A DNA stretch of 64,000 nt. Origin: Nitriliruptoraceae bacterium. Lineage in GTDB: Bacteria > Actinomycetota > Nitriliruptoria > Nitriliruptorales > Nitriliruptoraceae. A program made the translations under genes and the position numbers. This document shows positions 1 to 64,000 of the stretch, piece after piece (position 1 is the first letter of the stretch; each line of letters starts with the position of its first letter). The notes under the pieces are model-generated. The model was not told where the DNA came from, did not search any database, and saw only the letters and a program-made list of their open reading frames with translations. Location of the stretch: NCBI GenBank assembly GCA_007121785.1, contig SKJX01000070.1, positions 1 through 64,000 of the forward strand, in the 5' to 3' direction.

Positions 1-222
1 CAAGGGGTGATCGAGGTCGACGGCGACGCCGCATCGGGACGCTGGTATCTCAGTGAGGTCGGCATCGACAAGGCAGGATCCCCGGTCCACTTCGTCGGCG
101 TCTACCAGGACCGGCTGGCGCGGAGCGAAGACGGCTGGGCGTTCGTGCGGCGGAAGTTCGACTTCCTCTTCCGGCAGGCCGGTGAGCAGACCCTGCGCGG
201 ATACCCCTTCCCGACCGACTGA
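1..222 (+). CDS. SnoaL/NTF2-like protein, C-terminal end (5' truncated)
   Basis: The reading frame is open from base 1 to a TGA at 220-222, so the start lies upstream of the window; the GTG at 7 is only an internal Val. The 73 visible residues carry the C-terminal half of a SnoaL-like (NTF2 fold) domain: a Gly-Arg-Trp-Tyr-Leu strand, a Gly-Val-Tyr-x-Asp strand, then a Gly-Trp segment with an Arg-rich last strand (FVRRKFDFLF). Such small cone-shaped proteins often act as hydratases, isomerases or cyclases on steroid- or polyketide-like compounds. Two more SnoaL genes occur in this window. The function cannot be told from this fragment. Confidence 0.72.
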   Translation, partial: QGVIEVDGDAASGRWYLSEVGIDKAGSPVHFVGVYQDRLARSEDGWAFVRRKFDFLFRQAGEQTLRGYPFPTD

Positions 223-349
223 TCGCTCTTGGCTCAAGGACACCTGAAGCCCCCGGGAAGGTTCGTGGGGCTGTTCCGCCTTCGTTGAGTTATGGTCCGC
301 CTACGGGAGTAGCCAGCATCGTGAAGTTCGAATTCGGGAGAGTGGACGT

Positions 350-1861
350 ATGAGGTTCATGGACCTGGTCGGAGCGAGCGCTCGGCAGGCACCGGAGAAG
401 CTCGCTGTGATCGAAGGGGAGCGACAGCTGTCGTTCGCGGAGATCGACGATCGGATCGCCCGACTGGGCGGCGCCCTACGAGCGGCTGGACTCCAACCCG
501 GTGACCGGGTCGCCCTGCTTGCCTGGAACGAGCTCGAACAGGCTGAACTCCAGGGAGCCTGCTTGCGATCGGGGTTCGTCCTCGTTCCGTTGAATACCCG
601 ACTCTCTCCCCCGGAGATCGAGTTCATCCTCAGCGATGTCCGTCCGAGCGTGTTCATCGTCGGGCGTGAGCTCGAGGAACTGGCCGAGGCCACTCTGGCG
701 CGCCTGTCGACGTCACTGCCCACCTACTACCTCGACCCGGATCGGGACGGCCCCTGCTACGACGACCTCCTGGCGAGCGGCGAAGCTGACCCGAGTCTGG
801 ATCCGGATGATCCGCACCTGCCCGCCACCATCCTCTACACCAGCGGGACGACGGGCCGGCCGAAGGGAGCGGTCATCGACCGGGCGGCGCTGACGGCCCG
901 CATGATGGCGGCGACCGTCGAGCTCGAGGTCACCTCGGACGACGTGTGGCTGCAGCCGCTGCCGATGTTCCATATCGCCAGCATCGGTGCGTTCACGCAT
1001 CTGTCACGTGGCGCCACGGTCGTCCTGCAGCCGATGTTCGATCCGAGTGGGTGCTACGACCTGCTCACCCAGCATCGGTGTACGGGCATGGTCCTGGTCC
1101 CCACGCTGATCGACATGCTGCTCGCCGCACCTGAGGCCGAGAGCTTCGACAACAGCAACCTCCGGATCATCCTGTACGGGGGCGCCCCGATCCAGCCGAC
1201 GTTGCTCCGGAGCGCCATGGAGCAGTTCGAATGCAAGTTCGAGCAGTGGTACGGGCAGACCGAACTCAGCGGCGCCACCGTGCTGCGTCCGCGCGATCAC
1301 GACCCGGATGACGACGAGAAGCTCGATTCGGCTGGTGTGCCGATGTACAGCTACGAGGTGGCGATATTCGACCTCGATGATCGGCCCGTCGAGGACGGCG
1401 AGGTCGGTGAGGTCGTCGCGCGCGGCCCGGGTGCGATGTCGGAGTACTGGGAGCGGCCGGACGAGACGGCAGCGACCGTACGCGGTGGCTGGTTGCACAC
1501 CGGCGACCTCGGATACCGGGACGAGCGTGGGTTCATCCACCTCACCGATCGTCGCAACGACCTGATCATCACGGGCGGTGAGAACGTCTATCCACGGGAG
1601 GTGGAGTTCGCGCTCGTCGAACACCCGAAGGTCCAGGAGATCGCGGTGATCGGGACGCCTGACGACCGGTGGGGAGAGATGGTCACGGCGTTCGTCATCG
1701 GGGAGGCGACGGACGAAGAGCTTGACGCCTTCGCGCGCGAGAACCTTGCTAATTACAAGGTTCCACGTCGCTGGGTGCGCTTGGAGGAACTGCCGAAGAC
1801 CGTTACCGGCAAGGTGCAGAAGCCGCCGTTGCGGGAGATGCTGTCTGCGGGAGGCGGCTGA
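350..1861 (+). CDS. AMP-dependent acyl-CoA synthetase (ANL superfamily)
   Basis: A 503-residue adenylate-forming ligase that should activate a carboxylic acid to its CoA thioester with ATP. The P-loop-like A3 motif YTSGTTGRPKG lies near residues 165-175, the YGQTE motif near 300, the HTGD motif near 383, and the C-terminal lid lysine in TVTGKVQK near 488. The ATG is preceded by GGGAGAG at about 337-343. The protein closely resembles the product of the gene at 8818-10377 along its whole length (start of domain RFMDLVGAS against RYIDLVTES), so the two look like paralogs. The acyl substrate cannot be read from sequence; medium-size or aromatic acids are typical of this subgroup. Confidence 0.93.
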   Translation: MRFMDLVGASARQAPEKLAVIEGERQLSFAEIDDRIARLGGALRAAGLQPGDRVALLAWNELEQAELQGACLRSGFVLVPLNTRLSPPEIEFILSDVRPSVFIVGRELEELAEATLARLSTSLPTYYLDPDRDGPCYDDLLASGEADPSLDPDDPHLPATILYTSGTTGRPKGAVIDRAALTARMMAATVELEVTSDDVWLQPLPMFHIASIGAFTHLSRGATVVLQPMFDPSGCYDLLTQHRCTGMVLVPTLIDMLLAAPEAESFDNSNLRIILYGGAPIQPTLLRSAMEQFECKFEQWYGQTELSGATVLRPRDHDPDDDEKLDSAGVPMYSYEVAIFDLDDRPVEDGEVGEVVARGPGAMSEYWERPDETAATVRGGWLHTGDLGYRDERGFIHLTDRRNDLIITGGENVYPREVEFALVEHPKVQEIAVIGTPDDRWGEMVTAFVIGEATDEELDAFARENLANYKVPRRWVRLEELPKTVTGKVQKPPLREMLSAGGG

Positions 1862-1995
1862 CTCACGGTTGCACCTCGGCCGCATCGACGGGCCGAGGCG
1901 TCCACGACTCGTTTGATCGTCGCTAGCTGGTCCGCAGGTTGCGGCATCACGAGGGGAACGATTCGAAGCGGCGCTGTGCGTCGGGGAGGTCCTCC

Positions 1996-3531
1996 ATGTC
2001 GACGATCGTCCGCTGGCTGGCGAACAACGTACGGTTCTACGGTTCCCGTCCGGCGGTCGTGCAGCACAACCAGGTGTGGACCTGGCAGGAGATCGCCGCG
2101 CGTGCCGCGGGCCTCGGCGTCGGGCTGGGCGAACGCGGTCTCGAACCAGGGGACCGGGTCGCGATCGTCAGTGACAACCACCCAGCCATGCTCGAGGCGT
2201 ACTACGCGGCGGCTTCGTCTGGCACCGTGATGGCGCCGGTCTCGACCCGGCTGCATGCCAAGGAACTCGACCGCTACTTCGGCGGCTACCTCAGACCACG
2301 TGCCGCGATCATCGGCCCGGGTGCGCCCGAAGCGCTCGGATCATGGATCGACGACTGCGAGCTCGTTGTCGGCCTTCCGGGGGCTGAGCGCCAAGGGGTC
2401 CCTTACGACGAACTGCTCACCGAAGGTGCCGTCCTCGACCTCGACCGTGACCCGCACCTGCCGTTCACGATCGGGCAGACCAGCGGCACCACAGGCTTCC
2501 CACGGGGGGCGGAGATCTCCCAAGCCAACGCCGCCAGCGCCATTGCGGTGTTCGTCGCGGAGCACCCGCTCCAGACAGGTGACGCGTACCTCATCCAACA
2601 CCCGATGTCGAACGTCCCGGGTGGTCCGGGTCAGCTGTTCCCACTGGTCAAGGGAGCGCGGACGGTCCTGCGACCGTCGTTCGACCCGGTGGGATGCCTG
2701 CAGACCATCGAAGAGGAACGCATCACGCACACCGTGCTGGTGCCTGCGATGCTACGTGCACTGCTCGATCTGCCCGACCGGGAGACCTACGACGTGTCGT
2801 CACTTCGCTCGGTCGTGGTCGGCGCCTCACCGGTCCCCAAGCCACTCCTCGAGGAGGCCGTCGAGGTGTTCGGGGAAGTCTTCGTACCGATGTACGGCAT
2901 GACCGAGTCCGTGTCCGTTGCGACGGTGCTCCGACGCGACGACATGTACCCGGTTGCCGAGCAGGCACCGTCCCGCCTGTCGTCTGCCGGCAAGCCCAGC
3001 GCGGGCGTTGAACTCCGTGTCGTGGACGACGAGGGGCACGAGGTGGAGGCCGACGGGTCGGCGATCGGCGAGATCCAACTACGGGGTGGGTTCGTCGTCG
3101 ACAGCTACTTCGGGGAGACGGAGGGCGGACAGGGTTCCTGGACGGACGAGGGCTTCTTCCATACCGGGGACCTCGCCACCGTCGACCCGGACGGATTCAT
3201 CACGATCGTCGACCGACTCAAGGACATCGTCATCAGCGGTGGGACGAACGTTGCCAGCCGCGAGGTGGAAGAGGTGCTGCTGACGCTCCCTGGCATCGTG
3301 GACGTCGCGGTGATCGGTACCTCGCACGAGCGTTGGGTAGAGGTTGTCACGGCTGTCGTGGTGCGAGCGGACGAGGGGCCCTCCACGAAGGAGATCGACC
3401 GCTACGCTCGGACACAGCTCAGCGGGCCGAAGATTCCGCGCCGGATCGAGGTGGTCGACGAGCTACCCCGGAACGCGATGGGGAAGGTGCTGAAGCGGCA
3501 GCTACGAGAGCGGTTCGCTGACCGTCAGTGA
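1996..3531 (+). CDS. AMP-dependent acyl-CoA synthetase
   Basis: A 511-residue ANL-family ligase starting at ATG 1996 (MSTIVRWLANN). That start has a clear GGGGAGG ribosome site at 1983-1989. The frame is open further upstream to a TTG at 1939, but that stretch has no ribosome site and low similarity to ligases. The adenylation motif reads QTSGTTGFPRG near residue 160: Arg replaces the usual Lys in xPKG, a tolerated change. YGMTE lies near 299, HTGD near 388 and the lid lysine in AMGKVLK near 496. It follows the 350-1861 ligase on the same strand with a 134-base gap, and probably shares its transcript. Confidence 0.92.
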   Translation: MSTIVRWLANNVRFYGSRPAVVQHNQVWTWQEIAARAAGLGVGLGERGLEPGDRVAIVSDNHPAMLEAYYAAASSGTVMAPVSTRLHAKELDRYFGGYLRPRAAIIGPGAPEALGSWIDDCELVVGLPGAERQGVPYDELLTEGAVLDLDRDPHLPFTIGQTSGTTGFPRGAEISQANAASAIAVFVAEHPLQTGDAYLIQHPMSNVPGGPGQLFPLVKGARTVLRPSFDPVGCLQTIEEERITHTVLVPAMLRALLDLPDRETYDVSSLRSVVVGASPVPKPLLEEAVEVFGEVFVPMYGMTESVSVATVLRRDDMYPVAEQAPSRLSSAGKPSAGVELRVVDDEGHEVEADGSAIGEIQLRGGFVVDSYFGETEGGQGSWTDEGFFHTGDLATVDPDGFITIVDRLKDIVISGGTNVASREVEEVLLTLPGIVDVAVIGTSHERWVEVVTAVVVRADEGPSTKEIDRYARTQLSGPKIPRRIEVVDELPRNAMGKVLKRQLRERFADRQ

Positions 3532-3654
3532 CCAGGGTCGCTGCGAGCCGCACGTGCCGCACGCGGTCACCTCGTCGACACGGCGCATGCCGCTCCCATC
3601 GATGTGTGGGCCACCACCACCGGAGCGAAGGGGTGTCACCGCAGGGGCCGAGGA

Positions 3655-3692
3655 CCGTCTTCGCGTGACCGTCTTCGCGTGACCCTCTTCGC
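3655..3692. repeat. 14-base tandem repeat, two full copies plus a partial third
   Basis: The unit CCGTCTTCGCGTGA occurs at 3655-3668 and 3669-3682, followed by a degenerate partial copy (CCCTCTTCGC) at 3683-3692. It lies in non-coding DNA about 330 bases upstream of the first importer gene. No role is evident. Confidence 0.75.
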
Positions 3693-3891
3693 CTGGTTCG
3701 ACCGAGGCTTCGTCGAGGTGGTGAAGGAGGGGCACGGTGTGCCGGCCCTCGTGGACCGGGCCCTTCGCGTCGCTGATCCACAGGGCTGCCGCCCCGATCA
3801 CCGCTCGCGAGGGCGCTCGGCTGGGTCGCCATCCGAGAACGACCTTCGCGCTTGAGCTCGCGCGGCCTTCGATGTCCGGCTGCGGATGTAT

Positions 3892-3932
3892 CCTTCACTT
3901 GACGTCAACCGTTAGACCGTGCAATTCTAACG
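3892..3932 (+). promoter_or_regulatory. Putative operator/promoter element upstream of liv importer 1
   Basis: Two symmetric elements lie back to back. First, the perfect 10-base palindrome TTGACGTCAA at 3899-3908, inside a copy of the ACGT-centred motif that recurs at several operon starts in this window (3892-3909). Second, the inverted repeat CGTTAGA-N9-TCTAACG at 3910-3932. They sit about 95-130 bases before the GTG of the binding-protein gene. TTGACG could also be read as a -35 box, but no good -10 follows at 17 bases. The operator role is inferred from symmetry, recurrence and position. Confidence 0.5.
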
Positions 3933-4024
3933 TTCTTAGCACGTTCTGCCGCGCTGCTGCGTGAGCCGGGGGAGCGGTCGCGGATGAGCCCCGAGGGTTG
4001 TCATCAATGGGAGAGGACGAAACC

Positions 4025-5284
4025 GTGCGAACTCGAGCCTTGAGAGCAGTTGCTTCACTGGCCGCGCTGTCGCTCGTGCTGGCGGCCTGCGCGCCAGACG
4101 AGGAGGAGGTCGACACCGAGCCGGTCGAGGAGGAACCGGACGAGGAGCCGGACGACGTCGACGACGACGTCGACGAGGCCGATGAGGCCGCTGAGCCGAC
4201 CGGCGACCCGATCGAGTTCGCCGCCGTGGTCGACCAGACCGGCGACAACGCCGTCCTCGGCGAGCTCCAGGAAGCGGCTATCGAGATGGCCGTCGGCGAC
4301 GTCAACGAGGCTGGTGGCGTCCTGGGCCGACCACTTGAGGTCATCTTCGAGGACGCCGGGGACGAGGCGTCGACGGGCGTCGCCGCCACCCAGCGGGCAC
4401 TCGCGCGGGATCCGGCCGCCATCCTGGGCCACCAGTACAGCTTCCAGGTGTTCCCGCTGCTCGACGTCATCGAAGACGCTCAAGTCCCGTTCCTCCATGG
4501 CGCACAGACGCTCGAACTCGACCTCGACAAGGACGGGAACGAGTGGATGTTCCGGGTGCGCACCAACGACGAGCTCTCCGCTCGGTCGCTGGTCGAGCTC
4601 GCCACTGAAGAGATCGGCGCCGAGCGTCCGGCCATCCACCACGGCACCGACCCGGTGTCCGTCGGCTTCCGCGAGCAGGCCGAGGTACTGCTCGATGAGA
4701 TCGGCATGGAGCCGGTGGTGACCGAATCCCACGACCTGGGCGACACCGACATGACCGCGCAGATCCGTTCGATCGTCGCCGAAGAGCCGGACGTGGTCTT
4801 CGTGCAGACCTTCGTGTCCGAGAGCGCCACCATCGCTCGTCAGCACGAGGAGCTGGGACTGGACGCGCCGGTGCTGTGGGGACCGGCCACGCTCTTCGCG
4901 GTCGATTTCGAGCTGATCGAGGCTGAACTGCTCGACGGTGACTACATGTCGCTGGACGCGGTCCCGGAACACTCCGAGGATCCGGTTGAGGTCGAGTGGG
5001 CTGAGCGGTTCCGCAGCGAGTACGACCTGTCTCCCAACGAGATCGCCTCCTCCTGGTACGCGGCGGTGTTGATGCTCGCCGACGGCATCGAGCGAGCCGA
5101 CACCACCGACCCGGAACCCTTGCGCGACGCGCTCGCCGAGAGCGACGTCAGCGAGTTCAACGGGGTGCCGCTCCCCGGATTCGAGCTGAGCTGCGACGAG
5201 CGACGCAACTGCTACAACAAGCGTGAGCTCATCCAGATCGTCGATGGTCAGATCGAGCCCGTGCTGACCTACGAGGCGCAGTAG
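4025..5284 (+). CDS. Branched-chain-amino-acid-type ABC importer, substrate-binding lipoprotein (system 1)
   Basis: A LivK/Peripla_BP_6-type receptor of 419 residues, exported and lipid-anchored, that would hand its ligand to the permeases encoded next. I take the GTG at 4025, with GGGAGAGGA at 4009-4017 as ribosome site, rather than the TTG at 3998: it gives a standard signal peptide (MRTRALRAVASLAALSLVL) and lipobox LAAC with Cys22. Residues about 25-62 form an extremely acidic Glu/Asp/Pro tether before the binding domain begins (IEFAAVVDQTG). Members of this family in catabolic islands often bind aromatic or other acids rather than amino acids, so the ligand is open. A strong hairpin follows the stop codon. 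Confidence 0.93.
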   Translation: MRTRALRAVASLAALSLVLAACAPDEEEVDTEPVEEEPDEEPDDVDDDVDEADEAAEPTGDPIEFAAVVDQTGDNAVLGELQEAAIEMAVGDVNEAGGVLGRPLEVIFEDAGDEASTGVAATQRALARDPAAILGHQYSFQVFPLLDVIEDAQVPFLHGAQTLELDLDKDGNEWMFRVRTNDELSARSLVELATEEIGAERPAIHHGTDPVSVGFREQAEVLLDEIGMEPVVTESHDLGDTDMTAQIRSIVAEEPDVVFVQTFVSESATIARQHEELGLDAPVLWGPATLFAVDFELIEAELLDGDYMSLDAVPEHSEDPVEVEWAERFRSEYDLSPNEIASSWYAAVLMLADGIERADTTDPEPLRDALAESDVSEFNGVPLPGFELSCDERRNCYNKRELIQIVDGQIEPVLTYEAQ

Positions 5285-5294
5285 GGCAACGCAA

Positions 5295-5332
5295 CGCTGG
5301 CGGGACCGGTCCGACGAGCGGCCCCGCCAGCG
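5295..5332 (+). terminator. Intra-operon stem-loop after binding-protein gene 1
   Basis: The arms CGCTGGCGGG (5295-5304) and CCCGCCAGCG (5323-5332) are perfectly complementary over 10 bases around an 18-base loop, starting 11 bases after the stop codon. There is no T-run, and the permease gene begins 118 bases further on. It is more likely a partial terminator or an mRNA-stabilising element that raises receptor over permease levels than a full stop. Confidence 0.55.
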
Positions 5333-5450
5333 CCACCGGCCCGAGAGCCTCGTAGTTCCGCGGTGCCCGTTGCTCCGAGACGAGCTGTCGAAGCGCAACG
5401 GGGCAGAGGCTCCTGCCGGGCGCCGCCTGCACGGATGATGGAGGACGAGG

Positions 5451-6317
5451 GTGCTACAGCTTACAGTCGCCGGGGTCGCGCTCGGCTCGATCTATGCCCT
5501 GGTGGCCATAGGTTTCGTGATCATCTACCGCGCCACCGGGGCGGTGAACTTCGCCCACGGTGACATGGTCACCGTGGGCGCCTTCGCCGCGCTGTGGGCG
5601 ACGACCGTCCTCGAGGCCCCGATACTGGTCAGCTGGCTCGTCGCGGTCCTCATGCTCGGTGTGCTCGGGATGCTCACCTACCGCTTCGTCTACCGGCCGC
5701 TCCGCCACCATCCATTCCTCGCGGTGGCCATCGCGACGCTCGGCCTCGCGTTCGTCTTCCGAGGCGTGCTGTTCGTGATCTTCGGCCCCCAGCCGGCGGC
5801 GTTGCCCTCACCGGTCGGTGGCGGTGCCGTCTCCATCGGCGGTGCGGTGGTCAGCCGGCACCTGCTGCTCATCATCGGCGTCACCGCCGTGCTGGTCGTC
5901 AGTCAGGCACTGTTCTTCCGTCACACCTTCCTCGGCAAGTCGTTGCGGGCCACGGCCGAGAACCAGGAGGTCGCCCGGATGCTCGGGCTCCGGACCAACC
6001 GCATCATCCTGTGGACGTTCGCCTACGGCGCCGGCCTCGCCGCCGTTGCTGGTGTGCTCCTCGCCCCGGTGCGGTTCGTGACGCTCGACCTCGGCTTCGG
6101 TGTGCTCCTGAAGGCCATCGTCGGTGCCATCGTGGGCGGGTTCGGCAGCCTTCCGGGCGCGCTGGTCGGAGGACTGATCGTCGGGCTCGCCGAGGTGTTC
6201 GGTGCGAGCCTCATCTCCTCGGCGTTCCGCGACACGTTCGCGTTCGGCATCCTGATCATCATCCTGTTGGTGAGGCCGCACGGGCTGTTCCAGGTCAAGG
6301 CGGAGGAGAAGGTATGA
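5451..6317 (+). CDS. livH: ABC importer permease, LivH type (system 1)
   Basis: A 288-residue hydrophobic inner-membrane permease of the LivH family. The signature N-terminal stretch GSIYALVAIGFVIIYRATGAVNFAHGDMV covers residues 9-37 (family core: Y-A-L-x-A-x-G-x-x-x-I-y-x-x-x-x-x-x-N-F-A-H-G). A later EAA-like loop reads KSLRATAENQEVARMLGL. About eight membrane segments are expected. GTG start at 5451, with GATGGAGGA upstream at about 5437-5445. The stop overlaps the ATG of the next gene (ATGA), so translation is probably coupled. Confidence 0.93.
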   Translation: MLQLTVAGVALGSIYALVAIGFVIIYRATGAVNFAHGDMVTVGAFAALWATTVLEAPILVSWLVAVLMLGVLGMLTYRFVYRPLRHHPFLAVAIATLGLAFVFRGVLFVIFGPQPAALPSPVGGGAVSIGGAVVSRHLLLIIGVTAVLVVSQALFFRHTFLGKSLRATAENQEVARMLGLRTNRIILWTFAYGAGLAAVAGVLLAPVRFVTLDLGFGVLLKAIVGAIVGGFGSLPGALVGGLIVGLAEVFGASLISSAFRDTFAFGILIIILLVRPHGLFQVKAEEKV

Positions 6318-8101
6318 GCCGCGCAGCGTCACTCCGGCAGGCGGCCTACCTCGCCGTCGTCATCGTCGTCATCGGAAGCATGCCACTGCTTCTCGACGCC
6401 GGCTTCTACATCCAGATCGGTGCGACCACCGGTGCGTTCATGGTCGCGGTGATCGGCTACAACCTCGTCCTCGGCGAGACCGGACTGCTCTCCCTCGGCC
6501 ATGCGGCGTTCTTCGGCGTCGGTGCCTACACCTTCTCGGTGTTACGGACCGAAGACGTGCCAACGCTGCTTGCGGTCGTGGGCGCGATCGGGCTACCAGT
6601 ACTGCTCGCGTTCTTCATCGGCGTGATCACCCTGCGCGTGCGCCACCTGTACTTCGCGATCGCGACGTTCAGCATCGCCGAGATCATCCGCAACGTGATC
6701 CGTGAGTGGGACGGGGTGACCGGCGGCGTGCTCGGGATGTCCGTGCCACGGCTCGAGATCTTCGACCGGTCGTTCTCCGGGGCGAGCGGGGCCTATCCGC
6801 TCATCCTGGCGACGATCGTGGTCGCGCTGTTCGCGCACGCCTACGTCAGCAGCTCGGCGCTCGGTCGGCGTGCCCGAGCGGTCCGAGACGACGAACTCGG
6901 CGCCGAGGCCATGGGGGTGCCCGTGCTTCGGACCTCGATCAGCATGTTCATGATCGGTGCGGTCTTCGCCGCGGCCGCTGGATGCCTCTACGCCCTGACC
7001 CTGACCTTCATCGACCCGAGCGTGCTCCACTACCACGAGTCGATCCTGCTCATCGCGATGCTGATCGTCGGTGGGGCCGGGTCGCTCGCTGGCGCCGTCA
7101 TCGGAGCGGTCGTGATCTCGCTCGCCCCGGAGCTGCTGCGCTTCATCGAGCACTGGTGGGAGATCGTCTTCGGTGTCATCATCATGCTCGCCATCCTCTC
7201 CGGTCGGCGGGGCATCGTCGGCTTCGCCGGGGACCTGTACCAACGGGTCCGTCAGCTCCGTCGTCACACGACGGCGGAGAGCGGCCTGAGCCTGGCTGAG
7301 GTGTCGGAGCGCTCGTTCACGCCGCGCGGCGAGGAACACGAGTTGGTGGTCTCCGGGGTGCGCAAGTCCTTCGGTGGGGTCCAGGCGCTCGACGGCGTGG
7401 ACGTCACCTTCCATCCGGGTGAGATCCACGCACTGATCGGCCCGAACGGTTCCGGGAAGTCCACGCTCGTCAACGTCATCACCGGCATCTACGGGCCCGA
7501 CGAGGGGGCCGTCATGCTCGGACAGACGGCGTTGCAGGGGCGTCGACCCGATGAGATCGCCCGCGCCGGTGTCGCTCGGACCTTCCAGCACACGCGGACG
7601 TTCGAGGAGCTCACCGTCCTCGACCACGTGCTTCCGATGGTCGAGTCCACGGGCCTACAGGGCGTCCAAGCCCGCGACGAGGCCCTCTCCCTGCTCGCGG
7701 CGACCGGGCTGGAGGGCACCGCCGATCTGGCGGTCGGCCGGCTCCCTCACGCCCATCTGCGGTTGATGGAGATCGCGCGGGCGCTCGCGCTCCAGCCACG
7801 GGTGCTGCTGCTCGACGAGCCCGCAGCCGGCCTCTCGGGCGAGGAGAGCGAACTGCTCGGACGGATCATCCGACAGCTGGAACGCGACCGGCTGGCCGTC
7901 GTCGTCATCGAGCACAACATGCCGTTCGTGCTCGGGCTCGCTGAGTCGGTCACCGTGCTCGGTGAGGGCAGCGTCATCGCGCGCGGCCGTCCCGACGAGA
8001 TCGTCAACGATCCCGTGGTCCAGGAGGCCTACCTCGGCGCGGAGGATTCGGGCGCAGCGGGTGACCCCGTCGACACCACGGACAACCGGAGCGAACAGTG
8101 A
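6314..8101 (+). CDS. LivM-LivG fusion: ABC permease joined to ATPase (system 1)
   Basis: A 595-residue fusion. Residues about 1-310 are a LivM permease (GYNLVLGETGLLSLGHAAFFGVGAY), and about 335-590 a LivG ATPase, joined by a short hydrophilic linker. The ATPase shows Walker A GPNGSGKST at 376-384, Walker B LLLDEP with Asp501/Glu502, and the switch histidine His534. The signature motif is degenerate: LPHAHLR at 477-483, where the usual form is LSxGxQR or LPYGxxR, so the glycine is lost. Start ATG 6314 overlaps the LivH stop. The open frame runs far upstream, but that part is only a shadow of livH. LivM-LivG fusions are known in other bacteria. Confidence 0.92.
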   Translation: MSRAASLRQAAYLAVVIVVIGSMPLLLDAGFYIQIGATTGAFMVAVIGYNLVLGETGLLSLGHAAFFGVGAYTFSVLRTEDVPTLLAVVGAIGLPVLLAFFIGVITLRVRHLYFAIATFSIAEIIRNVIREWDGVTGGVLGMSVPRLEIFDRSFSGASGAYPLILATIVVALFAHAYVSSSALGRRARAVRDDELGAEAMGVPVLRTSISMFMIGAVFAAAAGCLYALTLTFIDPSVLHYHESILLIAMLIVGGAGSLAGAVIGAVVISLAPELLRFIEHWWEIVFGVIIMLAILSGRRGIVGFAGDLYQRVRQLRRHTTAESGLSLAEVSERSFTPRGEEHELVVSGVRKSFGGVQALDGVDVTFHPGEIHALIGPNGSGKSTLVNVITGIYGPDEGAVMLGQTALQGRRPDEIARAGVARTFQHTRTFEELTVLDHVLPMVESTGLQGVQARDEALSLLAATGLEGTADLAVGRLPHAHLRLMEIARALALQPRVLLLDEPAAGLSGEESELLGRIIRQLERDRLAVVVIEHNMPFVLGLAESVTVLGEGSVIARGRPDEIVNDPVVQEAYLGAEDSGAAGDPVDTTDNRSEQ

Positions 8102-8805
8102 TCCAGGTCAAGGGACTCGAGGTCCGCTACGGGGCGGTCACCGCACTTCAGGACGTGTCGCTGCAGGTCGATGAGGGCGAGTGCGTCGCCGTGCTCGGTG
8201 CCAACGGTGCCGGGAAGACCAGCCTGCTGCGCGCGATCAGCGGTTTCGCGCCGACCGCCGCCGGCGAGATCCGCTTCAAGGACGAGTCGATCGTCGGCCA
8301 GCGGCCGGAGAACATCGTGCGCTCGGGGATGAGCCATGTCCCCGAGGGACGGGGGATCCTCGGCCAGCTGACCGTGCGCGAGAACCTCGAGCTCGCGACC
8401 GCCCCCTGGCGGCGTCGCGGCGACTCGATCGACGAGGACCTCGAGCGCGTCCACTCCCTGTTCCCGAAGCTGGCCGAGCGTCGCGACCAGCGCGCCATCT
8501 CGTTGTCGGGCGGTGAGGCGCAGATGCTCGCCATCGGGCGTGGTCTGATGGCGCGCCCGCGGGTCATGCTCCTCGACGAGCCCTCGTTGGGGCTCGCTCC
8601 CGTCATCGTCACGCGGGTCTTCGACGTGCTCGAGGAGGTCGCTGCACAGCAGCTGGCCCTGCTCATCGTCGAGCAGAACGCCAAGCAGGCGCTGCGCGTC
8701 GCCGACCGCGTCTACGTGCTCTCGCAGGGCAACGTCGTCATGGAAGGACCAGCCGCCGAGGTCCGCGACGACCCGAAGATGGCCGAGGCCTACTTCGGGG
8801 TGTAG
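8098..8805 (+). CDS. livF: ABC importer ATPase, LivF type (system 1)
   Basis: A 235-residue cytoplasmic ATPase, the second nucleotide-binding subunit of importer 1. Walker A is GANGAGKTS near residue 34, the signature LSGGEAQ near 140 and Walker B LLDEPSLGL near 160; SLGLAP is typical of LivF. It starts at GTG 8098, overlapping the preceding stop as GTGA. It completes a K-H-MG-F set, so the importer is full in four genes. With an intact LSGGE signature here, it may compensate for the degenerate signature in the LivG half of its partner. Confidence 0.94.
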   Translation: MIQVKGLEVRYGAVTALQDVSLQVDEGECVAVLGANGAGKTSLLRAISGFAPTAAGEIRFKDESIVGQRPENIVRSGMSHVPEGRGILGQLTVRENLELATAPWRRRGDSIDEDLERVHSLFPKLAERRDQRAISLSGGEAQMLAIGRGLMARPRVMLLDEPSLGLAPVIVTRVFDVLEEVAAQQLALLIVEQNAKQALRVADRVYVLSQGNVVMEGPAAEVRDDPKMAEAYFGV

Positions 8806-8817
8806 GCGCCGCCGGCT

Positions 8818-10377
8818 TCAGTCCCCTACCTGGTCAGGGTCCTCCAGCTGTGCCCGCAGCTCAGCCTTGAGGATCTTGCCCGTCACGTTGCGGGGGATCT
8901 CCTCAACCCGGATCCAGCGTCGCGGGACCTTGTAGCCGGCGATGCGTTCGCGCAGGAACGTGTCGAGCGTGTGGTCGTCCGGCGCGTCCCGCGGGACGAC
9001 GCCGGTGACCTCTTGACCCCAGCGCGGATGCGCAAGCCCGATCACGGCCGCCTCGCGCAGGCCGTCGAGCTCGGCCAGGACCGCCTCGACCTCGCGCGGG
9101 TAGACGTTCTCGCCACCGGAGATGATCATGTCGTTTCGCCGGTCGACGATGTGGAGAAGACCGCGCTCGTCGACGTAGCCGAGATCGCCGGTGTGCATCC
9201 AACCGTTGCGCAGCGTCGTCTCGCTCGCCTCCGGCTGGCCCCAGTAGCCGGACATCACCGCAGGGCCGGTGCAGGTGATCTCGCCGACCTGACCGTCGGG
9301 TACCGGCTCATCGGCGTCGTCGACGATGCGGACCTCGAAGCTGACCGCCGGCGTGCCGGCGGAGGAGAGGCGGTTCTCGTCGTCGATGACGTGATCGTGG
9401 GGGCGAAGGATCGTCTGTGCGCCGGTCTCGGTCATCCCGTACTGCTGGTGGAAGCCGCAGCGGAAGGTGGTCAGCGCACGTCGCAGCAGCGACGGCTCGA
9501 TGCTCGAGCCACCGTAGATGATCAGGCCCAGGTTGCCCGGGTCGAAGTCCTCGATCGCCGGGCTCTCGAGCAGCATGTCGATCATGGTCGGCACCAGCAC
9601 CGTCGAGGTCACCTCGTGCCGTGCCAGCGACGTCAGGCACGAGGACGGCTCGAAGCTGGGCAGCATGACCACCGTGCCGCCCCGGTAGAGGTAGGCGTAC
9701 GCCAGGAACGCCGCGATGTGGAACATCGGCAGGCTCTGCTGGAAGACGTCATCGTCGGTGGCGTCGAGCTCGAGGGCGTTGACGAACACCCGGGCGGTGA
9801 ACCCACGTCGGTCGATGACCGCTCCCTTGGGCCGGCCCGTGGTGCCGCTGGTGTAGAGGATGGTGGTCGCGATGTCCGGGTCACCGGGGATCGTCGGATG
9901 CCCGCTCGCCGCGGCGATGGCGTCGTCGTAGGCGTCGACGTCGTCGGTCCGAGGGCCGAGTCCGAGCAGCGTCGAGAGGCCGGTCTGGTCGGCGAGCTCG
10001 CGCCCCCGATGGTGCTCGTCGCGACCGGCGATGAGCACCGCCGGTTCCGCATCGCTCAGGATGTAGGCGAGCTCGGGCACCGCGAGCCGCGTGTTGAGCG
10101 GCACCAGGGTGTAGCCGTAGCGGACGCACGCGGCCTGGATCTCGAGGTACTCGAGTTCGTTCGCTGCGAGCAGCGCCAGGCGGGCGCCGAGGGGGACCTG
10201 TCTGGCCTGGAGGAACGCTCCGAGCCGAGCCACCCGCGCGTCGAGCTCGGCGAAGGACAGGTGCGAGTCGCCGGCGACGACCGCCGTGGCGTGGGGTCTG
10301 CGATGTGCGGACTCCGTCACGAGGTCGATGTAGCGACGGACGCCCGTCGGCGCTGAGGTCGGCGGTGTCGTGGCCAT
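8818..10377 (-). CDS. AMP-dependent acyl-CoA synthetase
   Basis: A 519-residue ANL ligase on the minus strand, paralogous to the product of 350-1861. Motifs: YTSGTTGRPKG in the middle third, QQYGMTETG, MHTGDLGY, and a lid segment NVTGKILK close to the C-terminus. I start it at the ATG at 10377, which has GGGAG seven bases upstream. The frame extends 12 codons further, but without a better ribosome site. Its 3' end faces the livF end 12 bases away, and its 5' end is divergent to the enoyl-CoA hydratase operon across a short shared control region. Confidence 0.93.
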   Translation of the reverse strand: MATTPPTSAPTGVRRYIDLVTESAHRRPHATAVVAGDSHLSFAELDARVARLGAFLQARQVPLGARLALLAANELEYLEIQAACVRYGYTLVPLNTRLAVPELAYILSDAEPAVLIAGRDEHHRGRELADQTGLSTLLGLGPRTDDVDAYDDAIAAASGHPTIPGDPDIATTILYTSGTTGRPKGAVIDRRGFTARVFVNALELDATDDDVFQQSLPMFHIAAFLAYAYLYRGGTVVMLPSFEPSSCLTSLARHEVTSTVLVPTMIDMLLESPAIEDFDPGNLGLIIYGGSSIEPSLLRRALTTFRCGFHQQYGMTETGAQTILRPHDHVIDDENRLSSAGTPAVSFEVRIVDDADEPVPDGQVGEITCTGPAVMSGYWGQPEASETTLRNGWMHTGDLGYVDERGLLHIVDRRNDMIISGGENVYPREVEAVLAELDGLREAAVIGLAHPRWGQEVTGVVPRDAPDDHTLDTFLRERIAGYKVPRRWIRVEEIPRNVTGKILKAELRAQLEDPDQVGD

Positions 10378-10407
10378 GTTCGCTCCCTGCTGCCGGCCCT
10401 GGTTGAT

Positions 10408-10425
10408 CGGCATGATAACGTGATA
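10408..10425. promoter_or_regulatory. Putative shared operator, ACGT-centred motif
   Basis: The 18-mer CGGCATGATAACGTGATA sits in the 117-base gap between divergent genes (ligase start 10377 and hydratase start 10495). It matches the copy at 15296-15313 at most positions (GCATGxTAACGTxA). It is one of eight related sites in this window. The role is inferred. Confidence 0.45.
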
Positions 10426-10494
10426 CGGGAAGTTTCCAGAGGATTGGTTGGCGAGCGTGCGGCTGGTCGCGGCCGCTGCGGGCAGGGGAGTCGC

Positions 10495-11262
10495 ATGGAG
10501 TCGTTGGACATCGAACGTCCCAGGGACGGCGTGGCGCTGCTGACCCTCAGGCGGCCGGAGCGACTCAATGCGCTGGATGATCGTCTCCTGACGGGCGGAC
10601 TTCGCAAGGCGCTGGAGGCCCTGGATGAGGAGATGGCCGTCCGCGCCATCGTGGTGACCGGATCCGGGCGGGGCTTCTGTGCCGGTGCCGACCTCGAGTC
10701 ACAGGGCTTCGACCAGCCGACGGCCAGCGAGGCTGAGCGCTTCGTCAGGTCCACCCACCGCACGCCGGTCGCGATCCGTGGCATGGCCACGCCGACGATC
10801 GCCGCGGTCAACGGCCCGGCGGTCGGGGCGGGCCTCGGGCTGGCGCTGGCCTGCGACCTGCGACTGGCCGGCCCCGACGCGCGGTTCGGTTCCCCGTTCG
10901 TGCAGATGGGGCTCGTCCCTGACTTCGGTGTTTCCTACTTCCTCCCCCGGGTCGTGGGCACCGCGACCGCCCTCGACCTGATGTTGACCGGTCGGACGGT
11001 GGATGCGGACGAGGCCGACCGCATCGGGCTGGTCGCTCGGGTGTGCGACGACGTCGTCGCTGATGCGCTCGATGCCGCGGAGTCGCTGGCGTCGTTGCCG
11101 CCGCACGCGGTGACCATGACCCGGCGGAACACCTACCGTTCGATGGAGCTCGACCTGGAGGCCGAGGTGCTCGAACAGGAGGTGCGCGCGCAGGCCGTGG
11201 CCTTGCAGGGATCGGAGTTCCCGGCGCGCTTCGCTGCCTGGCGCGACCAGGTCCAGGGCTAG
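10495..11262 (+). CDS. Enoyl-CoA hydratase/isomerase family protein
   Basis: A 255-residue crotonase-fold protein, starting at ATG 10495 with GCAGGGGAG at 10482-10490. It has the family core RGFCAGADLE near residue 61 (oxyanion-hole Ala-Gly-Ala-Asp-Leu) and the second motif PTIAAVNGPAVGAGLGLALACDLRLA near 101-126. The first catalytic Glu of classical hydratases is replaced here (GLALACD), and the second region reads FVQMGLVPDFGVSYFLPRVVG, so a pure hydratase role is not assured; isomerase or hydrolase activity is possible. It heads an operon with an LLM enzyme, an acyl-CoA dehydrogenase and an aldo/keto reductase. Confidence 0.9.
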   Translation: MESLDIERPRDGVALLTLRRPERLNALDDRLLTGGLRKALEALDEEMAVRAIVVTGSGRGFCAGADLESQGFDQPTASEAERFVRSTHRTPVAIRGMATPTIAAVNGPAVGAGLGLALACDLRLAGPDARFGSPFVQMGLVPDFGVSYFLPRVVGTATALDLMLTGRTVDADEADRIGLVARVCDDVVADALDAAESLASLPPHAVTMTRRNTYRSMELDLEAEVLEQEVRAQAVALQGSEFPARFAAWRDQVQG

Positions 11263-11319
11263 CAGGTCGAGCCGCCGCGCACCCTGCCCAACCACCGCGA
11301 CGACCCGGAGAATGCTCAG

Positions 11320-12396
11320 ATGGATGTCGGGATCGCCATGGGGCCGGCGCCCCCGTTCGACGCGATGCGCAGGCGCGCGTCGCGGCTGCACGCTGCGGGC
11401 ATGCGGTCGTTGTGGTGGCCGGACCACCTGGTGGCGTTCCATTCGCCCGCCCTGTGGGCGACGGGAGGTCTGAGCGAGATCCAGCCGGATCCGCACGTCT
11501 ACGCCGATCCGTTCCTGTGCATGGCGGCATGCGCCGACCACGCAGGGGATGCGGTGCTCGGGGTCTGTGTGACCGATGCGATCCGCCGCAACGCCGCCAC
11601 GCTGACCCAGACCGCGCTGTCGCTCGATCACCTGGCGCCCGGCCGTGTCGTGCTCGGGCTCGGTGCCGGCGAGCGCGCCAACTACGAGCCCTACGGCACG
11701 AGTATCTCCTCACCTGCGCGTCGGTTGGACGAGGCGGCCGCGCAGATCCGTCGGCTGCTGGACGACCCCGGACCGACCCAGGACGGCGCGGTTATGGGCC
11801 TGCGTCCGGCACCCGGCTCCCCGGGTCCGCAGCTGTGGGTCGCCGCCCACGGTCCGAAGGGCTTCGCGACCACCGGGCGGTACGCCGACGGCTGGATCCC
11901 GAACTTCCTCACCGTCGACGCCTGGAACCGCGCCCGCGAGCAGATCGGCGACGCCGCCAACGCGGCCGGCCGCGACCCCGACGGGTTGACCTACGCGCTG
12001 TCGGTCCAGGTCGTGGTGGCCGAGGATCGCGACGCCGCGCGGGAGCTGCTCGACCATCCCGTCCTGAAGGCCTACGCGTTGCTGCTGCCGCCCGAGCGGT
12101 TCGAGTCGGTCGGCGCCCGGCATCCGCTCGGCGGTGGAGGGCTCGAGCACATGGTTGCCAGCCAGCTCGGAGACCGACTCCTCGAGGCCGCGGAGCAGGT
12201 CCCCGTCGAGGTGGTCGCTGACCAGATGTTGCACGGATCCGCCGAAGACATCGCCGCACAGGTGCGTGCGTACGGGGAGGTCGACCACGTGGTGCTGTGG
12301 GACCCGGTGCCCCTGGTCGATCTGGACGCTGCCCGGGCGAGCACCGCCGGCTGCATCCGCATCGCTGAGCTGCTCCACCAACCCGCCGACCACTGA
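11320..12396 (+). CDS. LLM-class (luciferase-like, probably F420-dependent) oxidoreductase
   Basis: A 358-residue TIM-barrel protein of the luciferase-like family. Landmarks are SLWWPDHLVAF near residue 30, the strand LDHLAPGRVVLGLGAGERANYEPYG near 103-128, and LWVAAHGPKGFATTGRYADGWIPNF near 170. The WPDHL and LGLGAGE patterns are those of actinobacterial F420-dependent members, which carry out hydride transfers or oxygenations on small organic molecules. It could act as a dehydrogenase/reductase or Baeyer-Villiger-like oxygenase in the pathway of its operon partners. Start ATG 11320 with CCGGAG nearby. Coenzyme choice is inferred from family resemblance, not seen directly. Confidence 0.88.
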   Translation: MDVGIAMGPAPPFDAMRRRASRLHAAGMRSLWWPDHLVAFHSPALWATGGLSEIQPDPHVYADPFLCMAACADHAGDAVLGVCVTDAIRRNAATLTQTALSLDHLAPGRVVLGLGAGERANYEPYGTSISSPARRLDEAAAQIRRLLDDPGPTQDGAVMGLRPAPGSPGPQLWVAAHGPKGFATTGRYADGWIPNFLTVDAWNRAREQIGDAANAAGRDPDGLTYALSVQVVVAEDRDAARELLDHPVLKAYALLLPPERFESVGARHPLGGGGLEHMVASQLGDRLLEAAEQVPVEVVADQMLHGSAEDIAAQVRAYGEVDHVVLWDPVPLVDLDAARASTAGCIRIAELLHQPADH

Positions 12397-12408
12397 AGCG
12401 AGGATGCC

Positions 12409-13566
12409 ATGCTGGACTTCTCACTGACGGCTGAGCAGGAGGAGCTGCGGCGCACCCTTCGCAGCTTCTTCGAGCGCGAGGCGCCGATCGAGGTGATCGC
12501 CGCGCACGACCGCGAGGAGCGGTTCCCTTCCGATATCTACGCGAAGATGGCCGAACTCGGGCTGTGCGGTGTGGCCATCCCCGAAGAGTACGGCGGCAGC
12601 GAGGCCGACCAGATATCGATCTGCATCATCGTCGAGGAGGTGACCCGGGCAGGTGCCAGCCTCGGCTACGCCTACATTCCGACGGCGACCTTCTGCGCCA
12701 AGGGTGTGACCAAGTTCGGCACGGAGGAGCAGAAGGCTGCGCTCCTGCCGGAGATCGCCGCCGGTCGGATGCGTATGGCGATGGGTCTCTCCGAGCCGGA
12801 GGCGGGCTCGGACCTCGCACACTTGTCGACCCGTGCCCACCGCGAAGGAGACGACTTCGTGGTGCGTGGTCAGAAGATCTTCACCACCGGGGCCGACACC
12901 GCGGACTACATCTTCACGTTCGTGCGTACCGACCCGGAGGCCTCAGCGCACCACGGGCTGTCGGTCCTGCTGATCCCCCGGGAGGCCGAGGGTGTGACGG
13001 TGCGCCCGCTTCCCAAGCTGGCCGGGCAGGGCACCCACACCTGTGAGGTGTTCCTCGACGACGTTCGGGTCTCTGCCGACAACCTCGTCGGCACGCTCAA
13101 CGAGGGAATCCGGATCATCTTCAGCCTGCTGGATGCCGAGCGGATCTTCGTTGGCGCACAGGGCTGCGGGATCGGCCAGGGAACCCTGGACCTGGCCTCG
13201 AAGTACTCGGTGGAGCGCGAGCAGTTCGGCAAGCCGATCATCGAGCACCAGGCCGTGGGCCACATGCTCGCTGACATGGCGATCGACGTGGAGATGGCAC
13301 GGCTCCTCACCTGGCGCGCCGCCTGGAAGATGGAGCAGGGGCTGCCGTGTTCGATGGATGCCTCGATGGCGAAGGTTGCCGGCTCGGAGGCCGGCACGCG
13401 GTGTGCGCTCAAGGGCATGCAGGTGCTCGGGGGCTACTCCTACATGGTGGAGTACGGCATGGAACGCTTCTACCGTGAGACCAAGCTTCACGAGATCGCC
13501 GGCGGGACCAACCAGATCCAGCGCAACATCATCGCCGGCCACCTGCAGCGCCAGCGCACGAAGTAG
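12409..13566 (+). CDS. Acyl-CoA dehydrogenase
   Basis: A 385-residue FAD-dependent acyl-CoA dehydrogenase catalysing alpha,beta-desaturation of an acyl-CoA. N-terminal helical domain about 1-110, the beta domain with MGLSEPEAGSDLAHLSTRA near 125-143, and a C-terminal helical domain ending GGTNQIQRNIIAGHL. The usual MCAD/SCAD catalytic Glu (IYEGT) is absent: the site reads HEIAGGT. A Glu stands instead at residue 244 in LLDAERI, which is the position of the catalytic Glu in isovaleryl-CoA dehydrogenase (LDLERL). That suggests a preference for branched acyl-CoA, an inference. It lies 12 bases after the LLM gene. Confidence 0.94.
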   Translation: MLDFSLTAEQEELRRTLRSFFEREAPIEVIAAHDREERFPSDIYAKMAELGLCGVAIPEEYGGSEADQISICIIVEEVTRAGASLGYAYIPTATFCAKGVTKFGTEEQKAALLPEIAAGRMRMAMGLSEPEAGSDLAHLSTRAHREGDDFVVRGQKIFTTGADTADYIFTFVRTDPEASAHHGLSVLLIPREAEGVTVRPLPKLAGQGTHTCEVFLDDVRVSADNLVGTLNEGIRIIFSLLDAERIFVGAQGCGIGQGTLDLASKYSVEREQFGKPIIEHQAVGHMLADMAIDVEMARLLTWRAAWKMEQGLPCSMDASMAKVAGSEAGTRCALKGMQVLGGYSYMVEYGMERFYRETKLHEIAGGTNQIQRNIIAGHLQRQRTK

Positions 13567-13613
13567 ACCGCCACCGTACGGCGTGACCGCTCGGCACCGG
13601 CCAGGAGGAGCAC

Positions 13614-14660
13614 GTGGAATACCGTCAACTCGGCGGCACCGGGGTGCAGGTCAGCACCTTCAGCCTCGGCGCCATGAACCTCGGTGAATGGGCGACCACC
13701 GACCGCGCGGAGTGCCGCCAGATCGTCGGGCAGGCCCTCGATGCCGGCATCAACCTGATCGACACCGCTGACGTCTACTCAAGCGGCGAGTCCGAGGAGA
13801 TCGTCGGTGAAGCGATCGCCGATCGACGCGACGAGGTGGTGCTCGCTACCAAGTTCCACATGCGCATGGGGCCTGGTCCCAACCAGCGCGGCAACTCCCG
13901 GCTGTGGATCCGGCAGGCCGTCGAGGCGAGCCTGAAGCGGCTCGGAACCGACCACATCGACCTCTACCAGGTCCACCGGCCGGACCTGTTCATGGACGTC
14001 GAGGAGACGATGGCCGCGCTCACGGACCTGGTGCGCGAGGGCAAGGTCCGCTACCTCGGCTGCTCGACGTTTCCGTCCTGGCATCTGGTCGAGGCACAGT
14101 GGGCCAGCGACCGCCGGGGGCTCGAGCGGTTCGTCTGTGAGCAGCCCCCGTACTCGATCCTGGTCCGTCACGTCGAGGACGACCTGCTGCCCGTCGCGCA
14201 GCGCTACCGGATGGGGACCATCGTGTGGGGCCCGCTCGCGGGTGGCTGGCTGACCGGCAAGTACGGCCGCGCGGACACACGGCCGCAGGACTCCCGGGCG
14301 ACCCGCACCCGGGGCCGGATGACGCGTCTGTTCGACTCTGAGCGGCCTGCGGTGAAGGCGAAGATCGACGCCGTGGAGCAGCTGACCTCGATCGCTGACC
14401 AGGCGGGCCTGCGCCTGCCGCAGATGGCCAACGCCTTCGTCCTGTCACACCCGGCGGTGACCTCGGCCATCATCGGGCCGCGTACGGCGGCACAGCTCGA
14501 TGACCTGCTCGCCGGTGCCGACGCGCGGCTCGACCCGGCGACCTTGGACGCGATCGACGAGGTGGTGGCGCCGGGTCAGACGGTCGACCCCGAGGAGCGG
14601 GGCTGGCGCTCGCCGTTCCTGGCTTCCGGGATGCGACGCCGCACGGAACCGATCGGCTGA
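13614..14660 (+). CDS. Aldo/keto reductase
   Basis: A 348-residue NADPH-dependent AKR of the YghZ/Kv-beta-like type. Landmarks: IDTADVYSSGESEEIVGEAI with the catalytic Asp and Tyr near 47-52, the catalytic Lys in VLATKFH near 80, and the catalytic His in LYQVHRPD near 122. GTG start at 13614 follows the ribosome site CAGGAGGAG at 13602-13610. It is the last gene of the hydratase, LLM, dehydrogenase operon. It probably reduces or oxidises a ketone or aldehyde intermediate; the substrate is unknown. Confidence 0.93.
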   Translation: MEYRQLGGTGVQVSTFSLGAMNLGEWATTDRAECRQIVGQALDAGINLIDTADVYSSGESEEIVGEAIADRRDEVVLATKFHMRMGPGPNQRGNSRLWIRQAVEASLKRLGTDHIDLYQVHRPDLFMDVEETMAALTDLVREGKVRYLGCSTFPSWHLVEAQWASDRRGLERFVCEQPPYSILVRHVEDDLLPVAQRYRMGTIVWGPLAGGWLTGKYGRADTRPQDSRATRTRGRMTRLFDSERPAVKAKIDAVEQLTSIADQAGLRLPQMANAFVLSHPAVTSAIIGPRTAAQLDDLLAGADARLDPATLDAIDEVVAPGQTVDPEERGWRSPFLASGMRRRTEPIG

Positions 14661-14717
14661 ACCGGTGGCGTCCGGTCAGCGGCCAGGGACGCACCTGCTG
14701 CCGTCAGGCCGAGGTGG

Positions 14718-15257
14718 TCACGCCGGCAGCGGACAGCCCTGGTCGCGGGTCAGGGTCTCCAGGAACCGTCCCATGCCGAAGAACAGCGAGCAGAGCATGG
14801 TCAGTTCCGCGCGCTCGCGCTCGTCGAGGTGCTCGGCGAGCTGCTGGTAGTGCTCGGCGTCGATCGAGCCATGGTCACGCCCGAAGCGGTCGGCGAACGC
14901 CACCGCTACGCGCTCGCGCTCGGTGAGCCGGTCGTCGTCGAGCTCGGGCAGCGCGGCGATGAGCTGCTCGTCCACGCCGGCGGCCCGCGCTGCCGGGTGG
15001 CGGATCGACAGGCACACCGGGCAGCTGGTGTGGTTGGCGATCGCCAACCGGACCAGCTCGGCCAGGCGCGGTCCCAGCGAGCCCGAGTGCCACAGCTCCA
15101 TCTCGAGCTCGATCAGCCGACGGGCGGCGTCGGGGATGGCGTTCCAGAACTGCAGCAGCTCGTTGCCGGTCTCCCTCGGGTTGCCGTCTGCGTCCCGCGC
15201 GGCGTAGCGCGCGAGCGCAGGGTCGAGCTGGTCGGCCGGAGCCATCGGGATCGTCAT
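14718..15257 (-). CDS. Carboxymuconolactone decarboxylase / AhpD-like family protein
   Basis: A 179-residue all-helical protein with the AhpD-like core NHTSCPVCLSIRH: Cys79 and Cys82 form a CxxC pair that in AhpD relatives is redox active. The downstream helix AARAAGVDEQLIAAL is typical of the family. It may be a peroxidase-type antioxidant or a small decarboxylase-like protein; the sequence does not decide. It converges on the aldo/keto reductase gene, and its 5' end is divergent to the DUF7064 operon, with an ACGT-type motif between them. A second in-frame ATG four codons in is possible. Confidence 0.85.
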   Translation of the reverse strand: MTIPMAPADQLDPALARYAARDADGNPRETGNELLQFWNAIPDAARRLIELEMELWHSGSLGPRLAELVRLAIANHTSCPVCLSIRHPAARAAGVDEQLIAALPELDDDRLTERERVAVAFADRFGRDHGSIDAEHYQQLAEHLDERERAELTMLCSLFFGMGRFLETLTRDQGCPLPA

Positions 15258-15295
15258 CGCGGCTGCCTTCTCCGTGGATGCTTGCGCGCATCGAC

Positions 15296-15313
15296 TTGCA
15301 TGTTAACGTAAAT
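15296..15313. promoter_or_regulatory. Putative shared operator, best copy of the ACGT-centred motif
   Basis: TTGCATGTTAACGTAAAT sits in the 100-base gap between divergent starts (15257 minus, 15358 plus), in a clearly AT-richer patch. GTTAAC inside it is palindromic. The copy at 57263-57280 (TTGCAGCTTGACGTGAAG) matches at 13 of 18 positions. Operator function is inferred. Confidence 0.5.
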
Positions 15314-15357
15314 GAGAGATACGGGAGCGGAACGACCCGGGACATCTGGAGGATGAC

Positions 15358-16362
15358 ATGGGCGCTGGAGCGGAGTTCTCACCGCAGGACGAGTACATGC
15401 ACGAGCCGACGGACCATCCGCAGTTCAACGAGTCGGCGTACTACAACTTCGTCGACGGTGACTCGGGGTTCGCGACGCTGATCCGGATGGGTAACCGGGT
15501 CAACGAGGGGCACGCGGAGGTGACCGTTCTGCTGTACCTGCCCGGCGGCGGGGCCGCCTTCCACTTCGAGCGCGCGCCCATCGAGGACAACAGCAAGTTC
15601 GACGCAGCTGGCCTTCGCTTCGAGGTCATCGAGCCGTTGCAGCGCATGCGGGTGACCTACTCCGGAGACGTGCGAGTCATGGGCAGCGGGACCGAGCTCG
15701 AGGACCCCAAGAAGGTGTTCGCCGAGAACCCGGTCAAGCACCTCGAGTTGGAGCTTGAGTACGAGAACACCATCCCGGTCTACGGGCTCGGTTCCAGTGA
15801 GTCCGGTGAGTCGGGGATCGCCGGCGCGGAGGACTCGATCGCGACGGGGCACTACCAGGGGCCGTGCAGAGTGTCGGGCACGGTCAACCTCGACGGGGAC
15901 GAGCAGCGCATCTCTGGTCTTGGCTTCCGTGATCACTCCTGGGGGCCGCGGGTGTGGCAGGGCCCGCAGTACTGGCGCTGGGTCTCGGGGCTGGCCGATG
16001 AGAAGAACGGGTTCGTCGGCTGGGTCTCCAAGATCGGTGACGAGCGGCAACCCGATCGCGGCATGGTGCTTCGCGACGGTGAGGTGTCCTTCGTCGAGCG
16101 GGCCGACATCTCCAGTGAGTACGGGCCGGCTCCGCACTACCCTGAACGCGTCGAGTTGACCCTGCACACGTCGGCCGGCAGCTTCGAGGTGAGCGGCGAG
16201 CCGGTCAACCTGGTGCCGCTGCGCAACCGGCGCGGGGGGGAGGTCGCCAGGCTCGGTGAGCTGGTCTTCCGGTACGAGTTCGACGGCATGCCCGCTCACG
16301 GGATCTCCGAGTACCACGACCGGATGATCGACGGCCTGCCGGCCGGCATGGACGAGGTCTGA
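15358..16362 (+). CDS. DUF7064/AttH-like (hydroxyneurosporene-synthase-like) protein
   Basis: A 334-residue protein of the lipocalin-like family often labelled AttH or CrtC-like. The diagnostic stretch is GFRDHSWGPRVW near residue 190-201, followed by a tryptophan/tyrosine-rich strand (QYWRWVSGLADE). In characterised relatives (CrtC) such a fold hydrates a lipid, but the catacomb-like family members near CoA-pathway genes in actinobacteria are uncharacterised. It has no signal peptide, so it should be cytosolic. Start ATG 15358 follows TGGAGGATG. It leads a five-gene operon. Confidence 0.75.
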   Translation: MGAGAEFSPQDEYMHEPTDHPQFNESAYYNFVDGDSGFATLIRMGNRVNEGHAEVTVLLYLPGGGAAFHFERAPIEDNSKFDAAGLRFEVIEPLQRMRVTYSGDVRVMGSGTELEDPKKVFAENPVKHLELELEYENTIPVYGLGSSESGESGIAGAEDSIATGHYQGPCRVSGTVNLDGDEQRISGLGFRDHSWGPRVWQGPQYWRWVSGLADEKNGFVGWVSKIGDERQPDRGMVLRDGEVSFVERADISSEYGPAPHYPERVELTLHTSAGSFEVSGEPVNLVPLRNRRGGEVARLGELVFRYEFDGMPAHGISEYHDRMIDGLPAGMDEV

Positions 16363-16396
16363 GCGGTCGGGAGACGATCCAGCGAAAGGCGGAGCG

Positions 16397-16951
16397 ATGC
16401 GCCCGTATCCGGACGAGATCCTGCGCAGCATGCAGTTCTCGCTTGACACCTACGTGATCCCGAACGTGGACGACAAGTGGGGCTCCTACGTCGCGAAGGT
16501 GATGCGACGGATGCTCATCCATCTCGAACGACGCTGGCAGTTCGAGGGGCCCTTGCTCATCGAGGACATCGACGATCTGCGCGGGTTGTTCGCCACGCTG
16601 GGTGATCAGCTCTCGCAGCTCGACGGCCCGGTCGCCGGTGACGAAGCGGCCCGATTGGTCGAACTGCTGGGCAAGGCGCTCGAGGACAGCGACGAACCGG
16701 TGACCGGGTACGTCTCGGTGCCGGAGCTCACCGAGCGCAACGAGCGGCTGCGCGAGACGCTGGTGCAGGTGATCGAGGGGCTCGACGGCCTCGAGGAGCA
16801 GGCCGCAGACGATGAACTCGAGGCAACGCGCCACGAGATCCGCTGCTACCTGCGGCGCCAGACCGACCGGGACAAGCAACTCGCCGAGCCCACGTTCATG
16901 TCGTTCGCGCCACCGTCGGAGCAGAAGGGCTCCAAGGGCCAGGCCGCGTGA
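16397..16951 (+). CDS. Hypothetical protein, helical, 184 residues
   Basis: I do not recognise this family with certainty. The protein is hydrophilic and almost entirely helical by composition, without a signal peptide or membrane segment. It contains a conserved-looking start (RPYPDEILRSMQFSLDTYVIP) and an acidic, Leu/Glu-rich middle with coiled-coil character. The C-terminal tail is charged and flexible (SEQKGSKGQAA). The start ATG at 16397 has GCGAAAGGCGGAG just upstream. It lies between the DUF7064 gene and the kinase-like gene with gaps of about 30 bases, so it likely works with the kinase-like protein, perhaps as a small partner. Confidence 0.75.
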   Translation: MRPYPDEILRSMQFSLDTYVIPNVDDKWGSYVAKVMRRMLIHLERRWQFEGPLLIEDIDDLRGLFATLGDQLSQLDGPVAGDEAARLVELLGKALEDSDEPVTGYVSVPELTERNERLRETLVQVIEGLDGLEEQAADDELEATRHEIRCYLRRQTDRDKQLAEPTFMSFAPPSEQKGSKGQAA

Positions 16952-16982
16952 GCGAGCGCACGAGCATCAGGGAGGTGACACG

Positions 16983-18002
16983 ATGAGCACGTCCAACGAA
17001 GCGCCCGAAGAGGAGCGCCTGGCCCGCTATCTCTCCCAGCAGCTGCCGGAGGCGCATGACCTCGAGGTGGTCAAGCTCACCCGGAACGTCGGCGGGATGT
17101 CACGCGAGACCTGGTTCGCCGACACGGTCTGGCAGGACGCCGACGGAGCGCGTCAGGAAGCGACCTTCACCGTCCGCGCGGACCATCCCGAGGGGTCGGT
17201 GGTGCCGACGCCCCTCGAGTACGAGTACCAGGTCTACCGGGCGCTGGCCGACACCGACGTCCCGGTCGCCCGTGCGTTGTGGCACGAGCCCGATCCGTCC
17301 TGGCTCGGCCGCAGCTTCTACATCCGTGACACGATCCCCGGCTCGTCGGCCCCCAAGCAGCTGTTCAAGGAGGGCGAGGAGGAGCTGCGGCGGTCGATCG
17401 GTGAGCAGTTGGCCGTGCTGCTGGCGCGTATCCACACCTTGGACTGGGAAGCGGCCGGCCTCGGCGAGTTCATGGCTGTGCCACAGACCGCTGAGGACTG
17501 CGCCAGGTTGGAGATCGACCGGTGGCGGGCGCACTACGAGCAGAACCGTTCCGAAGCCCGTCCGGTGGTGACCGAGCTGTACTCGTGGCTGAACCGCAAC
17601 GCGCCGACGCAGGTGCCGCGGACCTCGCTGGTGTGGGGAGATGTCGGTCTGGGCAACTTCATCTTCGAACAGGATGCGGTCGTTGGGCTCACCGACTGGG
17701 AACAAGCCCACCTCGGTGACCCGATGAAGGACTGGTCGTCCGCGCTCTACCGCGGTGTCGACAACCTGCTGCCGAAGCAGGAGCTGTTCGAGATCTACGA
17801 GCGGGAGAGCGGGATCAGCATCGATGAGGACCGCATCCACTACTACACGGTCTTCATCGATGCGCAGTACGTGTCGATCTCGCACCCGATGGTGCGGCGC
17901 ATCATCGAGCACGACGGCCAGATGGACATCGCACTGGTCCGGCTGGCGATGGGCTTCCCGTTCGACTGCCAGGACGACGGCCTGCGCGCTATCGGCTACT
18001 GA
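16983..18002 (+). CDS. Phosphotransferase family protein (APH / ACAD10-like kinase)
   Basis: A 339-residue aminoglycoside-phosphotransferase-fold protein. The catalytic loop reads SLVWGDVGLGNFIF: Trp219-Gly-Asp220 replaces the common His-Gly-Asp, with the catalytic Asp220 and Asn225 kept, and the metal-binding Asp238 follows in LTDWEQ. The W-G-D form is typical of a subgroup found beside acyl-CoA dehydrogenases in actinobacteria and related to the kinase half of eukaryotic ACAD10/11, which phosphorylates 4-hydroxyacyl-CoAs. A role in phosphorylating a hydroxyacyl intermediate is therefore plausible. Start ATG 16983 with GGGAGGTGACACG upstream; longer frames to the left have no homology. Confidence 0.88.
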   Translation: MSTSNEAPEEERLARYLSQQLPEAHDLEVVKLTRNVGGMSRETWFADTVWQDADGARQEATFTVRADHPEGSVVPTPLEYEYQVYRALADTDVPVARALWHEPDPSWLGRSFYIRDTIPGSSAPKQLFKEGEEELRRSIGEQLAVLLARIHTLDWEAAGLGEFMAVPQTAEDCARLEIDRWRAHYEQNRSEARPVVTELYSWLNRNAPTQVPRTSLVWGDVGLGNFIFEQDAVVGLTDWEQAHLGDPMKDWSSALYRGVDNLLPKQELFEIYERESGISIDEDRIHYYTVFIDAQYVSISHPMVRRIIEHDGQMDIALVRLAMGFPFDCQDDGLRAIGY

Positions 18003-18073
18003 GCCACCGCTGTCGCGAGTCGCTGGCCACGGTCGGCCGCACGGCGACCGGCTGCGACCAGGAACGGAGATCC

Positions 18074-18511
18074 ATGACCAGCTCGCCGGAGGAAGGTGAG
18101 CTCGACCGGCTCCTCGCCAAGGCAGGGATCGACGAGTTGCTGGTCGGCTACGCAACCGCGCTCGACAACCGCGATTGGTCGCTGCTCGAGCAGTGCTTCG
18201 TCGACGACGCCAAGGTCACCTACCTCAACTCCCCACCACTGGAGGGACGGGAAGCCGTCCTCGAGTACTGCCGGACCGCCCTCGCGCGTTTCGAGTTGAC
18301 CCAGCACATGGTGAGCAACGTCACGGTGGTGCTGGGTGACCAGACCGCGGAGGCGACCAGCTACGTCCGTGCCGAGCACGTCATGCACCGAGACGACGAA
18401 CGCTGCCGCTGGACCCTGGGTGGCCGCTACGAGGATCGGCTCGTCCAGACCGGGCAGGGCTGGCGCATCGCCGAGCGGGCGTTGGTCCATCTGTGGGACG
18501 AGACCACGTGA
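18074..18511 (+). CDS. SnoaL-like (NTF2-fold) protein
   Basis: A 145-residue single-domain protein. The pattern of an N-terminal helix with LVGYATALDNRDWSLLEQCFVDDAKVTYL, then GREAVLEYCR, then alternating strands ending in RCRWTLGGRYEDRLVQTGQGWRIAERALVH is diagnostic for SnoaL_4 domains. In this fold a His/Asp pair often acts on hydroxylated or keto rings as isomerase or dehydratase. Start ATG 18074 after AGGAACGGAG. It sits in the DUF7064, kinase, SDR operon, 71 bases after the kinase gene. Confidence 0.88.
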   Translation: MTSSPEEGELDRLLAKAGIDELLVGYATALDNRDWSLLEQCFVDDAKVTYLNSPPLEGREAVLEYCRTALARFELTQHMVSNVTVVLGDQTAEATSYVRAEHVMHRDDERCRWTLGGRYEDRLVQTGQGWRIAERALVHLWDETT

Positions 18512-18546
18512 GTGCCGGTCGATCCGGCCTGAACGGCGGAGGAACC

Positions 18547-19326
18547 GTGGGACGAGTCGAAGGCAAGGTGTGCGTCGTCACGGGGGGCGGCTCCGGGCTC
18601 GGCGCGACCGCCGCGCGCATGCTGGCGCAGGAGGGCGGACGTGTCGCGGTTGCCGACGTCGACGCCGACGCGGCGAAGGCCGTGGCGGCGGAGTTCGGCG
18701 GGTTGGCGGTGACGCTCGACGCGACCGACGAGGGCGCCTGGCAGCGCGCGCTGGACGAGGTCGAGTCGTCGCTGGGCGACCTGCACGTCCTGGTCAACAA
18801 CGCCGGGATCGTCCTGGCGGGGACCGTCGAGACGTGCACGCTCGAGGAGTTCGAACAGATCGCTGCGGTGAACACCAGCGGGACGTACCTGGGTATGAAG
18901 CACGCCATCTGGCGGATGCGACGGACCGGAGAGCGTTGCTCGATCGTGAACATGTCGTCCATCGCCGGATCGGTTGGCGTTCCCTACGTCTTCGCCTACG
19001 CAGCGAGCAAGGGTGCGGTCCGCGCGATGAGCCGCTCCGCCGCGGTCTACTGCTCCGACATGGGTGACCGGATCCGCGTCAACACCATCCTGCCGTCGGG
19101 CATCCGCACACCGATGACCGACGGTATCGGCGACCAGGTCGCCGATGTGCGCCGACGCGACCCGAAGACCACGGTCGCGGTGGCGGGATCCACACGCGGC
19201 GAGCCGGAGGACATCGGCTTCGCCGTGCTCTACCTGGCTTCCGACGAGTCGAAGCACGTCAGCGGCGCGGAACTGGTCATCGACAACACCATCACCTCGC
19301 GCGAAGGGGTGGTCACCGCCACGTAA
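18547..19326 (+). CDS. Short-chain dehydrogenase/reductase (SDR)
   Basis: A classical 259-residue SDR with a Rossmann fold: TGGGSGLG nucleotide motif at about 12-19, NNAG near 90, active-site Ser in NMSSIAG near 138, and the Tyr-x-x-x-Lys pair in YAASK near 151-155. The Asp at the end of strand 2 (VADVD) predicts NAD rather than NADP. I prefer the GTG at 18547, which has GGAGG at 18539-18543, over upstream in-frame starts. It is the last gene of the DUF7064 operon and probably oxidises a secondary alcohol, as steroid- or terpenol-type SDRs do. Confidence 0.93.
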   Translation: MGRVEGKVCVVTGGGSGLGATAARMLAQEGGRVAVADVDADAAKAVAAEFGGLAVTLDATDEGAWQRALDEVESSLGDLHVLVNNAGIVLAGTVETCTLEEFEQIAAVNTSGTYLGMKHAIWRMRRTGERCSIVNMSSIAGSVGVPYVFAYAASKGAVRAMSRSAAVYCSDMGDRIRVNTILPSGIRTPMTDGIGDQVADVRRRDPKTTVAVAGSTRGEPEDIGFAVLYLASDESKHVSGAELVIDNTITSREGVVTAT

Positions 19327-19351
19327 GCGAACCGTTCACGGCAACTGATCG

Positions 19352-19369
19352 GCGGGTGACCGGACCCGC
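19352..19369. terminator. Small hairpin between convergent genes
   Basis: GCGGGT (19352-19357) pairs with ACCCGC (19364-19369) around a 6-base loop, 26 bases after the SDR stop and upstream of the end of the convergent VOC gene. There is no T-run. A terminator role is only suggested by position. Confidence 0.3.
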
Positions 19370-19457
19370 GGGTGACCCGACCGGCGGACCGTCCCGACAC
19401 GACCCGAGTCGAGGGCGGGGGTTGACGGCCTGTTCGGCCCGTGGGACGGCGGGGGGC

Positions 19458-20177
19458 TCAAGCCGCGAGCACGGCGGCCCCGAGTCGCTGATCGCTCGTG
19501 CGTGCGCTGGTCCCGTCGAACCGGACCCCCAGCGGACCGGCGTGGTCCCGCTGCTCGATCCGGATCGACAGCGCTGCGTCGGGCCAGGTCACCCAGAGGC
19601 CGTCAGCATCTGCGTCCACCTCCCCCCCGAGCACCTCCCACAGCCTGCGCGCTGCATCCAGGTCCGGGTGGCCGAGCGTGGGGCCCCGCAGCAGCGCGCC
19701 GTCGGGCCGCGGCTGCTCGACCACCCAGCCCGTCTCCCGGCCCCAGTGCTCGGCCCACTCCATCGTCGTGTAGGCCGATCGGGCGATCTGGACGAGCACA
19801 CCGCCCGCCTCGGATGGGCGCAGGAACGCTTCGTGCCACAGCTCGTCGTCGGTCGAGACGTCGACGACCTGGTAGCCAGCGTGGCCGAGCTCCTCCACGG
19901 CCGGATGCAGCTCGGGCACGGTGAGGGTGATGTGGTGGACCTGTGCACCGAACCGTCGGATGAACCGAGCCGCGAAGCCGTCCTCGCTGATCGGTTCGAG
20001 CAGTTCAAGCTTCCCACCACCGCGGTAGTGCAGTTGGCAGGTCGCGAACCCGGCTGCCTCGGTGACGACCCGCGGTTCGAGGTAGCCGCCACCGAGCTCG
20101 TCGTGCCAGCGAGCGGTCGCGGGCCCGAGCTCAGGCACGGCGATGGCGACGTGGTCGGGTCGTGAGTCGATCGGCAT
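19458..20177 (-). CDS. VOC-family (glyoxalase/epimerase-like) protein
   Basis: A 239-residue protein with two vicinal-oxygen-chelate modules. The first begins DHVAIAVPEL (metal-ligand His near residue 9), with LELLEPIS as the strand carrying the next ligand near 58 and VHHITLTVPEL with a His pair near 80. The second half keeps GPTLGHPDLDAARRLWEVLGGEVD. This resembles methylmalonyl-CoA-epimerase-type and dioxygenase-type members; an epimerase on an acyl-CoA would fit the neighbours, but the sequence does not prove it. Start ATG 20177 with TGGAGGAG upstream. It is probably the distal gene after the acyl-CoA synthetase at 20271-21821. Confidence 0.85.
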   Translation of the reverse strand: MPIDSRPDHVAIAVPELGPATARWHDELGGGYLEPRVVTEAAGFATCQLHYRGGGKLELLEPISEDGFAARFIRRFGAQVHHITLTVPELHPAVEELGHAGYQVVDVSTDDELWHEAFLRPSEAGGVLVQIARSAYTTMEWAEHWGRETGWVVEQPRPDGALLRGPTLGHPDLDAARRLWEVLGGEVDADADGLWVTWPDAALSIRIEQRDHAGPLGVRFDGTSARTSDQRLGAAVLAA

Positions 20178-20270
20178 TGAGTTCTCCTCCAGGTGATCGC
20201 AGCCCGTGCGCGGAGAGTGTCGCAGGGACCGGACACGACCGAGCGGCCGGTCGGCGACGGGCGCGGCCGT

Positions 20271-21821
20271 CTAGCCGTGATCGTCGAGTTGACGGAGCTC
20301 ACGTTTGAGCACCTTGCCCATGGCGTTGCGTGGCAGGTCGTCGGAGGCCATCAGCGTGACGTCCTCCAGCCGCTTGAAGGTGGCCAGGTTCTGAGCGACG
20401 AGGCTACGGACCTCGGCGGTGGTGATCGCGCCGTCGCTCTCGGGTACGACGTAGGCCTTGGGGACCTCACCGAGGCGCTCGTGGGGGATGCCGACCACGT
20501 AGGCCTCGGAGATCCGAGGATCGTTCACGAGCACCCGTTCGATCTCCGCGGGGAAGATGTTGTTGCCGCCGCGGATGATCATGTCCTTCTTGCGGTCGAC
20601 GAGGTGGACGACGCCCTCATCGTCGACGTAGCCGACGTCGCCGGTGTGGAAGCGTCCGTTCGCGAGTGCCCGGGCGCTCTCCTCGGGCTTGTTCCAGTAG
20701 CCCAGCATCGGTCGGTACACCCCGGCATCGGGCCCTTCGGCGGTGGCCTGCAGGCACAACTCACCGACCTCGCCCGCCGCCAGTACCCGATCGTCGTCGT
20801 CGACCGCGACGACGTCGATGTGCGGCAGCGGGATCCCGACCCCGTCGTAGGCGATCGGTCCCTCCAGGGCATCGACCGTGACGAGGTTGGGCCCTTCGGT
20901 CATGCCCCACGCCTGACGCAGCTTGAGGTCGAATCGCTCCTCCACACGACGACGTACGTGGGGTGGTGTCGCGGCCGCCCCGAAGGTCACGTACTTCACC
21001 GTCGAGAAGTCCACCTCGACCTCGTCGGAGAGGTTCATGATGTCGAACAGCAGCGTCGGAACGCCGGCGAAGAAGGCCGGGCCGTGGGTCCGCACGGTCT
21101 GGGTGAACGCGACCGGATCGAACCGCTCCACGAGGATGGCGGTGCTGCCGAGGAACCAGCCGAACACGATCCCGATGATCGAGGCGTTGGAGTGGAAGCA
21201 GGGCAGGACCTGGAGGACGTTGTCGTCGCGGTCGAGGCCCAGCTTGTCCCGCAGTCGGGCCATCGACAGTTCCACGTGGTAGTGGCCGAGCATGCTGCCC
21301 TTGGGGTAGCCGGTCGTCCCCGACGTATAGGCCAGCACCGCGAGCTCGTCCTCATCGAGGTCGGGGCCGGTCATCCGGCGACCGCCGCCGTGGGTGAGCT
21401 CATCGACGCCGAGGGCGCCCGCGGGCGGGGGCGCGCCGACGGTGACGACGTGCAGCAGGTCCGGCAGCTGCTCACGGACGGCCAGGATGCGCTCGGTCGA
21501 TCCTGGGTCGGCGAACACCACCTTGGTGCCCGAGTCCCCCAACAGGTAGGCGACCTCGTCGCGCTGGAGCATGACGTTGATCGGGACCTGCGCCGCCCCG
21601 AGCTTCCACGCCGCGTGGGAGGCCATGTGGAACTGCGGCCAGTTCGGCAGCATGACGCCGACGCGGTCGCCCCGGTCGACGCCGAGGTCGGCCAAGCCGC
21701 TGGCCAGGCGGCTGATCTCGGCGTCGAGCTCGCCGTAGGTCCAGGTGTGCTCCTCGAAGACCAAGGCCGGATGATCGGGTCGCTCTGCTGCGTGCCGCTC
21801 GAGAGCGTGGACCAGGTTCAC
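20271..21821 (-). CDS. AMP-dependent acyl-CoA synthetase
   Basis: A 516-residue ANL ligase with YTSGTTGYPKGSM near residue 177, a WGMTEGPN motif near 300, FHTGDVGYV near 392 and a C-terminal AMGKVLKRE lid. The start deserves comment: the ATG at 21827 lies directly against its GGGAG, while the GTG at 21821, two codons on, has the ideal 6-base spacing and gives the common family N-terminus MNLVHALERHAAERPDHPAL. I therefore choose GTG 21821. It is divergent to the quinone-oxidoreductase-like gene; a perfect inverted repeat lies between the two. Confidence 0.92.
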   Translation of the reverse strand: MNLVHALERHAAERPDHPALVFEEHTWTYGELDAEISRLASGLADLGVDRGDRVGVMLPNWPQFHMASHAAWKLGAAQVPINVMLQRDEVAYLLGDSGTKVVFADPGSTERILAVREQLPDLLHVVTVGAPPPAGALGVDELTHGGGRRMTGPDLDEDELAVLAYTSGTTGYPKGSMLGHYHVELSMARLRDKLGLDRDDNVLQVLPCFHSNASIIGIVFGWFLGSTAILVERFDPVAFTQTVRTHGPAFFAGVPTLLFDIMNLSDEVEVDFSTVKYVTFGAAATPPHVRRRVEERFDLKLRQAWGMTEGPNLVTVDALEGPIAYDGVGIPLPHIDVVAVDDDDRVLAAGEVGELCLQATAEGPDAGVYRPMLGYWNKPEESARALANGRFHTGDVGYVDDEGVVHLVDRKKDMIIRGGNNIFPAEIERVLVNDPRISEAYVVGIPHERLGEVPKAYVVPESDGAITTAEVRSLVAQNLATFKRLEDVTLMASDDLPRNAMGKVLKRELRQLDDHG

Positions 21822-21887
21822 GCGCATCTCCCTGTGGTCGGAGCCCGTCGTCGCCCGGATGGGCCGGTGGCTCTCCCTGCCGATCCA

Positions 21888-21906
21888 GCATCTTACGTGA
21901 AGATGC
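21888..21906. promoter_or_regulatory. Perfect 19-base inverted repeat, putative operator
   Basis: GCATCTTACGTGAAGATGC has 7-base arms (GCATCTT and AAGATGC) around ACGTG. It sits in the 188-base gap between divergent starts at 21821 (minus) and 22010 (plus), in an AT-rich patch. Its core TTACGTGAA matches the ACGT motif found at other operon starts. TetR- or MerR-type binding would suit the symmetry; no regulator is encoded nearby. Confidence 0.6.
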
Positions 21907-22009
21907 ATATCGTGTGCTGCGAGGAGTAGTATCCGCCCGGTGGTGCGGATGCGGTCGATCCCGACCGACCGTGCGCAGCCGGCAGGTCGGCGACACGAGG
22001 AGCGATGCC

Positions 22010-22993
22010 GTGAAGGGTCTGGTCGTCACCGAGTACGGCGAGCCGGATGTGCTGCAGTGGGAGGACGTGCCCGAGCCCGAGCCGGCCGCCGGTGAGCTGC
22101 TCATCCGGGTCCGCGCTTTCGCGATCAACTGGGCTGATCTGCTCCAGCGCGCCGGTCGCTACCCCGGCGGCCCCGAGGCGCCCTTCGTCAGCGGTCACGA
22201 CCTGGTTGGCGAGGGCGTCGGTCGCGGGCCGGGTACCGACGGCCCTCCCGACGGTACGCGCGTCTTCGGCTTCCTCGGCCGTAACGGCGCCGCGGCGGAG
22301 CTTGCCACGGCACCGGCCAAGTGGTTCTACCCGGTGCCGGAGGGGCTCTCCGACGAAGAGGCTGCCGGGCTGGCCGCGCCGTACCTGACCGCCGACGCTG
22401 CCATCGTTGACCTCGGCCGGTTGCAGGCGGGTGAGGCCGTACTCGTCCATGCGGCCGCGGGCGGCTACGGCAGTGCGGCGGTGCAGCTCGCCCGCTACTA
22501 CGGGGCCGGCACGATCATCGCCACCGCCGGCAGCGATGACAAGCTGGAGCGGGTGCGGTCGTGGGGTGCTGATGTCCTGGTCAACTACCGCACGCACGAC
22601 TTCGTGCCGGCGGCGCTGGAGGCGACCGACGGGCGCGGCGTCGACCTCATCCTCGAGTCGGTCGGCGGTGACGTGCTCGGTGCGAGCTTCGACTGCATCG
22701 CGCCGCTCGGGCGCCTCATCAGCGTCGGTGCCAGCGCCGGTAGTAGCAGCAAGCGCTTCCGGCTCCACACGCTGTTCGAGAAGGGCATCCTGGTCGGCGG
22801 GTTCACGCTCGGCCTATGGGCCCAGCACCATCCGGAGCTGATCGAGCCGATCGGTGAACGCTTGATGGAGGCGCTCGAGTCGGGACAGCTGCAGCCCGCC
22901 GTCGGAGGGGTGTTCACCCGCGACCAGTCGGTCGAGGCACACCGGTTCCTGGGCGATCGCCGCTCCGTCGGGCGCACCGTGGTGGTGATGTGA
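22010..22993 (+). CDS. Medium-chain dehydrogenase/reductase, quinone-oxidoreductase-like
   Basis: A 327-residue zinc-free MDR enzyme. The N-terminal catalytic domain has AINWADLLQRAGRYPG near residue 40 and the conserved GHDLVGEG. The Rossmann domain has VLVHAAAGGYGSAAVQLAR near 146-164, which corresponds to the AAGGVG motif of NADPH:quinone reductases, and no zinc-binding cysteines appear. It likely reduces an enone or enoyl thioester with NADPH. Start GTG 22010, with GAGGAG at about 21997-22002; the ATG two codons before is out of frame. Confidence 0.92.
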   Translation: MKGLVVTEYGEPDVLQWEDVPEPEPAAGELLIRVRAFAINWADLLQRAGRYPGGPEAPFVSGHDLVGEGVGRGPGTDGPPDGTRVFGFLGRNGAAAELATAPAKWFYPVPEGLSDEEAAGLAAPYLTADAAIVDLGRLQAGEAVLVHAAAGGYGSAAVQLARYYGAGTIIATAGSDDKLERVRSWGADVLVNYRTHDFVPAALEATDGRGVDLILESVGGDVLGASFDCIAPLGRLISVGASAGSSSKRFRLHTLFEKGILVGGFTLGLWAQHHPELIEPIGERLMEALESGQLQPAVGGVFTRDQSVEAHRFLGDRRSVGRTVVVM

Positions 22994-23062
22994 ACACCGG
23001 CCCCCGACCGGTCGCCGCCCTAGGCGTCGCCCCCGGGGCGCGGTAGAGGTCCGGTCAGCCCG

Positions 23063-23716
23063 TCACCACAGCGGCTCGGGGATCTCGTAGCCGAGCGGCT
23101 CATCCCAGCGGTTGCGGGCCGCCACTTCGTGCGCCGGTCGACGCACGGCCAGCCCCCACCGCCCCCGCGGGTACCCGAACGCGACGCAGCAGGCCAGACG
23201 CCAACCCCGGTCCGGCGGGACGCCGAGCAGCTGTGCCACCTCGTCCTGGCTGCGGTTGAGCAGCGTCGTCAGGGCGCTACCGACACCGTCCGCGCGTGCG
23301 GCCAGCATCGCGCTCCACACCGCGGGGAAGATCGATTCCCCGGCGACGTCGGAGCGGACGAACGGCAGCATCAGCAGCGGCGTCTGCTCGAAGTTGTCGG
23401 CCAAGTGCGAGACCGAGCGTTGCATCCGCAACAGTGCCGCGTTGTCCGGGTCGTCGGGATCGTCCCGTGCGACGTCGAGCCGATCCCGGTAGATGGTGTC
23501 CCAGGCCCAGGCCACGTGCTGGCGGTACCACGGGCCGAGTTGGGCCTTGGTCTGCCCGTCATCGACGAGCACGAACCGCCACTGCTGGCTGTTGCCTCCG
23601 CTGGGTGCGCGGATCGCGGCATCCAGGATGCGTGCCTCGACCTCCTGGGGGATCGGATCCGGACGCATCCGTCGCATCGCCCGGGTCGTGTACAGCGCTT
23701 CGTTGAGCTCCATCAT
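23063..23716 (-). CDS. Nitroreductase-family (FMN) protein
   Basis: A 217-residue member of the nitroreductase fold: TTRAMRRMRPDPIP near residue 10 and ILDAAIRAPSGGNSQQWRFVLV near 31-52, with the Ser/Gln/Trp residues that contact FMN. Later SALTTLLNRSQDEVAQLLGVPPDRGWRLACCVAFGYP is the usual C-terminal helix and strand. The ATG at 23716 overlaps the stop of the CoA-transferase gene (ATGA), so it is the last gene of the mutase operon. Family members reduce nitro groups, quinones, enones or dehalogenate phenols; a reductive step on an unsaturated intermediate is likely here. Confidence 0.92.
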   Translation of the reverse strand: MMELNEALYTTRAMRRMRPDPIPQEVEARILDAAIRAPSGGNSQQWRFVLVDDGQTKAQLGPWYRQHVAWAWDTIYRDRLDVARDDPDDPDNAALLRMQRSVSHLADNFEQTPLLMLPFVRSDVAGESIFPAVWSAMLAARADGVGSALTTLLNRSQDEVAQLLGVPPDRGWRLACCVAFGYPRGRWGLAVRRPAHEVAARNRWDEPLGYEIPEPLW

Positions 23717-25449
23717 CCTCCCAGCAGCAGTCGTTCCTCGGTCTCGAGCTTCTTGCTGAGCTGCTCGATCCGCTGTCGACCGCCGAACCGTTCCAGCTCG
23801 GTGAGCGCCAGCGGATCCACCTCGGTGCGCAGCACCTCGACGACGTCGCGGTCGGGCTCGGGCGTGGTCGGTGCTGCCTCGGCACCCGAGATGGTGAAGC
23901 CGGTGGCCTCGACCAGTGCTTCGGCATCCACACCGGGATGGCGCGAGACCACCTGCCAACCCGCAGCCGTGAACTCGAGCACCGCCAGATCGGAGACCAG
24001 TCGGAAGGCCGAACGGGACGCGTGCGGCAGGTGGGCCCGAAGGCTCGCGTCGTCGACGCTCGGCACGCAGGTCCGTCGGCTGTGGTCGGGCAGGTAGGCG
24101 ACGGGTCGGCGGTGCAGCTCGAGGACCTCGGCAGCGCCTGCGGTGCCGGGAAGCCGGACCCGCCCGCCCCCGGGCCCCTTGAGCTCGCGAAGGTTCAGGG
24201 CGCCGTCGCCGTCGATCTGGACGGGGCGGACCGGCTCGAAGGCGAGCCGTCCGCGGAACCGCAGGGCACCGACCAGCTCCTCGGTCGACACCGGCCCGTA
24301 ACCGCTGGTCACCGCGCGCCCCTCGACACCGAGGTGGCCGAGCCACCCGATGTCGGTGCCGCCGAAGCCGTAGGCGTTGAAGTCGACGCCGGGCGCGTGG
24401 GTGCGCCGGGCCAGCAGGACCGCGGCGTAGCCGATCGGGGTGAACGAGCCGAGCACAGCGGTGTCGCCGTCCGCGAGCATCTCCGCCAGACAGACCACGA
24501 TCCGCTCCACCGGGCTCGGAGGAGCGTCTGCGGAAACGTGGAGCGCCGTCACCGCCGGCGTTGGGGCCGGTGGCCGCCGCGAGCCGCCGGCGCCGCTGGA
24601 GCGCAGTCGACGACGGCGGTCGTCATCGATCCGATCGCGCCGCTGCGATTCGTCGACGAGGACGTCCTCGGCCAGCCAGTCGGTGAAGCCGTCGGTGGTC
24701 GCGGCCCGCCGGCTGTAGTCGAGCAGGCATCGCCAGTCCAGGCCGTAGTGCGGCGCGCAGGCCAACGGATGGGCGCCCCACGGCGTCTCGACGACCGCAT
24801 GCACCTCCGCGGGGGAGAGGTAGCGGGCGCCTGCGGGTTCGGGAAGCCGGTCGACCACCCGCTCGGTCGTCACCACGACGCGATCGGCGGCTCGGGCCGT
24901 GACCACGTCGAGGCCGACGGATCTGGTCAGCAGCACATGGCCGTCCGGCGTGGCGGCCTCAGCATGGAGAAGGGCCACGTCCACGGGCAGCGCCGCGCTG
25001 ACCTCCACCGGCTCGCCGGTCACGGGGGAGGTGACCGTCGGGTACCGCGCCGCCAGGGCGGTTCCCACCGGGCCGTGGAACGGCAGGAAGTCCAGCCCCC
25101 GCGAGGCCGCCTCCAGGGCCACTGTCAGCCCATGGCCGGTGTGTTCGTCCAGCTCGATCCGTCCCGACTCGGCCGCGGCCCGGAAGCGCGGTGCGAGCCC
25201 GAACGGGCCGAGGCTGGCGAAGCAGAACACCACCCGTCGGGCGACGTCCGCGCCGACGAGCAGGTCGAGCTCGAGGCTGCCGGTCAGCGACACCACCGTC
25301 AGCTGTCTCCGACCGGCACGGACCAGCTCGCGGACCGCCGCCATCGGCCGAGCCGAGGTCCAGGTGCCCCCGATGGCGACCGTGGCACCGTCGGCGACGA
25401 GGTCACCGACGATCGACAGCGGTCGCAGCCGGCGGCCGGGTTCCGGCAT
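23713..25449 (-). CDS. Fused two-domain CoA-transferase family protein (IpdA/IpdB-like)
   Basis: A 578-residue protein holding both halves of a family I CoA-transferase. The first half (about 1-260) resembles the alpha type: VADGATVAIGGTWTSARPMAAVRELVRAG, then a glutaconate-CoA-transferase-like stretch FLPFHGPVGTAL. The second half (about 320-578) resembles the beta type: NAYGFGGTDIGWLGHLG and RVRLPGTAGAAEVLEL. A charged, Arg-rich linker joins them. The nearest model I know is IpdAB, the ring-opening hydrolase of cholesterol breakdown, whose subunits are separate. The start is uncertain: adjacent GTG 25452 and ATG 25449 are the only candidates after the previous gene's stop, without a strong ribosome site. 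Confidence 0.8.
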   Translation of the reverse strand: MPEPGRRLRPLSIVGDLVADGATVAIGGTWTSARPMAAVRELVRAGRRQLTVVSLTGSLELDLLVGADVARRVVFCFASLGPFGLAPRFRAAAESGRIELDEHTGHGLTVALEAASRGLDFLPFHGPVGTALAARYPTVTSPVTGEPVEVSAALPVDVALLHAEAATPDGHVLLTRSVGLDVVTARAADRVVVTTERVVDRLPEPAGARYLSPAEVHAVVETPWGAHPLACAPHYGLDWRCLLDYSRRAATTDGFTDWLAEDVLVDESQRRDRIDDDRRRRLRSSGAGGSRRPPAPTPAVTALHVSADAPPSPVERIVVCLAEMLADGDTAVLGSFTPIGYAAVLLARRTHAPGVDFNAYGFGGTDIGWLGHLGVEGRAVTSGYGPVSTEELVGALRFRGRLAFEPVRPVQIDGDGALNLRELKGPGGGRVRLPGTAGAAEVLELHRRPVAYLPDHSRRTCVPSVDDASLRAHLPHASRSAFRLVSDLAVLEFTAAGWQVVSRHPGVDAEALVEATGFTISGAEAAPTTPEPDRDVVEVLRTEVDPLALTELERFGGRQRIEQLSKKLETEERLLLGG

Positions 25450-25502
25450 CACGCCGAGGGGCCCCGGCGGCGCGGTCGTGGGTGTTCGGCGGCTCGGTGC
25501 GT

Positions 25503-26333
25503 TCAGGCCGAGGCCTTCCGCGTACGACGCAAGCGCCAGTAGGCGCGGTCTGAGCGGATCCGATCGTCCTCGTCGAGGGTCAGCACCACCGTGCCGGGGC
25601 TCGGCTCCAGGGGTGTGGTGCCACGAACGGCGCCCTCGATGGTGAAGGCGACCGCGATGACCGCGCCATCGACGGCCACGTGCTCGATGGTCATGCGTCG
25701 GTGGGGCCGCGGGAGGACCTCGAGCAGCGCGCGTTCGGCCTCGAGCAGTGCGTCGTGGCCCTCGAGGACCCCGTCCGGACCGGCGCCCAGCTGTTCGAAG
25801 CGGCAGTCGGGCGCGTAGAGCTCGCTGACCATCCGCTCGGGATCGTGGGTCCACAGCTCGGCCAGCCGCTCGGCAAGCGTCGCGGCGGACCGTGTGGAGC
25901 GTGGCCCCCCGGCGCCATCCGGCAACGCCCCCTGCACCGTGCCATCGTCCGGGCGTCGCCGGGACCACTCCCAGTAGGCCGTCTCGTGGGAGATCCGCCC
26001 GTCCTCGGCGAAGCGCCACCACACCACGGCCGGACACGCCATCCGCTGCGGGTCGTCGGGCGAGGTGCCGGTGATCAGGCTCTCGACGACCGTCCATTCG
26101 TGTCCATCGACGACGCGCAGGACGGTGTTGCGGTGGTCGGGGATGAGCTGCTTGAGGCGGTGTTCTGTGGCCAGCAGTGCTTCGGCACCGTGCAGTCGTC
26201 CGAGTTCACCCCAGCCGGCGTGGACCAGCTCCACCTCATCGTGGTAGCACTCGCGCACCATCCGTGCGTAGTCACGCTCCCACAGTTCGCACCACCGCTG
26301 CGCGAACGCGAGCCGGTCGTCCGGACCCGTCAT
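25503..26333 (-). CDS. Tandem SnoaL-like (NTF2-fold) protein
   Basis: A 276-residue protein with two NTF2-fold domains in a row. Domain 1 (about 5-130) runs RWCELWERDYARMVRECYHDEVELVHAG to AVVWWRFAEDGRISHETAYWEW. Domain 2 (about 150-270) runs ERLAELWTHDPERMVSELYAPDCRFEQLG to TVVLTLDEDDRIRSDRAYWRLRR. Each keeps the same helix-strand order, so this is an internal duplication or covalent dimer. Such domains are usually dimeric, which makes the fusion sensible. Likely an isomerase, dehydratase or ligand-binding protein in the operon's pathway. GGGAG precedes the ATG at 26333, which also overlaps the stop of the B12-binding gene by four bases. Confidence 0.85.
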   Translation of the reverse strand: MTGPDDRLAFAQRWCELWERDYARMVRECYHDEVELVHAGWGELGRLHGAEALLATEHRLKQLIPDHRNTVLRVVDGHEWTVVESLITGTSPDDPQRMACPAVVWWRFAEDGRISHETAYWEWSRRRPDDGTVQGALPDGAGGPRSTRSAATLAERLAELWTHDPERMVSELYAPDCRFEQLGAGPDGVLEGHDALLEAERALLEVLPRPHRRMTIEHVAVDGAVIAVAFTIEGAVRGTTPLEPSPGTVVLTLDEDDRIRSDRAYWRLRRTRKASA

Positions 26334-26746
26334 CGTCCGGCTCCCTGCTGGCGCAGCGCCTGATCGAACGCCGCCACGATCCGCTCGGTGGTGGCGCCGG
26401 GACCGAACACCTCGACGACGCCCAGCTGTTCGAGTTCGGCGGTGTCGGCCGGCGGGATCGTGCCGCCCGCGAAGACCCGGATGTCGTCGGCGTCGCGGGC
26501 GGCAAGCTCGGCCACCAGATCGGCGAACACGCGTCGGTGCGCACCGGAGAGCACCGACAACCCGATCGCCGCGACGTCCTCGTCGACGGCCACCTCGGCG
26601 ATCTCGGCAGGCATGCGCCCGGCCGGGAGGTAGACCACCTCGTAGCCGGCGTCGCGAAGCGCGCGTGCGACGATCCGCGCCCCGCGATCGTGCTTGTCGA
26701 GCCCGGCCTTGCCGACCAGGACCCGCAGCGGCGGACGGCTCACCAT
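26330..26746 (-). CDS. B12-binding small subunit of an acyl-CoA mutase
   Basis: A 138-residue cobalamin-binding domain. The B12 motif Asp17-x-His19-x-x-Gly22 (LDKHDRG) places His19 as the lower cobalt ligand. The companion motifs are SVLSGAH near 71-77 and AGGTIPPAD near 103, as in the C-terminal domain of methylmalonyl-CoA mutase and in HcmB/IcmB small subunits. It lacks a GTPase or catalytic barrel, so it must pair with the large subunit encoded at 27609-29306. I use the ATG at 26746, with ACGGAGG seven bases ahead; a GTG one codon later would overlap the previous stop as GTGA. Confidence 0.93.
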   Translation of the reverse strand: MVSRPPLRVLVGKAGLDKHDRGARIVARALRDAGYEVVYLPAGRMPAEIAEVAVDEDVAAIGLSVLSGAHRRVFADLVAELAARDADDIRVFAGGTIPPADTAELEQLGVVEVFGPGATTERIVAAFDQALRQQGAGR

Positions 26747-27612
26747 GCGAACACCTCCGTGGCGGTGCCGTGCAGGAAGGCCGCCATCGCCTCGTCCTCG
26801 AGCGGCAGCGCCCGGGCCTCGCTGGCGCAACGTTCGAACGACAGCAGCGGGTAGTCGGTCGCGAACATCACGCGTCCTCGGCCTCGGGTGGCGATGTGGC
26901 GGACGAGCTCTGACGGGTAGTGCTTGGGTGCCCAGGCCGAGGTCATGAGGAACAGCTGCTCGTACTTCAGGAGCAGCGCGATCACCTCGAGGTGCCACGG
27001 CCAGCCCAGGTGGGTCATCACGACCTTGAGCTCGGGGAAGGTCCGGCAGACCTCATCGATGTGGAGCGGGCGCTGCGGCTCGGCCGGCGTGCGCGGGCCG
27101 GGAAAGCCCACGTTGATCGTCACCGGCACGTCGAGTTCGCAGCACAGTGAGTACAGCGGGTAGTACGTGGCGTCGTTCGGTGGCCGGCCGACGATCGAGG
27201 GCATGAGCTTGATCGCCCTGAAGTCCAGCTCCTCGATGAGCCGGCGCGCCATGCGCACCGCGCCCATGACCCCGTCGCGGACCGGATCCACGCCACCGGC
27301 GGCGATGAAGCGATCCGGGTGCTCAGCGACGACTCCCGCCACCAGCTCGTGGAAGCGCAGCACATCGGGGTACGGCGAGTACTCCTTCATCGACGACAGC
27401 ACGCCGCGGTCCACGCCAGCCGCCGCCATCTGTTCGATGGTCTCCTCGATCGACACGCCGGTCCCGATGCGCTCGGTGGCGTCGAACACCCGCGCGGCGA
27501 CGTCGCTGGGGTGCTCCTGCTCGTGCCAGACCCGGGCTGCGGTCGGGACGTTCGGGTTGATCCACGCGTCGATGATGGGCGTGGCGTTCGTCGGAGCAGA
27601 TACGTCGCTCAC
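26740..27612 (-). CDS. Amidohydrolase-family protein (Amidohydro_2)
   Basis: A 290-residue TIM-barrel protein of the Amidohydro_2 (PF04909) group, which includes decarboxylases such as ACMSD and gamma-resorcylate decarboxylase as well as hydrolases. Seen are IIDAWINPN at the N-terminus, where relatives have a His-x-His pair and here Trp and Asn stand instead, FRAIKLMPSI near residue 133, KVVMTHLGWPWHLEV with the metal-ligand His near 194, and MFATDYPLL with the conserved Asp near 251. The weak first metal motif makes the exact chemistry doubtful. It is inserted between the two mutase subunit genes, with GTGA overlap to the large subunit's stop. Confidence 0.87.
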   Translation of the reverse strand: MSDVSAPTNATPIIDAWINPNVPTAARVWHEQEHPSDVAARVFDATERIGTGVSIEETIEQMAAAGVDRGVLSSMKEYSPYPDVLRFHELVAGVVAEHPDRFIAAGGVDPVRDGVMGAVRMARRLIEELDFRAIKLMPSIVGRPPNDATYYPLYSLCCELDVPVTINVGFPGPRTPAEPQRPLHIDEVCRTFPELKVVMTHLGWPWHLEVIALLLKYEQLFLMTSAWAPKHYPSELVRHIATRGRGRVMFATDYPLLSFERCASEARALPLEDEAMAAFLHGTATEVFAW

Positions 27613-29306
27613 CGGGACACCCCCTGGGCGTCACCGAACGCGTCGCGCAGGCGATCACAGACCTCGCCCATCGTTGCGCCGGCGGCGACCGCGTCACGCA
27701 GCGGGAGCATGAGGTTGTCGTCGGTTTCACAGGTGCGTCGCAGCGAGTCGAGTGCGGCGTTGCTGGCCGCGGTGTCGCGGTCCGCGCGCCAGTGCTCGAG
27801 GCGACGCAGCTGCTTGTTCTCGAGCCGCTCGTCGGCCTCGAAAAGCTCGATGCGGAGCTCAGCGTCGGGGTCAACGTGGCGGTTGACCCCGACCACGGGT
27901 CGCTCGCCGGACTCGATCAGCTGCTGGCTGCGCCAGGCCTCGTCACGGATCTGCTGGTTGACCCAGTCGTCCGCCACTGCACGCTCGATCGCGTCGAGCA
28001 GCGTTTCCCCTTGGCTCTCGAGTTCGCCGATCAGCGCACGGGCCCGCTCCTCGACCTCGTCGGTGAGCGCCTCCACGAACCACGAGCCACCCAACGGGTC
28101 GGCGACCCGCGTCACCCCGAGCTCCTCCCGCAGCAGCTGCTGGGTCCGAAGCGCGATCCGTGCCGAGGTCTCCGTCGGGATCGCCAGCGCCTCGTCCATG
28201 GCGTTGGTGTGCAGGCCGTTGGTCGATGCGAGGACACCGGCCAACGCCTGCACCGCGGTTCGGACGATGTTGTTCTCGGGCTCCTGCGCCGTGCAGGACG
28301 AGCCGGCGGTCTGCACGTGGAACCGCAGCGCCAGGGCGGTGGGGTCACGGACGTCGAACCGGCGGCTCAGTTCCTCAGCCCACATGCGGCGCGCTGCCCG
28401 CAGCTTGGCGATCTCCTCGAAGAAGTCGTTGTTGACCTCGAAGAAGAAACTGAACCGGCGGGCGAAGTCGTTGGGATCGAGGCCGCGGGCCACGCCGGCC
28501 TCGACGTAGGCCAGCCCGGCCGCGAGGGTGAACGCGAGCTCCTGCACCGGGGTGGCGCCGGCCTCGCGCGCGTGGTAGCCGGACACGCCGATCGGGTTCC
28601 ACCGTGGCAGCTCGCGTTGGCACAACTCGATCACGTCGGTCACGAGCCGCACCGAGGGTCGCACGGGCAGGATGTGGGTGCGCGCGCCCCAGAAGGAGGT
28701 CAGCGGATCGTTGAGCATCACCCCGGCGAGCTCCTCGCCGGCCGTGCCCCTGCGCGCACTGGTCTCCTGGTACATCGCGAGGAGCACCGGGGCGGTGCCC
28801 ATGGCCACGATCGACAGGAACGTGTCCTGCGGGTCGAACGCCTCGGTCAGGGTCTGCATGTCGCCCAGGGAGTCGATGGCCACACCGCCCTTGCCGACCT
28901 GCCCCGCGGCGAGGGGATGGTCGGAGTCGAGCCCGGCGAGGGTCGGCTGGTCGTGGACGACGTTGAGCACGGCGCCGCGGTGACCCTGCTGGCCCTGCGA
29001 GATGAGGTAGGCCAGACGCTCGGCCGTCTCCTCCGCGGTGCCCCAGCCGACGATCTGCTGGGTCTGCCAGGCGATGTTGCGGTGGCCGGTCGGGAAGACG
29101 CCACGGGTGTACGGCGGTGATCCCGGCAGGCCGACCCGTTCGGCGACCGTCTCCGCCGAGCCCGGCCAGTCGCGCGGGGTGTAGACGGGCGCCACCTCGA
29201 TGCCGCCGTCGGTCCGGCGGTTCCAGGGCGGCGCCGGGCTGCGCTGCTCGACCCGCTCGCTCGACCGTCGCCACCGGGCGAGATCGTCGTCCTGTCTGCT
29301 GTTCAT
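27609..29306 (-). CDS. B12-dependent acyl-CoA mutase, catalytic large subunit (non-methylmalonyl type)
   Basis: A 565-residue catalytic TIM barrel of the methylmalonyl-CoA mutase family without its B12 domain, as in the split isobutyryl-CoA and 2-hydroxyisobutyryl-CoA mutases. PYTRGVFPTGHRN lies near residues 65-77, LDSDHP near 126-131, SGYHAREAGA near 242-251 with the catalytic His245, SFFFEVNNDFFEE near 289, and LRFHVQTAGSS, ADPLGGSWFVE further on. In my ungapped hand alignment to Propionibacterium MCM, Tyr89 becomes Ile85, Arg82 becomes Ile78 and Arg207 becomes Ala208. The carboxylate-binding set is therefore gone, and the substrate should be a different acyl-CoA. Start ATG 29306 overlaps the sirtuin stop. 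Confidence 0.9.
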   Translation of the reverse strand: MNSRQDDDLARWRRSSERVEQRSPAPPWNRRTDGGIEVAPVYTPRDWPGSAETVAERVGLPGSPPYTRGVFPTGHRNIAWQTQQIVGWGTAEETAERLAYLISQGQQGHRGAVLNVVHDQPTLAGLDSDHPLAAGQVGKGGVAIDSLGDMQTLTEAFDPQDTFLSIVAMGTAPVLLAMYQETSARRGTAGEELAGVMLNDPLTSFWGARTHILPVRPSVRLVTDVIELCQRELPRWNPIGVSGYHAREAGATPVQELAFTLAAGLAYVEAGVARGLDPNDFARRFSFFFEVNNDFFEEIAKLRAARRMWAEELSRRFDVRDPTALALRFHVQTAGSSCTAQEPENNIVRTAVQALAGVLASTNGLHTNAMDEALAIPTETSARIALRTQQLLREELGVTRVADPLGGSWFVEALTDEVEERARALIGELESQGETLLDAIERAVADDWVNQQIRDEAWRSQQLIESGERPVVGVNRHVDPDAELRIELFEADERLENKQLRRLEHWRADRDTAASNAALDSLRRTCETDDNLMLPLRDAVAAGATMGEVCDRLRDAFGDAQGVSR

Positions 29307-30070
29307 CTGGGTTCCTCATGGTGAGGCTCGGTGTCGCGGATGCGCGCGACGAGCTGGGGGAGCAGCTCCTCGGCCGGGCCGGCGAGCCGGTGGTCGGCGG
29401 GTAGGACGGGCTCGGGGTTGACCTCCACGATCGTCGCTCCGGCGACCCGGGCCAGCTGGGGCAGGTCCGCGACCGGGTAGACCTCCGCCGAGGTGCCCAC
29501 CACCAGCAGCGTGGAGCACCGCTCGACCGCGTCGTGCGCGTCACGCAGGGCCTGTCGGGGCAGTGGCTCGCCGAAGAACACCGCGTCCGGTTTGAGTACC
29601 TCCTCGCACGTGGTGCAGCGGGGTGCGGTTCGGGCGGTCAGCGTCCCGCGGACCTCCTCGCGCGTGCGGCGATGATCGCACGTCAGGCAGACCAGCGTGC
29701 GGTTGGAGCCGTGGAGCTCGACGACGTGGGTGCTGCCGGCCCGCTGATGCAGGCCGTCCGCGTTCTGGGTCAGCACGTGGGTGACGACCCCGAGCTGCTC
29801 GAGCTCGGCGATCGCCCGATGGGCAGCGTTCGGTCGTGCCTGCTCGAGGATCTCGTCGAGGTCGAAGAGCATGCGCCACACCTTCTCGGGGTCGCGCTTG
29901 AAGGCCTCGATGTGGCCGTACTCCACCGGGTCGTAGCGGTTCCACAGCCCGTCGTCGCTGCGGAAGGTCGGGATGCCGGAGGCCAGGGACACGCCAGCTC
30001 CGGTCAGGCTGACGACCCCCCGGTCGGTGGCGGCCAGCGCCCGGGCTGCGGCGGCGAACTGATCGGTCAC
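29303..30070 (-). CDS. Sir2-family NAD-dependent protein deacylase (sirtuin)
   Basis: A 255-residue sirtuin. GAGVSLASGIPTFR at 24-37 and TQNADGLH at 101-108 bind NAD, His120 is the catalytic base, and the zinc cysteines are Cys128, Cys131, Cys152 and Cys155. In the acyl pocket, the Tyr and Arg that mark desuccinylases (SIRT5 Tyr102/Arg105) are Leu68 and Leu71 in my hand alignment, so neutral acyl-lysines are the likely targets. It lies between the LLM gene and the mutase gene with 4-base overlaps on both sides. Sirtuins control acyl-CoA synthetases by removing lysine acylation, which fits this ligase-rich region. Confidence 0.94.
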   Translation of the reverse strand: MTDQFAAAARALAATDRGVVSLTGAGVSLASGIPTFRSDDGLWNRYDPVEYGHIEAFKRDPEKVWRMLFDLDEILEQARPNAAHRAIAELEQLGVVTHVLTQNADGLHQRAGSTHVVELHGSNRTLVCLTCDHRRTREEVRGTLTARTAPRCTTCEEVLKPDAVFFGEPLPRQALRDAHDAVERCSTLLVVGTSAEVYPVADLPQLARVAGATIVEVNPEPVLPADHRLAGPAEELLPQLVARIRDTEPHHEEPR

Positions 30071-30996
30071 GCGACCCTCAGGGCGTCGGCCACCTGGTGT
30101 GCGCGGCGGATGAGTTCGTCGACGCTGCCCGCCGGCTCGAGGCCGCCGAGCATCACGGTCAGGCGGGTCGCGCCCGCCTGGCGGCGGCGATCGACCGCCG
30201 CGGGTAGGCGGGCGAGGTCGTCGTCGGTGTGCAGGATGAGGTCGACGCCGAAGTCGACGTCACCTCGGCCGTGGGTGGAAGCCTCCTGGCGTGCCAGTTC
30301 GAGCCCCTCCGGGATCCGTTCGAACGGCAAGCGGGGGTTGACCAGCCATCCGCTGCCGTGCCGTCCCAGCCTCCTGACGGCGGCATCGAAGCCGCCCGCC
30401 TCGCCGCCCCCGATCCACAGCAGGTCGGTGGCCGGGCGTGTGGGGCGAGGTTCGAGCGAGACGGCGTCGAAGCGGAAGTGCTCACCTTCGGCGCTGACAC
30501 GCGGCTCGTCGAACGCCTGCTCCAGGATCCCGAGCGCCTCGTCCATGCGCTGCCCGCGGGTGCGCGGGTCCCAGCCGAGCGCCGCCATCTCCGCCCGCAA
30601 CCACCCCGGGCCGACACCGAGCAGCAGCCGACCGCCGGAGAGCCGGTCGAGCGCGGCCGCCTGCTTCGCGAGCTCCAGCGGATGGCGCTGCGGGAGCACG
30701 ATGACCGAGGTCTCGAGCGCGAGCGACCGGGAGCAGCCGGCCGCGACCGCGAGGAAGGTCATCGCCTCCATCACCGGTTGCCCGGGGTGATGGGCCACGC
30801 GCCCGCCCGCCGCGTAGTGGTAGGCATCGGGATCCCAGGGGTAGGCCAGGTGGTCCTGGCACTGCACCCCGGCGTAGCCGAGCTCCTCGATCGCTTCGCA
30901 GAAGGCGCGTAGCGCCCCGAGATCGGCGAGGCAGGGCTGGTAGTTCACGTAGCCCACGGACACCGGTAGATCCCCGGTGAGGGCGGTCAGGTCCAT
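30067..30996 (-). CDS. LLM-class (F420-type) oxidoreductase, first gene of the mutase operon
   Basis: A 309-residue luciferase-like protein. VGYVNYQPCLADLG opens the barrel; ELGYAGVQCQDHLAYPWDPDAYHY near 43-66, SGGRLLLGVGPGWLRAEMAALGWDP near 130-154 and LLWIGGGEAGGFDAAVRRLGRHGSGW near 205 are the recognisable strands. It is very close to the product of 49553-50485 (same length, most blocks identical), so the two are paralogs from a duplication. ATG 30996 has GGGAG seven bases upstream. Its stop overlaps the sirtuin start. The open frame upstream of the ATG lacks homology. Confidence 0.9.
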   Translation of the reverse strand: MDLTALTGDLPVSVGYVNYQPCLADLGALRAFCEAIEELGYAGVQCQDHLAYPWDPDAYHYAAGGRVAHHPGQPVMEAMTFLAVAAGCSRSLALETSVIVLPQRHPLELAKQAAALDRLSGGRLLLGVGPGWLRAEMAALGWDPRTRGQRMDEALGILEQAFDEPRVSAEGEHFRFDAVSLEPRPTRPATDLLWIGGGEAGGFDAAVRRLGRHGSGWLVNPRLPFERIPEGLELARQEASTHGRGDVDFGVDLILHTDDDLARLPAAVDRRRQAGATRLTVMLGGLEPAGSVDELIRRAHQVADALRVA

Positions 30997-31039
30997 CACG
31001 GTGCTCCCAGCCGGCTCGACACGACACGTTTCCTTCGAC

Positions 31040-31057
31040 CTGACGTGCAACGTACGA
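31040..31057. promoter_or_regulatory. Putative shared operator, ACGT-centred motif
   Basis: CTGACGTGCAACGTACGA contains two ACGT cores (31043-31046 and 31050-31053) seven bases apart. It lies in the 161-base gap between the divergent mutase operon (start 30996) and the phosphatase operon (start 31158). It fits the motif less well than the copies at 15296 and 57263. Confidence 0.4.
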
Positions 31058-31157
31058 TAGTGAACCGTCCGGGCGGGCGGGGAGCCGGTCCATCGTGGTG
31101 GCGGGCACCGACGTCGATGCGGCGGTCGACGGCGGCCGCGCGCCGGAGGGAGGATGC

Positions 31158-31853
31158 ATGGCCAGGCGGGTGAACGCTGACGATCGCGACGAGTCCGTCG
31201 CGCCGGGCGAGGGCCCGACACGCGGCGGGGTGCGTGCGACCGTGGCACGGCTCGACGCCGCCTACCGCTTCGACGGGCCGCACCGGCGCGTGATGCTGGT
31301 CCGGCACGCCAAGCCGGTGCCGGTCGCCGGTGGACCCTACGACCCCGCGCTCGGCGAGGAGGGCCGTCGTCAGGCACGGTTGCTCGCCGACCGGCTCGTC
31401 GGGCTCGTCGAGACGGGTGACACCGCGGTCGTGGTCAGCCCGCGGAGACGGGCGGCCGAGACCGGGGAGGTGGTCGCCGAGCGGCTGGGAGTGGCGCCGA
31501 TCGTCGAGGACGGCGTCGCCGAGGTCGGCGGGCTCGGTGCCCCCGTCCCGGTCGTGCTGACCGAGGGGCCCGACGTCGTGCCGCGGTTCCGCTGGGCCGA
31601 GCCCGATGGGCCCTTCCGCCCGCACGCGTTCGCCGGCGTCCACCGGGCGTTGGCCGCGACCTCGGCGTCGACCGTCGTGGTCGTCAGCCACGGCGGGTTC
31701 ATCAACGCCTTCGTCTCGCAGATCCTCGAGCTCGACGGTGAGTTCTTCTTCTACCCGAGGCACACGTCCCTGACGGTGGTGCGGGTGCGTGAACGCGCGA
31801 TCGTCCTTGACCGGCTCAACGACGCCGCGCACCTGGAGGGCTCGCCGCAGTGA
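31158..31853 (+). CDS. Histidine phosphatase family protein
   Basis: A 231-residue phosphoglycerate-mutase-like protein. The catalytic loop LVRHAKPVP near residue 45 carries the phospho-accepting His in an RH motif; SPRRRAAETGEVVAERLG near 92 and VVVVSHGGFINAF near 173-185 supply the second Arg and the second catalytic His. Start ATG 31158 follows GGAGGGAGG. A charged 20-residue extension precedes the domain. Substrates of such small members are hard to predict. It leads a three-gene plus-strand operon with a thioesterase and an LLM enzyme, divergent from the mutase operon. Confidence 0.9.
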   Translation: MARRVNADDRDESVAPGEGPTRGGVRATVARLDAAYRFDGPHRRVMLVRHAKPVPVAGGPYDPALGEEGRRQARLLADRLVGLVETGDTAVVVSPRRRAAETGEVVAERLGVAPIVEDGVAEVGGLGAPVPVVLTEGPDVVPRFRWAEPDGPFRPHAFAGVHRALAATSASTVVVVSHGGFINAFVSQILELDGEFFFYPRHTSLTVVRVRERAIVLDRLNDAAHLEGSPQ

Positions 31854-31917
31854 GGTGGCCGTCTCCGCTCGTCCAACCTCGCGCATCCATGTCCACACTC
31901 GTCCCGGAGGAGGCCGT

Positions 31918-32739
31918 GTGCCCGCCGATCTGACCGCCGCCACGTCCCTGACGTCGATGGTCCACGCCGCCGACGGCGCGGGCAGGTGGGCTACCGAGCT
32001 CGATCCGCGCTGGCAGGGGAACTTCGGTTTCTTCGGCGGCTACGTGGCGGCGATCCTGACCCGTGCGCTGGAGACGGTCGGCGCCACGTCCGATCAGTCC
32101 CCGCTGACCGTGTCGGTCAGCTTCCTGGAGCGACCCCAGCCCGGGGCCGCCGAGGTGGTCACGACCGTTGAGCGTGCGGGCTCGTCGCTGACCTCGGTGA
32201 CCGCGTCGCTCGTGCAGGAGGGCCGGCAGGTCGCGCGGGCGCACGGGGCCGTGGCCGCGCCCCGGCACGGACCGGCGTTCGTCGACCGGCGGATGCCGCA
32301 GGTCGCTCCGCCGCAGGACTGCGCGCCCTGGCGGCCGGACGAGTGGCACCACCTGCCGATCCTCGACAGGTACGAGCTGCGTGCGGCGCTCAACGGCGAA
32401 CCGTTCGCGGGCCTGGACGTGGTCGAGACGGCGGGCTGGGCACGTATGAGCGAGCCGACGGCACTCGACGCCTCGCTCATCGCGTTCCTGGCGGATGCGT
32501 TCATGCCACCGATCATGGCGCGCGAGACGCGCCGACTGATCGCACCGACGATCGAGCTGCAGCTGACCTTCCGGGTGCCGCTGCCGGCCGATCCTGGACC
32601 CGACGCCTGGTATCTCGCCCATCTGAGCTCGGAGTTCGCGGCGGGCGGCTACCTCGAGCAGTCGGGCACCGTGTGGTCGCAGGACGGCTGCCTGCTCGCA
32701 CGGATGCGCCACCTCAACCTCGTGCGCTACATCGAATGA
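31918..32739 (+). CDS. Acyl-CoA thioesterase family protein (double hot-dog)
   Basis: A 273-residue TesB-like thioesterase with two hot-dog folds. The first contains GNFGFFGGYVAAILTRALE near residue 31-49 and a strand LTVSVSFLERPQPG; the second contains SEPTALDASLIAFLADAFMPPIM near 177-199, where the Asp and Thr/Gln-type residues of this family act. It should hydrolyse an acyl-CoA, releasing CoA from a dead-end or final product. I choose the GTG at 31918, which has CGGAGGAGG just upstream; the longer frame from 31789 overlaps the phosphatase gene and looks like noise. Confidence 0.88.
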   Translation: MPADLTAATSLTSMVHAADGAGRWATELDPRWQGNFGFFGGYVAAILTRALETVGATSDQSPLTVSVSFLERPQPGAAEVVTTVERAGSSLTSVTASLVQEGRQVARAHGAVAAPRHGPAFVDRRMPQVAPPQDCAPWRPDEWHHLPILDRYELRAALNGEPFAGLDVVETAGWARMSEPTALDASLIAFLADAFMPPIMARETRRLIAPTIELQLTFRVPLPADPGPDAWYLAHLSSEFAAGGYLEQSGTVWSQDGCLLARMRHLNLVRYIE

Positions 32740-32794
32740 GGGCCGCAGCCGTGCCGCCCAGGGCCACGGGGTCTCGCTTCCTCGGGGGCGCGCC

Positions 32795-33850
32795 GTGGTG
32801 ACGTCGCTGCCGGGACTCGGCCTCGCCCTGCCCGCCGAGGGCACGAGCCTGTCCGCCTCGCTGCGGCTCGCGCGGCTGGCTGACGAGCTCGGCTACGGTG
32901 CGATCTCCGTGGCCGAGCGCAACGACTGGGAGTTGTTCGCCAGCGCTGCAGCTCTGGCACAGGTCACCCAGCGCGCCCGGATCGTGACGGCGATCGCCTC
33001 GGTCTACACCCGGCCGCCCGCGCTGCTGGCTATGGGTGCCGCGACCGTCCAGGACCTGGCGGCAGGTCGGTTCGTGCTGGGGCTGGGCAGCTCCTCGGAG
33101 CCGATCACCCGTCGGTGGATGGGCCTGGCGTTCGACCGTCCCTACACGCGGCTGGCCGAGACGCTGGCGGTGGTGCCACGCATCCTGGCCGGGGAGCGGA
33201 CCGACGAGGACGGGCAGACGCTGTCGACCCACGGCTTCCGACTCGGCATCCCCACCGTGGGGCACGTCCCGATCCACCTGGCAAGCCTCGGACCGCGGAC
33301 GGCGGAGCTCGCCGGGCGCTCGGCCGACGGGGCGATCCTCAACATGGTGTGCCCGGACGGGGCCGGTGCAGCGGCGCGCCGGATCCGGCTCGCTGCCGAG
33401 GCGGCGGGCCGTGAGGCCGCCCCGGAGGTGAGCCTCACGGTGCCGCTGGTCCTGACCGGGGCCGGACGGTCGCATGAGGCCGGGCGTCGCCTGCTGGCCG
33501 GCCTGGCCGCCAGCTACGCGCAGGTCGAGGTCTACCGCCGTCACCTGCACCGGCTGGGGATCGGACCGACGGCCGACCGGGTCGCCCGTCGGTGGCGTTC
33601 CGGTGACCGGACGGGAGCCGTCGCGGCGGTCGATGATCACCTGCTGGCCGCTGCCGGGGCAGTCGGTACGATCGAGGATTGCGCCGCCCGACTCGCCGCG
33701 TATCTCGACGCTGGGCTCGATCGCGTCAACGCCTACCTCATCCCCGCGCCCGACGACGGTGGCGAGCCGAACGACGGGCTGGCCGGTGCGGTGTCCGACC
33801 TGCACGCGGCCGTCGCGGGGCTGATGGACCGACGCGGTCACCGTCGGTGA
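32795..33850 (+). CDS. LLM-class (F420-type) oxidoreductase
   Basis: A 351-residue luciferase-like TIM barrel, of the type similar to methylenetetrahydromethanopterin reductase: LARLADELGYGAISVAERNDWELFASAAALAQVTQRARIVTAIASVYTRPP near 28-78, then LAAGRFVLGLGSSSEPITRRWMGL near 88-111 and VPIHLASLGPRTAELAGRSADG near 158. A likely flavin/F420 hydride-transfer enzyme with unknown substrate. Start is GTG 32795 or the next-but-one codon GTG 32798, after GGGGGCG. Third gene of the phosphatase operon; a hairpin follows its stop. Confidence 0.88.
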   Translation: MVTSLPGLGLALPAEGTSLSASLRLARLADELGYGAISVAERNDWELFASAAALAQVTQRARIVTAIASVYTRPPALLAMGAATVQDLAAGRFVLGLGSSSEPITRRWMGLAFDRPYTRLAETLAVVPRILAGERTDEDGQTLSTHGFRLGIPTVGHVPIHLASLGPRTAELAGRSADGAILNMVCPDGAGAAARRIRLAAEAAGREAAPEVSLTVPLVLTGAGRSHEAGRRLLAGLAASYAQVEVYRRHLHRLGIGPTADRVARRWRSGDRTGAVAAVDDHLLAAAGAVGTIEDCAARLAAYLDAGLDRVNAYLIPAPDDGGEPNDGLAGAVSDLHAAVAGLMDRRGHRR

Positions 33851-33873
33851 CACCGGCCCGGTCGGCGCCGGTG
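33851..33873. terminator. Hairpin between convergent genes, candidate bidirectional terminator
   Basis: CACCGGC (33851-33857) pairs with GCCGGTG (33867-33873) over a 9-base loop, starting directly after the LLM stop codon and 26 bases before the end of the convergent UroD-like gene. No T-run on either side. Confidence 0.4.
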
Positions 33874-33899
33874 TGCGGGACGGTCCGCGACCGGTGCCC

Positions 33900-34586
33900 T
33901 CAGGTCGCCTGGAGGCGCTGGCCGAGCCCAGCGAGCGCCTCGGCGGGGTGCTCGGTGGGTACCTCACCTGCGAACGACCAGAAAAACCCGTGGCGTCGGA
34001 CGGGCGCGGGCAAGCTCTGGTCACCGAGGTGGTGCTTGTTGAGGCCCCCGCCGACGACCCCGGACTCCACACCCTCGGGCTCGGAGAGGATCGCCCCTGC
34101 CAGCCCCGCCGCTTCGATGGTCGAGACGACCTCGGCGGGTTCGGTCGGGTCGGGAGGCAGATAGACCACGGGAACGCGGTAGAAGCGGCAGGCGTTGCCG
34201 AGGCTGCGCAGGCGGGCCGGCTCCGCTGCCTCGTCGGGAGCCACGATCAGCACGTCCACCTCGCTCTCGCAGAAGGCTCGAGCCAGTGCGATGTCGACCG
34301 AGCAGACGACGCCCGCGGCCGCGCGTCCGCCCAGCAGTGGTCTGACCCGGCGCAGCACCTCCAGCCCGGTGTCACCCGGCGCCCCGAGTCCGACGGTGAC
34401 CGCGTCGGCGTGCAGCGCCGTGGCGGTCTCGACCAGCGCACGTGCCTGCCGCTGCGGGTCGGAGTCGTAGAGCGGGCCGGGCAACTGGCCGAGGTGGGCG
34501 ACGATCGATCCGAGCACCGGGATGTAGGGCGGGCGGGCCGGCTCTCCGCCGTGTAGCGCGGTCTTGACCAGATCCGCACTCTGCAT
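33900..34586 (-). CDS. Uroporphyrinogen-decarboxylase-like protein, short
   Basis: A 228-residue protein resembling the UroD/MtaA/CmuA barrel family: LVKTALHGGEPARPPYIPVLGSIVAHLGQLP at the N-terminus is the family's opening strand with its Arg-Pro-Pro pattern, and ALHADAVTVGLGAPGDTGLEVLRRVRP follows near residue 60. Typical family members have about 340 residues, so this one lacks roughly the last third, including the usual C-terminal His/Cys metal region. It may be a minimal relative or a degenerate gene. GGAGG lies eight bases before the ATG at 34586. It is divergent to the ketone-carboxylase operon and convergent with the LLM gene. Heme synthesis is not a likely role here. Confidence 0.7.
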   Translation of the reverse strand: MQSADLVKTALHGGEPARPPYIPVLGSIVAHLGQLPGPLYDSDPQRQARALVETATALHADAVTVGLGAPGDTGLEVLRRVRPLLGGRAAAGVVCSVDIALARAFCESEVDVLIVAPDEAAEPARLRSLGNACRFYRVPVVYLPPDPTEPAEVVSTIEAAGLAGAILSEPEGVESGVVGGGLNKHHLGDQSLPAPVRRHGFFWSFAGEVPTEHPAEALAGLGQRLQAT

Positions 34587-34708
34587 GGGCCGTCCTCCGC
34601 TCGAGTCGCTCCCGCGCCGGCGTACGAGGATGCCGCAAGCCGGCCTCATCGGATGCGGCAACGCTGCAGCGACTGCTCCCTGCCGGATCCAGGTCGAGAA
34701 TATCGAGT

Positions 34709-34726
34709 CTAACTGTGGACGTAAAG
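34709..34726. promoter_or_regulatory. Putative operator, ACGT-centred motif
   Basis: CTAACTGTGGACGTAAAG shares the GTxxACGTAAA half of the best copy at 15296-15313. It lies 123 bases before the UroD-like start and 254 before the carboxylase start. The other half is poorly conserved. Confidence 0.35.
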
Positions 34727-34760
34727 GTTCAGGTGCTGCTAGCGTGCCGCCCGGTCGTAC

Positions 34761-34843
34761 TGGGAGACGTTGGGAGACGTCGCGGCCGGGAGACCACAGG
34801 TCACAGAAGTGGCAGGGAATCCGGAAAGGGGCAGGGAATCCGG
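34761..34843. repeat. Two pairs of short direct repeats
   Basis: TGGGAGACGT occurs twice in tandem (34761-34770 and 34771-34780). GGCAGGGAATCCGG occurs at 34811-34824 and 34830-34843, a 19-base period. Both pairs are non-coding and lie between the ACGT motif and the carboxylase start. Confidence 0.7.
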
Positions 34844-34979
34844 TGCTGTACCTGCACGTGGGAGGCCACGCTACGTCGGCGGAGGTACGCCGACGGCGGG
34901 TGGTGCCCGCGGGGCGGTGCCGTGACCGGACGTCCCCTGTCGTCGACAGGTGTGCCAGGCAGGCACGGAGGAGGACGCG

Positions 34980-36899
34980 GTGAGCGTCATCGGGAGCATC
35001 GATACGGGCGGCACATTCACGGACGGGCACTTCACCCGCGAGGGTCGCTCGGTCCGCGTCAAGGTGGAGACGACCCCGCACGACTTCACCGAGTGCTTCC
35101 TCGACTGCGTCGAGGCTGCCGCCGCGGAGCTTGGGTTCAACAGCCTCCAGGCGATGCTGCTCGAGACGGAGATCCTACGGTTCGCCTCGACCATCGCGAC
35201 CAACGCGATGATCGAGCACAAGGGACCGACGATCGGGGTGGCCGTCTCGCCCGGCCACGAGGACGACCTCTACGCTGACGGGCAGCGGCTCTACGAGCTG
35301 GGCCTGGTCGAGCGCGAACTGGTCACCTCGCTGGCCGAGCCGGGGGACGAGCAGTCGGTCCGCTCGTCGCTGCGTGGCCTGCTCGAGGGCGGCGCGCGGG
35401 TGCTCGTGGTCAGCCTGGCTGGCGGTGACCGCGAGCCCGACACCGAGTTCGGGGTCAAGCGCATCTACGAACGTGCCTATCCGCGCCACTACCTGGGTGC
35501 GGTGCCCTGCCTGCCTGCGACCGAGGTCAGTCTCCGCGAGGACGACGGGCGGCGGACGAACACCGCCGTGGTCAACGCCTATCTGCACCCCGAACTGGTG
35601 CGGGCGCTGTACAAGGCCGACGAGGACGTGCGCTCCCGTGGGTTGCGGCAGCCGCTGCTGATCGTCCACGGTTCGGGTGGGGTGGCGCGGGTGGCCAAGA
35701 CCCGTGCCATCGAGCAGTACAACTGTGGTCCGGCCGGTGGGGTGCACGGCGCCGCCATCATGGCCGAGCGCTACGAGCTCCCGCTGGCCCTGACCATCGA
35801 CATGGGCGGCACGTCGACCGACTACTCGGTCGTGAGGGATCATCAGGTGCCGTTCGACCTGGATCCGCACATCGAAGGTGTGCCGGTCTGGACGCCGCTG
35901 GTCCGGGTCGGTGCCTTCGGCTGCGGGGGCAGTTCGGTGATCAGCGGACGTCGCGACGGGTTCCAGGTCGGCCCCCAGTCGATGGGTGCCGCCCCCGGAC
36001 CGGCCTGCTACGGGCTCGGAGGTACCCAGCCGACGCCCACCGATGCACACGTGGTGCTCGGCACCCTCGACCCCGACAACTACCTCGGCGGGCGGCGCCG
36101 GCTCGATCCCGAACGCGCCCGCAACGCCCTCTCCGGCTTGGGAGACGGATCCGCAGAGGAGATCGCCTGGGAGGTGCACCGGGCCGTGGTCGACTGGGCA
36201 GCCTCCCATCTGCGCTCGGAGCTCCAAAGTGGTGAGGTGAGCCCCGATCAGGCGGCGTTGTTCGCCTTCGGAGGTGCCGGCGGGCTGTTCGGCGCCGATG
36301 TCGCCGCCGCGCTCGGGATCTCCAGGGTCTACGCCTTCGCGGAGTCCGCGGTGTTCTCGGCCTTCGGGGTGTCGACGATGGACGTCACACACATCTACGA
36401 CGTGGCGCTGGCCGACGGTGACCTGGACGCGATCGTCGCCGAGCTCGAGCGGCTCGAGCAGCGCGCCAGGCTCGACATGGCCGGGGAGGGCCTCGAGGGC
36501 CGTGAGATCATCTACCGCCTCGAAGCGGAGCTCGACGACGATCACGCCGAGCTGGATGCGGAGCCGTCCAACTGGCGCGCTGCGGTCGACAAGGTGCTCG
36601 ACCTCGAGCCTGGGTGGCTGCGCCTGCGCGCCTCGGTCCCGGTCGCCCGACCCCGGCTCGATCCCGAGCCAGAGGGCGACGTGGATCCCTCCGCCGCGCA
36701 GCGGGGCCATCGCGAGGTCTTCCTCGGTGGACGGCCGGGGCAGGCCGCGGTCTTCGACCGCGAGCTCCTGCGGCCCGGCATGGACGTCGAGGGTCCGGCG
36801 GTCATCGAAGCGCAGGACACCAGCACGTTGGTGCCGCAGGGATTCCGGTTGCACGTCGACGGCTACCACGCCGGCATCATCACCCCCCACGGAGGCTGA
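34980..36899 (+). CDS. Hydantoinase/oxoprolinase-type subunit A, ketone carboxylase-like (ApcA-like)
   Basis: A 639-residue HyuA-family protein of the ASKHA ATPase fold. The N-terminal phosphate-binding motif is IDTGGTFTD at about 7-15, the second is TIDMGGTSTDYSVV near 271, and GCGGSSVISGRRDGFQVGPQSMGAAPGPACYG follows near 316. It binds ATP and, in acetophenone carboxylase, activates bicarbonate or the ketone enol by phosphorylation. With the next three genes it reproduces the Apc order HyuA, small zinc protein, HyuA, HyuB. Acetone carboxylase and hydantoinase are alternatives but have a different gene order. GTG 34980 follows GGAGGAGGACGC. Confidence 0.9.
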   Translation: MSVIGSIDTGGTFTDGHFTREGRSVRVKVETTPHDFTECFLDCVEAAAAELGFNSLQAMLLETEILRFASTIATNAMIEHKGPTIGVAVSPGHEDDLYADGQRLYELGLVERELVTSLAEPGDEQSVRSSLRGLLEGGARVLVVSLAGGDREPDTEFGVKRIYERAYPRHYLGAVPCLPATEVSLREDDGRRTNTAVVNAYLHPELVRALYKADEDVRSRGLRQPLLIVHGSGGVARVAKTRAIEQYNCGPAGGVHGAAIMAERYELPLALTIDMGGTSTDYSVVRDHQVPFDLDPHIEGVPVWTPLVRVGAFGCGGSSVISGRRDGFQVGPQSMGAAPGPACYGLGGTQPTPTDAHVVLGTLDPDNYLGGRRRLDPERARNALSGLGDGSAEEIAWEVHRAVVDWAASHLRSELQSGEVSPDQAALFAFGGAGGLFGADVAAALGISRVYAFAESAVFSAFGVSTMDVTHIYDVALADGDLDAIVAELERLEQRARLDMAGEGLEGREIIYRLEAELDDDHAELDAEPSNWRAAVDKVLDLEPGWLRLRASVPVARPRLDPEPEGDVDPSAAQRGHREVFLGGRPGQAAVFDRELLRPGMDVEGPAVIEAQDTSTLVPQGFRLHVDGYHAGIITPHGG

Positions 36900-36901
36900 G
36901 C

Positions 36902-37243
36902 ATGTCACGGGTCCACATCACCGAGTACCTGGACATCGACACCGACCGCGAGTTGTGGTTGTGCAACCGATGCGGCCAGGAGTTGATCGGTGCGCGCGAG
37001 AACTACAAGCGCGGGTGCGTCGTCTACGAACGCGACCCGGACGAGATCATGCCGCCGATCTACCCGCCGGAGAAGACGGAGTTCTACCTCGGCGTGTCCC
37101 CGGGCTACGGCGTGTTCGTCGAGTTCTACTGCCCGGGTTGCGGGATCATGATCGAGAACGAGTTGCTGCCGGAAGGATACCCGCCCACGCACGATCTCGA
37201 GCTCGACATCGACGCACTCAAGGCGAAGGCGGAGCAGGCATGA
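36902..37243 (+). CDS. Small zinc-binding carboxylase subunit (ApcB / acetone-carboxylase-gamma-like)
   Basis: A 113-residue hydrophilic protein with two Cys pairs: Leu-Cys-Asn-Arg-Cys-Gly near residues 19-23 and Tyr-Cys-Pro-Gly-Cys-Gly near 77-81, with one more Cys near 38. This four-cysteine layout fits a structural zinc site, as in the 15-kDa subunit of acetophenone carboxylase and the gamma subunit of acetone carboxylase. The start at ATG 36902 comes three bases after the previous stop, with GGAGG overlapping the end of the previous gene; its own stop overlaps the next ATG (ATGA). Confidence 0.85.
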   Translation: MSRVHITEYLDIDTDRELWLCNRCGQELIGARENYKRGCVVYERDPDEIMPPIYPPEKTEFYLGVSPGYGVFVEFYCPGCGIMIENELLPEGYPPTHDLELDIDALKAKAEQA

Positions 37244-39444
37244 ACGAGCACCCGGTGACCGGAGACGGCGATGACGTCCAAGCGGGCGACGGGCACCTGA
37301 CCAACACGATCAACGTCGACATCGGTGGGACCTTCACCGACTGCTTCGTCAGCTACGAGGGCAGGCAGGCGTCGGGGAAGCAGGCGACCACCCGCTACCG
37401 GCTGACCCACGGCTTCAACGCGGCCATCGAGGAGGCCGCTGGCAAGCTCGGGGTCGGCGCTGACGAGTTGCTGCACGAGACCGACCTGGTGCGCTACGCG
37501 ACCACGTTGGCGATGAACGCGCTGATCGAGCGCAAGGGCCCGAAGCTCGGGTTGATCACCACGGCCGGCTACGAAGACACCGTCTTCATCGGCCGGGGCG
37601 CGCAGTGGCACGACGGCCAGCCGATGGAGCGCAAGCGCGAGATCGCACGCGGACGTCGACCGACGCCACTGATCCCTCGGGAGATGATCGTCGGGGTACG
37701 TGAGCGCATCGGCACCGACGGCGACGTGATCGTCCCCCTATGGGAGGACGACGTCCGCGAGGGTCTCCACCGGCTGGTGGATCAGGGAGCTCAAGGCTTC
37801 ATCGTCGCGCTCAACTTCGGGCACGTGAACCCCAAGCACGAGGAGATCGTGCGCGACATCATCCGGGAGGAGTTCCCCGACATCTTCCTCGGGGCCCAAC
37901 CGGTGCTGTTGTCCAGCGAGGTTGCGCCGCGCCGCAACGAGTACCAGCGCAGCATGACGGCGATCCTCTCGGCGTACCTGCACCGGACCTTCGCCGAGGA
38001 ACTGACCGAGCTCTCCGCCGTGCTGCGCGAGCGCGGTTACGGCCACTCGCTGTTCCTCGCGAACAATGCCGGAGGGGTCAACCCGCTCGAGCGCACCACC
38101 GCGGTCCAGACCTACAACGCGGGGCCGGTTGGCGCGGTGATCGGCGGCGAGCACGTCTTGCGTCAGTACGGCTTCCCCAACGCGATCATGACCGACATGG
38201 GGGGGACCTCGTTCGACATCTCCACGGTCGTCGACGTCGGCAGTGACGACGAGGGCGGCCATCACTTCTACGCGCAGATGCCCATGATCGACCGGTTCCG
38301 TGTGTCGATCTCGATGATCGAGACCCGCTCGATCGGTGCCGGCGGCGGGTCCATCGCCCGCTACAACGATCTGCTCGACATCCTGGAGGTCGGCCCCGAG
38401 TCGGCCGGTTCCAACCCGGGCCCCGCTTGCTTCGACCAGGGGGGTGACGAGCCGACCGTGACCGACGCCGACGTCGTGCTCGGCTACGTCAACCCCGACT
38501 ACTTCCTCGGGGGACAGATCCCGCTCAACGCCGAGGCGGCACACGACGCGGTGCGGCGCCACCTCGCCGAGCCCCTCGAGGTCTCGGTCGAGGAGGCCGC
38601 CTACCAGGTCCGACGGATCGTGGACGGGCAGATGGGCAACGAGATCTACAAGGAGACCAACCTCAAGGGGTTCGATCCACGTGAGTTCCGGCTGTTCGCG
38701 CTCGGCGGCGCTGGCCCCACCCACGCTTGCGGCTACGGAGCGCACGTGGAGACACCGGAGATCTACTCCTTCCCGTTCGCGTCGGTGTTCTCGGCCTACG
38801 GGATCGCCAACTCCGACTTCCGACGGGCCTACGAACAGTCGGTCAAGGTGATGCTCTACTCGCCTTCGGAGAAGGAGTGGCTCTGGGACCCTGACGAGTT
38901 CAACGACGTGGTCCGGGGCCTGCAGGAGGAGGCGCTGCGCGACGCCGAGGATCTGGGCGCGGGTCGGGTCCAGTTCTCCCTAGAGCTCGAGATGCGCTAC
39001 GGGTTGCAACCGCACCACACCCGCATCCTCTCGCCGCGGCTGTTCGTCGAGTCCGACGAGGACTGCGAGGAGATCTACCGCGCATTCGCGCGCGAGTACG
39101 AGCGCATCTTCTCCAAGGCGGCCACCTACCTCAAGGGCGGCGTGGAGATCCTCTCGTTCATCCTGTGGTCGGTGATCCCGACCCAGCGCATCCCGCTGCC
39201 TACCTTCGACCTCAGCGGCCCCGAACCCGACGACGCGCTCAAGGGACGGCGCCCGACCTTCTGGGGGTCGACCAAGGGGTGGGTCGAGTCGTCCGTGTAC
39301 GACCTGAGTCAGCTGAAGCCGGGCAACCGCATCGAGGGCCCGGCGGTCGTGGAAGCACCGGACACCACGGTGCTCGTCGACCCCAGCTGGAGCCTGCGGA
39401 TCGACCAGCACGCCAACTCGGTCATGGAGCGGGTGGAGACGTAG
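37240..39444 (+). CDS. Hydantoinase/oxoprolinase-type subunit A, second copy (ApcC-like)
   Basis: A 734-residue second HyuA-type ATPase. Phosphate motif VDIGGTFTDCFV at about 24-35, second ATP motif IMTDMGGTSFDIST near 317, followed by SIGAGGGSIARYNDLLDILEVGPESAGSNPGPACF near 364-398. Its C-terminal half is longer than that of the 34980 paralog, matching the larger 87-kDa subunit of acetophenone carboxylase against the 70-kDa one. ATG 37240 overlaps the preceding stop; long upstream extensions of the frame are shadows of the first subunit gene. Both subunits should sit in one complex with the HyuB-type product of the next gene. Confidence 0.9.
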   Translation: MNEHPVTGDGDDVQAGDGHLTNTINVDIGGTFTDCFVSYEGRQASGKQATTRYRLTHGFNAAIEEAAGKLGVGADELLHETDLVRYATTLAMNALIERKGPKLGLITTAGYEDTVFIGRGAQWHDGQPMERKREIARGRRPTPLIPREMIVGVRERIGTDGDVIVPLWEDDVREGLHRLVDQGAQGFIVALNFGHVNPKHEEIVRDIIREEFPDIFLGAQPVLLSSEVAPRRNEYQRSMTAILSAYLHRTFAEELTELSAVLRERGYGHSLFLANNAGGVNPLERTTAVQTYNAGPVGAVIGGEHVLRQYGFPNAIMTDMGGTSFDISTVVDVGSDDEGGHHFYAQMPMIDRFRVSISMIETRSIGAGGGSIARYNDLLDILEVGPESAGSNPGPACFDQGGDEPTVTDADVVLGYVNPDYFLGGQIPLNAEAAHDAVRRHLAEPLEVSVEEAAYQVRRIVDGQMGNEIYKETNLKGFDPREFRLFALGGAGPTHACGYGAHVETPEIYSFPFASVFSAYGIANSDFRRAYEQSVKVMLYSPSEKEWLWDPDEFNDVVRGLQEEALRDAEDLGAGRVQFSLELEMRYGLQPHHTRILSPRLFVESDEDCEEIYRAFAREYERIFSKAATYLKGGVEILSFILWSVIPTQRIPLPTFDLSGPEPDDALKGRRPTFWGSTKGWVESSVYDLSQLKPGNRIEGPAVVEAPDTTVLVDPSWSLRIDQHANSVMERVET

Positions 39445-39472
39445 ATCTGGGCCGGCGGCCCAAGGAGCAGAC

Positions 39473-41614
39473 ATGGAACGTGACGACCGCGACCGCGAGA
39501 TCCTCACCCGCTGGCGTCCAGAGCCACCGACGGAGCGCGAGCGACGGGCCCTCGAGGAGGTCGACTACGGCGACTTCGAGATCTACCGCAACAAGCTGGA
39601 GTTGGTGTGCTGGGAGGCCTACCAGACCTTCCAGCGCATGGGGGTGTCCCCGATGATCGAGGCTGGCGATGCCGCGGTGGGAATCTACACCCGGCTCGGT
39701 GACCTCGCGGTCGGGATCATGGGGACCCAGCTGCACCTGATCAACGCCTCGATCGGGCTGAAGTGGACGATGCGTCACTTCTACGACGAGGAATCGGTCG
39801 GCATCCGCGAAGGGGACATGTTCTACGTCAACGATGCGCTGTACGGCGGGATCCACAACAGCGACCAGATCCTCTACATGCCGTTCTTCGTCGACGGTGA
39901 GTTGATCGCCTGGGTGGCAGCAGCCTCCCATGAGGTGGAGACCGGCGCGATGGAGCCCGGTGGCAACCCACCGAGCGCGGAGAGCCGCTACGACGAGGGG
40001 CTGATCCTTTCACCGATCCGCATCGGGGAGAACTACACCTTGCGAGCGGATCTGATGGAGATGATGGAGAACCGCATCCGCGACCCCCGGATGCAGACGT
40101 TGGACGTCAAGGCGCGCGTCGCGGCGTGCTCGATCCTCGAGCGCCGCCTCCACGAGGTCGTCGAAAAGAAGGGCACCGAGTTCGTCATCGGTTCGATGCG
40201 TCGGATGATCGACGAGGGCAACGATGCGGCACGCAAGAAGCTGGCCGCCATGAACGATGGCATCTACCGCTCGACCGGGTTCCTCGACAACGCCGGCTCA
40301 GAGCGCTACGGGTTGATCCAGTGCATGGTGGAGGTGGAGAAGCGCGGTGACGAGGCGCACCTGCGCTTCTACGGCAGTCCTCGTGTCAAGGACGGCAACT
40401 TCAACATGTACCCGCACATGATGGTCGCGATGTTCGCGTGTTACATGTACCAGTTCCTGTTCTGGGAGCTGCCTGCGACCACCGGCTACTACACGCCGTT
40501 CTCGTTCGAGTTCCAGAAGGACTCGTTCTTCGACGCCGACGAGGAGGACGCGACCTCCCTGGGGGTGGCCACGACGGGGCAGGTCATCTCGCTCGTACAC
40601 GAGGCGTTCGAGAAGATGAAGTTCGGCTCGCCCTACCACGACCATGTCATGGCTCCGTGGCCTGGCACATCGTCGACCACCGCCTTCGCGGGCCTGAGCA
40701 CCGAGGGTGTCGAGTTCGGAGCCTGGGACCAGGGTCAGCCCAACGGCATCGGGCAGGGCGCACGCTGGGACTACGACGGGCTCGACACGGCCGGGTTCGT
40801 GTGGTGCGCGATCGGCGAGTACCTCGATGTCGAGCAGATCGAGGAGAACTACCCGGTCGCCGCCATCTTCCGATCGCGCTTCTGGCGTGACGGACCGGGG
40901 ATGGGCAAGTTCCGCGGGGGCCGATCGATGACCGGGCTCTACCAGGTGCGCGGGACCCCGATGCTCTATGCGGTGGTGATGGGAGGCTTCTCCGGCCGGC
41001 CGATGGCGCCGGGGCTGTTCGGCGGCTACCCGGGCCGACCACTGGCCGGCGCGCTCATCCGCGACAACAACCTCGACGAGTTGATCGAGCAGGGGCGGGT
41101 CCCGACCGACATCTACGAAGCCGTCGAGCGGCTCGAGGGCGACTGGCAGTTCACCCACAGCAACTGGGGTGAGGAGAAGATCTACCACCATGACTGCTGG
41201 ATCGGCACGGCCCCGAGCGGTCCGGGGTACGGCGACGTCCTCGAACGTGACCCCGACCTGGTGATGAAGGACCTGCGCGAGGATGCGCTCAGCCACCGCT
41301 TCGCGCGCGACATCTACCAGGTGGTCTACGACGAGGAGACCCTGCTGTTCGACGCCGAGGCCACGGAACTCAAGCGCAAGGAAGAACGCGAGAACCGCAT
41401 CGCCCGTGCGACGGCCTACGACGACTGGCAGCCGGGGTGGGCCAAGAAGCGTCCACCCGAACGGGTGCTTCAGGAGTACGGATTCTGGCCGCACGGCTCG
41501 GCGGGACGGATGATGCTGTCGGTGGAGCCGGTCTCCGAGGACTACCTGCCAGTGGAGGTGCGGGACGGCCTCCGACCTCCGGCGGCCGGCATCATCCGCT
41601 CGCGCGATCTCTAG
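39473..41614 (+). CDS. Hydantoinase/oxoprolinase-type subunit B, ketone carboxylase-like (ApcD-like)
   Basis: A 713-residue HyuB-family protein. The core reads FYVNDALYGGIHNSDQILYMPFFVDGELIAWVAAASHEVETGAMEPGG near 117-165, followed by the acidic substrate-site region and the later block GGRSMTGLYQVRG near 482. In acetophenone carboxylase this subunit carries the carboxylation site that joins the activated ketone and carboxyphosphate. Many tyrosines and tryptophans are seen but not assigned. Start ATG 39473 with AAGGAGC upstream, 28 bases after the second HyuA gene. Confidence 0.9.
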   Translation: MERDDRDREILTRWRPEPPTERERRALEEVDYGDFEIYRNKLELVCWEAYQTFQRMGVSPMIEAGDAAVGIYTRLGDLAVGIMGTQLHLINASIGLKWTMRHFYDEESVGIREGDMFYVNDALYGGIHNSDQILYMPFFVDGELIAWVAAASHEVETGAMEPGGNPPSAESRYDEGLILSPIRIGENYTLRADLMEMMENRIRDPRMQTLDVKARVAACSILERRLHEVVEKKGTEFVIGSMRRMIDEGNDAARKKLAAMNDGIYRSTGFLDNAGSERYGLIQCMVEVEKRGDEAHLRFYGSPRVKDGNFNMYPHMMVAMFACYMYQFLFWELPATTGYYTPFSFEFQKDSFFDADEEDATSLGVATTGQVISLVHEAFEKMKFGSPYHDHVMAPWPGTSSTTAFAGLSTEGVEFGAWDQGQPNGIGQGARWDYDGLDTAGFVWCAIGEYLDVEQIEENYPVAAIFRSRFWRDGPGMGKFRGGRSMTGLYQVRGTPMLYAVVMGGFSGRPMAPGLFGGYPGRPLAGALIRDNNLDELIEQGRVPTDIYEAVERLEGDWQFTHSNWGEEKIYHHDCWIGTAPSGPGYGDVLERDPDLVMKDLREDALSHRFARDIYQVVYDEETLLFDAEATELKRKEERENRIARATAYDDWQPGWAKKRPPERVLQEYGFWPHGSAGRMMLSVEPVSEDYLPVEVRDGLRPPAAGIIRSRDL

Positions 41615-41629
41615 ACGGAAGGTACCCAG

Positions 41630-42097
41630 ATGGCATTCGAGTCCAAGCAGAGCACCAAGAACGATGCGATCCCGTACTTCACGAAGGCGTGGATCGAAGA
41701 GGTCGTGGAGTGGACCAACGCTGATCCCAAGATGGAGCGCATCGCCCGGAGGATGTACGAGAAACACTGCTACATCGTGCTCAACTGCCCCGGTAACACC
41801 GACCGGCTGGGGATGTTCCACTTCGAGGCCGGAAAGATCATCGACTGGGACTACGAGGAGTATCCATCGCCTGCGGACTTCTCGGACATGCCGGTGCTCG
41901 ATGGCGCGCAGTACATCACCACCGCGGACTACGAGTTCATGAAGAAGATCAACACCAAGCAGGTCAACTCCATGAAGGCGCTGATGTCCAACGAGATGCA
42001 GGTGCAGGGCAACCGATCACGCATGATGAAGCAGGTCAAGCAGTTGCAGCACTGGCAGGACCTCTTCGCTGAGGTCCCGGTGCAGTACGACGTATGA
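41630..42097 (+). CDS. SCP2-like (sterol carrier) domain protein
   Basis: A 155-residue hydrophilic protein. Its C-terminal half has the SCP-2 pattern: a YITTADYEFMKKINTKQVNSMKALMSNEMQVQGNRSRMMKQVKQL stretch like the x-x-x-L-x-x-G-K-x-x-P-x-x-A-F-M-x-G-K-x-K-V-x-G-N segment of SCP-2 proteins, followed by a final helix. Such domains bind acyl or sterol lipids in a hydrophobic tunnel. It occupies the place of the 34-kDa ApcE subunit in the acetophenone operon but is not similar to it in size. Possibly a substrate carrier or a new small subunit of the carboxylase. Start ATG 41630, ribosome site GGAAGGT; the stop overlaps the next start. Confidence 0.72.
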   Translation: MAFESKQSTKNDAIPYFTKAWIEEVVEWTNADPKMERIARRMYEKHCYIVLNCPGNTDRLGMFHFEAGKIIDWDYEEYPSPADFSDMPVLDGAQYITTADYEFMKKINTKQVNSMKALMSNEMQVQGNRSRMMKQVKQLQHWQDLFAEVPVQYDV

Positions 42098-43479
42098 GCC
42101 ACCTCATGACCCCCACCGCCGCCCCCGACGGGACGTACTACGACCGCGAACTCGAGACGACGCCCTGGGAGCAGGTGCAGCAGGCCACGTTCGAGAAAGC
42201 CCAGCGGCAGATCGAGCGGGTCTACGAGCGTTCCGTGGTCTACCGCGAGCGCTTCGACGAGGCCGGTGTGAAGCCGGCTGATGTCCGTGTGCCGGAGGAC
42301 CTCGCGCAGCTGCCCTTCTTCGACAAGGAGGTCGAGCGCGAGAGCCAGGACCGGTTCCCGCCGTTCGGTGGGCACCTAGCCGTCGACCCCGTCGACGTCG
42401 TCCGCGTCCACGCCTCGTCGGGGACGACCGGTCGTCCGACCTTCTTCGCGCTGACGGCCAGGGACCTGGACACCTGGAACCGCATCATGGCGCGCAGCTT
42501 CTACACGATGGGGATGCGCGACGACGACGTCTACGCCCTGCTGGGCAACCTGTCGATGTTCGTCGGTGGCATCCCGGCCCTCACGGCCACCGAGTCACTG
42601 GGTGCCACCGCGCTGCCGATCGGGGCGACGGCCGGAACCCAGCGCACCCTGGAGCTGATGCGGGACCTCGGCACCACGCTGCTGGGCGCGACTCCGAGCT
42701 TCGCGGTGTACCTGGCCGAGCTCGTCGAGCAGCTGCTGGGGATCCCCGCCCGTGAGCTCGGACTTCGGCGGATGATGGTCGGAGGGGAGCCGGGCGGGCA
42801 GATCCCCGCTGTCCGTGAGCAGATCGAGGAGGCGTGGGGCTGCGAGATCCGAGATGTCATGGGCATCGGCGAGTTCGCCGGCGCGATGTGGGCGGAGTCC
42901 GACGACCGTGACGGCATGCACTTCTGCGGGCAGGCGGAGATCCATCTCGAGCTGATCGACCCGGACACCGCCGAACCCATCCCGTTCGAGGACGGCGCGA
43001 CCGGCGAGCTGGTCTACACCGCCGTCGAACGTGAGGCCGTGCCGATGATCCGGTTCCGCAGCCACGACCACGTCCTGGTGCGGACGCGTGAGGTGCCGTC
43101 CGGCCGGACCGCGCCGAGGGTGACCACGCTTGGCCGCACCGATGACATGCTGATCGTGCGGGGGATCAACGTCTTCCCCTCGGCGGTGCGCGACGTCGTG
43201 GCCTCGTTCGCGCCCCGAACGACCGGGCATATCCAGATCGTGCTCGACAACCCCGGACCGATCGTCTCGCCTCCCGTCCCGGTGGAGATCGAGGTGGCCG
43301 ACGATCTCGGTAGCGACGAACGTGAGACGTTGGCCGACCAGATCGCCGACCGCGTCCGCCAACAGCTCAACTTCCGTGCCGAGGTGCGTTTCATCCCGGC
43401 CGGATCGCTGCCCAGGACCTCGCTGAAGACGGACTACTTCAAACGGCTCTGGGAGGGCGATGGTGAGGGTTCGAACTGA
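42094..43479 (+). CDS. PaaK-like phenylacetate-CoA-ligase family enzyme
   Basis: A 461-residue aryl/acyl-CoA ligase of the PaaK group rather than the ANL groups elsewhere in this window. VHASSGTTGRPTFFALTARDL near residue 107-127 is the ATP-binding loop with Thr in place of Lys, as in PaaK; GIGEFAGAMWAE near 258 takes the place of the A5 motif, and TLGRTDDMLIVRGINVFPSAV near 348-368 is the PaaK hinge. Starting at ATG 42094 (ATGA overlap), it ends the ketone-carboxylase operon, so it is the natural enzyme to turn the carboxylated ketone (a beta-keto acid) into its CoA ester, as benzoylacetate-CoA ligase does in the acetophenone pathway. Confidence 0.9.
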   Translation: MSHLMTPTAAPDGTYYDRELETTPWEQVQQATFEKAQRQIERVYERSVVYRERFDEAGVKPADVRVPEDLAQLPFFDKEVERESQDRFPPFGGHLAVDPVDVVRVHASSGTTGRPTFFALTARDLDTWNRIMARSFYTMGMRDDDVYALLGNLSMFVGGIPALTATESLGATALPIGATAGTQRTLELMRDLGTTLLGATPSFAVYLAELVEQLLGIPARELGLRRMMVGGEPGGQIPAVREQIEEAWGCEIRDVMGIGEFAGAMWAESDDRDGMHFCGQAEIHLELIDPDTAEPIPFEDGATGELVYTAVEREAVPMIRFRSHDHVLVRTREVPSGRTAPRVTTLGRTDDMLIVRGINVFPSAVRDVVASFAPRTTGHIQIVLDNPGPIVSPPVPVEIEVADDLGSDERETLADQIADRVRQQLNFRAEVRFIPAGSLPRTSLKTDYFKRLWEGDGEGSN

Positions 43480-43539
43480 GGTGCGACCCGGGGTGCGAGG
43501 ACGCCGTCAGCGGGCCGCCCCGACCGTGGGTGGAGGTTT

Positions 43540-43824
43540 CTAGACGTGTCCCTGACCGAGGAACGAGCGGTGCAACTCGTTGGTGAGCAGGTCGCGGGCG
43601 GCGGACTCGTCGCCACGCTCGAGCAGGCCGAGGATCAGGTGCAGGGAGCGTCCCTGTGCCCTGGTCCGCGGGTTCTCGTCCGCCCGTGCGCGGTCGACGA
43701 GCTCACGTGCGAGTTCCCGCGCGGGCTGGTCCGAGCAGTCGGTCTCGAGACGGGTCACCACGGTGTGCAGCGTCGCCGCGAGCCCCGGGTCGCCGACGGG
43801 CGGATGGTGATGGCCGTGCGACAC
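43540..43824 (-). CDS. Hypothetical protein, small, 94 residues
   Basis: A short minus-strand frame with GTG 43824 and a strong GGGAGG ribosome site eight bases before it, which is why I count it as a gene. The product is hydrophilic and helical, with a His-rich start (SHGHHHPP) and an amphipathic second half (LILGLLERGDESAARDLLTNELHRSFL). The tail resembles the helical end of GntR/FCD-type or four-helix proteins, but I do not recognise a family. It is convergent with the ligase gene. The His cluster hints at metal binding without proving it. Confidence 0.5.
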   Translation of the reverse strand: MSHGHHHPPVGDPGLAATLHTVVTRLETDCSDQPARELARELVDRARADENPRTRAQGRSLHLILGLLERGDESAARDLLTNELHRSFLGQGHV

Positions 43825-43922
43825 AGACGCGCCTCCCAGCAGCCGGGGCCAGCGCCGGAGCGTACCAACGTTGCCAGGCCCCCCGCCGCGTCGCCGGGAC
43901 CGGCCCGTCCAAGGCGACAGCC

Positions 43923-44462
43923 ATGATGGAACCGAAGAAGTGGGTCGCCCTGCCGTTCGTCGCGTTCTCCGCGGCCGGGTTGCTGACCGACCTGATCGGC
44001 CCCGGTGCCGTGCTGGTGATCTTCGCCTACGCGGTGCTCGGCGCGGCATGGTTCGTCAGTGAGACCGACCATCCGCTGTGGGCGACCGCGTTGCTGCTCG
44101 TCGGCTCTGCTGTCGGGCTGCTGACCGGCATGACCGCGTACAGCTGGTGGTCGCTGCTGTTCTCGATCCTGGTCCTCAGCGGCCACGAGGTCGTGCGCTG
44201 GCTGGCGATCCCGTTCGTGCTGTTCGGCGGTCCCGGTCTCGGCCTGTTCCTCGCCCAGCAGGTCAGCCAGTTCACCCCGGCCCTGCAGTCGGTGTGGATC
44301 GTGCTGTTCGCGGTGCTGGGGACGGCGGGCGGTGTCACCGTGGCCTGGTTCGTCATCTACGTCGATCCGGAACCGTACTTCGAGCGACTGGCGTCACTAC
44401 GTGCGGGGTTGGGAGCACGGTTGAGCGCGCCGTTCGCAGGACGAAGGAGCCGTGAGAGCTAG
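43923..44462 (+). CDS. Hypothetical integral membrane protein
   Basis: A 179-residue protein with about five or six hydrophobic membrane segments: 8-27, 30-46, 55-73, 75-93, 95-112 and 122-143, all long runs of Val/Leu/Phe/Trp/Gly. A short positively charged tail ends GARLSAPFAGRRSRES. No enzymatic motif is visible. Start ATG 43923 (a second ATG follows at once). The gene comes 81 bases before the second importer gene set on the same strand, so it could be co-transcribed, but its role is unknown. Confidence 0.7.
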   Translation: MMEPKKWVALPFVAFSAAGLLTDLIGPGAVLVIFAYAVLGAAWFVSETDHPLWATALLLVGSAVGLLTGMTAYSWWSLLFSILVLSGHEVVRWLAIPFVLFGGPGLGLFLAQQVSQFTPALQSVWIVLFAVLGTAGGVTVAWFVIYVDPEPYFERLASLRAGLGARLSAPFAGRRSRES

Positions 44463-44543
44463 CCGGGAGTCAGGGTCGCGCAACGAGGCGGCCTCAGAGG
44501 ATCCCGCCGATGCGGGACCGGGAGATGCTGGAGGAGAGAGACC

Positions 44544-45860
44544 ATGAGGAGCGAAGCCAGGGTACGTTTGGTCAGTCTGCTGGGACTCGTCGCACTGCTC
44601 GCGGCGGCCTGCGGTGAGACGACGGTCGAGGAGGAGGAGGTCGCCGACGACCCCGAACCCGAGGAGGTCGTCGAGGACGATGAGCCCGAGGATGAGCCAG
44701 AGGACGAGGAGGCGGAACCGGAGGAGGAAGCCGCCGCTGCTGACGGTGAGCCCGTCGTGATGGGCATCATCAACCAGGAGGACACCCCAGCTGGCTCGTT
44801 CCCCGAGCAGCGTGAGGCGATCGAGGCGGCGGTCGAGTACGTCAACGACGAGTTCGGCGGGGTCGAAGGGCGTCCGATCGAACTGGTGACCGAGATCACC
44901 GATGGATCACCGGAGTCGTCCTCCGGCGCGGCCACGACACTGTTGGAGCAGGATCCACTGCTGATCATGCCCGGCACGGACTTCGGGACGGCGGCCTCGC
45001 TCCCGATCTTCGAGGACGCCGGCGTGCCCTACGTCGGTGGGGTGCCACTGCTACCGCCCGAGCTGACCTCCGAGATCTCGTTCTCGTTTGTCGGCGGCAA
45101 CGTCGCAGCCTTCCCGGGGCAGGCGCGCTACCTCGCGGAGGAGCTCGAGGCCGACCACGTGAGCATCATCTACACCGACAACCCGGCAGGGCTCGCGGCT
45201 GCGGAGACCTTCTCGCAGGGACCGCTCGAATCGCTCGGCGTCAGCGAGGTCAGCCTCATCCCGGAGGAGGCGGCCGCAGCCGACTTCACGCCCGCAGTGT
45301 CGGCAGCCAACGACGGCGACCCGGACGCGATCATGGTGCTGTTCGCGGCGCAGGGTTGCTCGCGCATCATGCAGGCGGCTGCCTCGCTGGGCGTGGACAC
45401 GCCGTTGGTCTACCCGGGCTCGTGCATGGACATCGACGTGCTCGAAGCCGGCGGTGAGGGCGCGGAGGGTGCCTACTTCAACTCCGAGCACATCGTCTAC
45501 AGCGATACCGACGACGAGGACGTTGCGCTCTACCGCGAGATCATGGAGGAGTACCGGCCGGACGCCAAGGTCTCGAGCTACTCCCAGTCAGCGTTCGCCA
45601 GCGTCATGAACGTCTACGAGATCATGGCCGAGATCGGCGCCGACGAGCTCACTTCCGAGTCGCTCATCGAGGCGCTGCGTCAGACCGAGGACCGCGAGAG
45701 CTTCATGACCGACAACTACACCTGTGACGGAGAACAGGTCCCAGGCGCACCGTCGGTGTGCAACGCCTCGGTGCGGATCGTGCAGATCCAGGATGGCGAG
45801 CCGGTCGACCTGTTCGACGAGTGGTTCGACGGCAGCGATCTGATCGAGGCCGAGGGGTGA
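44544..45860 (+). CDS. Branched-chain-type ABC importer, substrate-binding lipoprotein (system 2)
   Basis: A 438-residue LivK-type receptor. Signal peptide MRSEARVRLVSLLGLVALL, lipobox LAAAC with Cys23, then an acidic Glu/Asp/Pro tether at about 25-65 before the binding domain begins (VVMGIINQEDTPAG). Two central lobes follow with the EAAVEYVNDEFGGVEGRPIELV segment near 95. The acidic tether is longer than in most homologs and is shared by all three receptors here. Ligand unknown; an operon with LivH-LivM, LivG and LivF follows. GGAGGAGAGAG precedes the ATG. Confidence 0.93.
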   Translation: MRSEARVRLVSLLGLVALLAAACGETTVEEEEVADDPEPEEVVEDDEPEDEPEDEEAEPEEEAAAADGEPVVMGIINQEDTPAGSFPEQREAIEAAVEYVNDEFGGVEGRPIELVTEITDGSPESSSGAATTLLEQDPLLIMPGTDFGTAASLPIFEDAGVPYVGGVPLLPPELTSEISFSFVGGNVAAFPGQARYLAEELEADHVSIIYTDNPAGLAAAETFSQGPLESLGVSEVSLIPEEAAAADFTPAVSAANDGDPDAIMVLFAAQGCSRIMQAAASLGVDTPLVYPGSCMDIDVLEAGGEGAEGAYFNSEHIVYSDTDDEDVALYREIMEEYRPDAKVSSYSQSAFASVMNVYEIMAEIGADELTSESLIEALRQTEDRESFMTDNYTCDGEQVPGAPSVCNASVRIVQIQDGEPVDLFDEWFDGSDLIEAEG

Positions 45861-45867
45861 TCCGAGA

Positions 45868-45901
45868 GCGGGTGGGGCGGCACGACGACCGCCCCACCCG
45901 C
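45868..45901 (+). terminator. Strong hairpin after binding-protein gene 2
   Basis: GCGGGTGGGGCGG (45868-45880) and CCGCCCCACCCGC (45889-45901) form a perfect 13-base stem with an 8-base loop, starting seven bases after the stop codon. No T-run follows, and the permease gene starts 79 bases on. It is placed like the hairpins after receptor genes 1 and 3, so a role in differential expression by processing or partial termination is likely. Confidence 0.65.
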
Positions 45902-45980
45902 CGGGCCGCCGGGTAGGCCGCGCTCATGTGGTTTGCCCCGAGCGGGGCAGTGCGGTGAAGCGACGAACTCGAGGTGACTG

Positions 45981-47972
45981 GTGGGCGACTATCTGGTATT
46001 CGCGCTGGCCGGGATGGGGACCGGCGCGGTGTATGCGTCGCTTGGCCTGGGCGTGGTGCTCGGCTACAAGGGGTCGGGCATCATCAACTTCGCCCAGGGG
46101 GCGATGGCGATGTACGTCGCCTTCGCCTTCGACCAACTGCGCCGCACCGGCGAGCTCATCCTGCCGGTCATCGGTCTGCCGACACGGATCGGCCTGGGGG
46201 GTCCGGCGCCGTTCCCCGTCGCGTTCTTCCTGGCGTTGCTGCTCGCGGCGCTGCTCGGGCTGATGGTCTACTTCTTCGTCTTCCGGCCGCTGCGCTACGC
46301 CCCGACCCTGGCCAAGGTGGTCGCCTCGATCGGCTTCATGATCGCCCTGCAGGCCATGGTGGTTCTGCGCTTCGGCACGGCGAACCGGTCCTTTGCGCCG
46401 GTGCTGGCCGCCGAGCCGATCGAGATGCTCGGCGTGCAAGTGCCTCGGGACCGGCTCACACTGGGGCTGCTGACGGTGCTCATGGCCGTGGCGTTGTGGG
46501 CGTTCTTCCGTTTCACCCGCTTCGGCACAGCCACCCGTGCGGCCGCCGAGAACGAGAAGGGGGCGGTGCTACTCGGCTTCTCCCCGGACGTGCTGGCCGC
46601 GGTCAACTGGATGCTCGCCACGGTCATCGCCGGGCTGGCCGGCATGCTGCTCGGCGGCATCACGGCGCTCGACCCCGTCACCTACACCCTGGCGATCGTG
46701 CCGGCGCTGGGTGCCGCGCTGGTCGGGCGGTTCAACTCGTTCGGGGCGACGGCCGCCGCCGGCCTGCTGATCGGCATGGGCCAGTCGGTCATCACGCGGC
46801 TGCAACTGGACGTGGACTGGCTGCCTACAGGCCTGCGTGATGGGCTGCCGTTCCTGGTGATCATCGTCGCGCTGGTGGTCGCCGGACGGTCGTTGCCGAT
46901 GCGTGGTGAGCTCTCACAGGAACGCCTGCCCTTCGCCAATCGCCCGAAGGACATCCCGCTCTACGCCGTCGCCGGCCTCGGCGTGGCCGTCGTGGCGTTG
47001 TACATCACCGAGGGCGGCCTCCGTCTGGCGCTGATCACCTCCATGATCGGGGCGATCCTGTGCCTGTCGTTGGTGGTGCTCACCGGCTTCCTCGGACAGA
47101 TCTCGCTCGCGCAGATGACCTTCGCTGGTGCAGCCGGGTTTGCGCTGAGCGCGTTCTCGATGCAGATGGGGCTGCCACTGGTGGTCGCTGCACCGCTTAG
47201 TGCCGTGGTCGCCGGGGTGCTCGGATTGCTGGTGGGCATCCCCGCTCTTCGTGTCCGCGGCGTCAACCTCGCGGTGGTGACCCTCGGTGCCGCGGTGGCC
47301 GTGGAGGCCTTCATCTTCCGCAACCCGGACTACACGGGGGGGTTCGAGGGTGCTCGCATCCCATCTCCCACCTTCGCCGGGTTCAACCTCGGTATCGGCG
47401 GCCAAGGGGGAGGGGACTTCCCCCGGGTCGCCTTCGGGCTGTTCGTGCTCACGATCCTCACGTTGGCGGCACTTGCCGTGGTCAACCTGCGGAAGAGCGC
47501 GACCGGGCGCCGCATGCTGGCGGTGCGTGCCAACGAACGTGCGGCCGCGGCCGCACGCATCAACGTGACCTGGATCAAGCTGCTCACCTTCGGGCTCGCC
47601 TCGTTCATCGCGGGTCTCGGGGGTGCGCTGCTCGCCTTCCGCCAGGGCCAGATCTCGTTCGAGTCCTTCGGCGTGTTCGTCTCGCTGTCGCTCCTGGCCG
47701 CCGCGGTGCTCGGCGGGATCTCGAGCGTGTCGGGGGCGATCGTCGGTGGTGGCATCGTCTCCGGCGGGATCGCGTTCGTGGCGCTCGACCGGTGGCTCGG
47801 AGTGGGCCAGTACCAGCTCCTGATCAGCGGTCTCGCGCTGATCTTCACCGCGATCCTCAGCCCGCAAGGCATCTCCGGTGCGGTCCGTGACGGCCTCGAT
47901 CCGGCCGCGGAGAACCCCAACCCACGCAAGCGACTTGCCGGCCTCGGCTCCGGCGAGAGGATCCTGTCATGA
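45981..47972 (+). CDS. LivH-LivM fusion permease (system 2)
   Basis: A 663-residue membrane protein holding both permease types. The LivH half (about 1-300) has GAVYASLGLGVVLGYKGSGIINFAQGAMAMY near 14-44; the LivM half (about 320-640) has GFLGQISLAQMTFAGAAGFALSAF near 367-390 and the VRANERAAAAARINV loop near 514. The start is GTG 45981 with a GAGGTGA ribosome site. The two halves are joined by a hydrophilic segment (RGELSQERLPFANRPKDIP). Fusing permeases rather than permease and ATPase sets this system apart from importer 1. Confidence 0.93.
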   Translation: MGDYLVFALAGMGTGAVYASLGLGVVLGYKGSGIINFAQGAMAMYVAFAFDQLRRTGELILPVIGLPTRIGLGGPAPFPVAFFLALLLAALLGLMVYFFVFRPLRYAPTLAKVVASIGFMIALQAMVVLRFGTANRSFAPVLAAEPIEMLGVQVPRDRLTLGLLTVLMAVALWAFFRFTRFGTATRAAAENEKGAVLLGFSPDVLAAVNWMLATVIAGLAGMLLGGITALDPVTYTLAIVPALGAALVGRFNSFGATAAAGLLIGMGQSVITRLQLDVDWLPTGLRDGLPFLVIIVALVVAGRSLPMRGELSQERLPFANRPKDIPLYAVAGLGVAVVALYITEGGLRLALITSMIGAILCLSLVVLTGFLGQISLAQMTFAGAAGFALSAFSMQMGLPLVVAAPLSAVVAGVLGLLVGIPALRVRGVNLAVVTLGAAVAVEAFIFRNPDYTGGFEGARIPSPTFAGFNLGIGGQGGGDFPRVAFGLFVLTILTLAALAVVNLRKSATGRRMLAVRANERAAAAARINVTWIKLLTFGLASFIAGLGGALLAFRQGQISFESFGVFVSLSLLAAAVLGGISSVSGAIVGGGIVSGGIAFVALDRWLGVGQYQLLISGLALIFTAILSPQGISGAVRDGLDPAAENPNPRKRLAGLGSGERILS

Positions 47973-48823
47973 GCACCACTGCCGGGGTATCGCCCGACCC
48001 GAGCAGGGCCGCCGACCACGAGGCACTGCTCGCGGTACGAGATCTGACGGTGTCCTACGGTGGCCTGACAGCGGTCAAGCGCGTCTCGCTGGACATCGCG
48101 CCGGGTTCCGTGGTGGGCATGATCGGGCCCAACGGGGCGGGCAAGACGACGTTCATCGACGCGTTGATGGGCTACACCCCGGCACAGGGTCGGATCGAGT
48201 TCCTCGGGCAACGCATCGATCAGCTCTCGGTCCACCGCCGCGCCATGCTCGGACTGACCCGTACGTTCCAGTCGCTGGAGCTGTTCGAGGACCTCACCGT
48301 CCGTGAGAACCTGCAGGTTTCGGCGGAGGATCCCAAGTGGTGGACGATATTCCTCGATGTGATCATCCCCAACCGTGACGTGCGCGCCCCGCGGGTCGAC
48401 GAACTGCTCGACGCCGTGGGGTTGAAGAACTACGAGGACATGCTGCCCGCCCACCTGTCCCACGGCGACCGCCAGGCCGTCAGCATCGCCAGAGCGATGG
48501 TCTCCGACGCCCGTCTGCTGCTGCTCGATGAGCCCGGCGCCGGACTCGACCGCAACGAGAAGGAGGGGCTCAGCCAGCTGTTGCGTGAGGTCGCGGCCGA
48601 CGGCACGACGATCTTCCTGATCGACCACGATATGGATCTGGTCATGCCCACCTGCGATCACATCTTCGTGCTGGAGTTCGGCGAGCTCATCGCATCGGGG
48701 CCACCGGATCGGATCCGCAGCGACCCGCGGGTGATCGAGGCGTACCTTGGTACGTCCGGTGACAACACCGAGGTGGCTGCCGCAGAGCGGGCGGCTGGTG
48801 AGCCTGGAGGCGAGGACCGATGA
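47969..48823 (+). CDS. livG: ABC importer ATPase, LivG type (system 2)
   Basis: A 284-residue ATPase. Walker [10 protein letters not shown] near residue 52, [20 protein letters not shown] near 91-110 as in LivG, signature LSHGDRQ near 156, Walker [13 protein letters not shown] near 177 and the switch His in IDHDMD near 212. ATG 47969 overlaps the permease stop, and the gene's own stop overlaps the livF start. The N-terminal 24 residues are unlike the family core. Confidence 0.94.
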
Positions 48824-49530
48824 GCGCGGTTATCAGGACCACCGGCCTGTCGGCCGGCTATGGCGGCAGCGCGGTGCTGCACAAGCTCGACCTCGAGGTC
48901 GGTGCGGGTGAGGTCGTCTCCTTGCTGGGACCCAACGGGGCGGGGAAGACGACGACCCTGCTGGCGATCTCGGGCATCCTGCCCCCGCTTGCGGGCAAGG
49001 TGGAGGTGCTCGGTGAGCCGGTGTCCGCCAGCGAGCCGCACGTCAACGCGCGGCGGGGCCTCGCACACGTTCCCGAGGATCGTGCCCTGTTCTTCTCGCT
49101 CACCGTGCGCGAGAACATCCGGCTGGGTCAGCGCTCCGGGGGCCCGTCGTTCGAGCAACTGATGGAGTACTTCCCGGCACTCGCCAACCGTGTGAGCCAG
49201 CGCTCCGGATTGCTGTCCGGAGGTGAGCAGCAGATGCTCGCGCTCGCTCGGGCCCTCGCGGGAGGGCCGCGGGCGCTGATGATCGACGAGATGAGCCTCG
49301 GCCTCGCGCCGGTGATCGTAGAGAACCTGCTGCCGGTCGTACGTCGCATCGCGCGCGAGCAGGCGGTCGGGGTGCTCCTGGTCGAGCAGCACGTCCACCT
49401 CGCCCTCGGGATCAGCGACCGCGGCTACGTGCTGCGCCAGGGCGAGCTCATCGCCGAGGGCACGGCGGCCGAGCTCCAGGAGTCGCGGCAGCTGCTCGAG
49501 GCGGGTTACCTCGGCGAACTGGCGGTGTGA
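48820..49530 (+). CDS. livF: ABC importer ATPase, LivF type (system 2)
   Basis: A 236-residue LivF-like ATPase. Walker [10 protein letters not shown] near residue 39, signature [15 protein letters not shown] near 135, Walker [12 protein letters not shown] near 157 (Met replaces the usual Pro in DEP), switch His in [10 protein letters not shown] near 190. ATG 48820 overlaps livG's stop (ATGA). It ends the second transport operon 22 bases before two oppositely oriented LLM genes. Confidence 0.94.
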
Positions 49531-49552
49531 GGCTGCGAGGTCGTCACGGCGG

Positions 49553-50485
49553 TCACGCCCGGACCGCCTCGGCGAACGTGGCGGCCCGGCCGATGAGCTC
49601 ATCGAGGTGCGCGGCCGGTCGCACGCCGCCGAGCAGCACCGTCAGACGGGTCGCGCCGACCTCGCGGCGTTCCGCGAGGGCCTCTGCGAGCCCGGAGGCG
49701 TCGCCGTCGAAGACGATGATGACGTCGAGTCCGAACTCCACCTCGCCGCGACCCGCCGCGCGGGCCTCGGCGCGTGCCGACTCCAGCGCTGGCGGCACCT
49801 GCTCGAGGGGCAGCCGTGGGTTGACCAGCCAACCGGCTGCGTGCCGACCGAGCCGGCGCATGGCCGGCCCGAGGCCGTTGGCCTCGCCGCCGCCGATCCA
49901 CAGCAACTGGTCCGCTGGCCTTGTGGGGCGTGGCTCGAGCGACACCTCCTCGAAACGGAAGTGCCGTCCGTCGTAGCCGACTCGGGGTTCGTCCAGGGCC
50001 CGGCAGATGATCTCCAACGCCTCGTCCATCCGCTCGCCCCGGGTGGCGGGATCCCAGCCGAGCGCGCGCATCTCGTCGCGGAGCCAGCCGGGCCCGACCC
50101 CCAGGAGCAGACGACCGCCCGACAGCCGGTCGATCGCGGCCGCCTGCTTGGCCACCAGCAGCGGATGACGCTGGGGGAGCACGATCAGTGAGGTCTCGAG
50201 CGTCAGGTGCTGCGAGCAGCCGGCGGCCGTCGCCAGGAACGTGAAGGCCTCCAGGACCTGCTGTCCCGGGTAGTGGGCGGCGCGGCCGCCGGCGGAGCTG
50301 CCGTAGGCCGACTCGTCCCAGGGATAGACCAGGTGGTCCTGGCACTGCACCCCGGCATAGCCGAGATCCTCGAGCGCCTGACAGAAGTCGCGCAGCGCCC
50401 CGGCATCCGTCAGCGACGGTTGGTAGTTGGCGAAGCCGACCGAGACGGGCAGGTCACCGGTGAGGCGGGGCTGTGCTGTGTCCAT
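49553..50485 (-). CDS. LLM-class (F420-type) oxidoreductase, paralog of 30067-30996
   Basis: A 310-residue luciferase-like protein almost block-for-block identical to the product of 30067-30996: LTGDLPVSVGFANYQPSL, DLGYAGVQCQDHLVYPWDESAYGSSAGGRAAHYPGQ, QRHPLLVAKQAAAIDRLSGGRLLLGVGPGWLRDEMRALGWDPATRG and LLWIGGGEANGLGPAMRRLGRH. The pair therefore comes from a duplication inside this island and may serve parallel substrates. It is the last gene on the minus strand after an LLM gene and receptor 3. The ATG has a GGAG at about -14 and a GAGG directly against it. Confidence 0.9.
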   Translation of the reverse strand: MDTAQPRLTGDLPVSVGFANYQPSLTDAGALRDFCQALEDLGYAGVQCQDHLVYPWDESAYGSSAGGRAAHYPGQQVLEAFTFLATAAGCSQHLTLETSLIVLPQRHPLLVAKQAAAIDRLSGGRLLLGVGPGWLRDEMRALGWDPATRGERMDEALEIICRALDEPRVGYDGRHFRFEEVSLEPRPTRPADQLLWIGGGEANGLGPAMRRLGRHAAGWLVNPRLPLEQVPPALESARAEARAAGRGEVEFGLDVIIVFDGDASGLAEALAERREVGATRLTVLLGGVRPAAHLDELIGRAATFAEAVRA

Positions 50486-50565
50486 CCTCGTGCGTCTCCA
50501 CGGTCACGCCCAGGTGAGCGAAGCCATGGCAAGGTGCCGACTCGCTCGGGGGCACGCAACGTCGG

Positions 50566-51561
50566 TCACGCGGGGTGACGTCCCCGGTAGGCGCGGCACA
50601 CCTCCATGATGCGTCGGGTGTTGTCGAGCACGTGCTCGCGGGTACTGCCCACGCCGACGCCGCCGAGCACGACCCGGTCGGCCAGGCCCCGGTAGCGCTC
50701 GAGCTGGTCGGCGATGCGGTCGGGCGTGCCGGTGAGGACGAAGCGTGCGGCGATCTCGTCGTCGACGAGCTCGATCATCTCGTCCATCCGCCGTTCGCGG
50801 AACAGCGCGCGCAGGCGAGGTGGCAGCTCCGCCAGGCCTTCGATCTCGAAGATCGGCTCGTAGGCCGGCGTCGTGCCGTAGAACGCGACGAGCCGGCGGG
50901 CGGTGTAGCGGGCGGCATCCAGGTCATCGCCGAGTGAGGCCATCACCGCGGTGGTCACTGGGAGGTCGCCCACCGCGGGGCGCACGGTCTCTTCGAGGTA
51001 GGCCGGGGTGGCCAGGCCGTGTCCGACGAACCCGTCGAACTCGCGTGCGGCCAGCGCGGTCATCTGCGGTCCGACGGCGCCCAGATACAGCGGTGGTGCC
51101 GGGATCTCCGGCTCGCCGACCGCGTGGAAGGAGAACTGGCTGACCTGGTAGAGGCGCCCCTCGAACGGCTCCGGCTGCTCTCCCCGGCAAGCCGCCAGCA
51201 CGCGCCTGACGATCTCACCGTACTCCGACATCCTCGCGACGGGCGGGTCGAACGCCGCGGAGAAGCGGCGCTCGATCACCTGGCGGACCTGTGGCCCCAG
51301 ACCGTAGAAGCAGCGCCCGGGCGCGGCCGAGGCCAGCCCCCACGCCTCCATCGCCGCGGCCGTGGGCGAACGGGCGAACGCCAACGACACCGTGGTGCCA
51401 ACCTCCAACCGAGTGGTCGCCAGCGCAGCGGCGAGCGCGGTGGCCGCCGCCGGGTGGTCCGCTTCACCGGCGGTGAAGCAGTCCGCCCCCGCCGCCTCCG
51501 CTTCGCGGGCGAGGGTGAAGGCGTCCGCCGGCGAGCCGAGGAACGAGATCCCTACCTGCAT
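50566..51561 (-). CDS. LLM-class (F420-type) oxidoreductase
   Basis: A 331-residue luciferase-like protein, not a close copy of the others. Barrel landmarks are ISFLGSPADAFTLAREAEAAGADCFTAGEADHPAAA near 5-40, LASAAPGRCFYGLGPQVRQVIERRFSAAFDPP near 76-107 and PAPPLYLGAVGPQMTALAAREFDGFVGHG near 154-182. The final segment EHVLDNTRRIMEVCRAYR closes the family fold. The ATG at 51561 follows AGGAGGACGAC. It lies between receptor 3 and the paralogous LLM gene on the minus strand; a hairpin separates it from the receptor. Probably F420-dependent; substrate unknown. Confidence 0.88.
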   Translation of the reverse strand: MQVGISFLGSPADAFTLAREAEAAGADCFTAGEADHPAAATALAAALATTRLEVGTTVSLAFARSPTAAAMEAWGLASAAPGRCFYGLGPQVRQVIERRFSAAFDPPVARMSEYGEIVRRVLAACRGEQPEPFEGRLYQVSQFSFHAVGEPEIPAPPLYLGAVGPQMTALAAREFDGFVGHGLATPAYLEETVRPAVGDLPVTTAVMASLGDDLDAARYTARRLVAFYGTTPAYEPIFEIEGLAELPPRLRALFRERRMDEMIELVDDEIAARFVLTGTPDRIADQLERYRGLADRVVLGGVGVGSTREHVLDNTRRIMEVCRAYRGRHPA

Positions 51562-51595
51562 GTCGTCCTCCTGACGGGATGCAGCCGGACCGAGA

Positions 51596-51635
51596 GCGGC
51601 CGGGGGAGGACCGTCGACAGTCGTCCCCCGGCCGC
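51596..51635 (-). terminator. Strong hairpin after binding-protein gene 3
   Basis: GCGGCCGGGGGA (51596-51607) pairs with TCCCCCGGCCGC (51624-51635) over 12 bases with a 16-base loop. On the minus strand it begins four bases after the receptor stop at 51640. No T-run. It is the third of three receptor genes followed at once by such a stem. Confidence 0.6.
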
Positions 51636-51639
51636 GGGA

Positions 51640-52992
51640 TCAGATGGCGGGCTCGACGTACTCGGCGCTGAGGTCCGACTCGAAGTAGTCGGTCAGCGGC
51701 TCGACGCCGCCCTCGACATCGGCGTTGGGCCGCAGGACCCGGCTCTCGTGCGACGGGATCCGCGGCTCGTCGGCGAACTGCCCGAACTCGAGGGGTGGCA
51801 GGATGCCCTCCGGGTCGAACCCGGTCGACATCGCGGCCCGATAGATCCCACCCAGCGTCAGGTCGCCGCTGTCCACGGCCGTGCGTAGGACCTCCTCGAC
51901 GACCATCGCCGTCGCGTAGCCGGTGAGCACCGGCTGGCCGGGGGCGACGTCGGCGTGGGTCTCGACGTCCTCGCGCATCGTGGCGAGCCCCGGCTCGTCC
52001 TCACCCCAGGCGCCGAGCGAGGTGGACACCAGGACGTTCTCCTGGAGCGCCTCGCCGGCCGGGGTCTCCAGGATCGACGGGGTCCATCCGCCCGTCTGGG
52101 TGATGAACTGCATGTCGCTGTCCTGCGCATGGGCCGTCGCGGACAGGGAGGCGAGCTGCCCCGGAAGTCCGCCGTAGATCACGTAGTCGGCGTCGGCGGC
52201 CAGCAGGCTCTGCGCCTGCGCGGTGAGGTCCTCGTCCGCCGGACCGAAGGTGACCTCATCGACGAACTCGAACCCGAGCTGCTCAGCAGCGAACTCGGCC
52301 GCCTCGCGGATGGACTCGCCCATCGCGTCGCCCTGGTACGCGAGCGCCCAGTTGATGTCGTCGCCCGCCTCCTCGTCCTCAGTCACCCATTCGACGGTGT
52401 TGAGGATCTCGTGACCGTACGTGGTGGTCGGCGAGAAGGTCGTGGCGTACTGCTGGGCCAGGAACCCGTTCGGTGCACCCATGAACGCGATCATGCAGTC
52501 ATCGGCGACGTCACCGGCGATGGCGGACATGCCGCCCGAGGTCAGCACGTCGCCGATCAACGCCGACTCCGTGCGGGCCTGTTCGTACTGCGTGGCGGTC
52601 TCGACCGGGTCGTACTGCCCGTCTCGGGTGTCGACCTCGATCGTGTAGCCATCGATACCACCGGCCTCGTTGACCGCGTCGAAGCGGGCCTCGAAGGCGG
52701 CGGCGTGGTCGATGCCGCCGAGCTGTGAGATCGGTCCGGACAGGTCGCTGATCGCCGTCACCGTGATCGTGTCGTCGGTCACACCGATCGTCTCGTCACA
52801 GCGGTCGCTGTCGGGCAGGGCGATGTCGTCGTCCGGTTGCGCGTCCTCACTGTCGTCGTCGGGATCGGTCTCCTCGGCGTCGTCGGGCTCGGTGGTGTCG
52901 TCAGGTTCCTCGTCGGTGCCGCAGGCCGCCAGCACCAGGGCCAACGTCAGCAGCAGCGCCGATGACTTGCTCGCTCTTGAGGTTCGTGCCAT
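51640..52992 (-). CDS. Branched-chain-type ABC importer, substrate-binding lipoprotein (system 3)
   Basis: A 450-residue LivK-type receptor. Signal peptide MARTSRASKSSALLLTLALV, lipobox LAAC with Cys24, then an acidic tether at about 26-63. The binding domain starts VTAISDLSGPISQLGG with EARFDAVNEAGGIDGYTIEV near 105, and ends EPLTDYFESDLSAEYVEP. GGGAGGGAACAGCC precedes the ATG at 52992. It lies downstream of its LivM and LivH genes, opposite to the receptor-first order of systems 1 and 2. The two ATPases are on the divergent strand at 57460-59098. Confidence 0.93.
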   Translation of the reverse strand: MARTSRASKSSALLLTLALVLAACGTDEEPDDTTEPDDAEETDPDDDSEDAQPDDDIALPDSDRCDETIGVTDDTITVTAISDLSGPISQLGGIDHAAAFEARFDAVNEAGGIDGYTIEVDTRDGQYDPVETATQYEQARTESALIGDVLTSGGMSAIAGDVADDCMIAFMGAPNGFLAQQYATTFSPTTTYGHEILNTVEWVTEDEEAGDDINWALAYQGDAMGESIREAAEFAAEQLGFEFVDEVTFGPADEDLTAQAQSLLAADADYVIYGGLPGQLASLSATAHAQDSDMQFITQTGGWTPSILETPAGEALQENVLVSTSLGAWGEDEPGLATMREDVETHADVAPGQPVLTGYATAMVVEEVLRTAVDSGDLTLGGIYRAAMSTGFDPEGILPPLEFGQFADEPRIPSHESRVLRPNADVEGGVEPLTDYFESDLSAEYVEPAI

Positions 52993-53045
52993 GGCTGTTC
53001 CCTCCCTCTCTCTTCTGGATGCTTTGGGGAACCGGCTGTTCACGG

Positions 53046-54227
53046 TCATCGCGAGAACGGCCAGGTCATGAAGTAGATGCGGATCCGTAGCCAGATCCCG
53101 TACAAGCCAAGGGGTTCGAAGACCATGACCGTCGCCAACAGCACGCCGTAGAGCAGTCGGCTGGTCCGCTCCGGCGTCAGCCCCTGGCCGACCTCCTCGC
53201 TGATGAACGGCACCATCGGCGCGATCTGGTCGAGGACCTCGGGCATGAAGGTGACGAAGACGGCGCCGAGGACCGGTCCCGCGACGGTCCCCAGCCCGCC
53301 CAGGATCACCATCGCGAGGTAGTCCACCGACAGCATCATCCCCCACTGGCCGTAGCTGGTGTGGCGCAGCAGGCCGCCCATCAGTGCACCCGCCACACCA
53401 GCGATGGCCGAGGAGATCACGAACGCACGGGTCGTCGCGGCGAAGACCCGCACGCCGACGACCCCGGCCGCGATGTCGTGGTCACGCACCGCGGCGAAGT
53501 CCCGGCCCATGCGTGAACGCAGCAGGTTCTTGACGCCGACGATGGTCGCCAGCAGCAGCAGCAGGACCAGGAAGTAGTACAGCGTCGGTCCGGGGAAGTC
53601 GATGCCGGCGAGCTCACCCCCGCGGGTCAGGCTCACCCCGGCGATCGTCGGTGATTCGATGCGGGTGCCGCCAACGCCGCCGGTGATCGGCGTGGCGTTG
53701 CGGTACACGTGCTGCATGACGAGCACGAACGCGAGGGTGACCACGGCCAGATAGAGGCCGCGGAGGCGCAGGGCCATCGGTGCGAGGAGCAACCCGGCGA
53801 GTCCCGCGACCGCGGCGGCGACCGGGAGCGCCACGAAGAAGTGAAGCTCGAGGTTCGAGGTGATGAACGCTGCGCTGTAGGCGCCGAGCCCGAGGAAGGC
53901 CGCGTGCCCCAGTGACAGCTGCCCCGCGACGCCGGCGATCAGGCTCAGCGCGATCGCTCCGATGCCGGCGATGGCGGCGAGGATGGTGGTCCGCAGCAGG
54001 TCGCCGCCGATGAGGAACGGCAGCGCGAACGCCAGCAGCAGCGCCACCGCCGTGACGATCCGCTTCGCCGTGGAGTTGAGCAGCGCCATCTCGGTGCGCC
54101 ACTCGGTGTGGAAGTTGGTGTGTCGCAGCCGTGGCAGACCCCTGGCCGCACGCGGTGGCCACGGGAACCCCGTCGGACCAGCGTTGTCGCGGGCATCTGT
54201 GGTGAGTTGCTTCGAGTCGCTTGCCAT
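53046..54227 (-). CDS. livM: ABC importer permease, LivM type (system 3)
   Basis: A 393-residue LivM-family permease with the hallmark SLIAGVAGQLSLGHAAFLGLGAY near 88-110, YLAVVTLAFVLVMQHVYRNATPITGG near 155, the VRDHDIAAGVVGVRVF loop and SVDYLAMVILGGLGTVAGPVLGA near 305. About nine membrane spans. The chosen ATG at 54227 overlaps the LivH stop by one base (TGATG) and leaves an unusual hydrophilic 46-residue N-terminus; an internal ATG at about 54089 would give a family-standard start but lacks a ribosome site. Confidence 0.92.
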   Translation of the reverse strand: MASDSKQLTTDARDNAGPTGFPWPPRAARGLPRLRHTNFHTEWRTEMALLNSTAKRIVTAVALLLAFALPFLIGGDLLRTTILAAIAGIGAIALSLIAGVAGQLSLGHAAFLGLGAYSAAFITSNLELHFFVALPVAAAVAGLAGLLLAPMALRLRGLYLAVVTLAFVLVMQHVYRNATPITGGVGGTRIESPTIAGVSLTRGGELAGIDFPGPTLYYFLVLLLLLATIVGVKNLLRSRMGRDFAAVRDHDIAAGVVGVRVFAATTRAFVISSAIAGVAGALMGGLLRHTSYGQWGMMLSVDYLAMVILGGLGTVAGPVLGAVFVTFMPEVLDQIAPMVPFISEEVGQGLTPERTSRLLYGVLLATVMVFEPLGLYGIWLRIRIYFMTWPFSR

Positions 54228-55123
54228 CAAACGCGCCGAATCTCGGGGCTTCCGAACAGCCCACGGGGACGGATCATGAGCACGACGAACATCAGCAGGA
54301 AGGCGACGATCAGGTGGAAGTTGTTGCCGAGGTAGTCCGGCGCGTACCCGGCGGCGTAGACCTCGGCCAACCCTACGAGCGCTCCACCGACGATCGCCCC
54401 GTTGATCGAATCGAACCCGCCGATCACCACGGCGGGGATGCTGCGGAGCGCGAACTCTACGCTCTCGGGGGAGATCAGCCGCGGGAACGTGCCGACGAAG
54501 GCGCCGGCGACGGCCGCGAGCATCCCGGCCACGGCCCACACGGCGACGAGGATGTACTTGACGTTGATGCCTTGCGCCGCAGCCGCTTCCTGGTCCTCGG
54601 CGATCGCCCGGAACAACAGCCCCCATCGCGAGCGCTGCAGCACCACGTACAGCAGGAGGATGACGGCCGTGGAGAGCCCGAGCACCCACAGGTGCGACAG
54701 GAACATACGCCCGCCGAGGACCTCGACCGTCAGGCTTCCCCAGGGGGAGCCAACCTCGCGGCCGACGTCGGTCGCCCAGGCCGGGTTGGCGATCACGCCG
54801 GTCTCGAGCACGATGTTGGCGCCGAGGGTGGCGATCAGGATCGCCAGCATGCTTCGTCCCACCAACGGTGCCGCGACCAGCAGGTACAGCGCGGAGGCGA
54901 GCACGGCGTTGATCCCCGCAGCGATCGCCAGCCCGGTCCAGAAGCTGAAGCCCCACAGCTGGGTCGACTGGTAGACCAGGAACCCACCGATCAGCATCAG
55001 CGCCAGATGAGCGAAGTTCAGCGTGTGCGAGGCCTTGAAGATGATCGCGAAGCCGATCGCGATCAAGGCATAGATCGATCCCACGGCAAGGCCGCTGAGG
55101 ATCAACACGACCTGGGTGCTCAT
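54227..55123 (-). CDS. livH: ABC importer permease, LivH type (system 3)
   Basis: A 298-residue LivH permease. GLAVGSIYALIAIGFAIIFKASHTLNFAHLALMLIGGF near 13-50 shows the family core, and AIAEDQEAAAAQGINVKYILVAVWAVAGMLAAVAGAF follows near 187. The start ATG 55123 overlaps the stop of the acyl-CoA synthetase gene, so the ligase and permease are translated from one mRNA. It has a charged C-terminus (GSPEIRRV). Confidence 0.94.
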   Translation of the reverse strand: MSTQVVLILSGLAVGSIYALIAIGFAIIFKASHTLNFAHLALMLIGGFLVYQSTQLWGFSFWTGLAIAAGINAVLASALYLLVAAPLVGRSMLAILIATLGANIVLETGVIANPAWATDVGREVGSPWGSLTVEVLGGRMFLSHLWVLGLSTAVILLLYVVLQRSRWGLLFRAIAEDQEAAAAQGINVKYILVAVWAVAGMLAAVAGAFVGTFPRLISPESVEFALRSIPAVVIGGFDSINGAIVGGALVGLAEVYAAGYAPDYLGNNFHLIVAFLLMFVVLMIRPRGLFGSPEIRRV

Positions 55124-57006
55124 GAGCGGTACATCTCCTCGATCATGTCCTCGTAGCGTTCCATGACGACCTGCCGCCGCACCTTCTGCGTGGCGGTGAT
55201 CTCGTCGTCATCCTGGTCGAGTTCGCGCGGCAGCAGCCGGAACGACTTGACCTCCTCGACGCGTGCGAGGTGCTGGTTGGCGTTCTCGATCTCCTGCTGG
55301 ATCAGTCGCTGGATCTCGGGCCGGTCGGTGAGGTCGCGGTAGGTCGTGAAGGGGATGTTCTGGCGCTTGGCCCAGTCAGACACCGTGTCGTACTCGATCT
55401 GGATCAGTGCGGTGACGTAGCGACGACCGTCACCGATGACCACCGCCTCCTTGATATGCGGCGAGGCCTTGAGTTGGTTCTCGATCTCGGACGGGGACAG
55501 GTTCTTGCCGCCCGACGTGATGATGATGTCCTTCTTGCGGTCGGTGATCTTCAACCGGCCGTCGTCGGTCCACTCGCCGATGTCGCCGGTGTGCAGCCAG
55601 CCGTCCTCGCTGAGGGTGTCGGCGGTCGCGTCGGGGTTCTGCCAGTAGCCGGGGAACACCCCGTCGCCACGGACGACGATCTCACCGTCGTCGGCGAGTC
55701 GTACCTCGACACCTGGGAACGGCCGGCCGACGGTGCCGAGCTTGAGGTCATCGGGGCGGTTGGCCGTGGCCATGCCAGCACACTCGGTCTGTCCGTAGGC
55801 CTCGACCATCGGGATGTCCATGGCGCGGAAGAACTGCAGGACCTCCGGGGAGATCGGCGCCCCTGCGGAGAGTCCGAGCCGCACCCGGGACAGACCGGTG
55901 TGCTTCTTGACCGACCGGAACAGAAACAGCCACGACAGCAGTCGGATCGGCTGCTCGTACCACACGACACGGTGGGGGACTCGCTCGAGCCGCCGCCGCG
56001 CCAGCCAGGTGCCGACCCGCTTCCAGAAGCGGTAGTTGGCCCGTTTGAACCACGAAGCATCCGCGACCTTCATCTCGATGGTCGCTAGCAGCTTCTCGGA
56101 GATCCGCGGCACCGCGAAGAGCACGGTCGGTCGGACCTCGCGCAGGTCGGACTGCACGGTCTCGACCGACTCGGCGAAATTGACCCGCACCCCGCAGCCC
56201 AGGCCGTTGTACAGGCTCATGACCTGCTCGGCGACGTGACACAGCGGTAGGTAGCTGAGGACCTCATCGGCGGGGTTGATCCCGTAGAACGTCGCTTCGG
56301 TACGGATGGCGAAGACGATGTTGCGCCACGAGAGCATCGCGCCCTTGGGCGGGCCGGTGGTCCCGGAGGTGTAGATGATCACCGCCACGTCATCCGGGTC
56401 CGCGTCGCCGGTCTGGCGATCCCATCGCTGCTGGTCCTCTGCCAGCGCCCGGTCGCCGAGCTCGAGGACCTCGTCCCAGTGGATGATCCGCTCGTCGTCG
56501 TAGGCCGGACCGGTGGTGCCGTCGCGGTCGAGGACGATCACCTTCTCCAGGGTGTCGACGTCGTCGAGCACCTCGAGCGCCTTGTCGAGCTGCTCCTGGT
56601 CCTCGGCGATGTGCAGCCGTGCGCCGGCATCGGCCAGCTGGTACCGCAGGGAGGCGGCGGGGTTGGTGGGGTAGATGCCGAAGACGACGCCCCCCATGCC
56701 CTGTGCGCCGACGCAGGCGTAGAACCACTCCGGGCGATTCTCGGACTGGATGCCCAGACGGTCACCACGCTGCAGGCCCAGGGCCTCCAGACCGGCTCCG
56801 GCTCGCCGGGTCTCCTGGGCCCACTCCGCGTAGGGGATCTCGCGCCAGCGTCCGAGCTCCTTGCGACGCATCGCGACCCGGTTGGGGGCCATGTCCTCCC
56901 AGCGCAGGAGGAGCTGGGGGAGGGTTGGCCACTCCGTTTCCCAGCCGCCCCCGGTTGGTTGCGCTGCGTGGGTGACGTCGCCTGCCGTGTGCTCCTGGAC
57001 CGTCAC
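55120..57006 (-). CDS. Long-chain-type acyl-CoA synthetase (FadD15-like)
   Basis: A 628-residue AMP-dependent ligase of the long-chain (ACSL/FadD15) group, larger than the other four. YTSGTTGPPKGAMLSWRNIVFAI near residue 215, the PLCHVAEQ motif near 251, LSAGAPISPEVLQFFRAM near 380, EAYGQTECAG near 402, WLHTGDIGEW near 465 and the long-chain hinge ITDRKKDIIITSGGKNLSP near 483. The start is GTG 57006 behind CGGAGGGAGAGG rather than the GTG six codons up. It is the promoter-proximal gene of the arm carrying LivH, LivM and receptor 3, so the imported acid is probably activated by it. Confidence 0.94.
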   Translation of the reverse strand: MTVQEHTAGDVTHAAQPTGGGWETEWPTLPQLLLRWEDMAPNRVAMRRKELGRWREIPYAEWAQETRRAGAGLEALGLQRGDRLGIQSENRPEWFYACVGAQGMGGVVFGIYPTNPAASLRYQLADAGARLHIAEDQEQLDKALEVLDDVDTLEKVIVLDRDGTTGPAYDDERIIHWDEVLELGDRALAEDQQRWDRQTGDADPDDVAVIIYTSGTTGPPKGAMLSWRNIVFAIRTEATFYGINPADEVLSYLPLCHVAEQVMSLYNGLGCGVRVNFAESVETVQSDLREVRPTVLFAVPRISEKLLATIEMKVADASWFKRANYRFWKRVGTWLARRRLERVPHRVVWYEQPIRLLSWLFLFRSVKKHTGLSRVRLGLSAGAPISPEVLQFFRAMDIPMVEAYGQTECAGMATANRPDDLKLGTVGRPFPGVEVRLADDGEIVVRGDGVFPGYWQNPDATADTLSEDGWLHTGDIGEWTDDGRLKITDRKKDIIITSGGKNLSPSEIENQLKASPHIKEAVVIGDGRRYVTALIQIEYDTVSDWAKRQNIPFTTYRDLTDRPEIQRLIQQEIENANQHLARVEEVKSFRLLPRELDQDDDEITATQKVRRQVVMERYEDMIEEMYRS

Positions 57007-57205
57007 GGACCTCTCCCTCCGCACGTGCCGGGGGTCGCACCCCCGTCCCGTCCTGACTTTTCGTACCGAACGCTCGCCGTTTCGTCGGTCACCGACCTAC
57101 GAACCGCGCTCCCTGCTTCTCACCTGGGCAACTCACCAGCCCCGTGTCGCCTGAGGACGCTGCGACAGCGGTCGCATCCTCACCCATGCGCGTGGGGTTA
57201 CGCAA

Positions 57206-57223
57206 GTTACGGCTGACGTCAAG
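57206..57223. promoter_or_regulatory. Putative operator, ACGT-centred motif
   Basis: GTTACGGCTGACGTCAAG contains CTGACGTCAAG, close to the palindromic TTGACGTCAA at 3899-3908. It is the distal of two sites in the divergent control region. Confidence 0.42.
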
Positions 57224-57262
57224 CGTCGGTCCCTGCCCATGATGCTCATGGCTGGACGATGG

Positions 57263-57280
57263 TTGCAGCTTGACGTGAAG
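57263..57280. promoter_or_regulatory. Putative operator, ACGT-centred motif (strong copy)
   Basis: TTGCAGCTTGACGTGAAG matches the 15296-15313 copy at 13 of 18 positions. It lies 180 bases before the livF start and 257 before the synthetase start, 57 bases (core to core) from the copy at 57206-57223. A pair of sites is common for operators on divergent promoters; function is inferred. Confidence 0.5.
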
Positions 57281-57459
57281 GGTCGCATCAAGGTTAGCTC
57301 CGCGGCTGACGCCAGCCCGCGCGGCCGCTACGAGGCCGCAGCGACGGACAGGGCGTCCTGTCGGGAGTCACCAGTGCAGGCGCGAGCGCGCGCCGTCTAC
57401 CACGCACTCACGTACCACGTACCGACGAGCAGCGGTCGAGCAGCCGGAAGGGGTTCGCG

Positions 57460-58293
57460 ATGACGGAGTCGCAGGTCGAGGACGCCGAGCCTCCGGCCGC
57501 GTCGGCGGACACCTTGCTGGAGACGGTCGGGCTCGAGGTCGCCTACCAGGACGTCATCCAAGCGCTGCACGGCGTATCGATCTCGGTGCCACGCGGCAGC
57601 GTGGTCACCGTCCTGGGACCGAACGGTGCCGGCAAGACCACGCTGCTTCGCGCGCTGACCGGACTGCTCGACTTCCACAAGGGCGAGGTGGTCGGTGGCA
57701 GCATCACGCTCGACGGAGCCGATGTGACCCGGGCCTCCTCCTCGTATCTGGTCGAGGCGGGGGTCGCGCAGGTCCTCGAGGGCCGCCGCATCTTCCCGAC
57801 CCTGACGGTCGAGGAGAACCTGGCCGTGGGAGCGCTGGGGCGGCCTGACCCCGACGACGTCGCGCGGGTGATGGAGCTCTTCCCGGTGCTCGATGAGCGT
57901 CGCCGCTCGCGGGCCGGGTACCTCTCGGGCGGTGAGCAGCAGATGCTGGCGATCGGCCGGGCGCTGATGAGCAACCCGTTCCTGCTCGTCCTGGACGAAC
58001 CGTCGCTCGGCCTCGCCCCCAAACTCGTCGACCAGATCTCGGAGTTGATCACGGAGATCAACCGCAGCGGGACAACCATCCTCCTGGTCGAGCAGAACGC
58101 GGCGACGGCGCTGGACATCGCCGATCACGGCTACATCCTCGAGAACGGCCAGATCGTCCTGGAAGGGGCCAGCGACGAGCTGAAGCAGAACACCGACATC
58201 ATCGAGTTCTATCTCGGACTCACTCAAACCGGGGAACGGAAGAGCTATGCCGACGTCAAGCACTACCGCCGGCGCAAGCGCTGGCTCTCGTGA
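57460..58293 (+). CDS. livF: ABC importer ATPase, LivF type (system 3)
   Basis: A 277-residue LivF ATPase. Walker [10 protein letters not shown] near residue 53, signature [15 protein letters not shown] near 155, Walker B LVLDEPSLGLAP near 176, switch region LVEQNAATALD near 208. It has a basic C-terminal extension (KSYADVKHYRRRKRWLS) beyond the usual family end, and that coding stretch overlaps the start of livG by 47 bases. ATG 57460 after AAGGGG. The ATPases thus lie on the opposite strand to their permeases. Confidence 0.93.
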   Translation: MTESQVEDAEPPAASADTLLETVGLEVAYQDVIQALHGVSISVPRGSVVTVLGPNGAGKTTLLRALTGLLDFHKGEVVGGSITLDGADVTRASSSYLVEAGVAQVLEGRRIFPTLTVEENLAVGALGRPDPDDVARVMELFPVLDERRRSRAGYLSGGEQQMLAIGRALMSNPFLLVLDEPSLGLAPKLVDQISELITEINRSGTTILLVEQNAATALDIADHGYILENGQIVLEGASDELKQNTDIIEFYLGLTQTGERKSYADVKHYRRRKRWLS

Positions 58294-59098
58294 GACCCGG
58301 TCCTCAGAGGAGCTGCTCGCTCTCGACGGTCTCGAGCTGAGGTTCGGGGGGGTGACAGCCCTCGCCGGGGTCGACGTCCTCGCCCGGCGCGGTGAGTTGC
58401 TGGCGATCATCGGGCCGAACGGCGCGGGCAAGTCCTCGCTGTTCAACTGCATCAACGGCGTCTACCACCCCCAGAAGGGGCAGGTCCGCTTCGCGGGCGA
58501 GGACATCACCGGTTTACCACCGCACGCGCGCGCGAGCCGCGGGATCGCCCGGACCTTCCAGAACCTCGCGCTCTTCAACGAGCTCAGCGTCCTCGACAAC
58601 CTGATGGCCGCCCGCAGCCACCTGATGCGGCGCGGCGCGGTCTCCGGGATGTTGTGGTGGGGGTCGACCGCCCGGGAGGAACTGGCACACCGCGAGGCGG
58701 TCGAGAAGATCATCGAGTTCCTCGACCTCGAGGACGCACGCCACAGCCGGGTGGCGCAGCTCCCCTACGGCTGGCGAAAGCGGGTGGAGATCGGCCGTGC
58801 TCTGTGCATGGAGCCAAAGCTGCTGCTGCTCGACGAGCCGGTGGCTGGCATGAACCAGGAGGAGACCGAAGACGTCGCCCGCTACCTGCTCGACCTCAAG
58901 GAGAGCCGACCTCACCTGACCCAGATCCTCGTCGAGCACAACCTCGGCGTGGTCATGGACATCGCGGATCGGGTGATGGTCCTCGACTTCGGCCGGATCA
59001 TCGCCGACGGGAAGCCTGAAGAGGTCGCCCAGGATCCGCAGGTGATGGCCGCCTACGTCGGCGAGCAACGCAGTAAACAGGGCGGGAGCCTGGCGTGA
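58247..59098 (+). CDS. livG: ABC importer ATPase, LivG type (system 3)
   Basis: A 283-residue LivG ATPase. Walker A GPNGAGKSS near residue 58, the LivG hallmark GIARTFQNLALFNELSVLDNLMAA near 99-122, signature LPYGWRKRVEIGRAL near 175, Walker B LLLLDEPVAGM near 195 and the switch His in LVEHNLG. GGGGAACGGAAGAG lies before the ATG, within livF's coding sequence. Start further in would cut only the unconserved first 20 residues. It is followed at 25 bases by the acyl-CoA carboxylase. Confidence 0.93.
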   Translation: MPTSSTTAGASAGSRETRSSEELLALDGLELRFGGVTALAGVDVLARRGELLAIIGPNGAGKSSLFNCINGVYHPQKGQVRFAGEDITGLPPHARASRGIARTFQNLALFNELSVLDNLMAARSHLMRRGAVSGMLWWGSTAREELAHREAVEKIIEFLDLEDARHSRVAQLPYGWRKRVEIGRALCMEPKLLLLDEPVAGMNQEETEDVARYLLDLKESRPHLTQILVEHNLGVVMDIADRVMVLDFGRIIADGKPEEVAQDPQVMAAYVGEQRSKQGGSLA

Positions 59099-59123
59099 TC
59101 CGTCGTAGCCGAAGGACCCAAAC

Positions 59124-60719
<1,596 letters not shown>

Positions 60720-60721
60720 TC

Positions 60722-62740
60722 ATGACACCGATTGAGACGCTGCTGGTTGCCAACCGGGGCGAGATCGCCCGCCGTGTGATCCGCACGGCCCGCCACATGG
60801 GCCTGTCGGTCGTGGCGGTCTACGCCGAGCCGGACGCCGACGCCCCGTTCGTGCGCGAGGCCGATCGCGCCATCCCCCTGGGCGGCACGACCAGCGAGGA
60901 GACCTACCTCGACGTCGCCAAGCTCCTCGACGCGGCCCAGCGCACCGGCGCAGATGCCGTGCACCCGGGGTACGGCTTCCTGGCCGAGAACGCCGGTTTC
61001 GCGCGCGCGGTGGTGGACGCGGGCCTGACCTGGGTCGGACCCTCCGCCGATGCGATCGCCGCGATGGGCGACAAGCTCACGGCGCTGGCGGCGATGGAGC
61101 GTGCCGGGGTGCCCACGCTGCCGCGTGCCGACGCCTCCGGGCTCGACGGCGACGAGCTGATCGAGGCCGGGCGCGAGGTGGGCTACCCGCTGATGGTCAA
61201 GGCGGCCGCCGGCGGAGGCGGCAAGGGCATGCGCATCGTCCCCGAGGAGGCCGGGCTCACCGAGGCGGTCGCGTCGGCGCGTCGTGAGTCGGGTAGCGCG
61301 TTCGGCGACGACACCGTCTTCCTCGAGCGGTTCGTCTCCGGTGGCCGTCACATCGAGGTGCAGATCCTCGGTGACAGCACCGGGACCGTGCGTCACCTGT
61401 TCGAGCGCGAGTGCTCGATCCAACGTCGTCACCAGAAGATCGTCGAGGAGGCTCCTTCGCCGTTCGTCACCGACGAGCTGCGTTCGGCGCTGTGCGACGC
61501 CGGCGTGGCTGCGGGTCAGGCGGTCGCCTACGAAGGTGCCGGCACCGTGGAGTTCATCGTCGGCGACGATGGCGGCTTCTACTTCCTCGAGATGAACACC
61601 CGGTTGCAGGTCGAACATCCGGTGACCGAGTTGGTCACCGGCGTCGACCTCGTCCGCCAACAGCTGCTGATCGCGCAGGGTCGACCGATGGAGGTCATCG
61701 ATCCGGTCATCGAAGGCGCGGCCATCGAGGTGCGCCTCTACGCCGAGGACCCGGCCAACGAGTTCCTTCCGCAGACCGGCCGGTTGGTCCGGTGGCAGGA
61801 GCCGGGCGACGGCATCCGCGTCGACACCGGGGTGGAGACCGGGAGTGAGGTCTCGCCGCACTTCGACCCGATGCTCGCCAAGCTGATGGCCTGGGCACCC
61901 GACCGGCCCGAAGCCAGCCGCCGGTTGGTCGGCGGGCTGCGCCGGCTGGGAGTGCAGGGGCTGACCACCAACCGCGACTTCCTGCTGTCGATCCTGCGGC
62001 ACCCGGCGTTCCTCGACGGCGACACGACGGTCGACTTCATCGAACGGCACCAGCCGGCGCGGACCGGCGAGCCCGATGCCGCCACCGTCCGTCGGGCTGC
62101 GGTCAGCGCCGCGCTGGCCGACCGGGCAGCGTTCGTCGCTGCTCCGCCGCCCGGGGACCTGCCCGCGACCCTGCCGCCTGGCTGGCGCAACAACCGCAGC
62201 CAGGGCGAGACGACCCGCTACCTCGATGACGGCGACACCGAGGTGGTCGTCGACGTCTGGCAGCAGCGTGACGGCTCGATGGCGGGCACCGTCGACGACC
62301 GTTCGTTCGAGGCGCTCATCCGCGGCTGGACCGATCCGCAGCTCGACCTCGAGATCGACGGGGAGCGCTTCGCCGTGACCGTCATCCGCGACGGGGCGAA
62401 GGTGTGGATCGACGACGGGGTCGGCGAGGTCCGCCTCACCGAGCGGCCACGGTTCCCACGTCCCGAGCTCGAGACGCCGACCGGGGGGCTGACGGCCACG
62501 ATGAACGGCACCGTGCAGAGCGTGCACGTGGCCCCCGGGGACGAGGTGGCGGCGGGCGATCTGATCGTGGTGCTCGAGGCGATGAAGATGGAGCACCGTG
62601 TCGTCGCACCGTTCGACGGGACGGTCTCCGCGGTCCTCGTCAGCTCCGGTGAGATCGTTCCGACCGATGCCCTGTTGGCGGTGATCGACGAAGCCGGCGA
62701 CGCCGAAGACGCCGAAGCGTCGGTCGAGGAATCCGCGTGA
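60722..62740 (+). CDS. Acyl-CoA carboxylase, biotin carboxylase/BCCP (alpha) subunit
   Basis: A 672-residue fusion of biotin carboxylase and biotin carrier. LLVANRGEIARRVI near residue 7, HPGYGFLAEN near 82, the ATP-grasp loop KAAAGGGGKGMRI near 160, ECSIQRRHQKIVEEAPSP near 230 and FLEMNTRLQVEHPVTE near 287. The C-terminal biotin motif is EAMKMEH near 620, with Lys as the attachment site. Start ATG 60722; a GTG at 60716 overlapping the previous stop (GTGA) is equally possible and adds two residues. The pair with 59124-60719 forms a complete carboxylase. Confidence 0.94.
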   Translation: MTPIETLLVANRGEIARRVIRTARHMGLSVVAVYAEPDADAPFVREADRAIPLGGTTSEETYLDVAKLLDAAQRTGADAVHPGYGFLAENAGFARAVVDAGLTWVGPSADAIAAMGDKLTALAAMERAGVPTLPRADASGLDGDELIEAGREVGYPLMVKAAAGGGGKGMRIVPEEAGLTEAVASARRESGSAFGDDTVFLERFVSGGRHIEVQILGDSTGTVRHLFERECSIQRRHQKIVEEAPSPFVTDELRSALCDAGVAAGQAVAYEGAGTVEFIVGDDGGFYFLEMNTRLQVEHPVTELVTGVDLVRQQLLIAQGRPMEVIDPVIEGAAIEVRLYAEDPANEFLPQTGRLVRWQEPGDGIRVDTGVETGSEVSPHFDPMLAKLMAWAPDRPEASRRLVGGLRRLGVQGLTTNRDFLLSILRHPAFLDGDTTVDFIERHQPARTGEPDAATVRRAAVSAALADRAAFVAAPPPGDLPATLPPGWRNNRSQGETTRYLDDGDTEVVVDVWQQRDGSMAGTVDDRSFEALIRGWTDPQLDLEIDGERFAVTVIRDGAKVWIDDGVGEVRLTERPRFPRPELETPTGGLTATMNGTVQSVHVAPGDEVAAGDLIVVLEAMKMEHRVVAPFDGTVSAVLVSSGEIVPTDALLAVIDEAGDAEDAEASVEESA

Positions 62741-63564
62741 GCGGGCCGGACGCAGCCGGCAACGACCGCGTCGCAGCCCGCGATGAGCTGCTCGACGAGC
62801 TCGCCGCCGAGTACGCAGCGCTCGACGAGCTGCTCCGTCAGCTGTCCGACGACGACTGGCGGCGGCCAACCCCGGCAGCCGGCTGGGACGTGCGCGATCA
62901 GGTGACGCACCTGGCGTTCTTCGATGGGGCGGCAGCACGGTCGGTCGCAGAGCCGCAGCGGTTCGCGGTCGAGGAGGAGCGGGCCTCGAAGGACCACGAC
63001 GCCTACCACGACGCGGCGATCGAGCAGGGTCGTCAGCGCACGCCCGGGGAGGTGCTGGCCGATTGGCGCGAGCAGACCTCGGCGTTCCGCTCGGCCGCGT
63101 CGGTGGCCGATCCCGCGATGCGCTGCCGATGGTTCGTGACGCAGATGGGCCTGATCTCGCTGATCAGCGCCCGACTGATGGAGACCTGGGCCCACGGACA
63201 GGACGTCCGCGACACGATCGGGCAGCCACCCGAGACCAGCGACCGGCTGCGGCACGTGGCGTTCCTCGGCTGCAACGCCATGCCGTACGCGTTCGTGGCC
63301 AACGGGTTGGACCGCCCCTCAGCGCCCGTACGGGTCGAGCTCGAACTCCCTTCGGGCCAGCGGTTCGTCCACGGCCCACCCGACGCCGACGACCGGGTCG
63401 AGGGCTCGGCGCTCGACTTCTGCCTGCTGGCCACCCAGCGACGTCATGCCGACGACCTGGACCTGGTCGCCAGCGGACCGGTCGCCGAGGCCTGGCTGCC
63501 GATCTGCCAGGCGTTCGCCGGGCCCCCGGGCCCGGGACGCGCGCCCGGCCAGTTCTTCGACTGA
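62737..63564 (+). CDS. TIGR03084 / maleylpyruvate-isomerase-N-terminal family protein
   Basis: A 275-residue DinB-like helical bundle of the TIGR03084 group, related to mycothiol-dependent maleylpyruvate isomerase. AGWDVRDQVTHLAFFDGAAARSV near 46-68 carries the first metal-ligand His, and ISARLMETWAHGQDVRDTIG near 143-162 the last His. A divalent metal and possibly mycothiol would be bound. In mycobacteria such genes are linked to fatty-acid or branched-acid catabolism. GTG 62737 overlaps the alpha subunit stop, so it belongs to the carboxylase operon. Confidence 0.88.
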   Translation: MSGPDAAGNDRVAARDELLDELAAEYAALDELLRQLSDDDWRRPTPAAGWDVRDQVTHLAFFDGAAARSVAEPQRFAVEEERASKDHDAYHDAAIEQGRQRTPGEVLADWREQTSAFRSAASVADPAMRCRWFVTQMGLISLISARLMETWAHGQDVRDTIGQPPETSDRLRHVAFLGCNAMPYAFVANGLDRPSAPVRVELELPSGQRFVHGPPDADDRVEGSALDFCLLATQRRHADDLDLVASGPVAEAWLPICQAFAGPPGPGRAPGQFFD

Positions 63565-63613
63565 TCCCGGGTCGCGTCCGACCCACCGATCCGACCCCCG
63601 ACAAGGAGCACCC

Positions 63614-64000
63614 ATGGGTGAGCTCGTCCACTACGAGTCGAACGAGGGCATCGCCAGGCTGACCCTCGACTCCCCGCACAACCGCAACGCCCTGTCCTCA
63701 GCCCTGCAGCACGAGCTCAACGCACACCTGCACGAGGCGCTCAACGACGACGCGGTCCGGGTCATCGTGCTCACCGGGGCGGGTCCGGTGTTCTGCTCCG
63801 GCGCCGACCTCAAGGAACAGCGGGAGGGCAGCTCCACGGCGGGCCCTGAGGTGATGATCGACACCCTGACCTCGATCTGGCACTCGCCCAAGCCGGTGGT
63901 CGGCCGGATCAACGGCCCTGCGCGTGCCGGTGGCCTCGGCCTGGTGGGCGCCTGCGACATCGTGGTCGCTCCGAGGAGCGCCAGCTTCGGGTTCGCCGAG
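63614..64000 (+). CDS. Enoyl-CoA hydratase/isomerase family protein (3' truncated)
   Basis: The first 129 residues of a crotonase-fold protein cut by the window end. GPVFCSGADLKEQ near residue 58-70 is the first oxyanion motif, and PKPVVGRINGPARAGGLGLVGACDIVVA near 93-120 the second. In relatives the next Glu in GE(A/V)xIG-type segments decides hydratase against other functions; that part is outside the window. AAGGAG lies before the ATG at 63614, and the gene follows the carboxylase operon by 49 bases, consistent with hydration of the carboxylated enoyl-CoA. Confidence 0.9.
   Translation, partial: MGELVHYESNEGIARLTLDSPHNRNALSSALQHELNAHLHEALNDDAVRVIVLTGAGPVFCSGADLKEQREGSSTAGPEVMIDTLTSIWHSPKPVVGRINGPARAGGLGLVGACDIVVAPRSASFGFAE

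Follow-up and report, generated by a model that had tools for sequence, protein, structure and literature searches.

An eight-gene operon with a split B12-dependent mutase

The window, by which we mean the whole 64,000-nucleotide stretch that was analysed, comes from a 3.8-Mb draft genome (251 contigs, 88% complete) and is a catabolic island, encoding an acyl-CoA dehydrogenase as well as several acyl-CoA ligases and ABC transporters of the branched-chain type. On its minus strand, from 30996 to 23063, the listing of open reading frames and a direct reading of the junctions revealed eight genes arrayed head to tail (Table 1), the family of each being confirmed with both Pfam and NCBIfam profiles. 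Overlaps of 4-7 nt are found at six of the seven junctions, which in gene order read GTGA, ATGA, GTGA, a 7-nt (or GTGA) overlap, ATGA, a 53-nt gap and ATGA, with the gap lying between the SnoaL-like and the CoA-transferase-like genes. Thus, the set is as the first-pass annotation had described it, with all eight genes in the order given there and nearly all junctions overlapping. On either side the unit is bounded by a plus-strand gene, one divergent with its start at 31095, the other convergent with its end at 22993. We looked at the operon for a riboswitch, as well as for a sigma-70-like promoter or terminator, and found none. Its GC content is 71.6% against 68-69%, and its tetranucleotide profile fits the rest of the genome; this composition gives no indication of a foreign or chimeric origin within this draft of 251 contigs.

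Table 1. Genes of the operon and two possible partners downstream of it
Feature	Position	Strand	Remarks
LLM oxidoreductase, F420-type	30996-30067	-	First operon gene; Bac_luciferase; NCBIfam TIGR03619, 212 bits (cut-off 167)
Sirtuin, NAD-dependent protein deacylase	30070-29303	-	SIR2, 178 bits
AdoCbl-dependent acyl-CoA mutase large subunit, 565 aa	29306-27609	-	MM_CoA_mutase (PF01642), 577 bits
Amidohydrolase_2 family protein	27612-26740	-	IDAW in place of the HxH metal motif
B12-binding mutase small subunit, 138 aa	26746-26330	-	TIGR00640, 133 bits; DKHDRG (DxHxxG) motif
Tandem SnoaL-like protein, two domains	26333-25503	-	Pfam/NCBIfam
Fused alpha+beta CoA-transferase-fold protein	25449-23713	-	AibA and AibB are the closest solved structures
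Nitroreductase-family flavoprotein	23716-23063	-	Last operon gene
AMP-dependent acyl-CoA ligase	about 21815-20271	-	Downstream, outside the operon transcript; possible partner
VOC protein	20177-19458	-	Weak methylmalonyl-CoA-epimerase similarity (TIGR03081, 60 bits, cut-off 115); possible partner

The set had also been said to lack an acyl-CoA ligase and a meaB-type chaperone. This is true inside the transcription unit; however, past the end of the operon, at a distance of 1.2 kb and with one plus-strand gene in between, the minus strand encodes a ligase and a VOC protein, and MeaB chaperones are encoded on two other contigs of the genome, C97 and C78. Alongside its MeaB, the C78 cluster holds an LLM gene and a ligase, and its VOC protein is 39% identical to the one downstream of the operon in the window. 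These C78 counterparts suggest that the operon may share its pathway with the ligase and VOC gene downstream of it.

Conserved machinery and a rebuilt pocket in the mutase

The mutase consists of two separate chains, a large subunit and a B12 subunit whose DxHxxG motif is intact. The best solved match of the large subunit is 2-hydroxyisobutyryl-CoA mutase (4r3u, E 2e-129), followed by methylmalonyl-CoA mutases. Our alignment places it against 85 further rows from the searched genomes, HcmA and human MMUT among them, with one of the rows being a piece of the query; residue numbers are those of Propionibacterium shermanii, transferred from human MMUT via motif positions. The query retains Y243, H244, R283, S285, H328 and Q330, which we take to be the radical and general machinery of the mutase. 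As the His244/Tyr243 pair and the B12 motif that mark the AdoCbl acyl-CoA mutase superfamily are both present, the operon mutase belongs to this family.

The pocket is a different matter. At positions 82, 87, 89, 166, 195, 197, 207 and 361 the query has I, Q, I, V, V, L, A and N, where most other rows have R, R, Y/F, T, T, Q, R/Q and Q, so that R82, R87, T166, T195, Q197, R207 and Q361 are all substituted. Arg207 is presumably the holder of the methylmalonyl carboxylate, while R82, T195 and Q197 are presumed contacts to CoA or the thioester. Setting the query fragment aside, no other aligned row combines Val195 with Leu197. The query further carries an insertion of 5-6 aa near residues 111-117 (QQGHRG-AVLNVVHD), shared among the aligned rows only by a paralogue on contig C78. 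The tree pairs these two proteins with an SH-aLRT of 90, a join that may be false given the length of both branches.

These residues set the query apart from each of the characterised mutases that we considered: methylmalonyl-CoA mutase by Arg207 to Ala and Tyr89 to Ile; isobutyryl-CoA mutase by Phe89 to Ile and Gln207 to Ala, along with the lack of a fused G domain; and the 2-hydroxyisobutyryl-CoA mutase HcmAB by Asp117 to Val and Gln208 to Ala, even though Ile90 is kept (HcmA numbering). The initial call of a split mutase that is not of the ordinary methylmalonyl-CoA type is thus borne out at residues 89, 195, 197 and 207. As the pocket is unlike that of every characterised relative tested, the mutase probably rearranges a bulky compound.

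Two other accounts of these residues have to be weighed. The operon might be an ordinary propionate or branched-chain module, in which a drifted methylmalonyl- or isobutyryl-CoA mutase performs housekeeping chemistry with unrelated catabolic genes attached. The score of 577 bits to PF01642, which leaves the family clear, and the weak epimerase-like VOC gene downstream are in line with this; but Arg207 and Gln207 are both absent, T195 and Q197 are lost and the genome already holds at least two ordinary mutases besides (contigs C203 and C177), which makes such a module improbable. Alternatively, the pocket changes could mark a non-catalytic scaffold or a substrate outside the acyl-CoA class, for instance a non-CoA ester such as a carrier-protein thioester. 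We consider this a poor prospect too, since His244, Tyr243, Gln330 and the DxHxxG motif are kept and both subunits are encoded within one operon, although the loss of the presumed CoA or thioester contacts R82, T195 and Q197 would agree with it, as would the insertion-bearing C78 paralogue, which has lost even His244.

The fused CoA-transferase-fold protein and its partners

The two halves of the fused protein best match AibA (99.6 bits) and AibB (86 bits), then IpdA/IpdB (78 bits to 6con_A, below the AibA/AibB scores) and glutaconate CoA-transferase. In most homologues from the same genomes the beta half has a YESG or FEAG motif with the catalytic Glu that distinguishes Type I CoA-transferases; the window protein is devoid of it, and Glu54-beta and Glu105-alpha are both missing. 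The latter position, inferred from a comparison of 6co6 with 6coj, which differ at that residue, corresponds to what we take to be an essential residue of IpdA, and it is Gly in both the window protein and its C78 relative. AibA likewise carries Gly here. Further, a Glu of the fused protein aligns with AibB Glu72, while an alanine/tyrosine region without Cys occupies the position of AibB Cys56. In AibB, Cys56 is dispensable and Glu72 can act as a proton source (PMC7756340). The missing transferase Glu, the AibA-like Gly and the Glu at the AibB Glu72 position favor a decarboxylase-like or other C-C-cleaving role over CoA transfer.

The first-pass annotation had instead favored ring opening. In such a pathway, the fused enzyme would act like the IpdAB of steroid breakdown and hydrolyse a cyclic beta-keto acyl-CoA, and the amidohydrolase would supply a second hydrolase. 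The fold is indeed common to the fused enzyme and IpdAB; IpdAB, which is no transferase, is likewise missing the transferase glutamate (PMC5380842); and in one other genome of the class (G004, contig C21) an IpdA-like pair that keeps Glu105 shares a contig with a divergent mutase. Nevertheless, the Gly in place of Glu105, the higher scores of AibA/AibB and the state of the amidohydrolase all speak against ring opening, which we regard as unlikely. AibAB-type decarboxylation by the fused protein appears more likely than IpdAB-type ring hydrolysis.

The amidohydrolase has IDAW where metal-dependent (ACMSD-like) amidohydrolases have HxH on strand 1; most of its closest homologues also show ID-x-W and lack HxH. 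Its nearest solved relative is BB4693 (3irs), to which no function is assigned. Homologues with 31-41% identity occur in acyl-CoA catabolic clusters of actinobacteria and haloarchaea, and immediately ahead of acyl-CoA ligases in Hyphomicrobiales, in most cases with no mutase nearby. The sirtuin has the SIR2 domain, the Cys4 zinc site and the catalytic His (HG) of its family, while the Tyr/Arg pair of the desuccinylase-type sirtuins was not seen on inspection of its sequence by eye.

Recurrence, proposed pathway and known systems

None of the other genomes searched, 66 of the class, about 400 of the phylum and 251 of a second phylum, has the eight-gene order, nor does any of 72,556 plasmids. 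Likewise, searches of 100 relatives, 397 phylum genomes, 251 second-phylum genomes and the same number of plasmids yielded no orthologous mutase, the best match (53%) being to plain mutases; the phylum searches score just a few candidates per genome and sample the phylum non-exhaustively. A search for the insertion pattern in the 397 genomes recovered only the window and its C78 paralogue, the remaining matches having no insertion. Five f26 matches were rejected as orthologues: all have the NVAYD motif yet lack the insertion, and the four that were aligned have Gln for His244. For the amidohydrolase, nothing above 40% was found outside the window in the 66 class genomes. A broad genome scan with one protein as query returned two distant relatives only. 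The eight-gene order is hence unique in our sample. The order large subunit, amidohydrolase, small subunit, CoA-transferase, whose conservation the first-pass annotation had put forward as a check, was absent from every genome searched, and what it had named as evidence against the module, a unique order with the flanking genes occurring elsewhere without the mutase, is largely what we observe: most CoA-transferase-fold homologues, for example, have no mutase nearby. Seemingly recurrent links of the amidohydrolase to LLM (p 0.57) or nitroreductase (p 0.18) genes were dismissed, neither being above background in the loci fetched.

Certain partial links do recur. The fused enzyme of the window groups into a single clade with the split pair on C78 and a pair from another genome (G048, contig C67), in the alpha tree (94/90) as in the beta tree (81/88), and each of the three loci has a divergent acyl-CoA mutase, together with the B12 subunit of that mutase, no more than about 13 kb away. 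Among the other homologous loci in the class a mutase is present at only one of 31, that with the IpdA-like, Glu105-bearing pair on G004 C21. With the window excluded the contrast is 2/2 against 1/31 (hypergeometric 3/528, about 0.006), the control loci having been fetched with up to 15 kb per side where contigs allow and many control contigs being short. Nor is a nearby mutase confined to this clade: four genomes of family f19 have an ordinary mutase at a distance of 3-10 kb from a homologue, which in two of them (G079 and G139) carries the transferase-type FEAG glutamate. Within the source genome, C78 carries both the sole further homologue of the fused enzyme and the sole further mutase with the insertion. 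Farther afield, a single haloarchaeal plasmid, from Natronosalvus, has the mutase-amidohydrolase-LLM set: an isobutyryl-type mutase, an amidohydrolase of the window's family, a cupin and a divergent TIGR03619 LLM gene adjoin, and the same set minus the mutase is seen in Haloterrigena. The haloarchaeal mutases beside the amidohydrolase are isobutyryl-type by residues and were rejected as orthologues.

From the observed gene order, overlaps, family assignments and residue states we infer a scheme in which the substrate, the order of the steps and every role other than the mutase's membership in the AdoCbl acyl-CoA mutase family are predictions. Activation would probably occur via one of the nearby acyl-CoA ligases, with cofactor loading by a MeaB encoded elsewhere in the genome. 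The split AdoCbl mutase, of a non-standard, hydrophobic-pocket type, would move a carbon branch, whereupon the CoA-transferase-fold, non-transferase enzyme would break a C-C bond next to the thioester. The LLM enzyme, the nitroreductase and the SnoaL pair might adjust the redox state or double bonds, and the sirtuin could free acyl-CoA enzymes of acyl-lysine. That the operon as a whole serves the catabolism of a branched or alicyclic acyl-CoA without a methylmalonyl-type free carboxylate is a judgement that we hold in even balance. Somewhat more doubtful, and offered tentatively, is the further proposal that the mutase represents a new specificity class, its hydrophobic pocket suited to a bulky acyl group that is branched or alicyclic, and that, paired with the C-C-cleaving non-transferase, it would constitute an undescribed route round a branch that blocks beta-oxidation. 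The novelty concerns the specificity of the mutase and the genes that accompany it; the kind of enzyme is a known one. To our knowledge, only a few reactions of AdoCbl acyl-CoA mutases are known, namely those on methylmalonyl-, ethylmalonyl-, isobutyryl-, pivalyl/isovaleryl- and 2-hydroxyisobutyryl-CoA. A mutase that combines unaltered radical residues with a remodelled pocket, encoded in one operon beside a narrow range of partners, offers a testable route to a new carbon-skeleton rearrangement, which might be put to use in degrading branched or alicyclic compounds or serve as a scaffold for engineering.

Among known systems, methylmalonyl-CoA mutase shares with the window mutase the fold, His244/Tyr243 and the DxHxxG subunit, but the window mutase lacks Tyr89, Arg207, Gln197 and Thr195 and is not one fused chain. 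Isobutyryl-CoA mutase/IcmF is alike in its non-carboxylate type of substrate, and IcmF also acts on pivalyl/isovaleryl-CoA (PMC10481361); the window mutase has neither the Phe89/Gln207 pattern nor the fused G-protein domain. HcmAB (4r3u) comes closest, with split subunits, the best PDB match and Ile at the Tyr89 position, whereas the query has Val for HcmA Asp117, Ala for Gln at the Arg207 position and the 5-6 aa insertion. The known 2-hydroxyisobutyryl mutase operons, hcl-hcmAB/rcmAB-meaH, pair a ligase with a chaperone (PMC7176365), and the window operon has no internal ligase or meaH. With the steroid ring hydrolase IpdAB the fused protein shares its fold and the missing transferase glutamate, but has Gly in place of IpdA Glu105. 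It differs from the 3-methylglutaconyl-CoA decarboxylase AibA/AibB (5mzw) in being one fused chain in which AibB Cys56 is not conserved, while resembling that enzyme best in both halves, in the Gly at the Glu105 position and in the Glu at AibB Glu72.

The operon nitroreductase and the catabolic island

The nitroreductase of the operon (window 23063-23716) shows a weak and partial match to BluB, the enzyme that makes the lower ligand of B12 (63 bits vs a cut-off of 150), which probably reflects family resemblance only. Elsewhere in the 64-kb window, Pfam identified four AMP-dependent acyl-CoA ligase-like genes, accompanied by branched-chain-type ABC transporter genes; the last of the four follows the hydantoinase A/B pair.

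Catabolic genes of the window and divergent mutases of related actinobacteria
Feature	Location	Remark
AMP-dependent acyl-CoA ligase-like gene	window 1939-3531	Pfam
AMP-dependent acyl-CoA ligase-like gene	window 8818-10413	Pfam
AMP-dependent acyl-CoA ligase-like gene	window 20271-21908	Pfam
Hydantoinase A/B pair, acetone/acetophenone-carboxylase-like	window 36274-41614	inside larger catabolic island
AMP-dependent acyl-CoA ligase-like gene	window 42094-43479	Pfam
Divergent acyl-CoA mutase, odd active-site residues	L152 8289-9866	B12 subunit close by
Divergent acyl-CoA mutase, odd active-site residues	L154 7631-9097	B12 subunit close by
Divergent acyl-CoA mutase, odd active-site residues	L158 9166-10680	B12 subunit close by

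Divergent mutases in the same genome and in relatives

A second mutase of this genome bearing the insertion lies on another contig (C78:7534-9096, locus L004; L074 7540-9096) and lacks the catalytic His244. It sits in a catabolic cluster with a B12 subunit, MeaB, an LLM oxidoreductase, a ligase, a VOC protein and a Glu-less CoA-transferase-fold pair. In a mutase subfamily of five genomes of family f26 (L110-L114, L117-L121), those sequences that were aligned have Gln replacing His244 (YQIREKG), and a B12 subunit is found at 1-7 kb in the fetched loci with coverage.

Gene company of mutases elsewhere

An ordinary mutase adjoined by a divergently oriented sirtuin gene in genome G080 (L026 1501-3810) furnishes a second case of sirtuin-mutase adjacency. 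The haloarchaeal Natronosalvus plasmid NZ_CP101160.1 (L097 5873-10143) displays the order IclR, mutase, amidohydrolase, cupin, LLM oxidoreductase and acyl-CoA dehydrogenase, and Haloterrigena pHTUR01 (L098) carries the same cluster minus the mutase.

Follow-up and report, generated by a model that had tools for sequence, protein, structure and literature searches.

A cluster of hydantoinase-like genes on contig SKJX01000070.1 of a Nitriliruptoraceae bacterium, lying in the 64,000-nucleotide stretch of DNA that we analyzed (the window), raises the question of whether this actinobacterium encodes an ATP-driven ketone carboxylase of the acetophenone carboxylase (Apc) type, and for which ketone. 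We propose that all five subunits of a biotin-independent, Apc-type ketone carboxylase are encoded at this locus, and that the enzyme would act on a ketone other than, or besides, acetophenone, and we put the probability of this reading at roughly 0.8. The evidence at the locus is which genes it contains, the identity of the subunits, the preservation of the ATP and zinc motifs, the position of the proteins in a tree, and conserved linkage.

Genes of the apc-like operon

The operon and the features upstream of it are as follows:
33900..34586, minus strand, predicted compact epsilon subunit (ApcE-like, URO-D fold), 228 aa
34761..34843, no strand, short direct repeats in the epsilon/apcA interval
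34980..36899, plus strand, ApcA-like alpha-prime subunit, 639 aa
36902..37243, plus strand, ApcB-like gamma subunit, 113 aa
37240..39444, plus strand, ApcC-like alpha subunit, 734 aa
39473..41614, plus strand, ApcD-like beta subunit, 713 aa
41630..42097, plus strand, SCP2-like small protein, 155 aa
42094..43479, plus strand, PaaK-type AMP-forming CoA ligase, 461 aa

The gaps between the genes from alpha-prime to the ligase are 2, -4, 28, 15, and -4 nt, which points to one operon. Pfam finds Hydantoinase_A (twice), Acetone_carb_G, Hydantoinase_B, and AMP-binding domains in its products, and the order alpha-prime, gamma, alpha, beta is that of Apc (apcA-apcB-apcC-apcD). The preliminary description had listed the four core reading frames with the same lengths and order, followed by the ligase, within 34980-43479, and all of them are real. 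Three of the Aromatoleum subunit masses it compared them with (70, 15, 87, and 75 kDa) agree with the published values of 70, 15, 80, 75, and about 32–34 kDa, and the third is slightly off (PMC5214803). Two genes had been overlooked, namely the 155-aa ORF in the HyuB/ligase interval and the fifth subunit on the opposite strand. A 1056-aa ORF (36274-39444) was rejected as a single gene, because its N-terminal stretch overlaps apcA in another reading frame; the true start is at 37240.

The core subunits are of the Apc type

For all four core proteins (34980-41614), the best phmmer match in the PDB was acetophenone carboxylase 5L9W, above any acetone carboxylase or hydantoinase. Specifically, E values for 5L9W versus acetone carboxylase were 8.7e-30 versus 1e-7 for gamma, 3.7e-188 versus 6e-101 for alpha, and 5.4e-113 versus 4.5e-43 for beta, while alpha-prime matched its 5L9W counterpart at E=3e-101; judged by sequence, these matches are far beyond chance. 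NCBIfam ranked the subunits in the same way, each being nearest Apc, with scores of about a quarter to half of the curated equivalog cut-offs (ApcA 411 of 1250 bits, ApcB 121 of 250, ApcC 671 of 1500, and ApcD 419 of 1500). Since none of the four reaches its cut-off, we do not name the enzyme acetophenone carboxylase.

In a tree of 135 sequences, both ATPase-type subunits fell inside Apc clades. Alpha grouped with 5L9W alpha in a clade of 25 members (support 0.957), with acetone carboxylase and hydantoinases outside, and alpha-prime lay in the alpha-prime clade of 34 (support 0.719) and a wider clade of 54 (0.99). The alpha subunit of acetone carboxylase 5SVB grouped with L040, outside the Apc clade. 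The preliminary description had named grouping with oxoprolinase or N-methylhydantoinase as the outcome that would speak against it; because both subunits lie within Apc clades, this objection falls away. The acetophenone-carboxylase-like operon with CoA ligase that it had proposed is borne out by the PDB matches, the tree, and the epsilon subunit described below.

The locus includes alpha-prime, a subunit found only in Apc, and both it and alpha carry the motifs DxGGT, DMGGT (DVGGT-like), and GxxPGP of two intact ASKHA ATP sites. The gamma zinc site (C21/C24/C77/C80) is also intact, its four cysteines being invariant in 12 sequences. Relative to Apc, the alpha pocket keeps N282, P285, I333, and T345 and changes Q344 to E, L81 to M, and F281 to Y; all 25 clade members have F or Y at position 281, where acetone carboxylase and hydantoinases have I or M. 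The alpha fingerprint (RERIGTDG versus R/KERiDsxG) agrees in part, and the proposed bicarbonate-site residues E248 and K281 of Apc alpha-prime are N and D here. In length, alpha and gamma fit Apc, and beta (713 residues) is nearer acetone carboxylase (about 720) than Apc beta (684), by comparison with PMC5214803.

A compact epsilon subunit outside the operon

The epsilon gene is divergent from apcA and lies outside the operon. A profile of 52 epsilon sequences, with window and sister sequences left out, matched its product at E=2.6e-22 (hmmsearch), and a search with its AF2 model (pLDDT 92.4) returned the solved ApcE (9FOU, E=3.7e-7) as the best PDB fold match, followed by uroporphyrinogen decarboxylases. 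The protein is about 90 residues shorter than is usual in the family. Compact orthologues occur in both sister genomes (G424 and G425), with one copy per apc operon, and this form, at about 220 residues, is the smallest among the epsilons analyzed. By profile, modeled fold, and orthology, we assign the product as the fifth Apc subunit in a shortened form, which would delimit how much of the URO-D fold is needed for the reaction. The 155-aa protein, also considered as epsilon, was rejected as SCP2-like.

The interval between epsilon and apcA holds an 18-nt direct repeat, AAGKGGCAGGGAATCCGG, twice (34807 and 34826), and GGGAGACGT twice near 34763, the latter pair seen by direct inspection of the letters; the repeats are a possible candidate operator.

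Proposed reaction and the CoA ligase

We infer carboxylase activity, the order of steps, and the substrate; the mechanism proposed is that of Apc. Alpha, the proposed candidate ketone kinase, would phosphorylate the ketone enolate with ATP, and alpha-prime, as a second ASKHA kinase module and candidate bicarbonate kinase, would phosphorylate bicarbonate with a second ATP, while beta and gamma would provide the frame of the complex. Epsilon would close the complex, in which CO2 from carboxyphosphate would add to the phosphoenol to give a beta-keto acid. The ligase would convert this acid to a CoA ester. A thiolase from another part of the genome would then cleave the ester, or, for a cyclic substrate, the ester would be opened hydrolytically instead. 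The enzyme probably adds CO2 to a ketone in this way, enabling its breakdown by an aerobic actinobacterium.

The ligase, correctly placed at the operon end from the outset, matches PaaK (6.6e-64) and 2-hydroxyisobutyryl-CoA synthetase (1.2e-61) in the PDB; its NCBIfam PaaK score, 261 bits, is below the cut-off of 646, and we therefore call it PaaK-type rather than PaaK. Its orthologues, linked to apc in the sister loci, are 66–72% identical, and we propose it as a candidate beta-keto acid:CoA ligase. Among 54 related loci, alpha-prime was found in 41, epsilon in 39, a FadD-type ligase in 18, a PaaK-type ligase in 14, a CoA-transferase in 4, and a thiolase in 14. The presence of a ligase or CoA-transferase in most related operons, and of a thiolase in some, fits a beta-keto acid product. 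A PaaK-type ligase beside apc is, by these counts, not unusual.

No thiolase was found on contig SKJX01000070.1; the genome itself carries thiolases, and one of them shares 70% identity with a thiolase that lies near apc in the sister genome MAS3. Against our main reading stand this lack of a thiolase on the contig, the sub-cut-off NCBIfam scores, the beta length, the partial alpha fingerprint, the N/D pair in alpha-prime, and the short epsilon.

A recurring gene set around apc

Further genes of the window may belong to the same pathway:
23713..25452, minus strand, CoA-transferase-like protein, 579 aa, possible module gene
26330..29306, minus strand, B12-dependent acyl-CoA mutase (small subunit 26330-26746, large subunit 27609-29306)
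30067..30999, minus strand, F420-type LLM oxidoreductase (Pfam)
44544..49530, plus strand, Liv-type ABC transporter (binding protein, fused permease, two ATPases; Pfam)

Among the closest operons are those of FR_3 (L043/L165) and MAS3.bin127 (L042, L044, and L166), also actinobacterial, whose apcABCD are 51–71% identical to ours. Like our locus, they have the compact epsilon, the PaaK-type ligase, and MerR, LLM, and FAD enzyme genes; unlike it, they lack a detectable SCP2-like gene, their epsilon lies farther from the core, and beta is duplicated in L044. The FR_3 apcC was partly missed by the gene caller. A transporter 51–64% identical to ours adjoins apc in FR_3, and our transporter likely imports the substrate or a precursor.

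Reciprocal best hits around apc in two distant metagenome-assembled genomes (46–81% identity) comprise epsilon, the PaaK-type ligase, the LLM enzyme (66%, beside epsilon in FR_3), mutase, MeaB, a CoA-transferase pair, the FAD enzyme, the transporter, and a Mo enzyme. The mutase is closest in the PDB to 2-hydroxyisobutyryl-CoA mutase (E=2.4e-129), and mutase genes lie near apc in FR_3 and L047. Within the clade of our locus, the genes that recur with apc are those for a B12 acyl-CoA mutase, a CoA-transferase-like pair, an F420 oxidoreductase, and a Liv transporter, a breakdown gene set that is previously undescribed.

The operon may belong to a larger conserved pathway that handles an alicyclic or terpenoid-like ketone; in it, the CoA-transferase-like pair would open a cyclic beta-ketoacyl-CoA and the mutase would straighten a branched acyl-CoA. 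This would extend our main reading rather than exclude it. Besides the reciprocal best hits, it is favored by a flavoprotein on another contig of the genome, C78, that resembles 3-ketosteroid and 4-oxocyclohexanecarboxylate dehydrogenases, and by acyl-CoA dehydrogenases (ACADs) that resemble cyclohexanecarbonyl-CoA dehydrogenase. However, these families are large and promiscuous, part of the set is on C78 (including the orthologue of the two-gene CoA-transferase-like pair of the sister clusters), and, of the 92 other loci, only two (L047 and L115) have the mutase close to apc. IpdAB is the precedent for ring opening by a CoA-transferase-like pair, and the proposed role leans on it, yet the CoA-transferase-like proteins have no NCBIfam IpdAB match. 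We consider the extension tentative and, on balance, unlikely. Slightly more doubtful is the broader proposal that the Apc branch with compact epsilon starts aerobic alicyclic or terpenoid-like ketone breakdown in Actinomycetota by carboxylation, CoA ligation, hydrolytic or thiolytic cleavage, and B12 rearrangement of a branched acyl-CoA, with this undescribed gene set spread over distant genomes. The window ACAD at 12409-13566 was rejected as the apc-linked orthologue; the true one is on C78 (72% versus 47%).

Which ketone?

The earlier suggestion of a ketone different from acetophenone is plausible, the NCBIfam Apc cut-offs being far off, and is not proven; to name an alicyclic or terpenoid ketone would be guesswork. 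If the enzyme were a true carboxylase of acetophenone (an aryl methyl ketone), paired with a benzoylacetate-type ligase, this would explain why Apc is the nearest characterized enzyme for all subunits, why position 281 is aromatic and four further pocket residues are retained, and why the ligase has phenylacetate-CoA ligase among its relatives. We consider it improbable, given those distant cut-offs, the E and M at Q344 and L81, the absence of an ethylbenzene dehydrogenase from the annotated part of the window, and conserved neighbors (LLM enzyme, B12 mutase, and the C78 ketosteroid-dehydrogenase-like flavoprotein) that hint at no aryl substrate.

Acetone carboxylase AcxABC (5SVB and 5M45) shares homologous alpha, beta, and gamma subunits and biotin-independent, ATP-driven ketone carboxylation with our locus, and relatives of the SCP2-like gene adjoin acetone-carboxylase-type operons. 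That the enzyme serves a small aliphatic ketone (acetone or butanone) is nonetheless very improbable: acetone carboxylase has three subunits, without alpha-prime and epsilon (PMC5214803), and a longer gamma than the short Apc form found here, and our subunits do not group with 5SVB/5M45. An ATP-dependent hydantoinase, oxoprolinase, or lactamase, suggested by HyuA/HyuB homology and secondary NCBIfam matches to caprolactamase CapA/CapB, is hardly credible for an operon with a CoA ligase, gamma, alpha-prime, and epsilon that the tree places outside the 6YRA/7HK5 group, hydantoinases being alpha and beta only (PMC5214803). On subunit content and the tree, we reject both identities.

Relation to known systems

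Our Apc-type locus shares with Aromatoleum aromaticum (ApcABCDE and benzoylacetate-CoA ligase; 5L9W core and 9FOU ApcE) the order alpha-prime, gamma, alpha, beta, CoA ligase, the best core matches, a URO-D-fold epsilon, and the ATP and zinc motifs. It differs in its NCBIfam scores and pocket residues, the short and divergently encoded epsilon, the SCP2-like gene between beta and ligase, and the PaaK-type ligase. On pRHL2 of Rhodococcus jostii RHA1, we found a full five-gene apc-like set; there and on a plasmid of R. qingshengii, alpha-prime, gamma, alpha, beta, and epsilon occur as in our locus, but beta is only 28–29% identical and a full-length epsilon lies downstream of it. Close by, RHA1 additionally encodes an SCP2 protein, and it has a CoA-transferase-like gene where ours has the ligase. 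Two culturable relatives, Gordonia asplenii and Nostocoides japonicum, likewise possess apc operons. HpeCBA of Rhodococcus rhodochrous GD02 likewise couples aerobic actinobacterial ketone carboxylation to CoA ligation, but it is a non-homologous biotin enzyme acting on phosphorylated ketones (PMC9618137).

The preliminary description had called aerobic actinobacterial use of this chemistry notable. This novelty is weakened, since Apc-like operons were annotated earlier in Rhodococcus ruber Chol-4 (PMC6498646) and Paraconexibacter (PMC11737030), Aromatoleum breaks down acetophenone by Apc aerobically too (PMC4729919), and RHA1 carries its own set. For the actinobacterial Apc-like cases located, we found no biochemical proof; the single characterized Apc is from a denitrifier, with the role of epsilon unclear (PMC5214803), and the literature searched held no later case. 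The enzyme type is thus already known, and what is unusual in the branch of our locus is the very small fifth subunit and the recurring, undescribed gene set. The locus supplies a sister enzyme to that single Apc; if active, this enzyme would carboxylate a ketone aerobically in Actinomycetota, driven by ATP and free of biotin. The genes linked to apc point toward a catabolic route.

The SCP2-like gene

The 155-aa gene overlaps the ligase gene by 4 nt. Its product scored 15.7 bits (E=0.02) against Pfam SCP2, below the cut-off of 21.3, whereas its relatives match at 9e-9, above cut-off. A class search returned only the protein itself, and its predicted structure (pLDDT 50) is of a quality at which Foldseek output is meaningless. 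The nearby ORF 43540-44049 (minus strand), which overlaps a membrane-protein ORF, has no family match. By phmmer, the 155-aa protein is related (6e-5) to proteins adjoining the gamma genes of acetone-carboxylase-type loci. An exclusive tie of the family to ketone carboxylases is weakened, since a wider search found relatives in unrelated contexts, such as L148, where a CoA ligase and an aldehyde-ferredoxin-oxidoreductase-like gene are its neighbors.

Operon organization and core subunits

33900-34586 (-), epsilon subunit gene, divergent from apcA
34980-36899, apcA, alpha-prime subunit
36902-37243, apcB, gamma subunit
37240-39444, apcC, alpha subunit
39473-41614, apcD, beta subunit
41630-42097, gene for a 155-aa protein
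42094-43479, PaaK-type CoA ligase

The window ORFs confirm the coordinates and sizes of the genes that the preliminary description had read as an acetophenone-carboxylase-like operon; it overlooked the 155-aa gene. Successive genes are separated by 2 nt (apcA-apcB), 28 nt (apcC-apcD), and 15 nt (apcD to the 155-aa gene) or overlap by 4 nt (apcB-apcC; 155-aa gene and ligase), and, judged from sequence, apcA through the ligase form a single operon. An ORF at 36274-39444 was rejected as a gene, as its start falls within apcA in a different frame; the real start is 37240.

The top PDB match of all four core subunits is Aromatoleum acetophenone carboxylase (Apc, 5L9W; E = 3e-101 for alpha-prime, 8.7e-30 for gamma, 3.7e-188 for alpha, and 5.4e-113 for beta), with acetone carboxylase and hydantoinases ranking after it at clearly weaker E-values. 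ApcA, ApcB, ApcC, and ApcD are likewise the top-ranked NCBIfam families, but with bit scores far below the equivalog cut-offs (411/1250, 121/250, 671/1500, and 419/1500, respectively). Therefore, the enzyme is of the Apc type, but its sequence does not warrant calling it acetophenone carboxylase.

A tree built with FastTree from 135 alpha-type sequences (those of related loci, both 5L9W chains alpha and alpha-prime, acetone carboxylase 5SVB, and hydantoinases 6YRA and 7HK5) places window alpha in a 25-member clade with 5L9W alpha (support 0.957) and window alpha-prime among the alpha-prime sequences (34-member clade with support 0.719, wider 54-member clade with 0.99). Since acetone carboxylase and both hydantoinases fall outside these clades, the grouping with oxoprolinase or N-methylhydantoinase that the preliminary description had named as evidence against its reading is not seen in this one tree by one method. 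The enzyme is, with good support, a new though ordinary branch within a known enzyme type; the compact epsilon subunit and the recurrent gene set described below are real additions to the preliminary description.

Both alpha-type subunits keep the DxGGT, DMGGT, and GxxPGP motifs (ATP motifs as described in PMC5214803), and gamma keeps all four zinc cysteines. The proposed ketone pocket of alpha (Apc L81, F281, N282, P285, I333, Q344, T345) reads M, Y, N, P, I, E, T in the window; position 281 is F/Y in 25/25 alpha-clade members and I/M in acetone carboxylase and the hydantoinases. The proposed bicarbonate holders of alpha-prime, E248 and K281, are N and D in the window and its closest relatives. 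As EDK occurs in 18 of the 34 alpha-prime clade members and NDD in 10, these residues are not universal.

Downstream of the ligase, before a transporter, the ORF 43540-44049 (-) recalls the end of a GntR/FCD regulator; it had no match in the family search and overlaps a membrane-protein ORF (43923-44462, +). Also in this island, at 59124-62740 (+), lies a methylcrotonyl-CoA carboxylase-type gene pair for a biotin-dependent acyl-CoA carboxylase.

A compact epsilon subunit

At related loci, an open frame that directly follows apcD or apcB has matches to Pfam URO-D and to NCBIfam ApcE, the latter with E = 7e-13 and 1e-18 in two cases. The window gene at 33900-34586 (-) matches neither in Pfam and NCBIfam, but is detected by an epsilon profile of 52 sequences that leaves out the window and its sisters (E = 2.6e-22). 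Its AlphaFold2 model, built with 37 relatives (pLDDT 92.4), has ApcE itself (9FOU) as top PDB fold match (E = 3.7e-7; TM 0.64, or 0.70 normalised by query), followed by uroporphyrinogen decarboxylases; as 9FOU was released in December 2025, the ApcE fold is already on record there. About 90 residues that the family usually has are missing from the window protein. Compact orthologues occur in both sister genomes. G424 carries a single copy (47%), which lies about 9.5 kb from its apcD; G425, with its two apc operons, carries two copies, and a single copy is present in the window's own genome. The search gave no match in G426, represented by a short contig from an incomplete MAG.

A recurrent gene set around apc

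The apc flanks of FR_3 (Acidimicrobiia) and MAS3.bin127 hold reciprocal best hits of genes on the window contig and on C78, another contig of the same genome, with best hits computed within the stretches compared.

Table. Reciprocal best hits in FR_3/MAS3.bin127 (gene; location; identity)
Epsilon; window contig; 46-48%
PaaK ligase; window contig; 66-72%
F420-type oxidoreductase (LLM) 30067; window contig; 66%
LLM 11320; window contig; 65-73%
Liv transporter; window contig; 51-64%
Formate-dehydrogenase-like Mo enzyme; contig 72355-74367 (L122 8355-10364); 57-59%
CoA-transferase-like pair; C78; 67 and 81%
MeaB; C78; 60%
FAD enzyme; C78; 66-79%
Acyl-CoA dehydrogenase; C78; 68%
MerR; C78; reciprocal best hit
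Thiolase; C78; 70%
Acyl-CoA mutase; C78; 44-51%

The formate-dehydrogenase-like molybdopterin enzyme is conserved close to epsilon in L044, L165, and L166 (loci of these two genomes) and is not closely similar to ethylbenzene dehydrogenase-type enzymes. The C78 catabolic cluster (L164 480-19874), several of whose genes are orthologous to apc neighbours of sister genomes, encodes a ketosteroid-dehydrogenase-like flavoprotein, three acyl-CoA dehydrogenases, a second B12 mutase, MeaB, a thiolase, and the CoA-transferase-like pair. Below cut-offs, the flavoprotein resembles 3-ketosteroid and 4-oxocyclohexanecarboxylate dehydrogenases, and one acyl-CoA dehydrogenase resembles cyclohexanecarbonyl-CoA dehydrogenase; these likenesses suggest that the substrate may be alicyclic or terpenoid-like.

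The window's own B12 acyl-CoA mutase (26330-29306, -) has an amidohydrolase gene between its subunit genes. The large subunit's top PDB match is 2-hydroxyisobutyryl-CoA mutase (4R3U), and two of its sequence features, the Ile in QQI and the D-x-P-T motif, also resemble that enzyme. Only two of the 92 other loci, L047 and L115, have apc-linked mutase genes.

Oxygen and ketone carboxylation

Haem-copper oxidase genes in the window's genome make it probable that the organism can respire oxygen. Acetone carboxylase occurs in the aerobic actinobacterium Rhodococcus rhodochrous B276. Aromatoleum uses Apc both aerobically and anaerobically (PMC4729919). Since the authors of the 2022 GD02 paper were aware of no carboxylating aerobic aromatic pathway besides the biotin-dependent Hpe route (PMC9618137), proof of activity for the window enzyme would still be useful.

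The wider family

Gamma occurs in 21/397 sampled genomes of the phylum, acetone-carboxylase-type ones included, and at >500 loci in a public genome set, which span many bacterial phyla as well as some archaea. Sufficient flanking sequence was available for 54 loci, chosen by similarity so that their counts are descriptive. Alpha-prime is present at 41 of them, epsilon at 39, a FadD-type ligase at 18, a PaaK-type ligase at 14, a CoA-transferase at 4, and a thiolase at 14. The ligase, CoA-transferase, and thiolase counts support a beta-keto acid as the probable product in the family, and at 14/54 the PaaK-type ligase is nothing special.

The 155-aa product is weakly SCP2-like (Pfam E = 0.02, below cut-off), its relatives pass the SCP2 cut-off, and it is perhaps a carrier of a hydrophobic ligand. 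Some relatives adjoin gamma genes at acetone-carboxylase-type loci; others lie in different contexts. In several actinobacterial genomes, an SCP2-domain gene lies immediately 3' of gamma at acetone-carboxylase-type loci (L040 8712-9119, L010, L011, L012, L015, L027). Plasmid pRHL2 of RHA1 resembles the window in its complete five subunits and also has an SCP2 protein.

A haloarchaeal five-gene apc-like set lies on a Haloterrigena alkaliphila plasmid (L126 3389-10980) and comprises alpha-prime, URO-D-type epsilon, gamma, alpha, and beta, its beta being 39% identical to the window's. In MAS3.bin127, full-length apcD appears twice in succession (L044 12559-16880), each 68% identical to the window protein, which could be a duplication or an assembly artefact.
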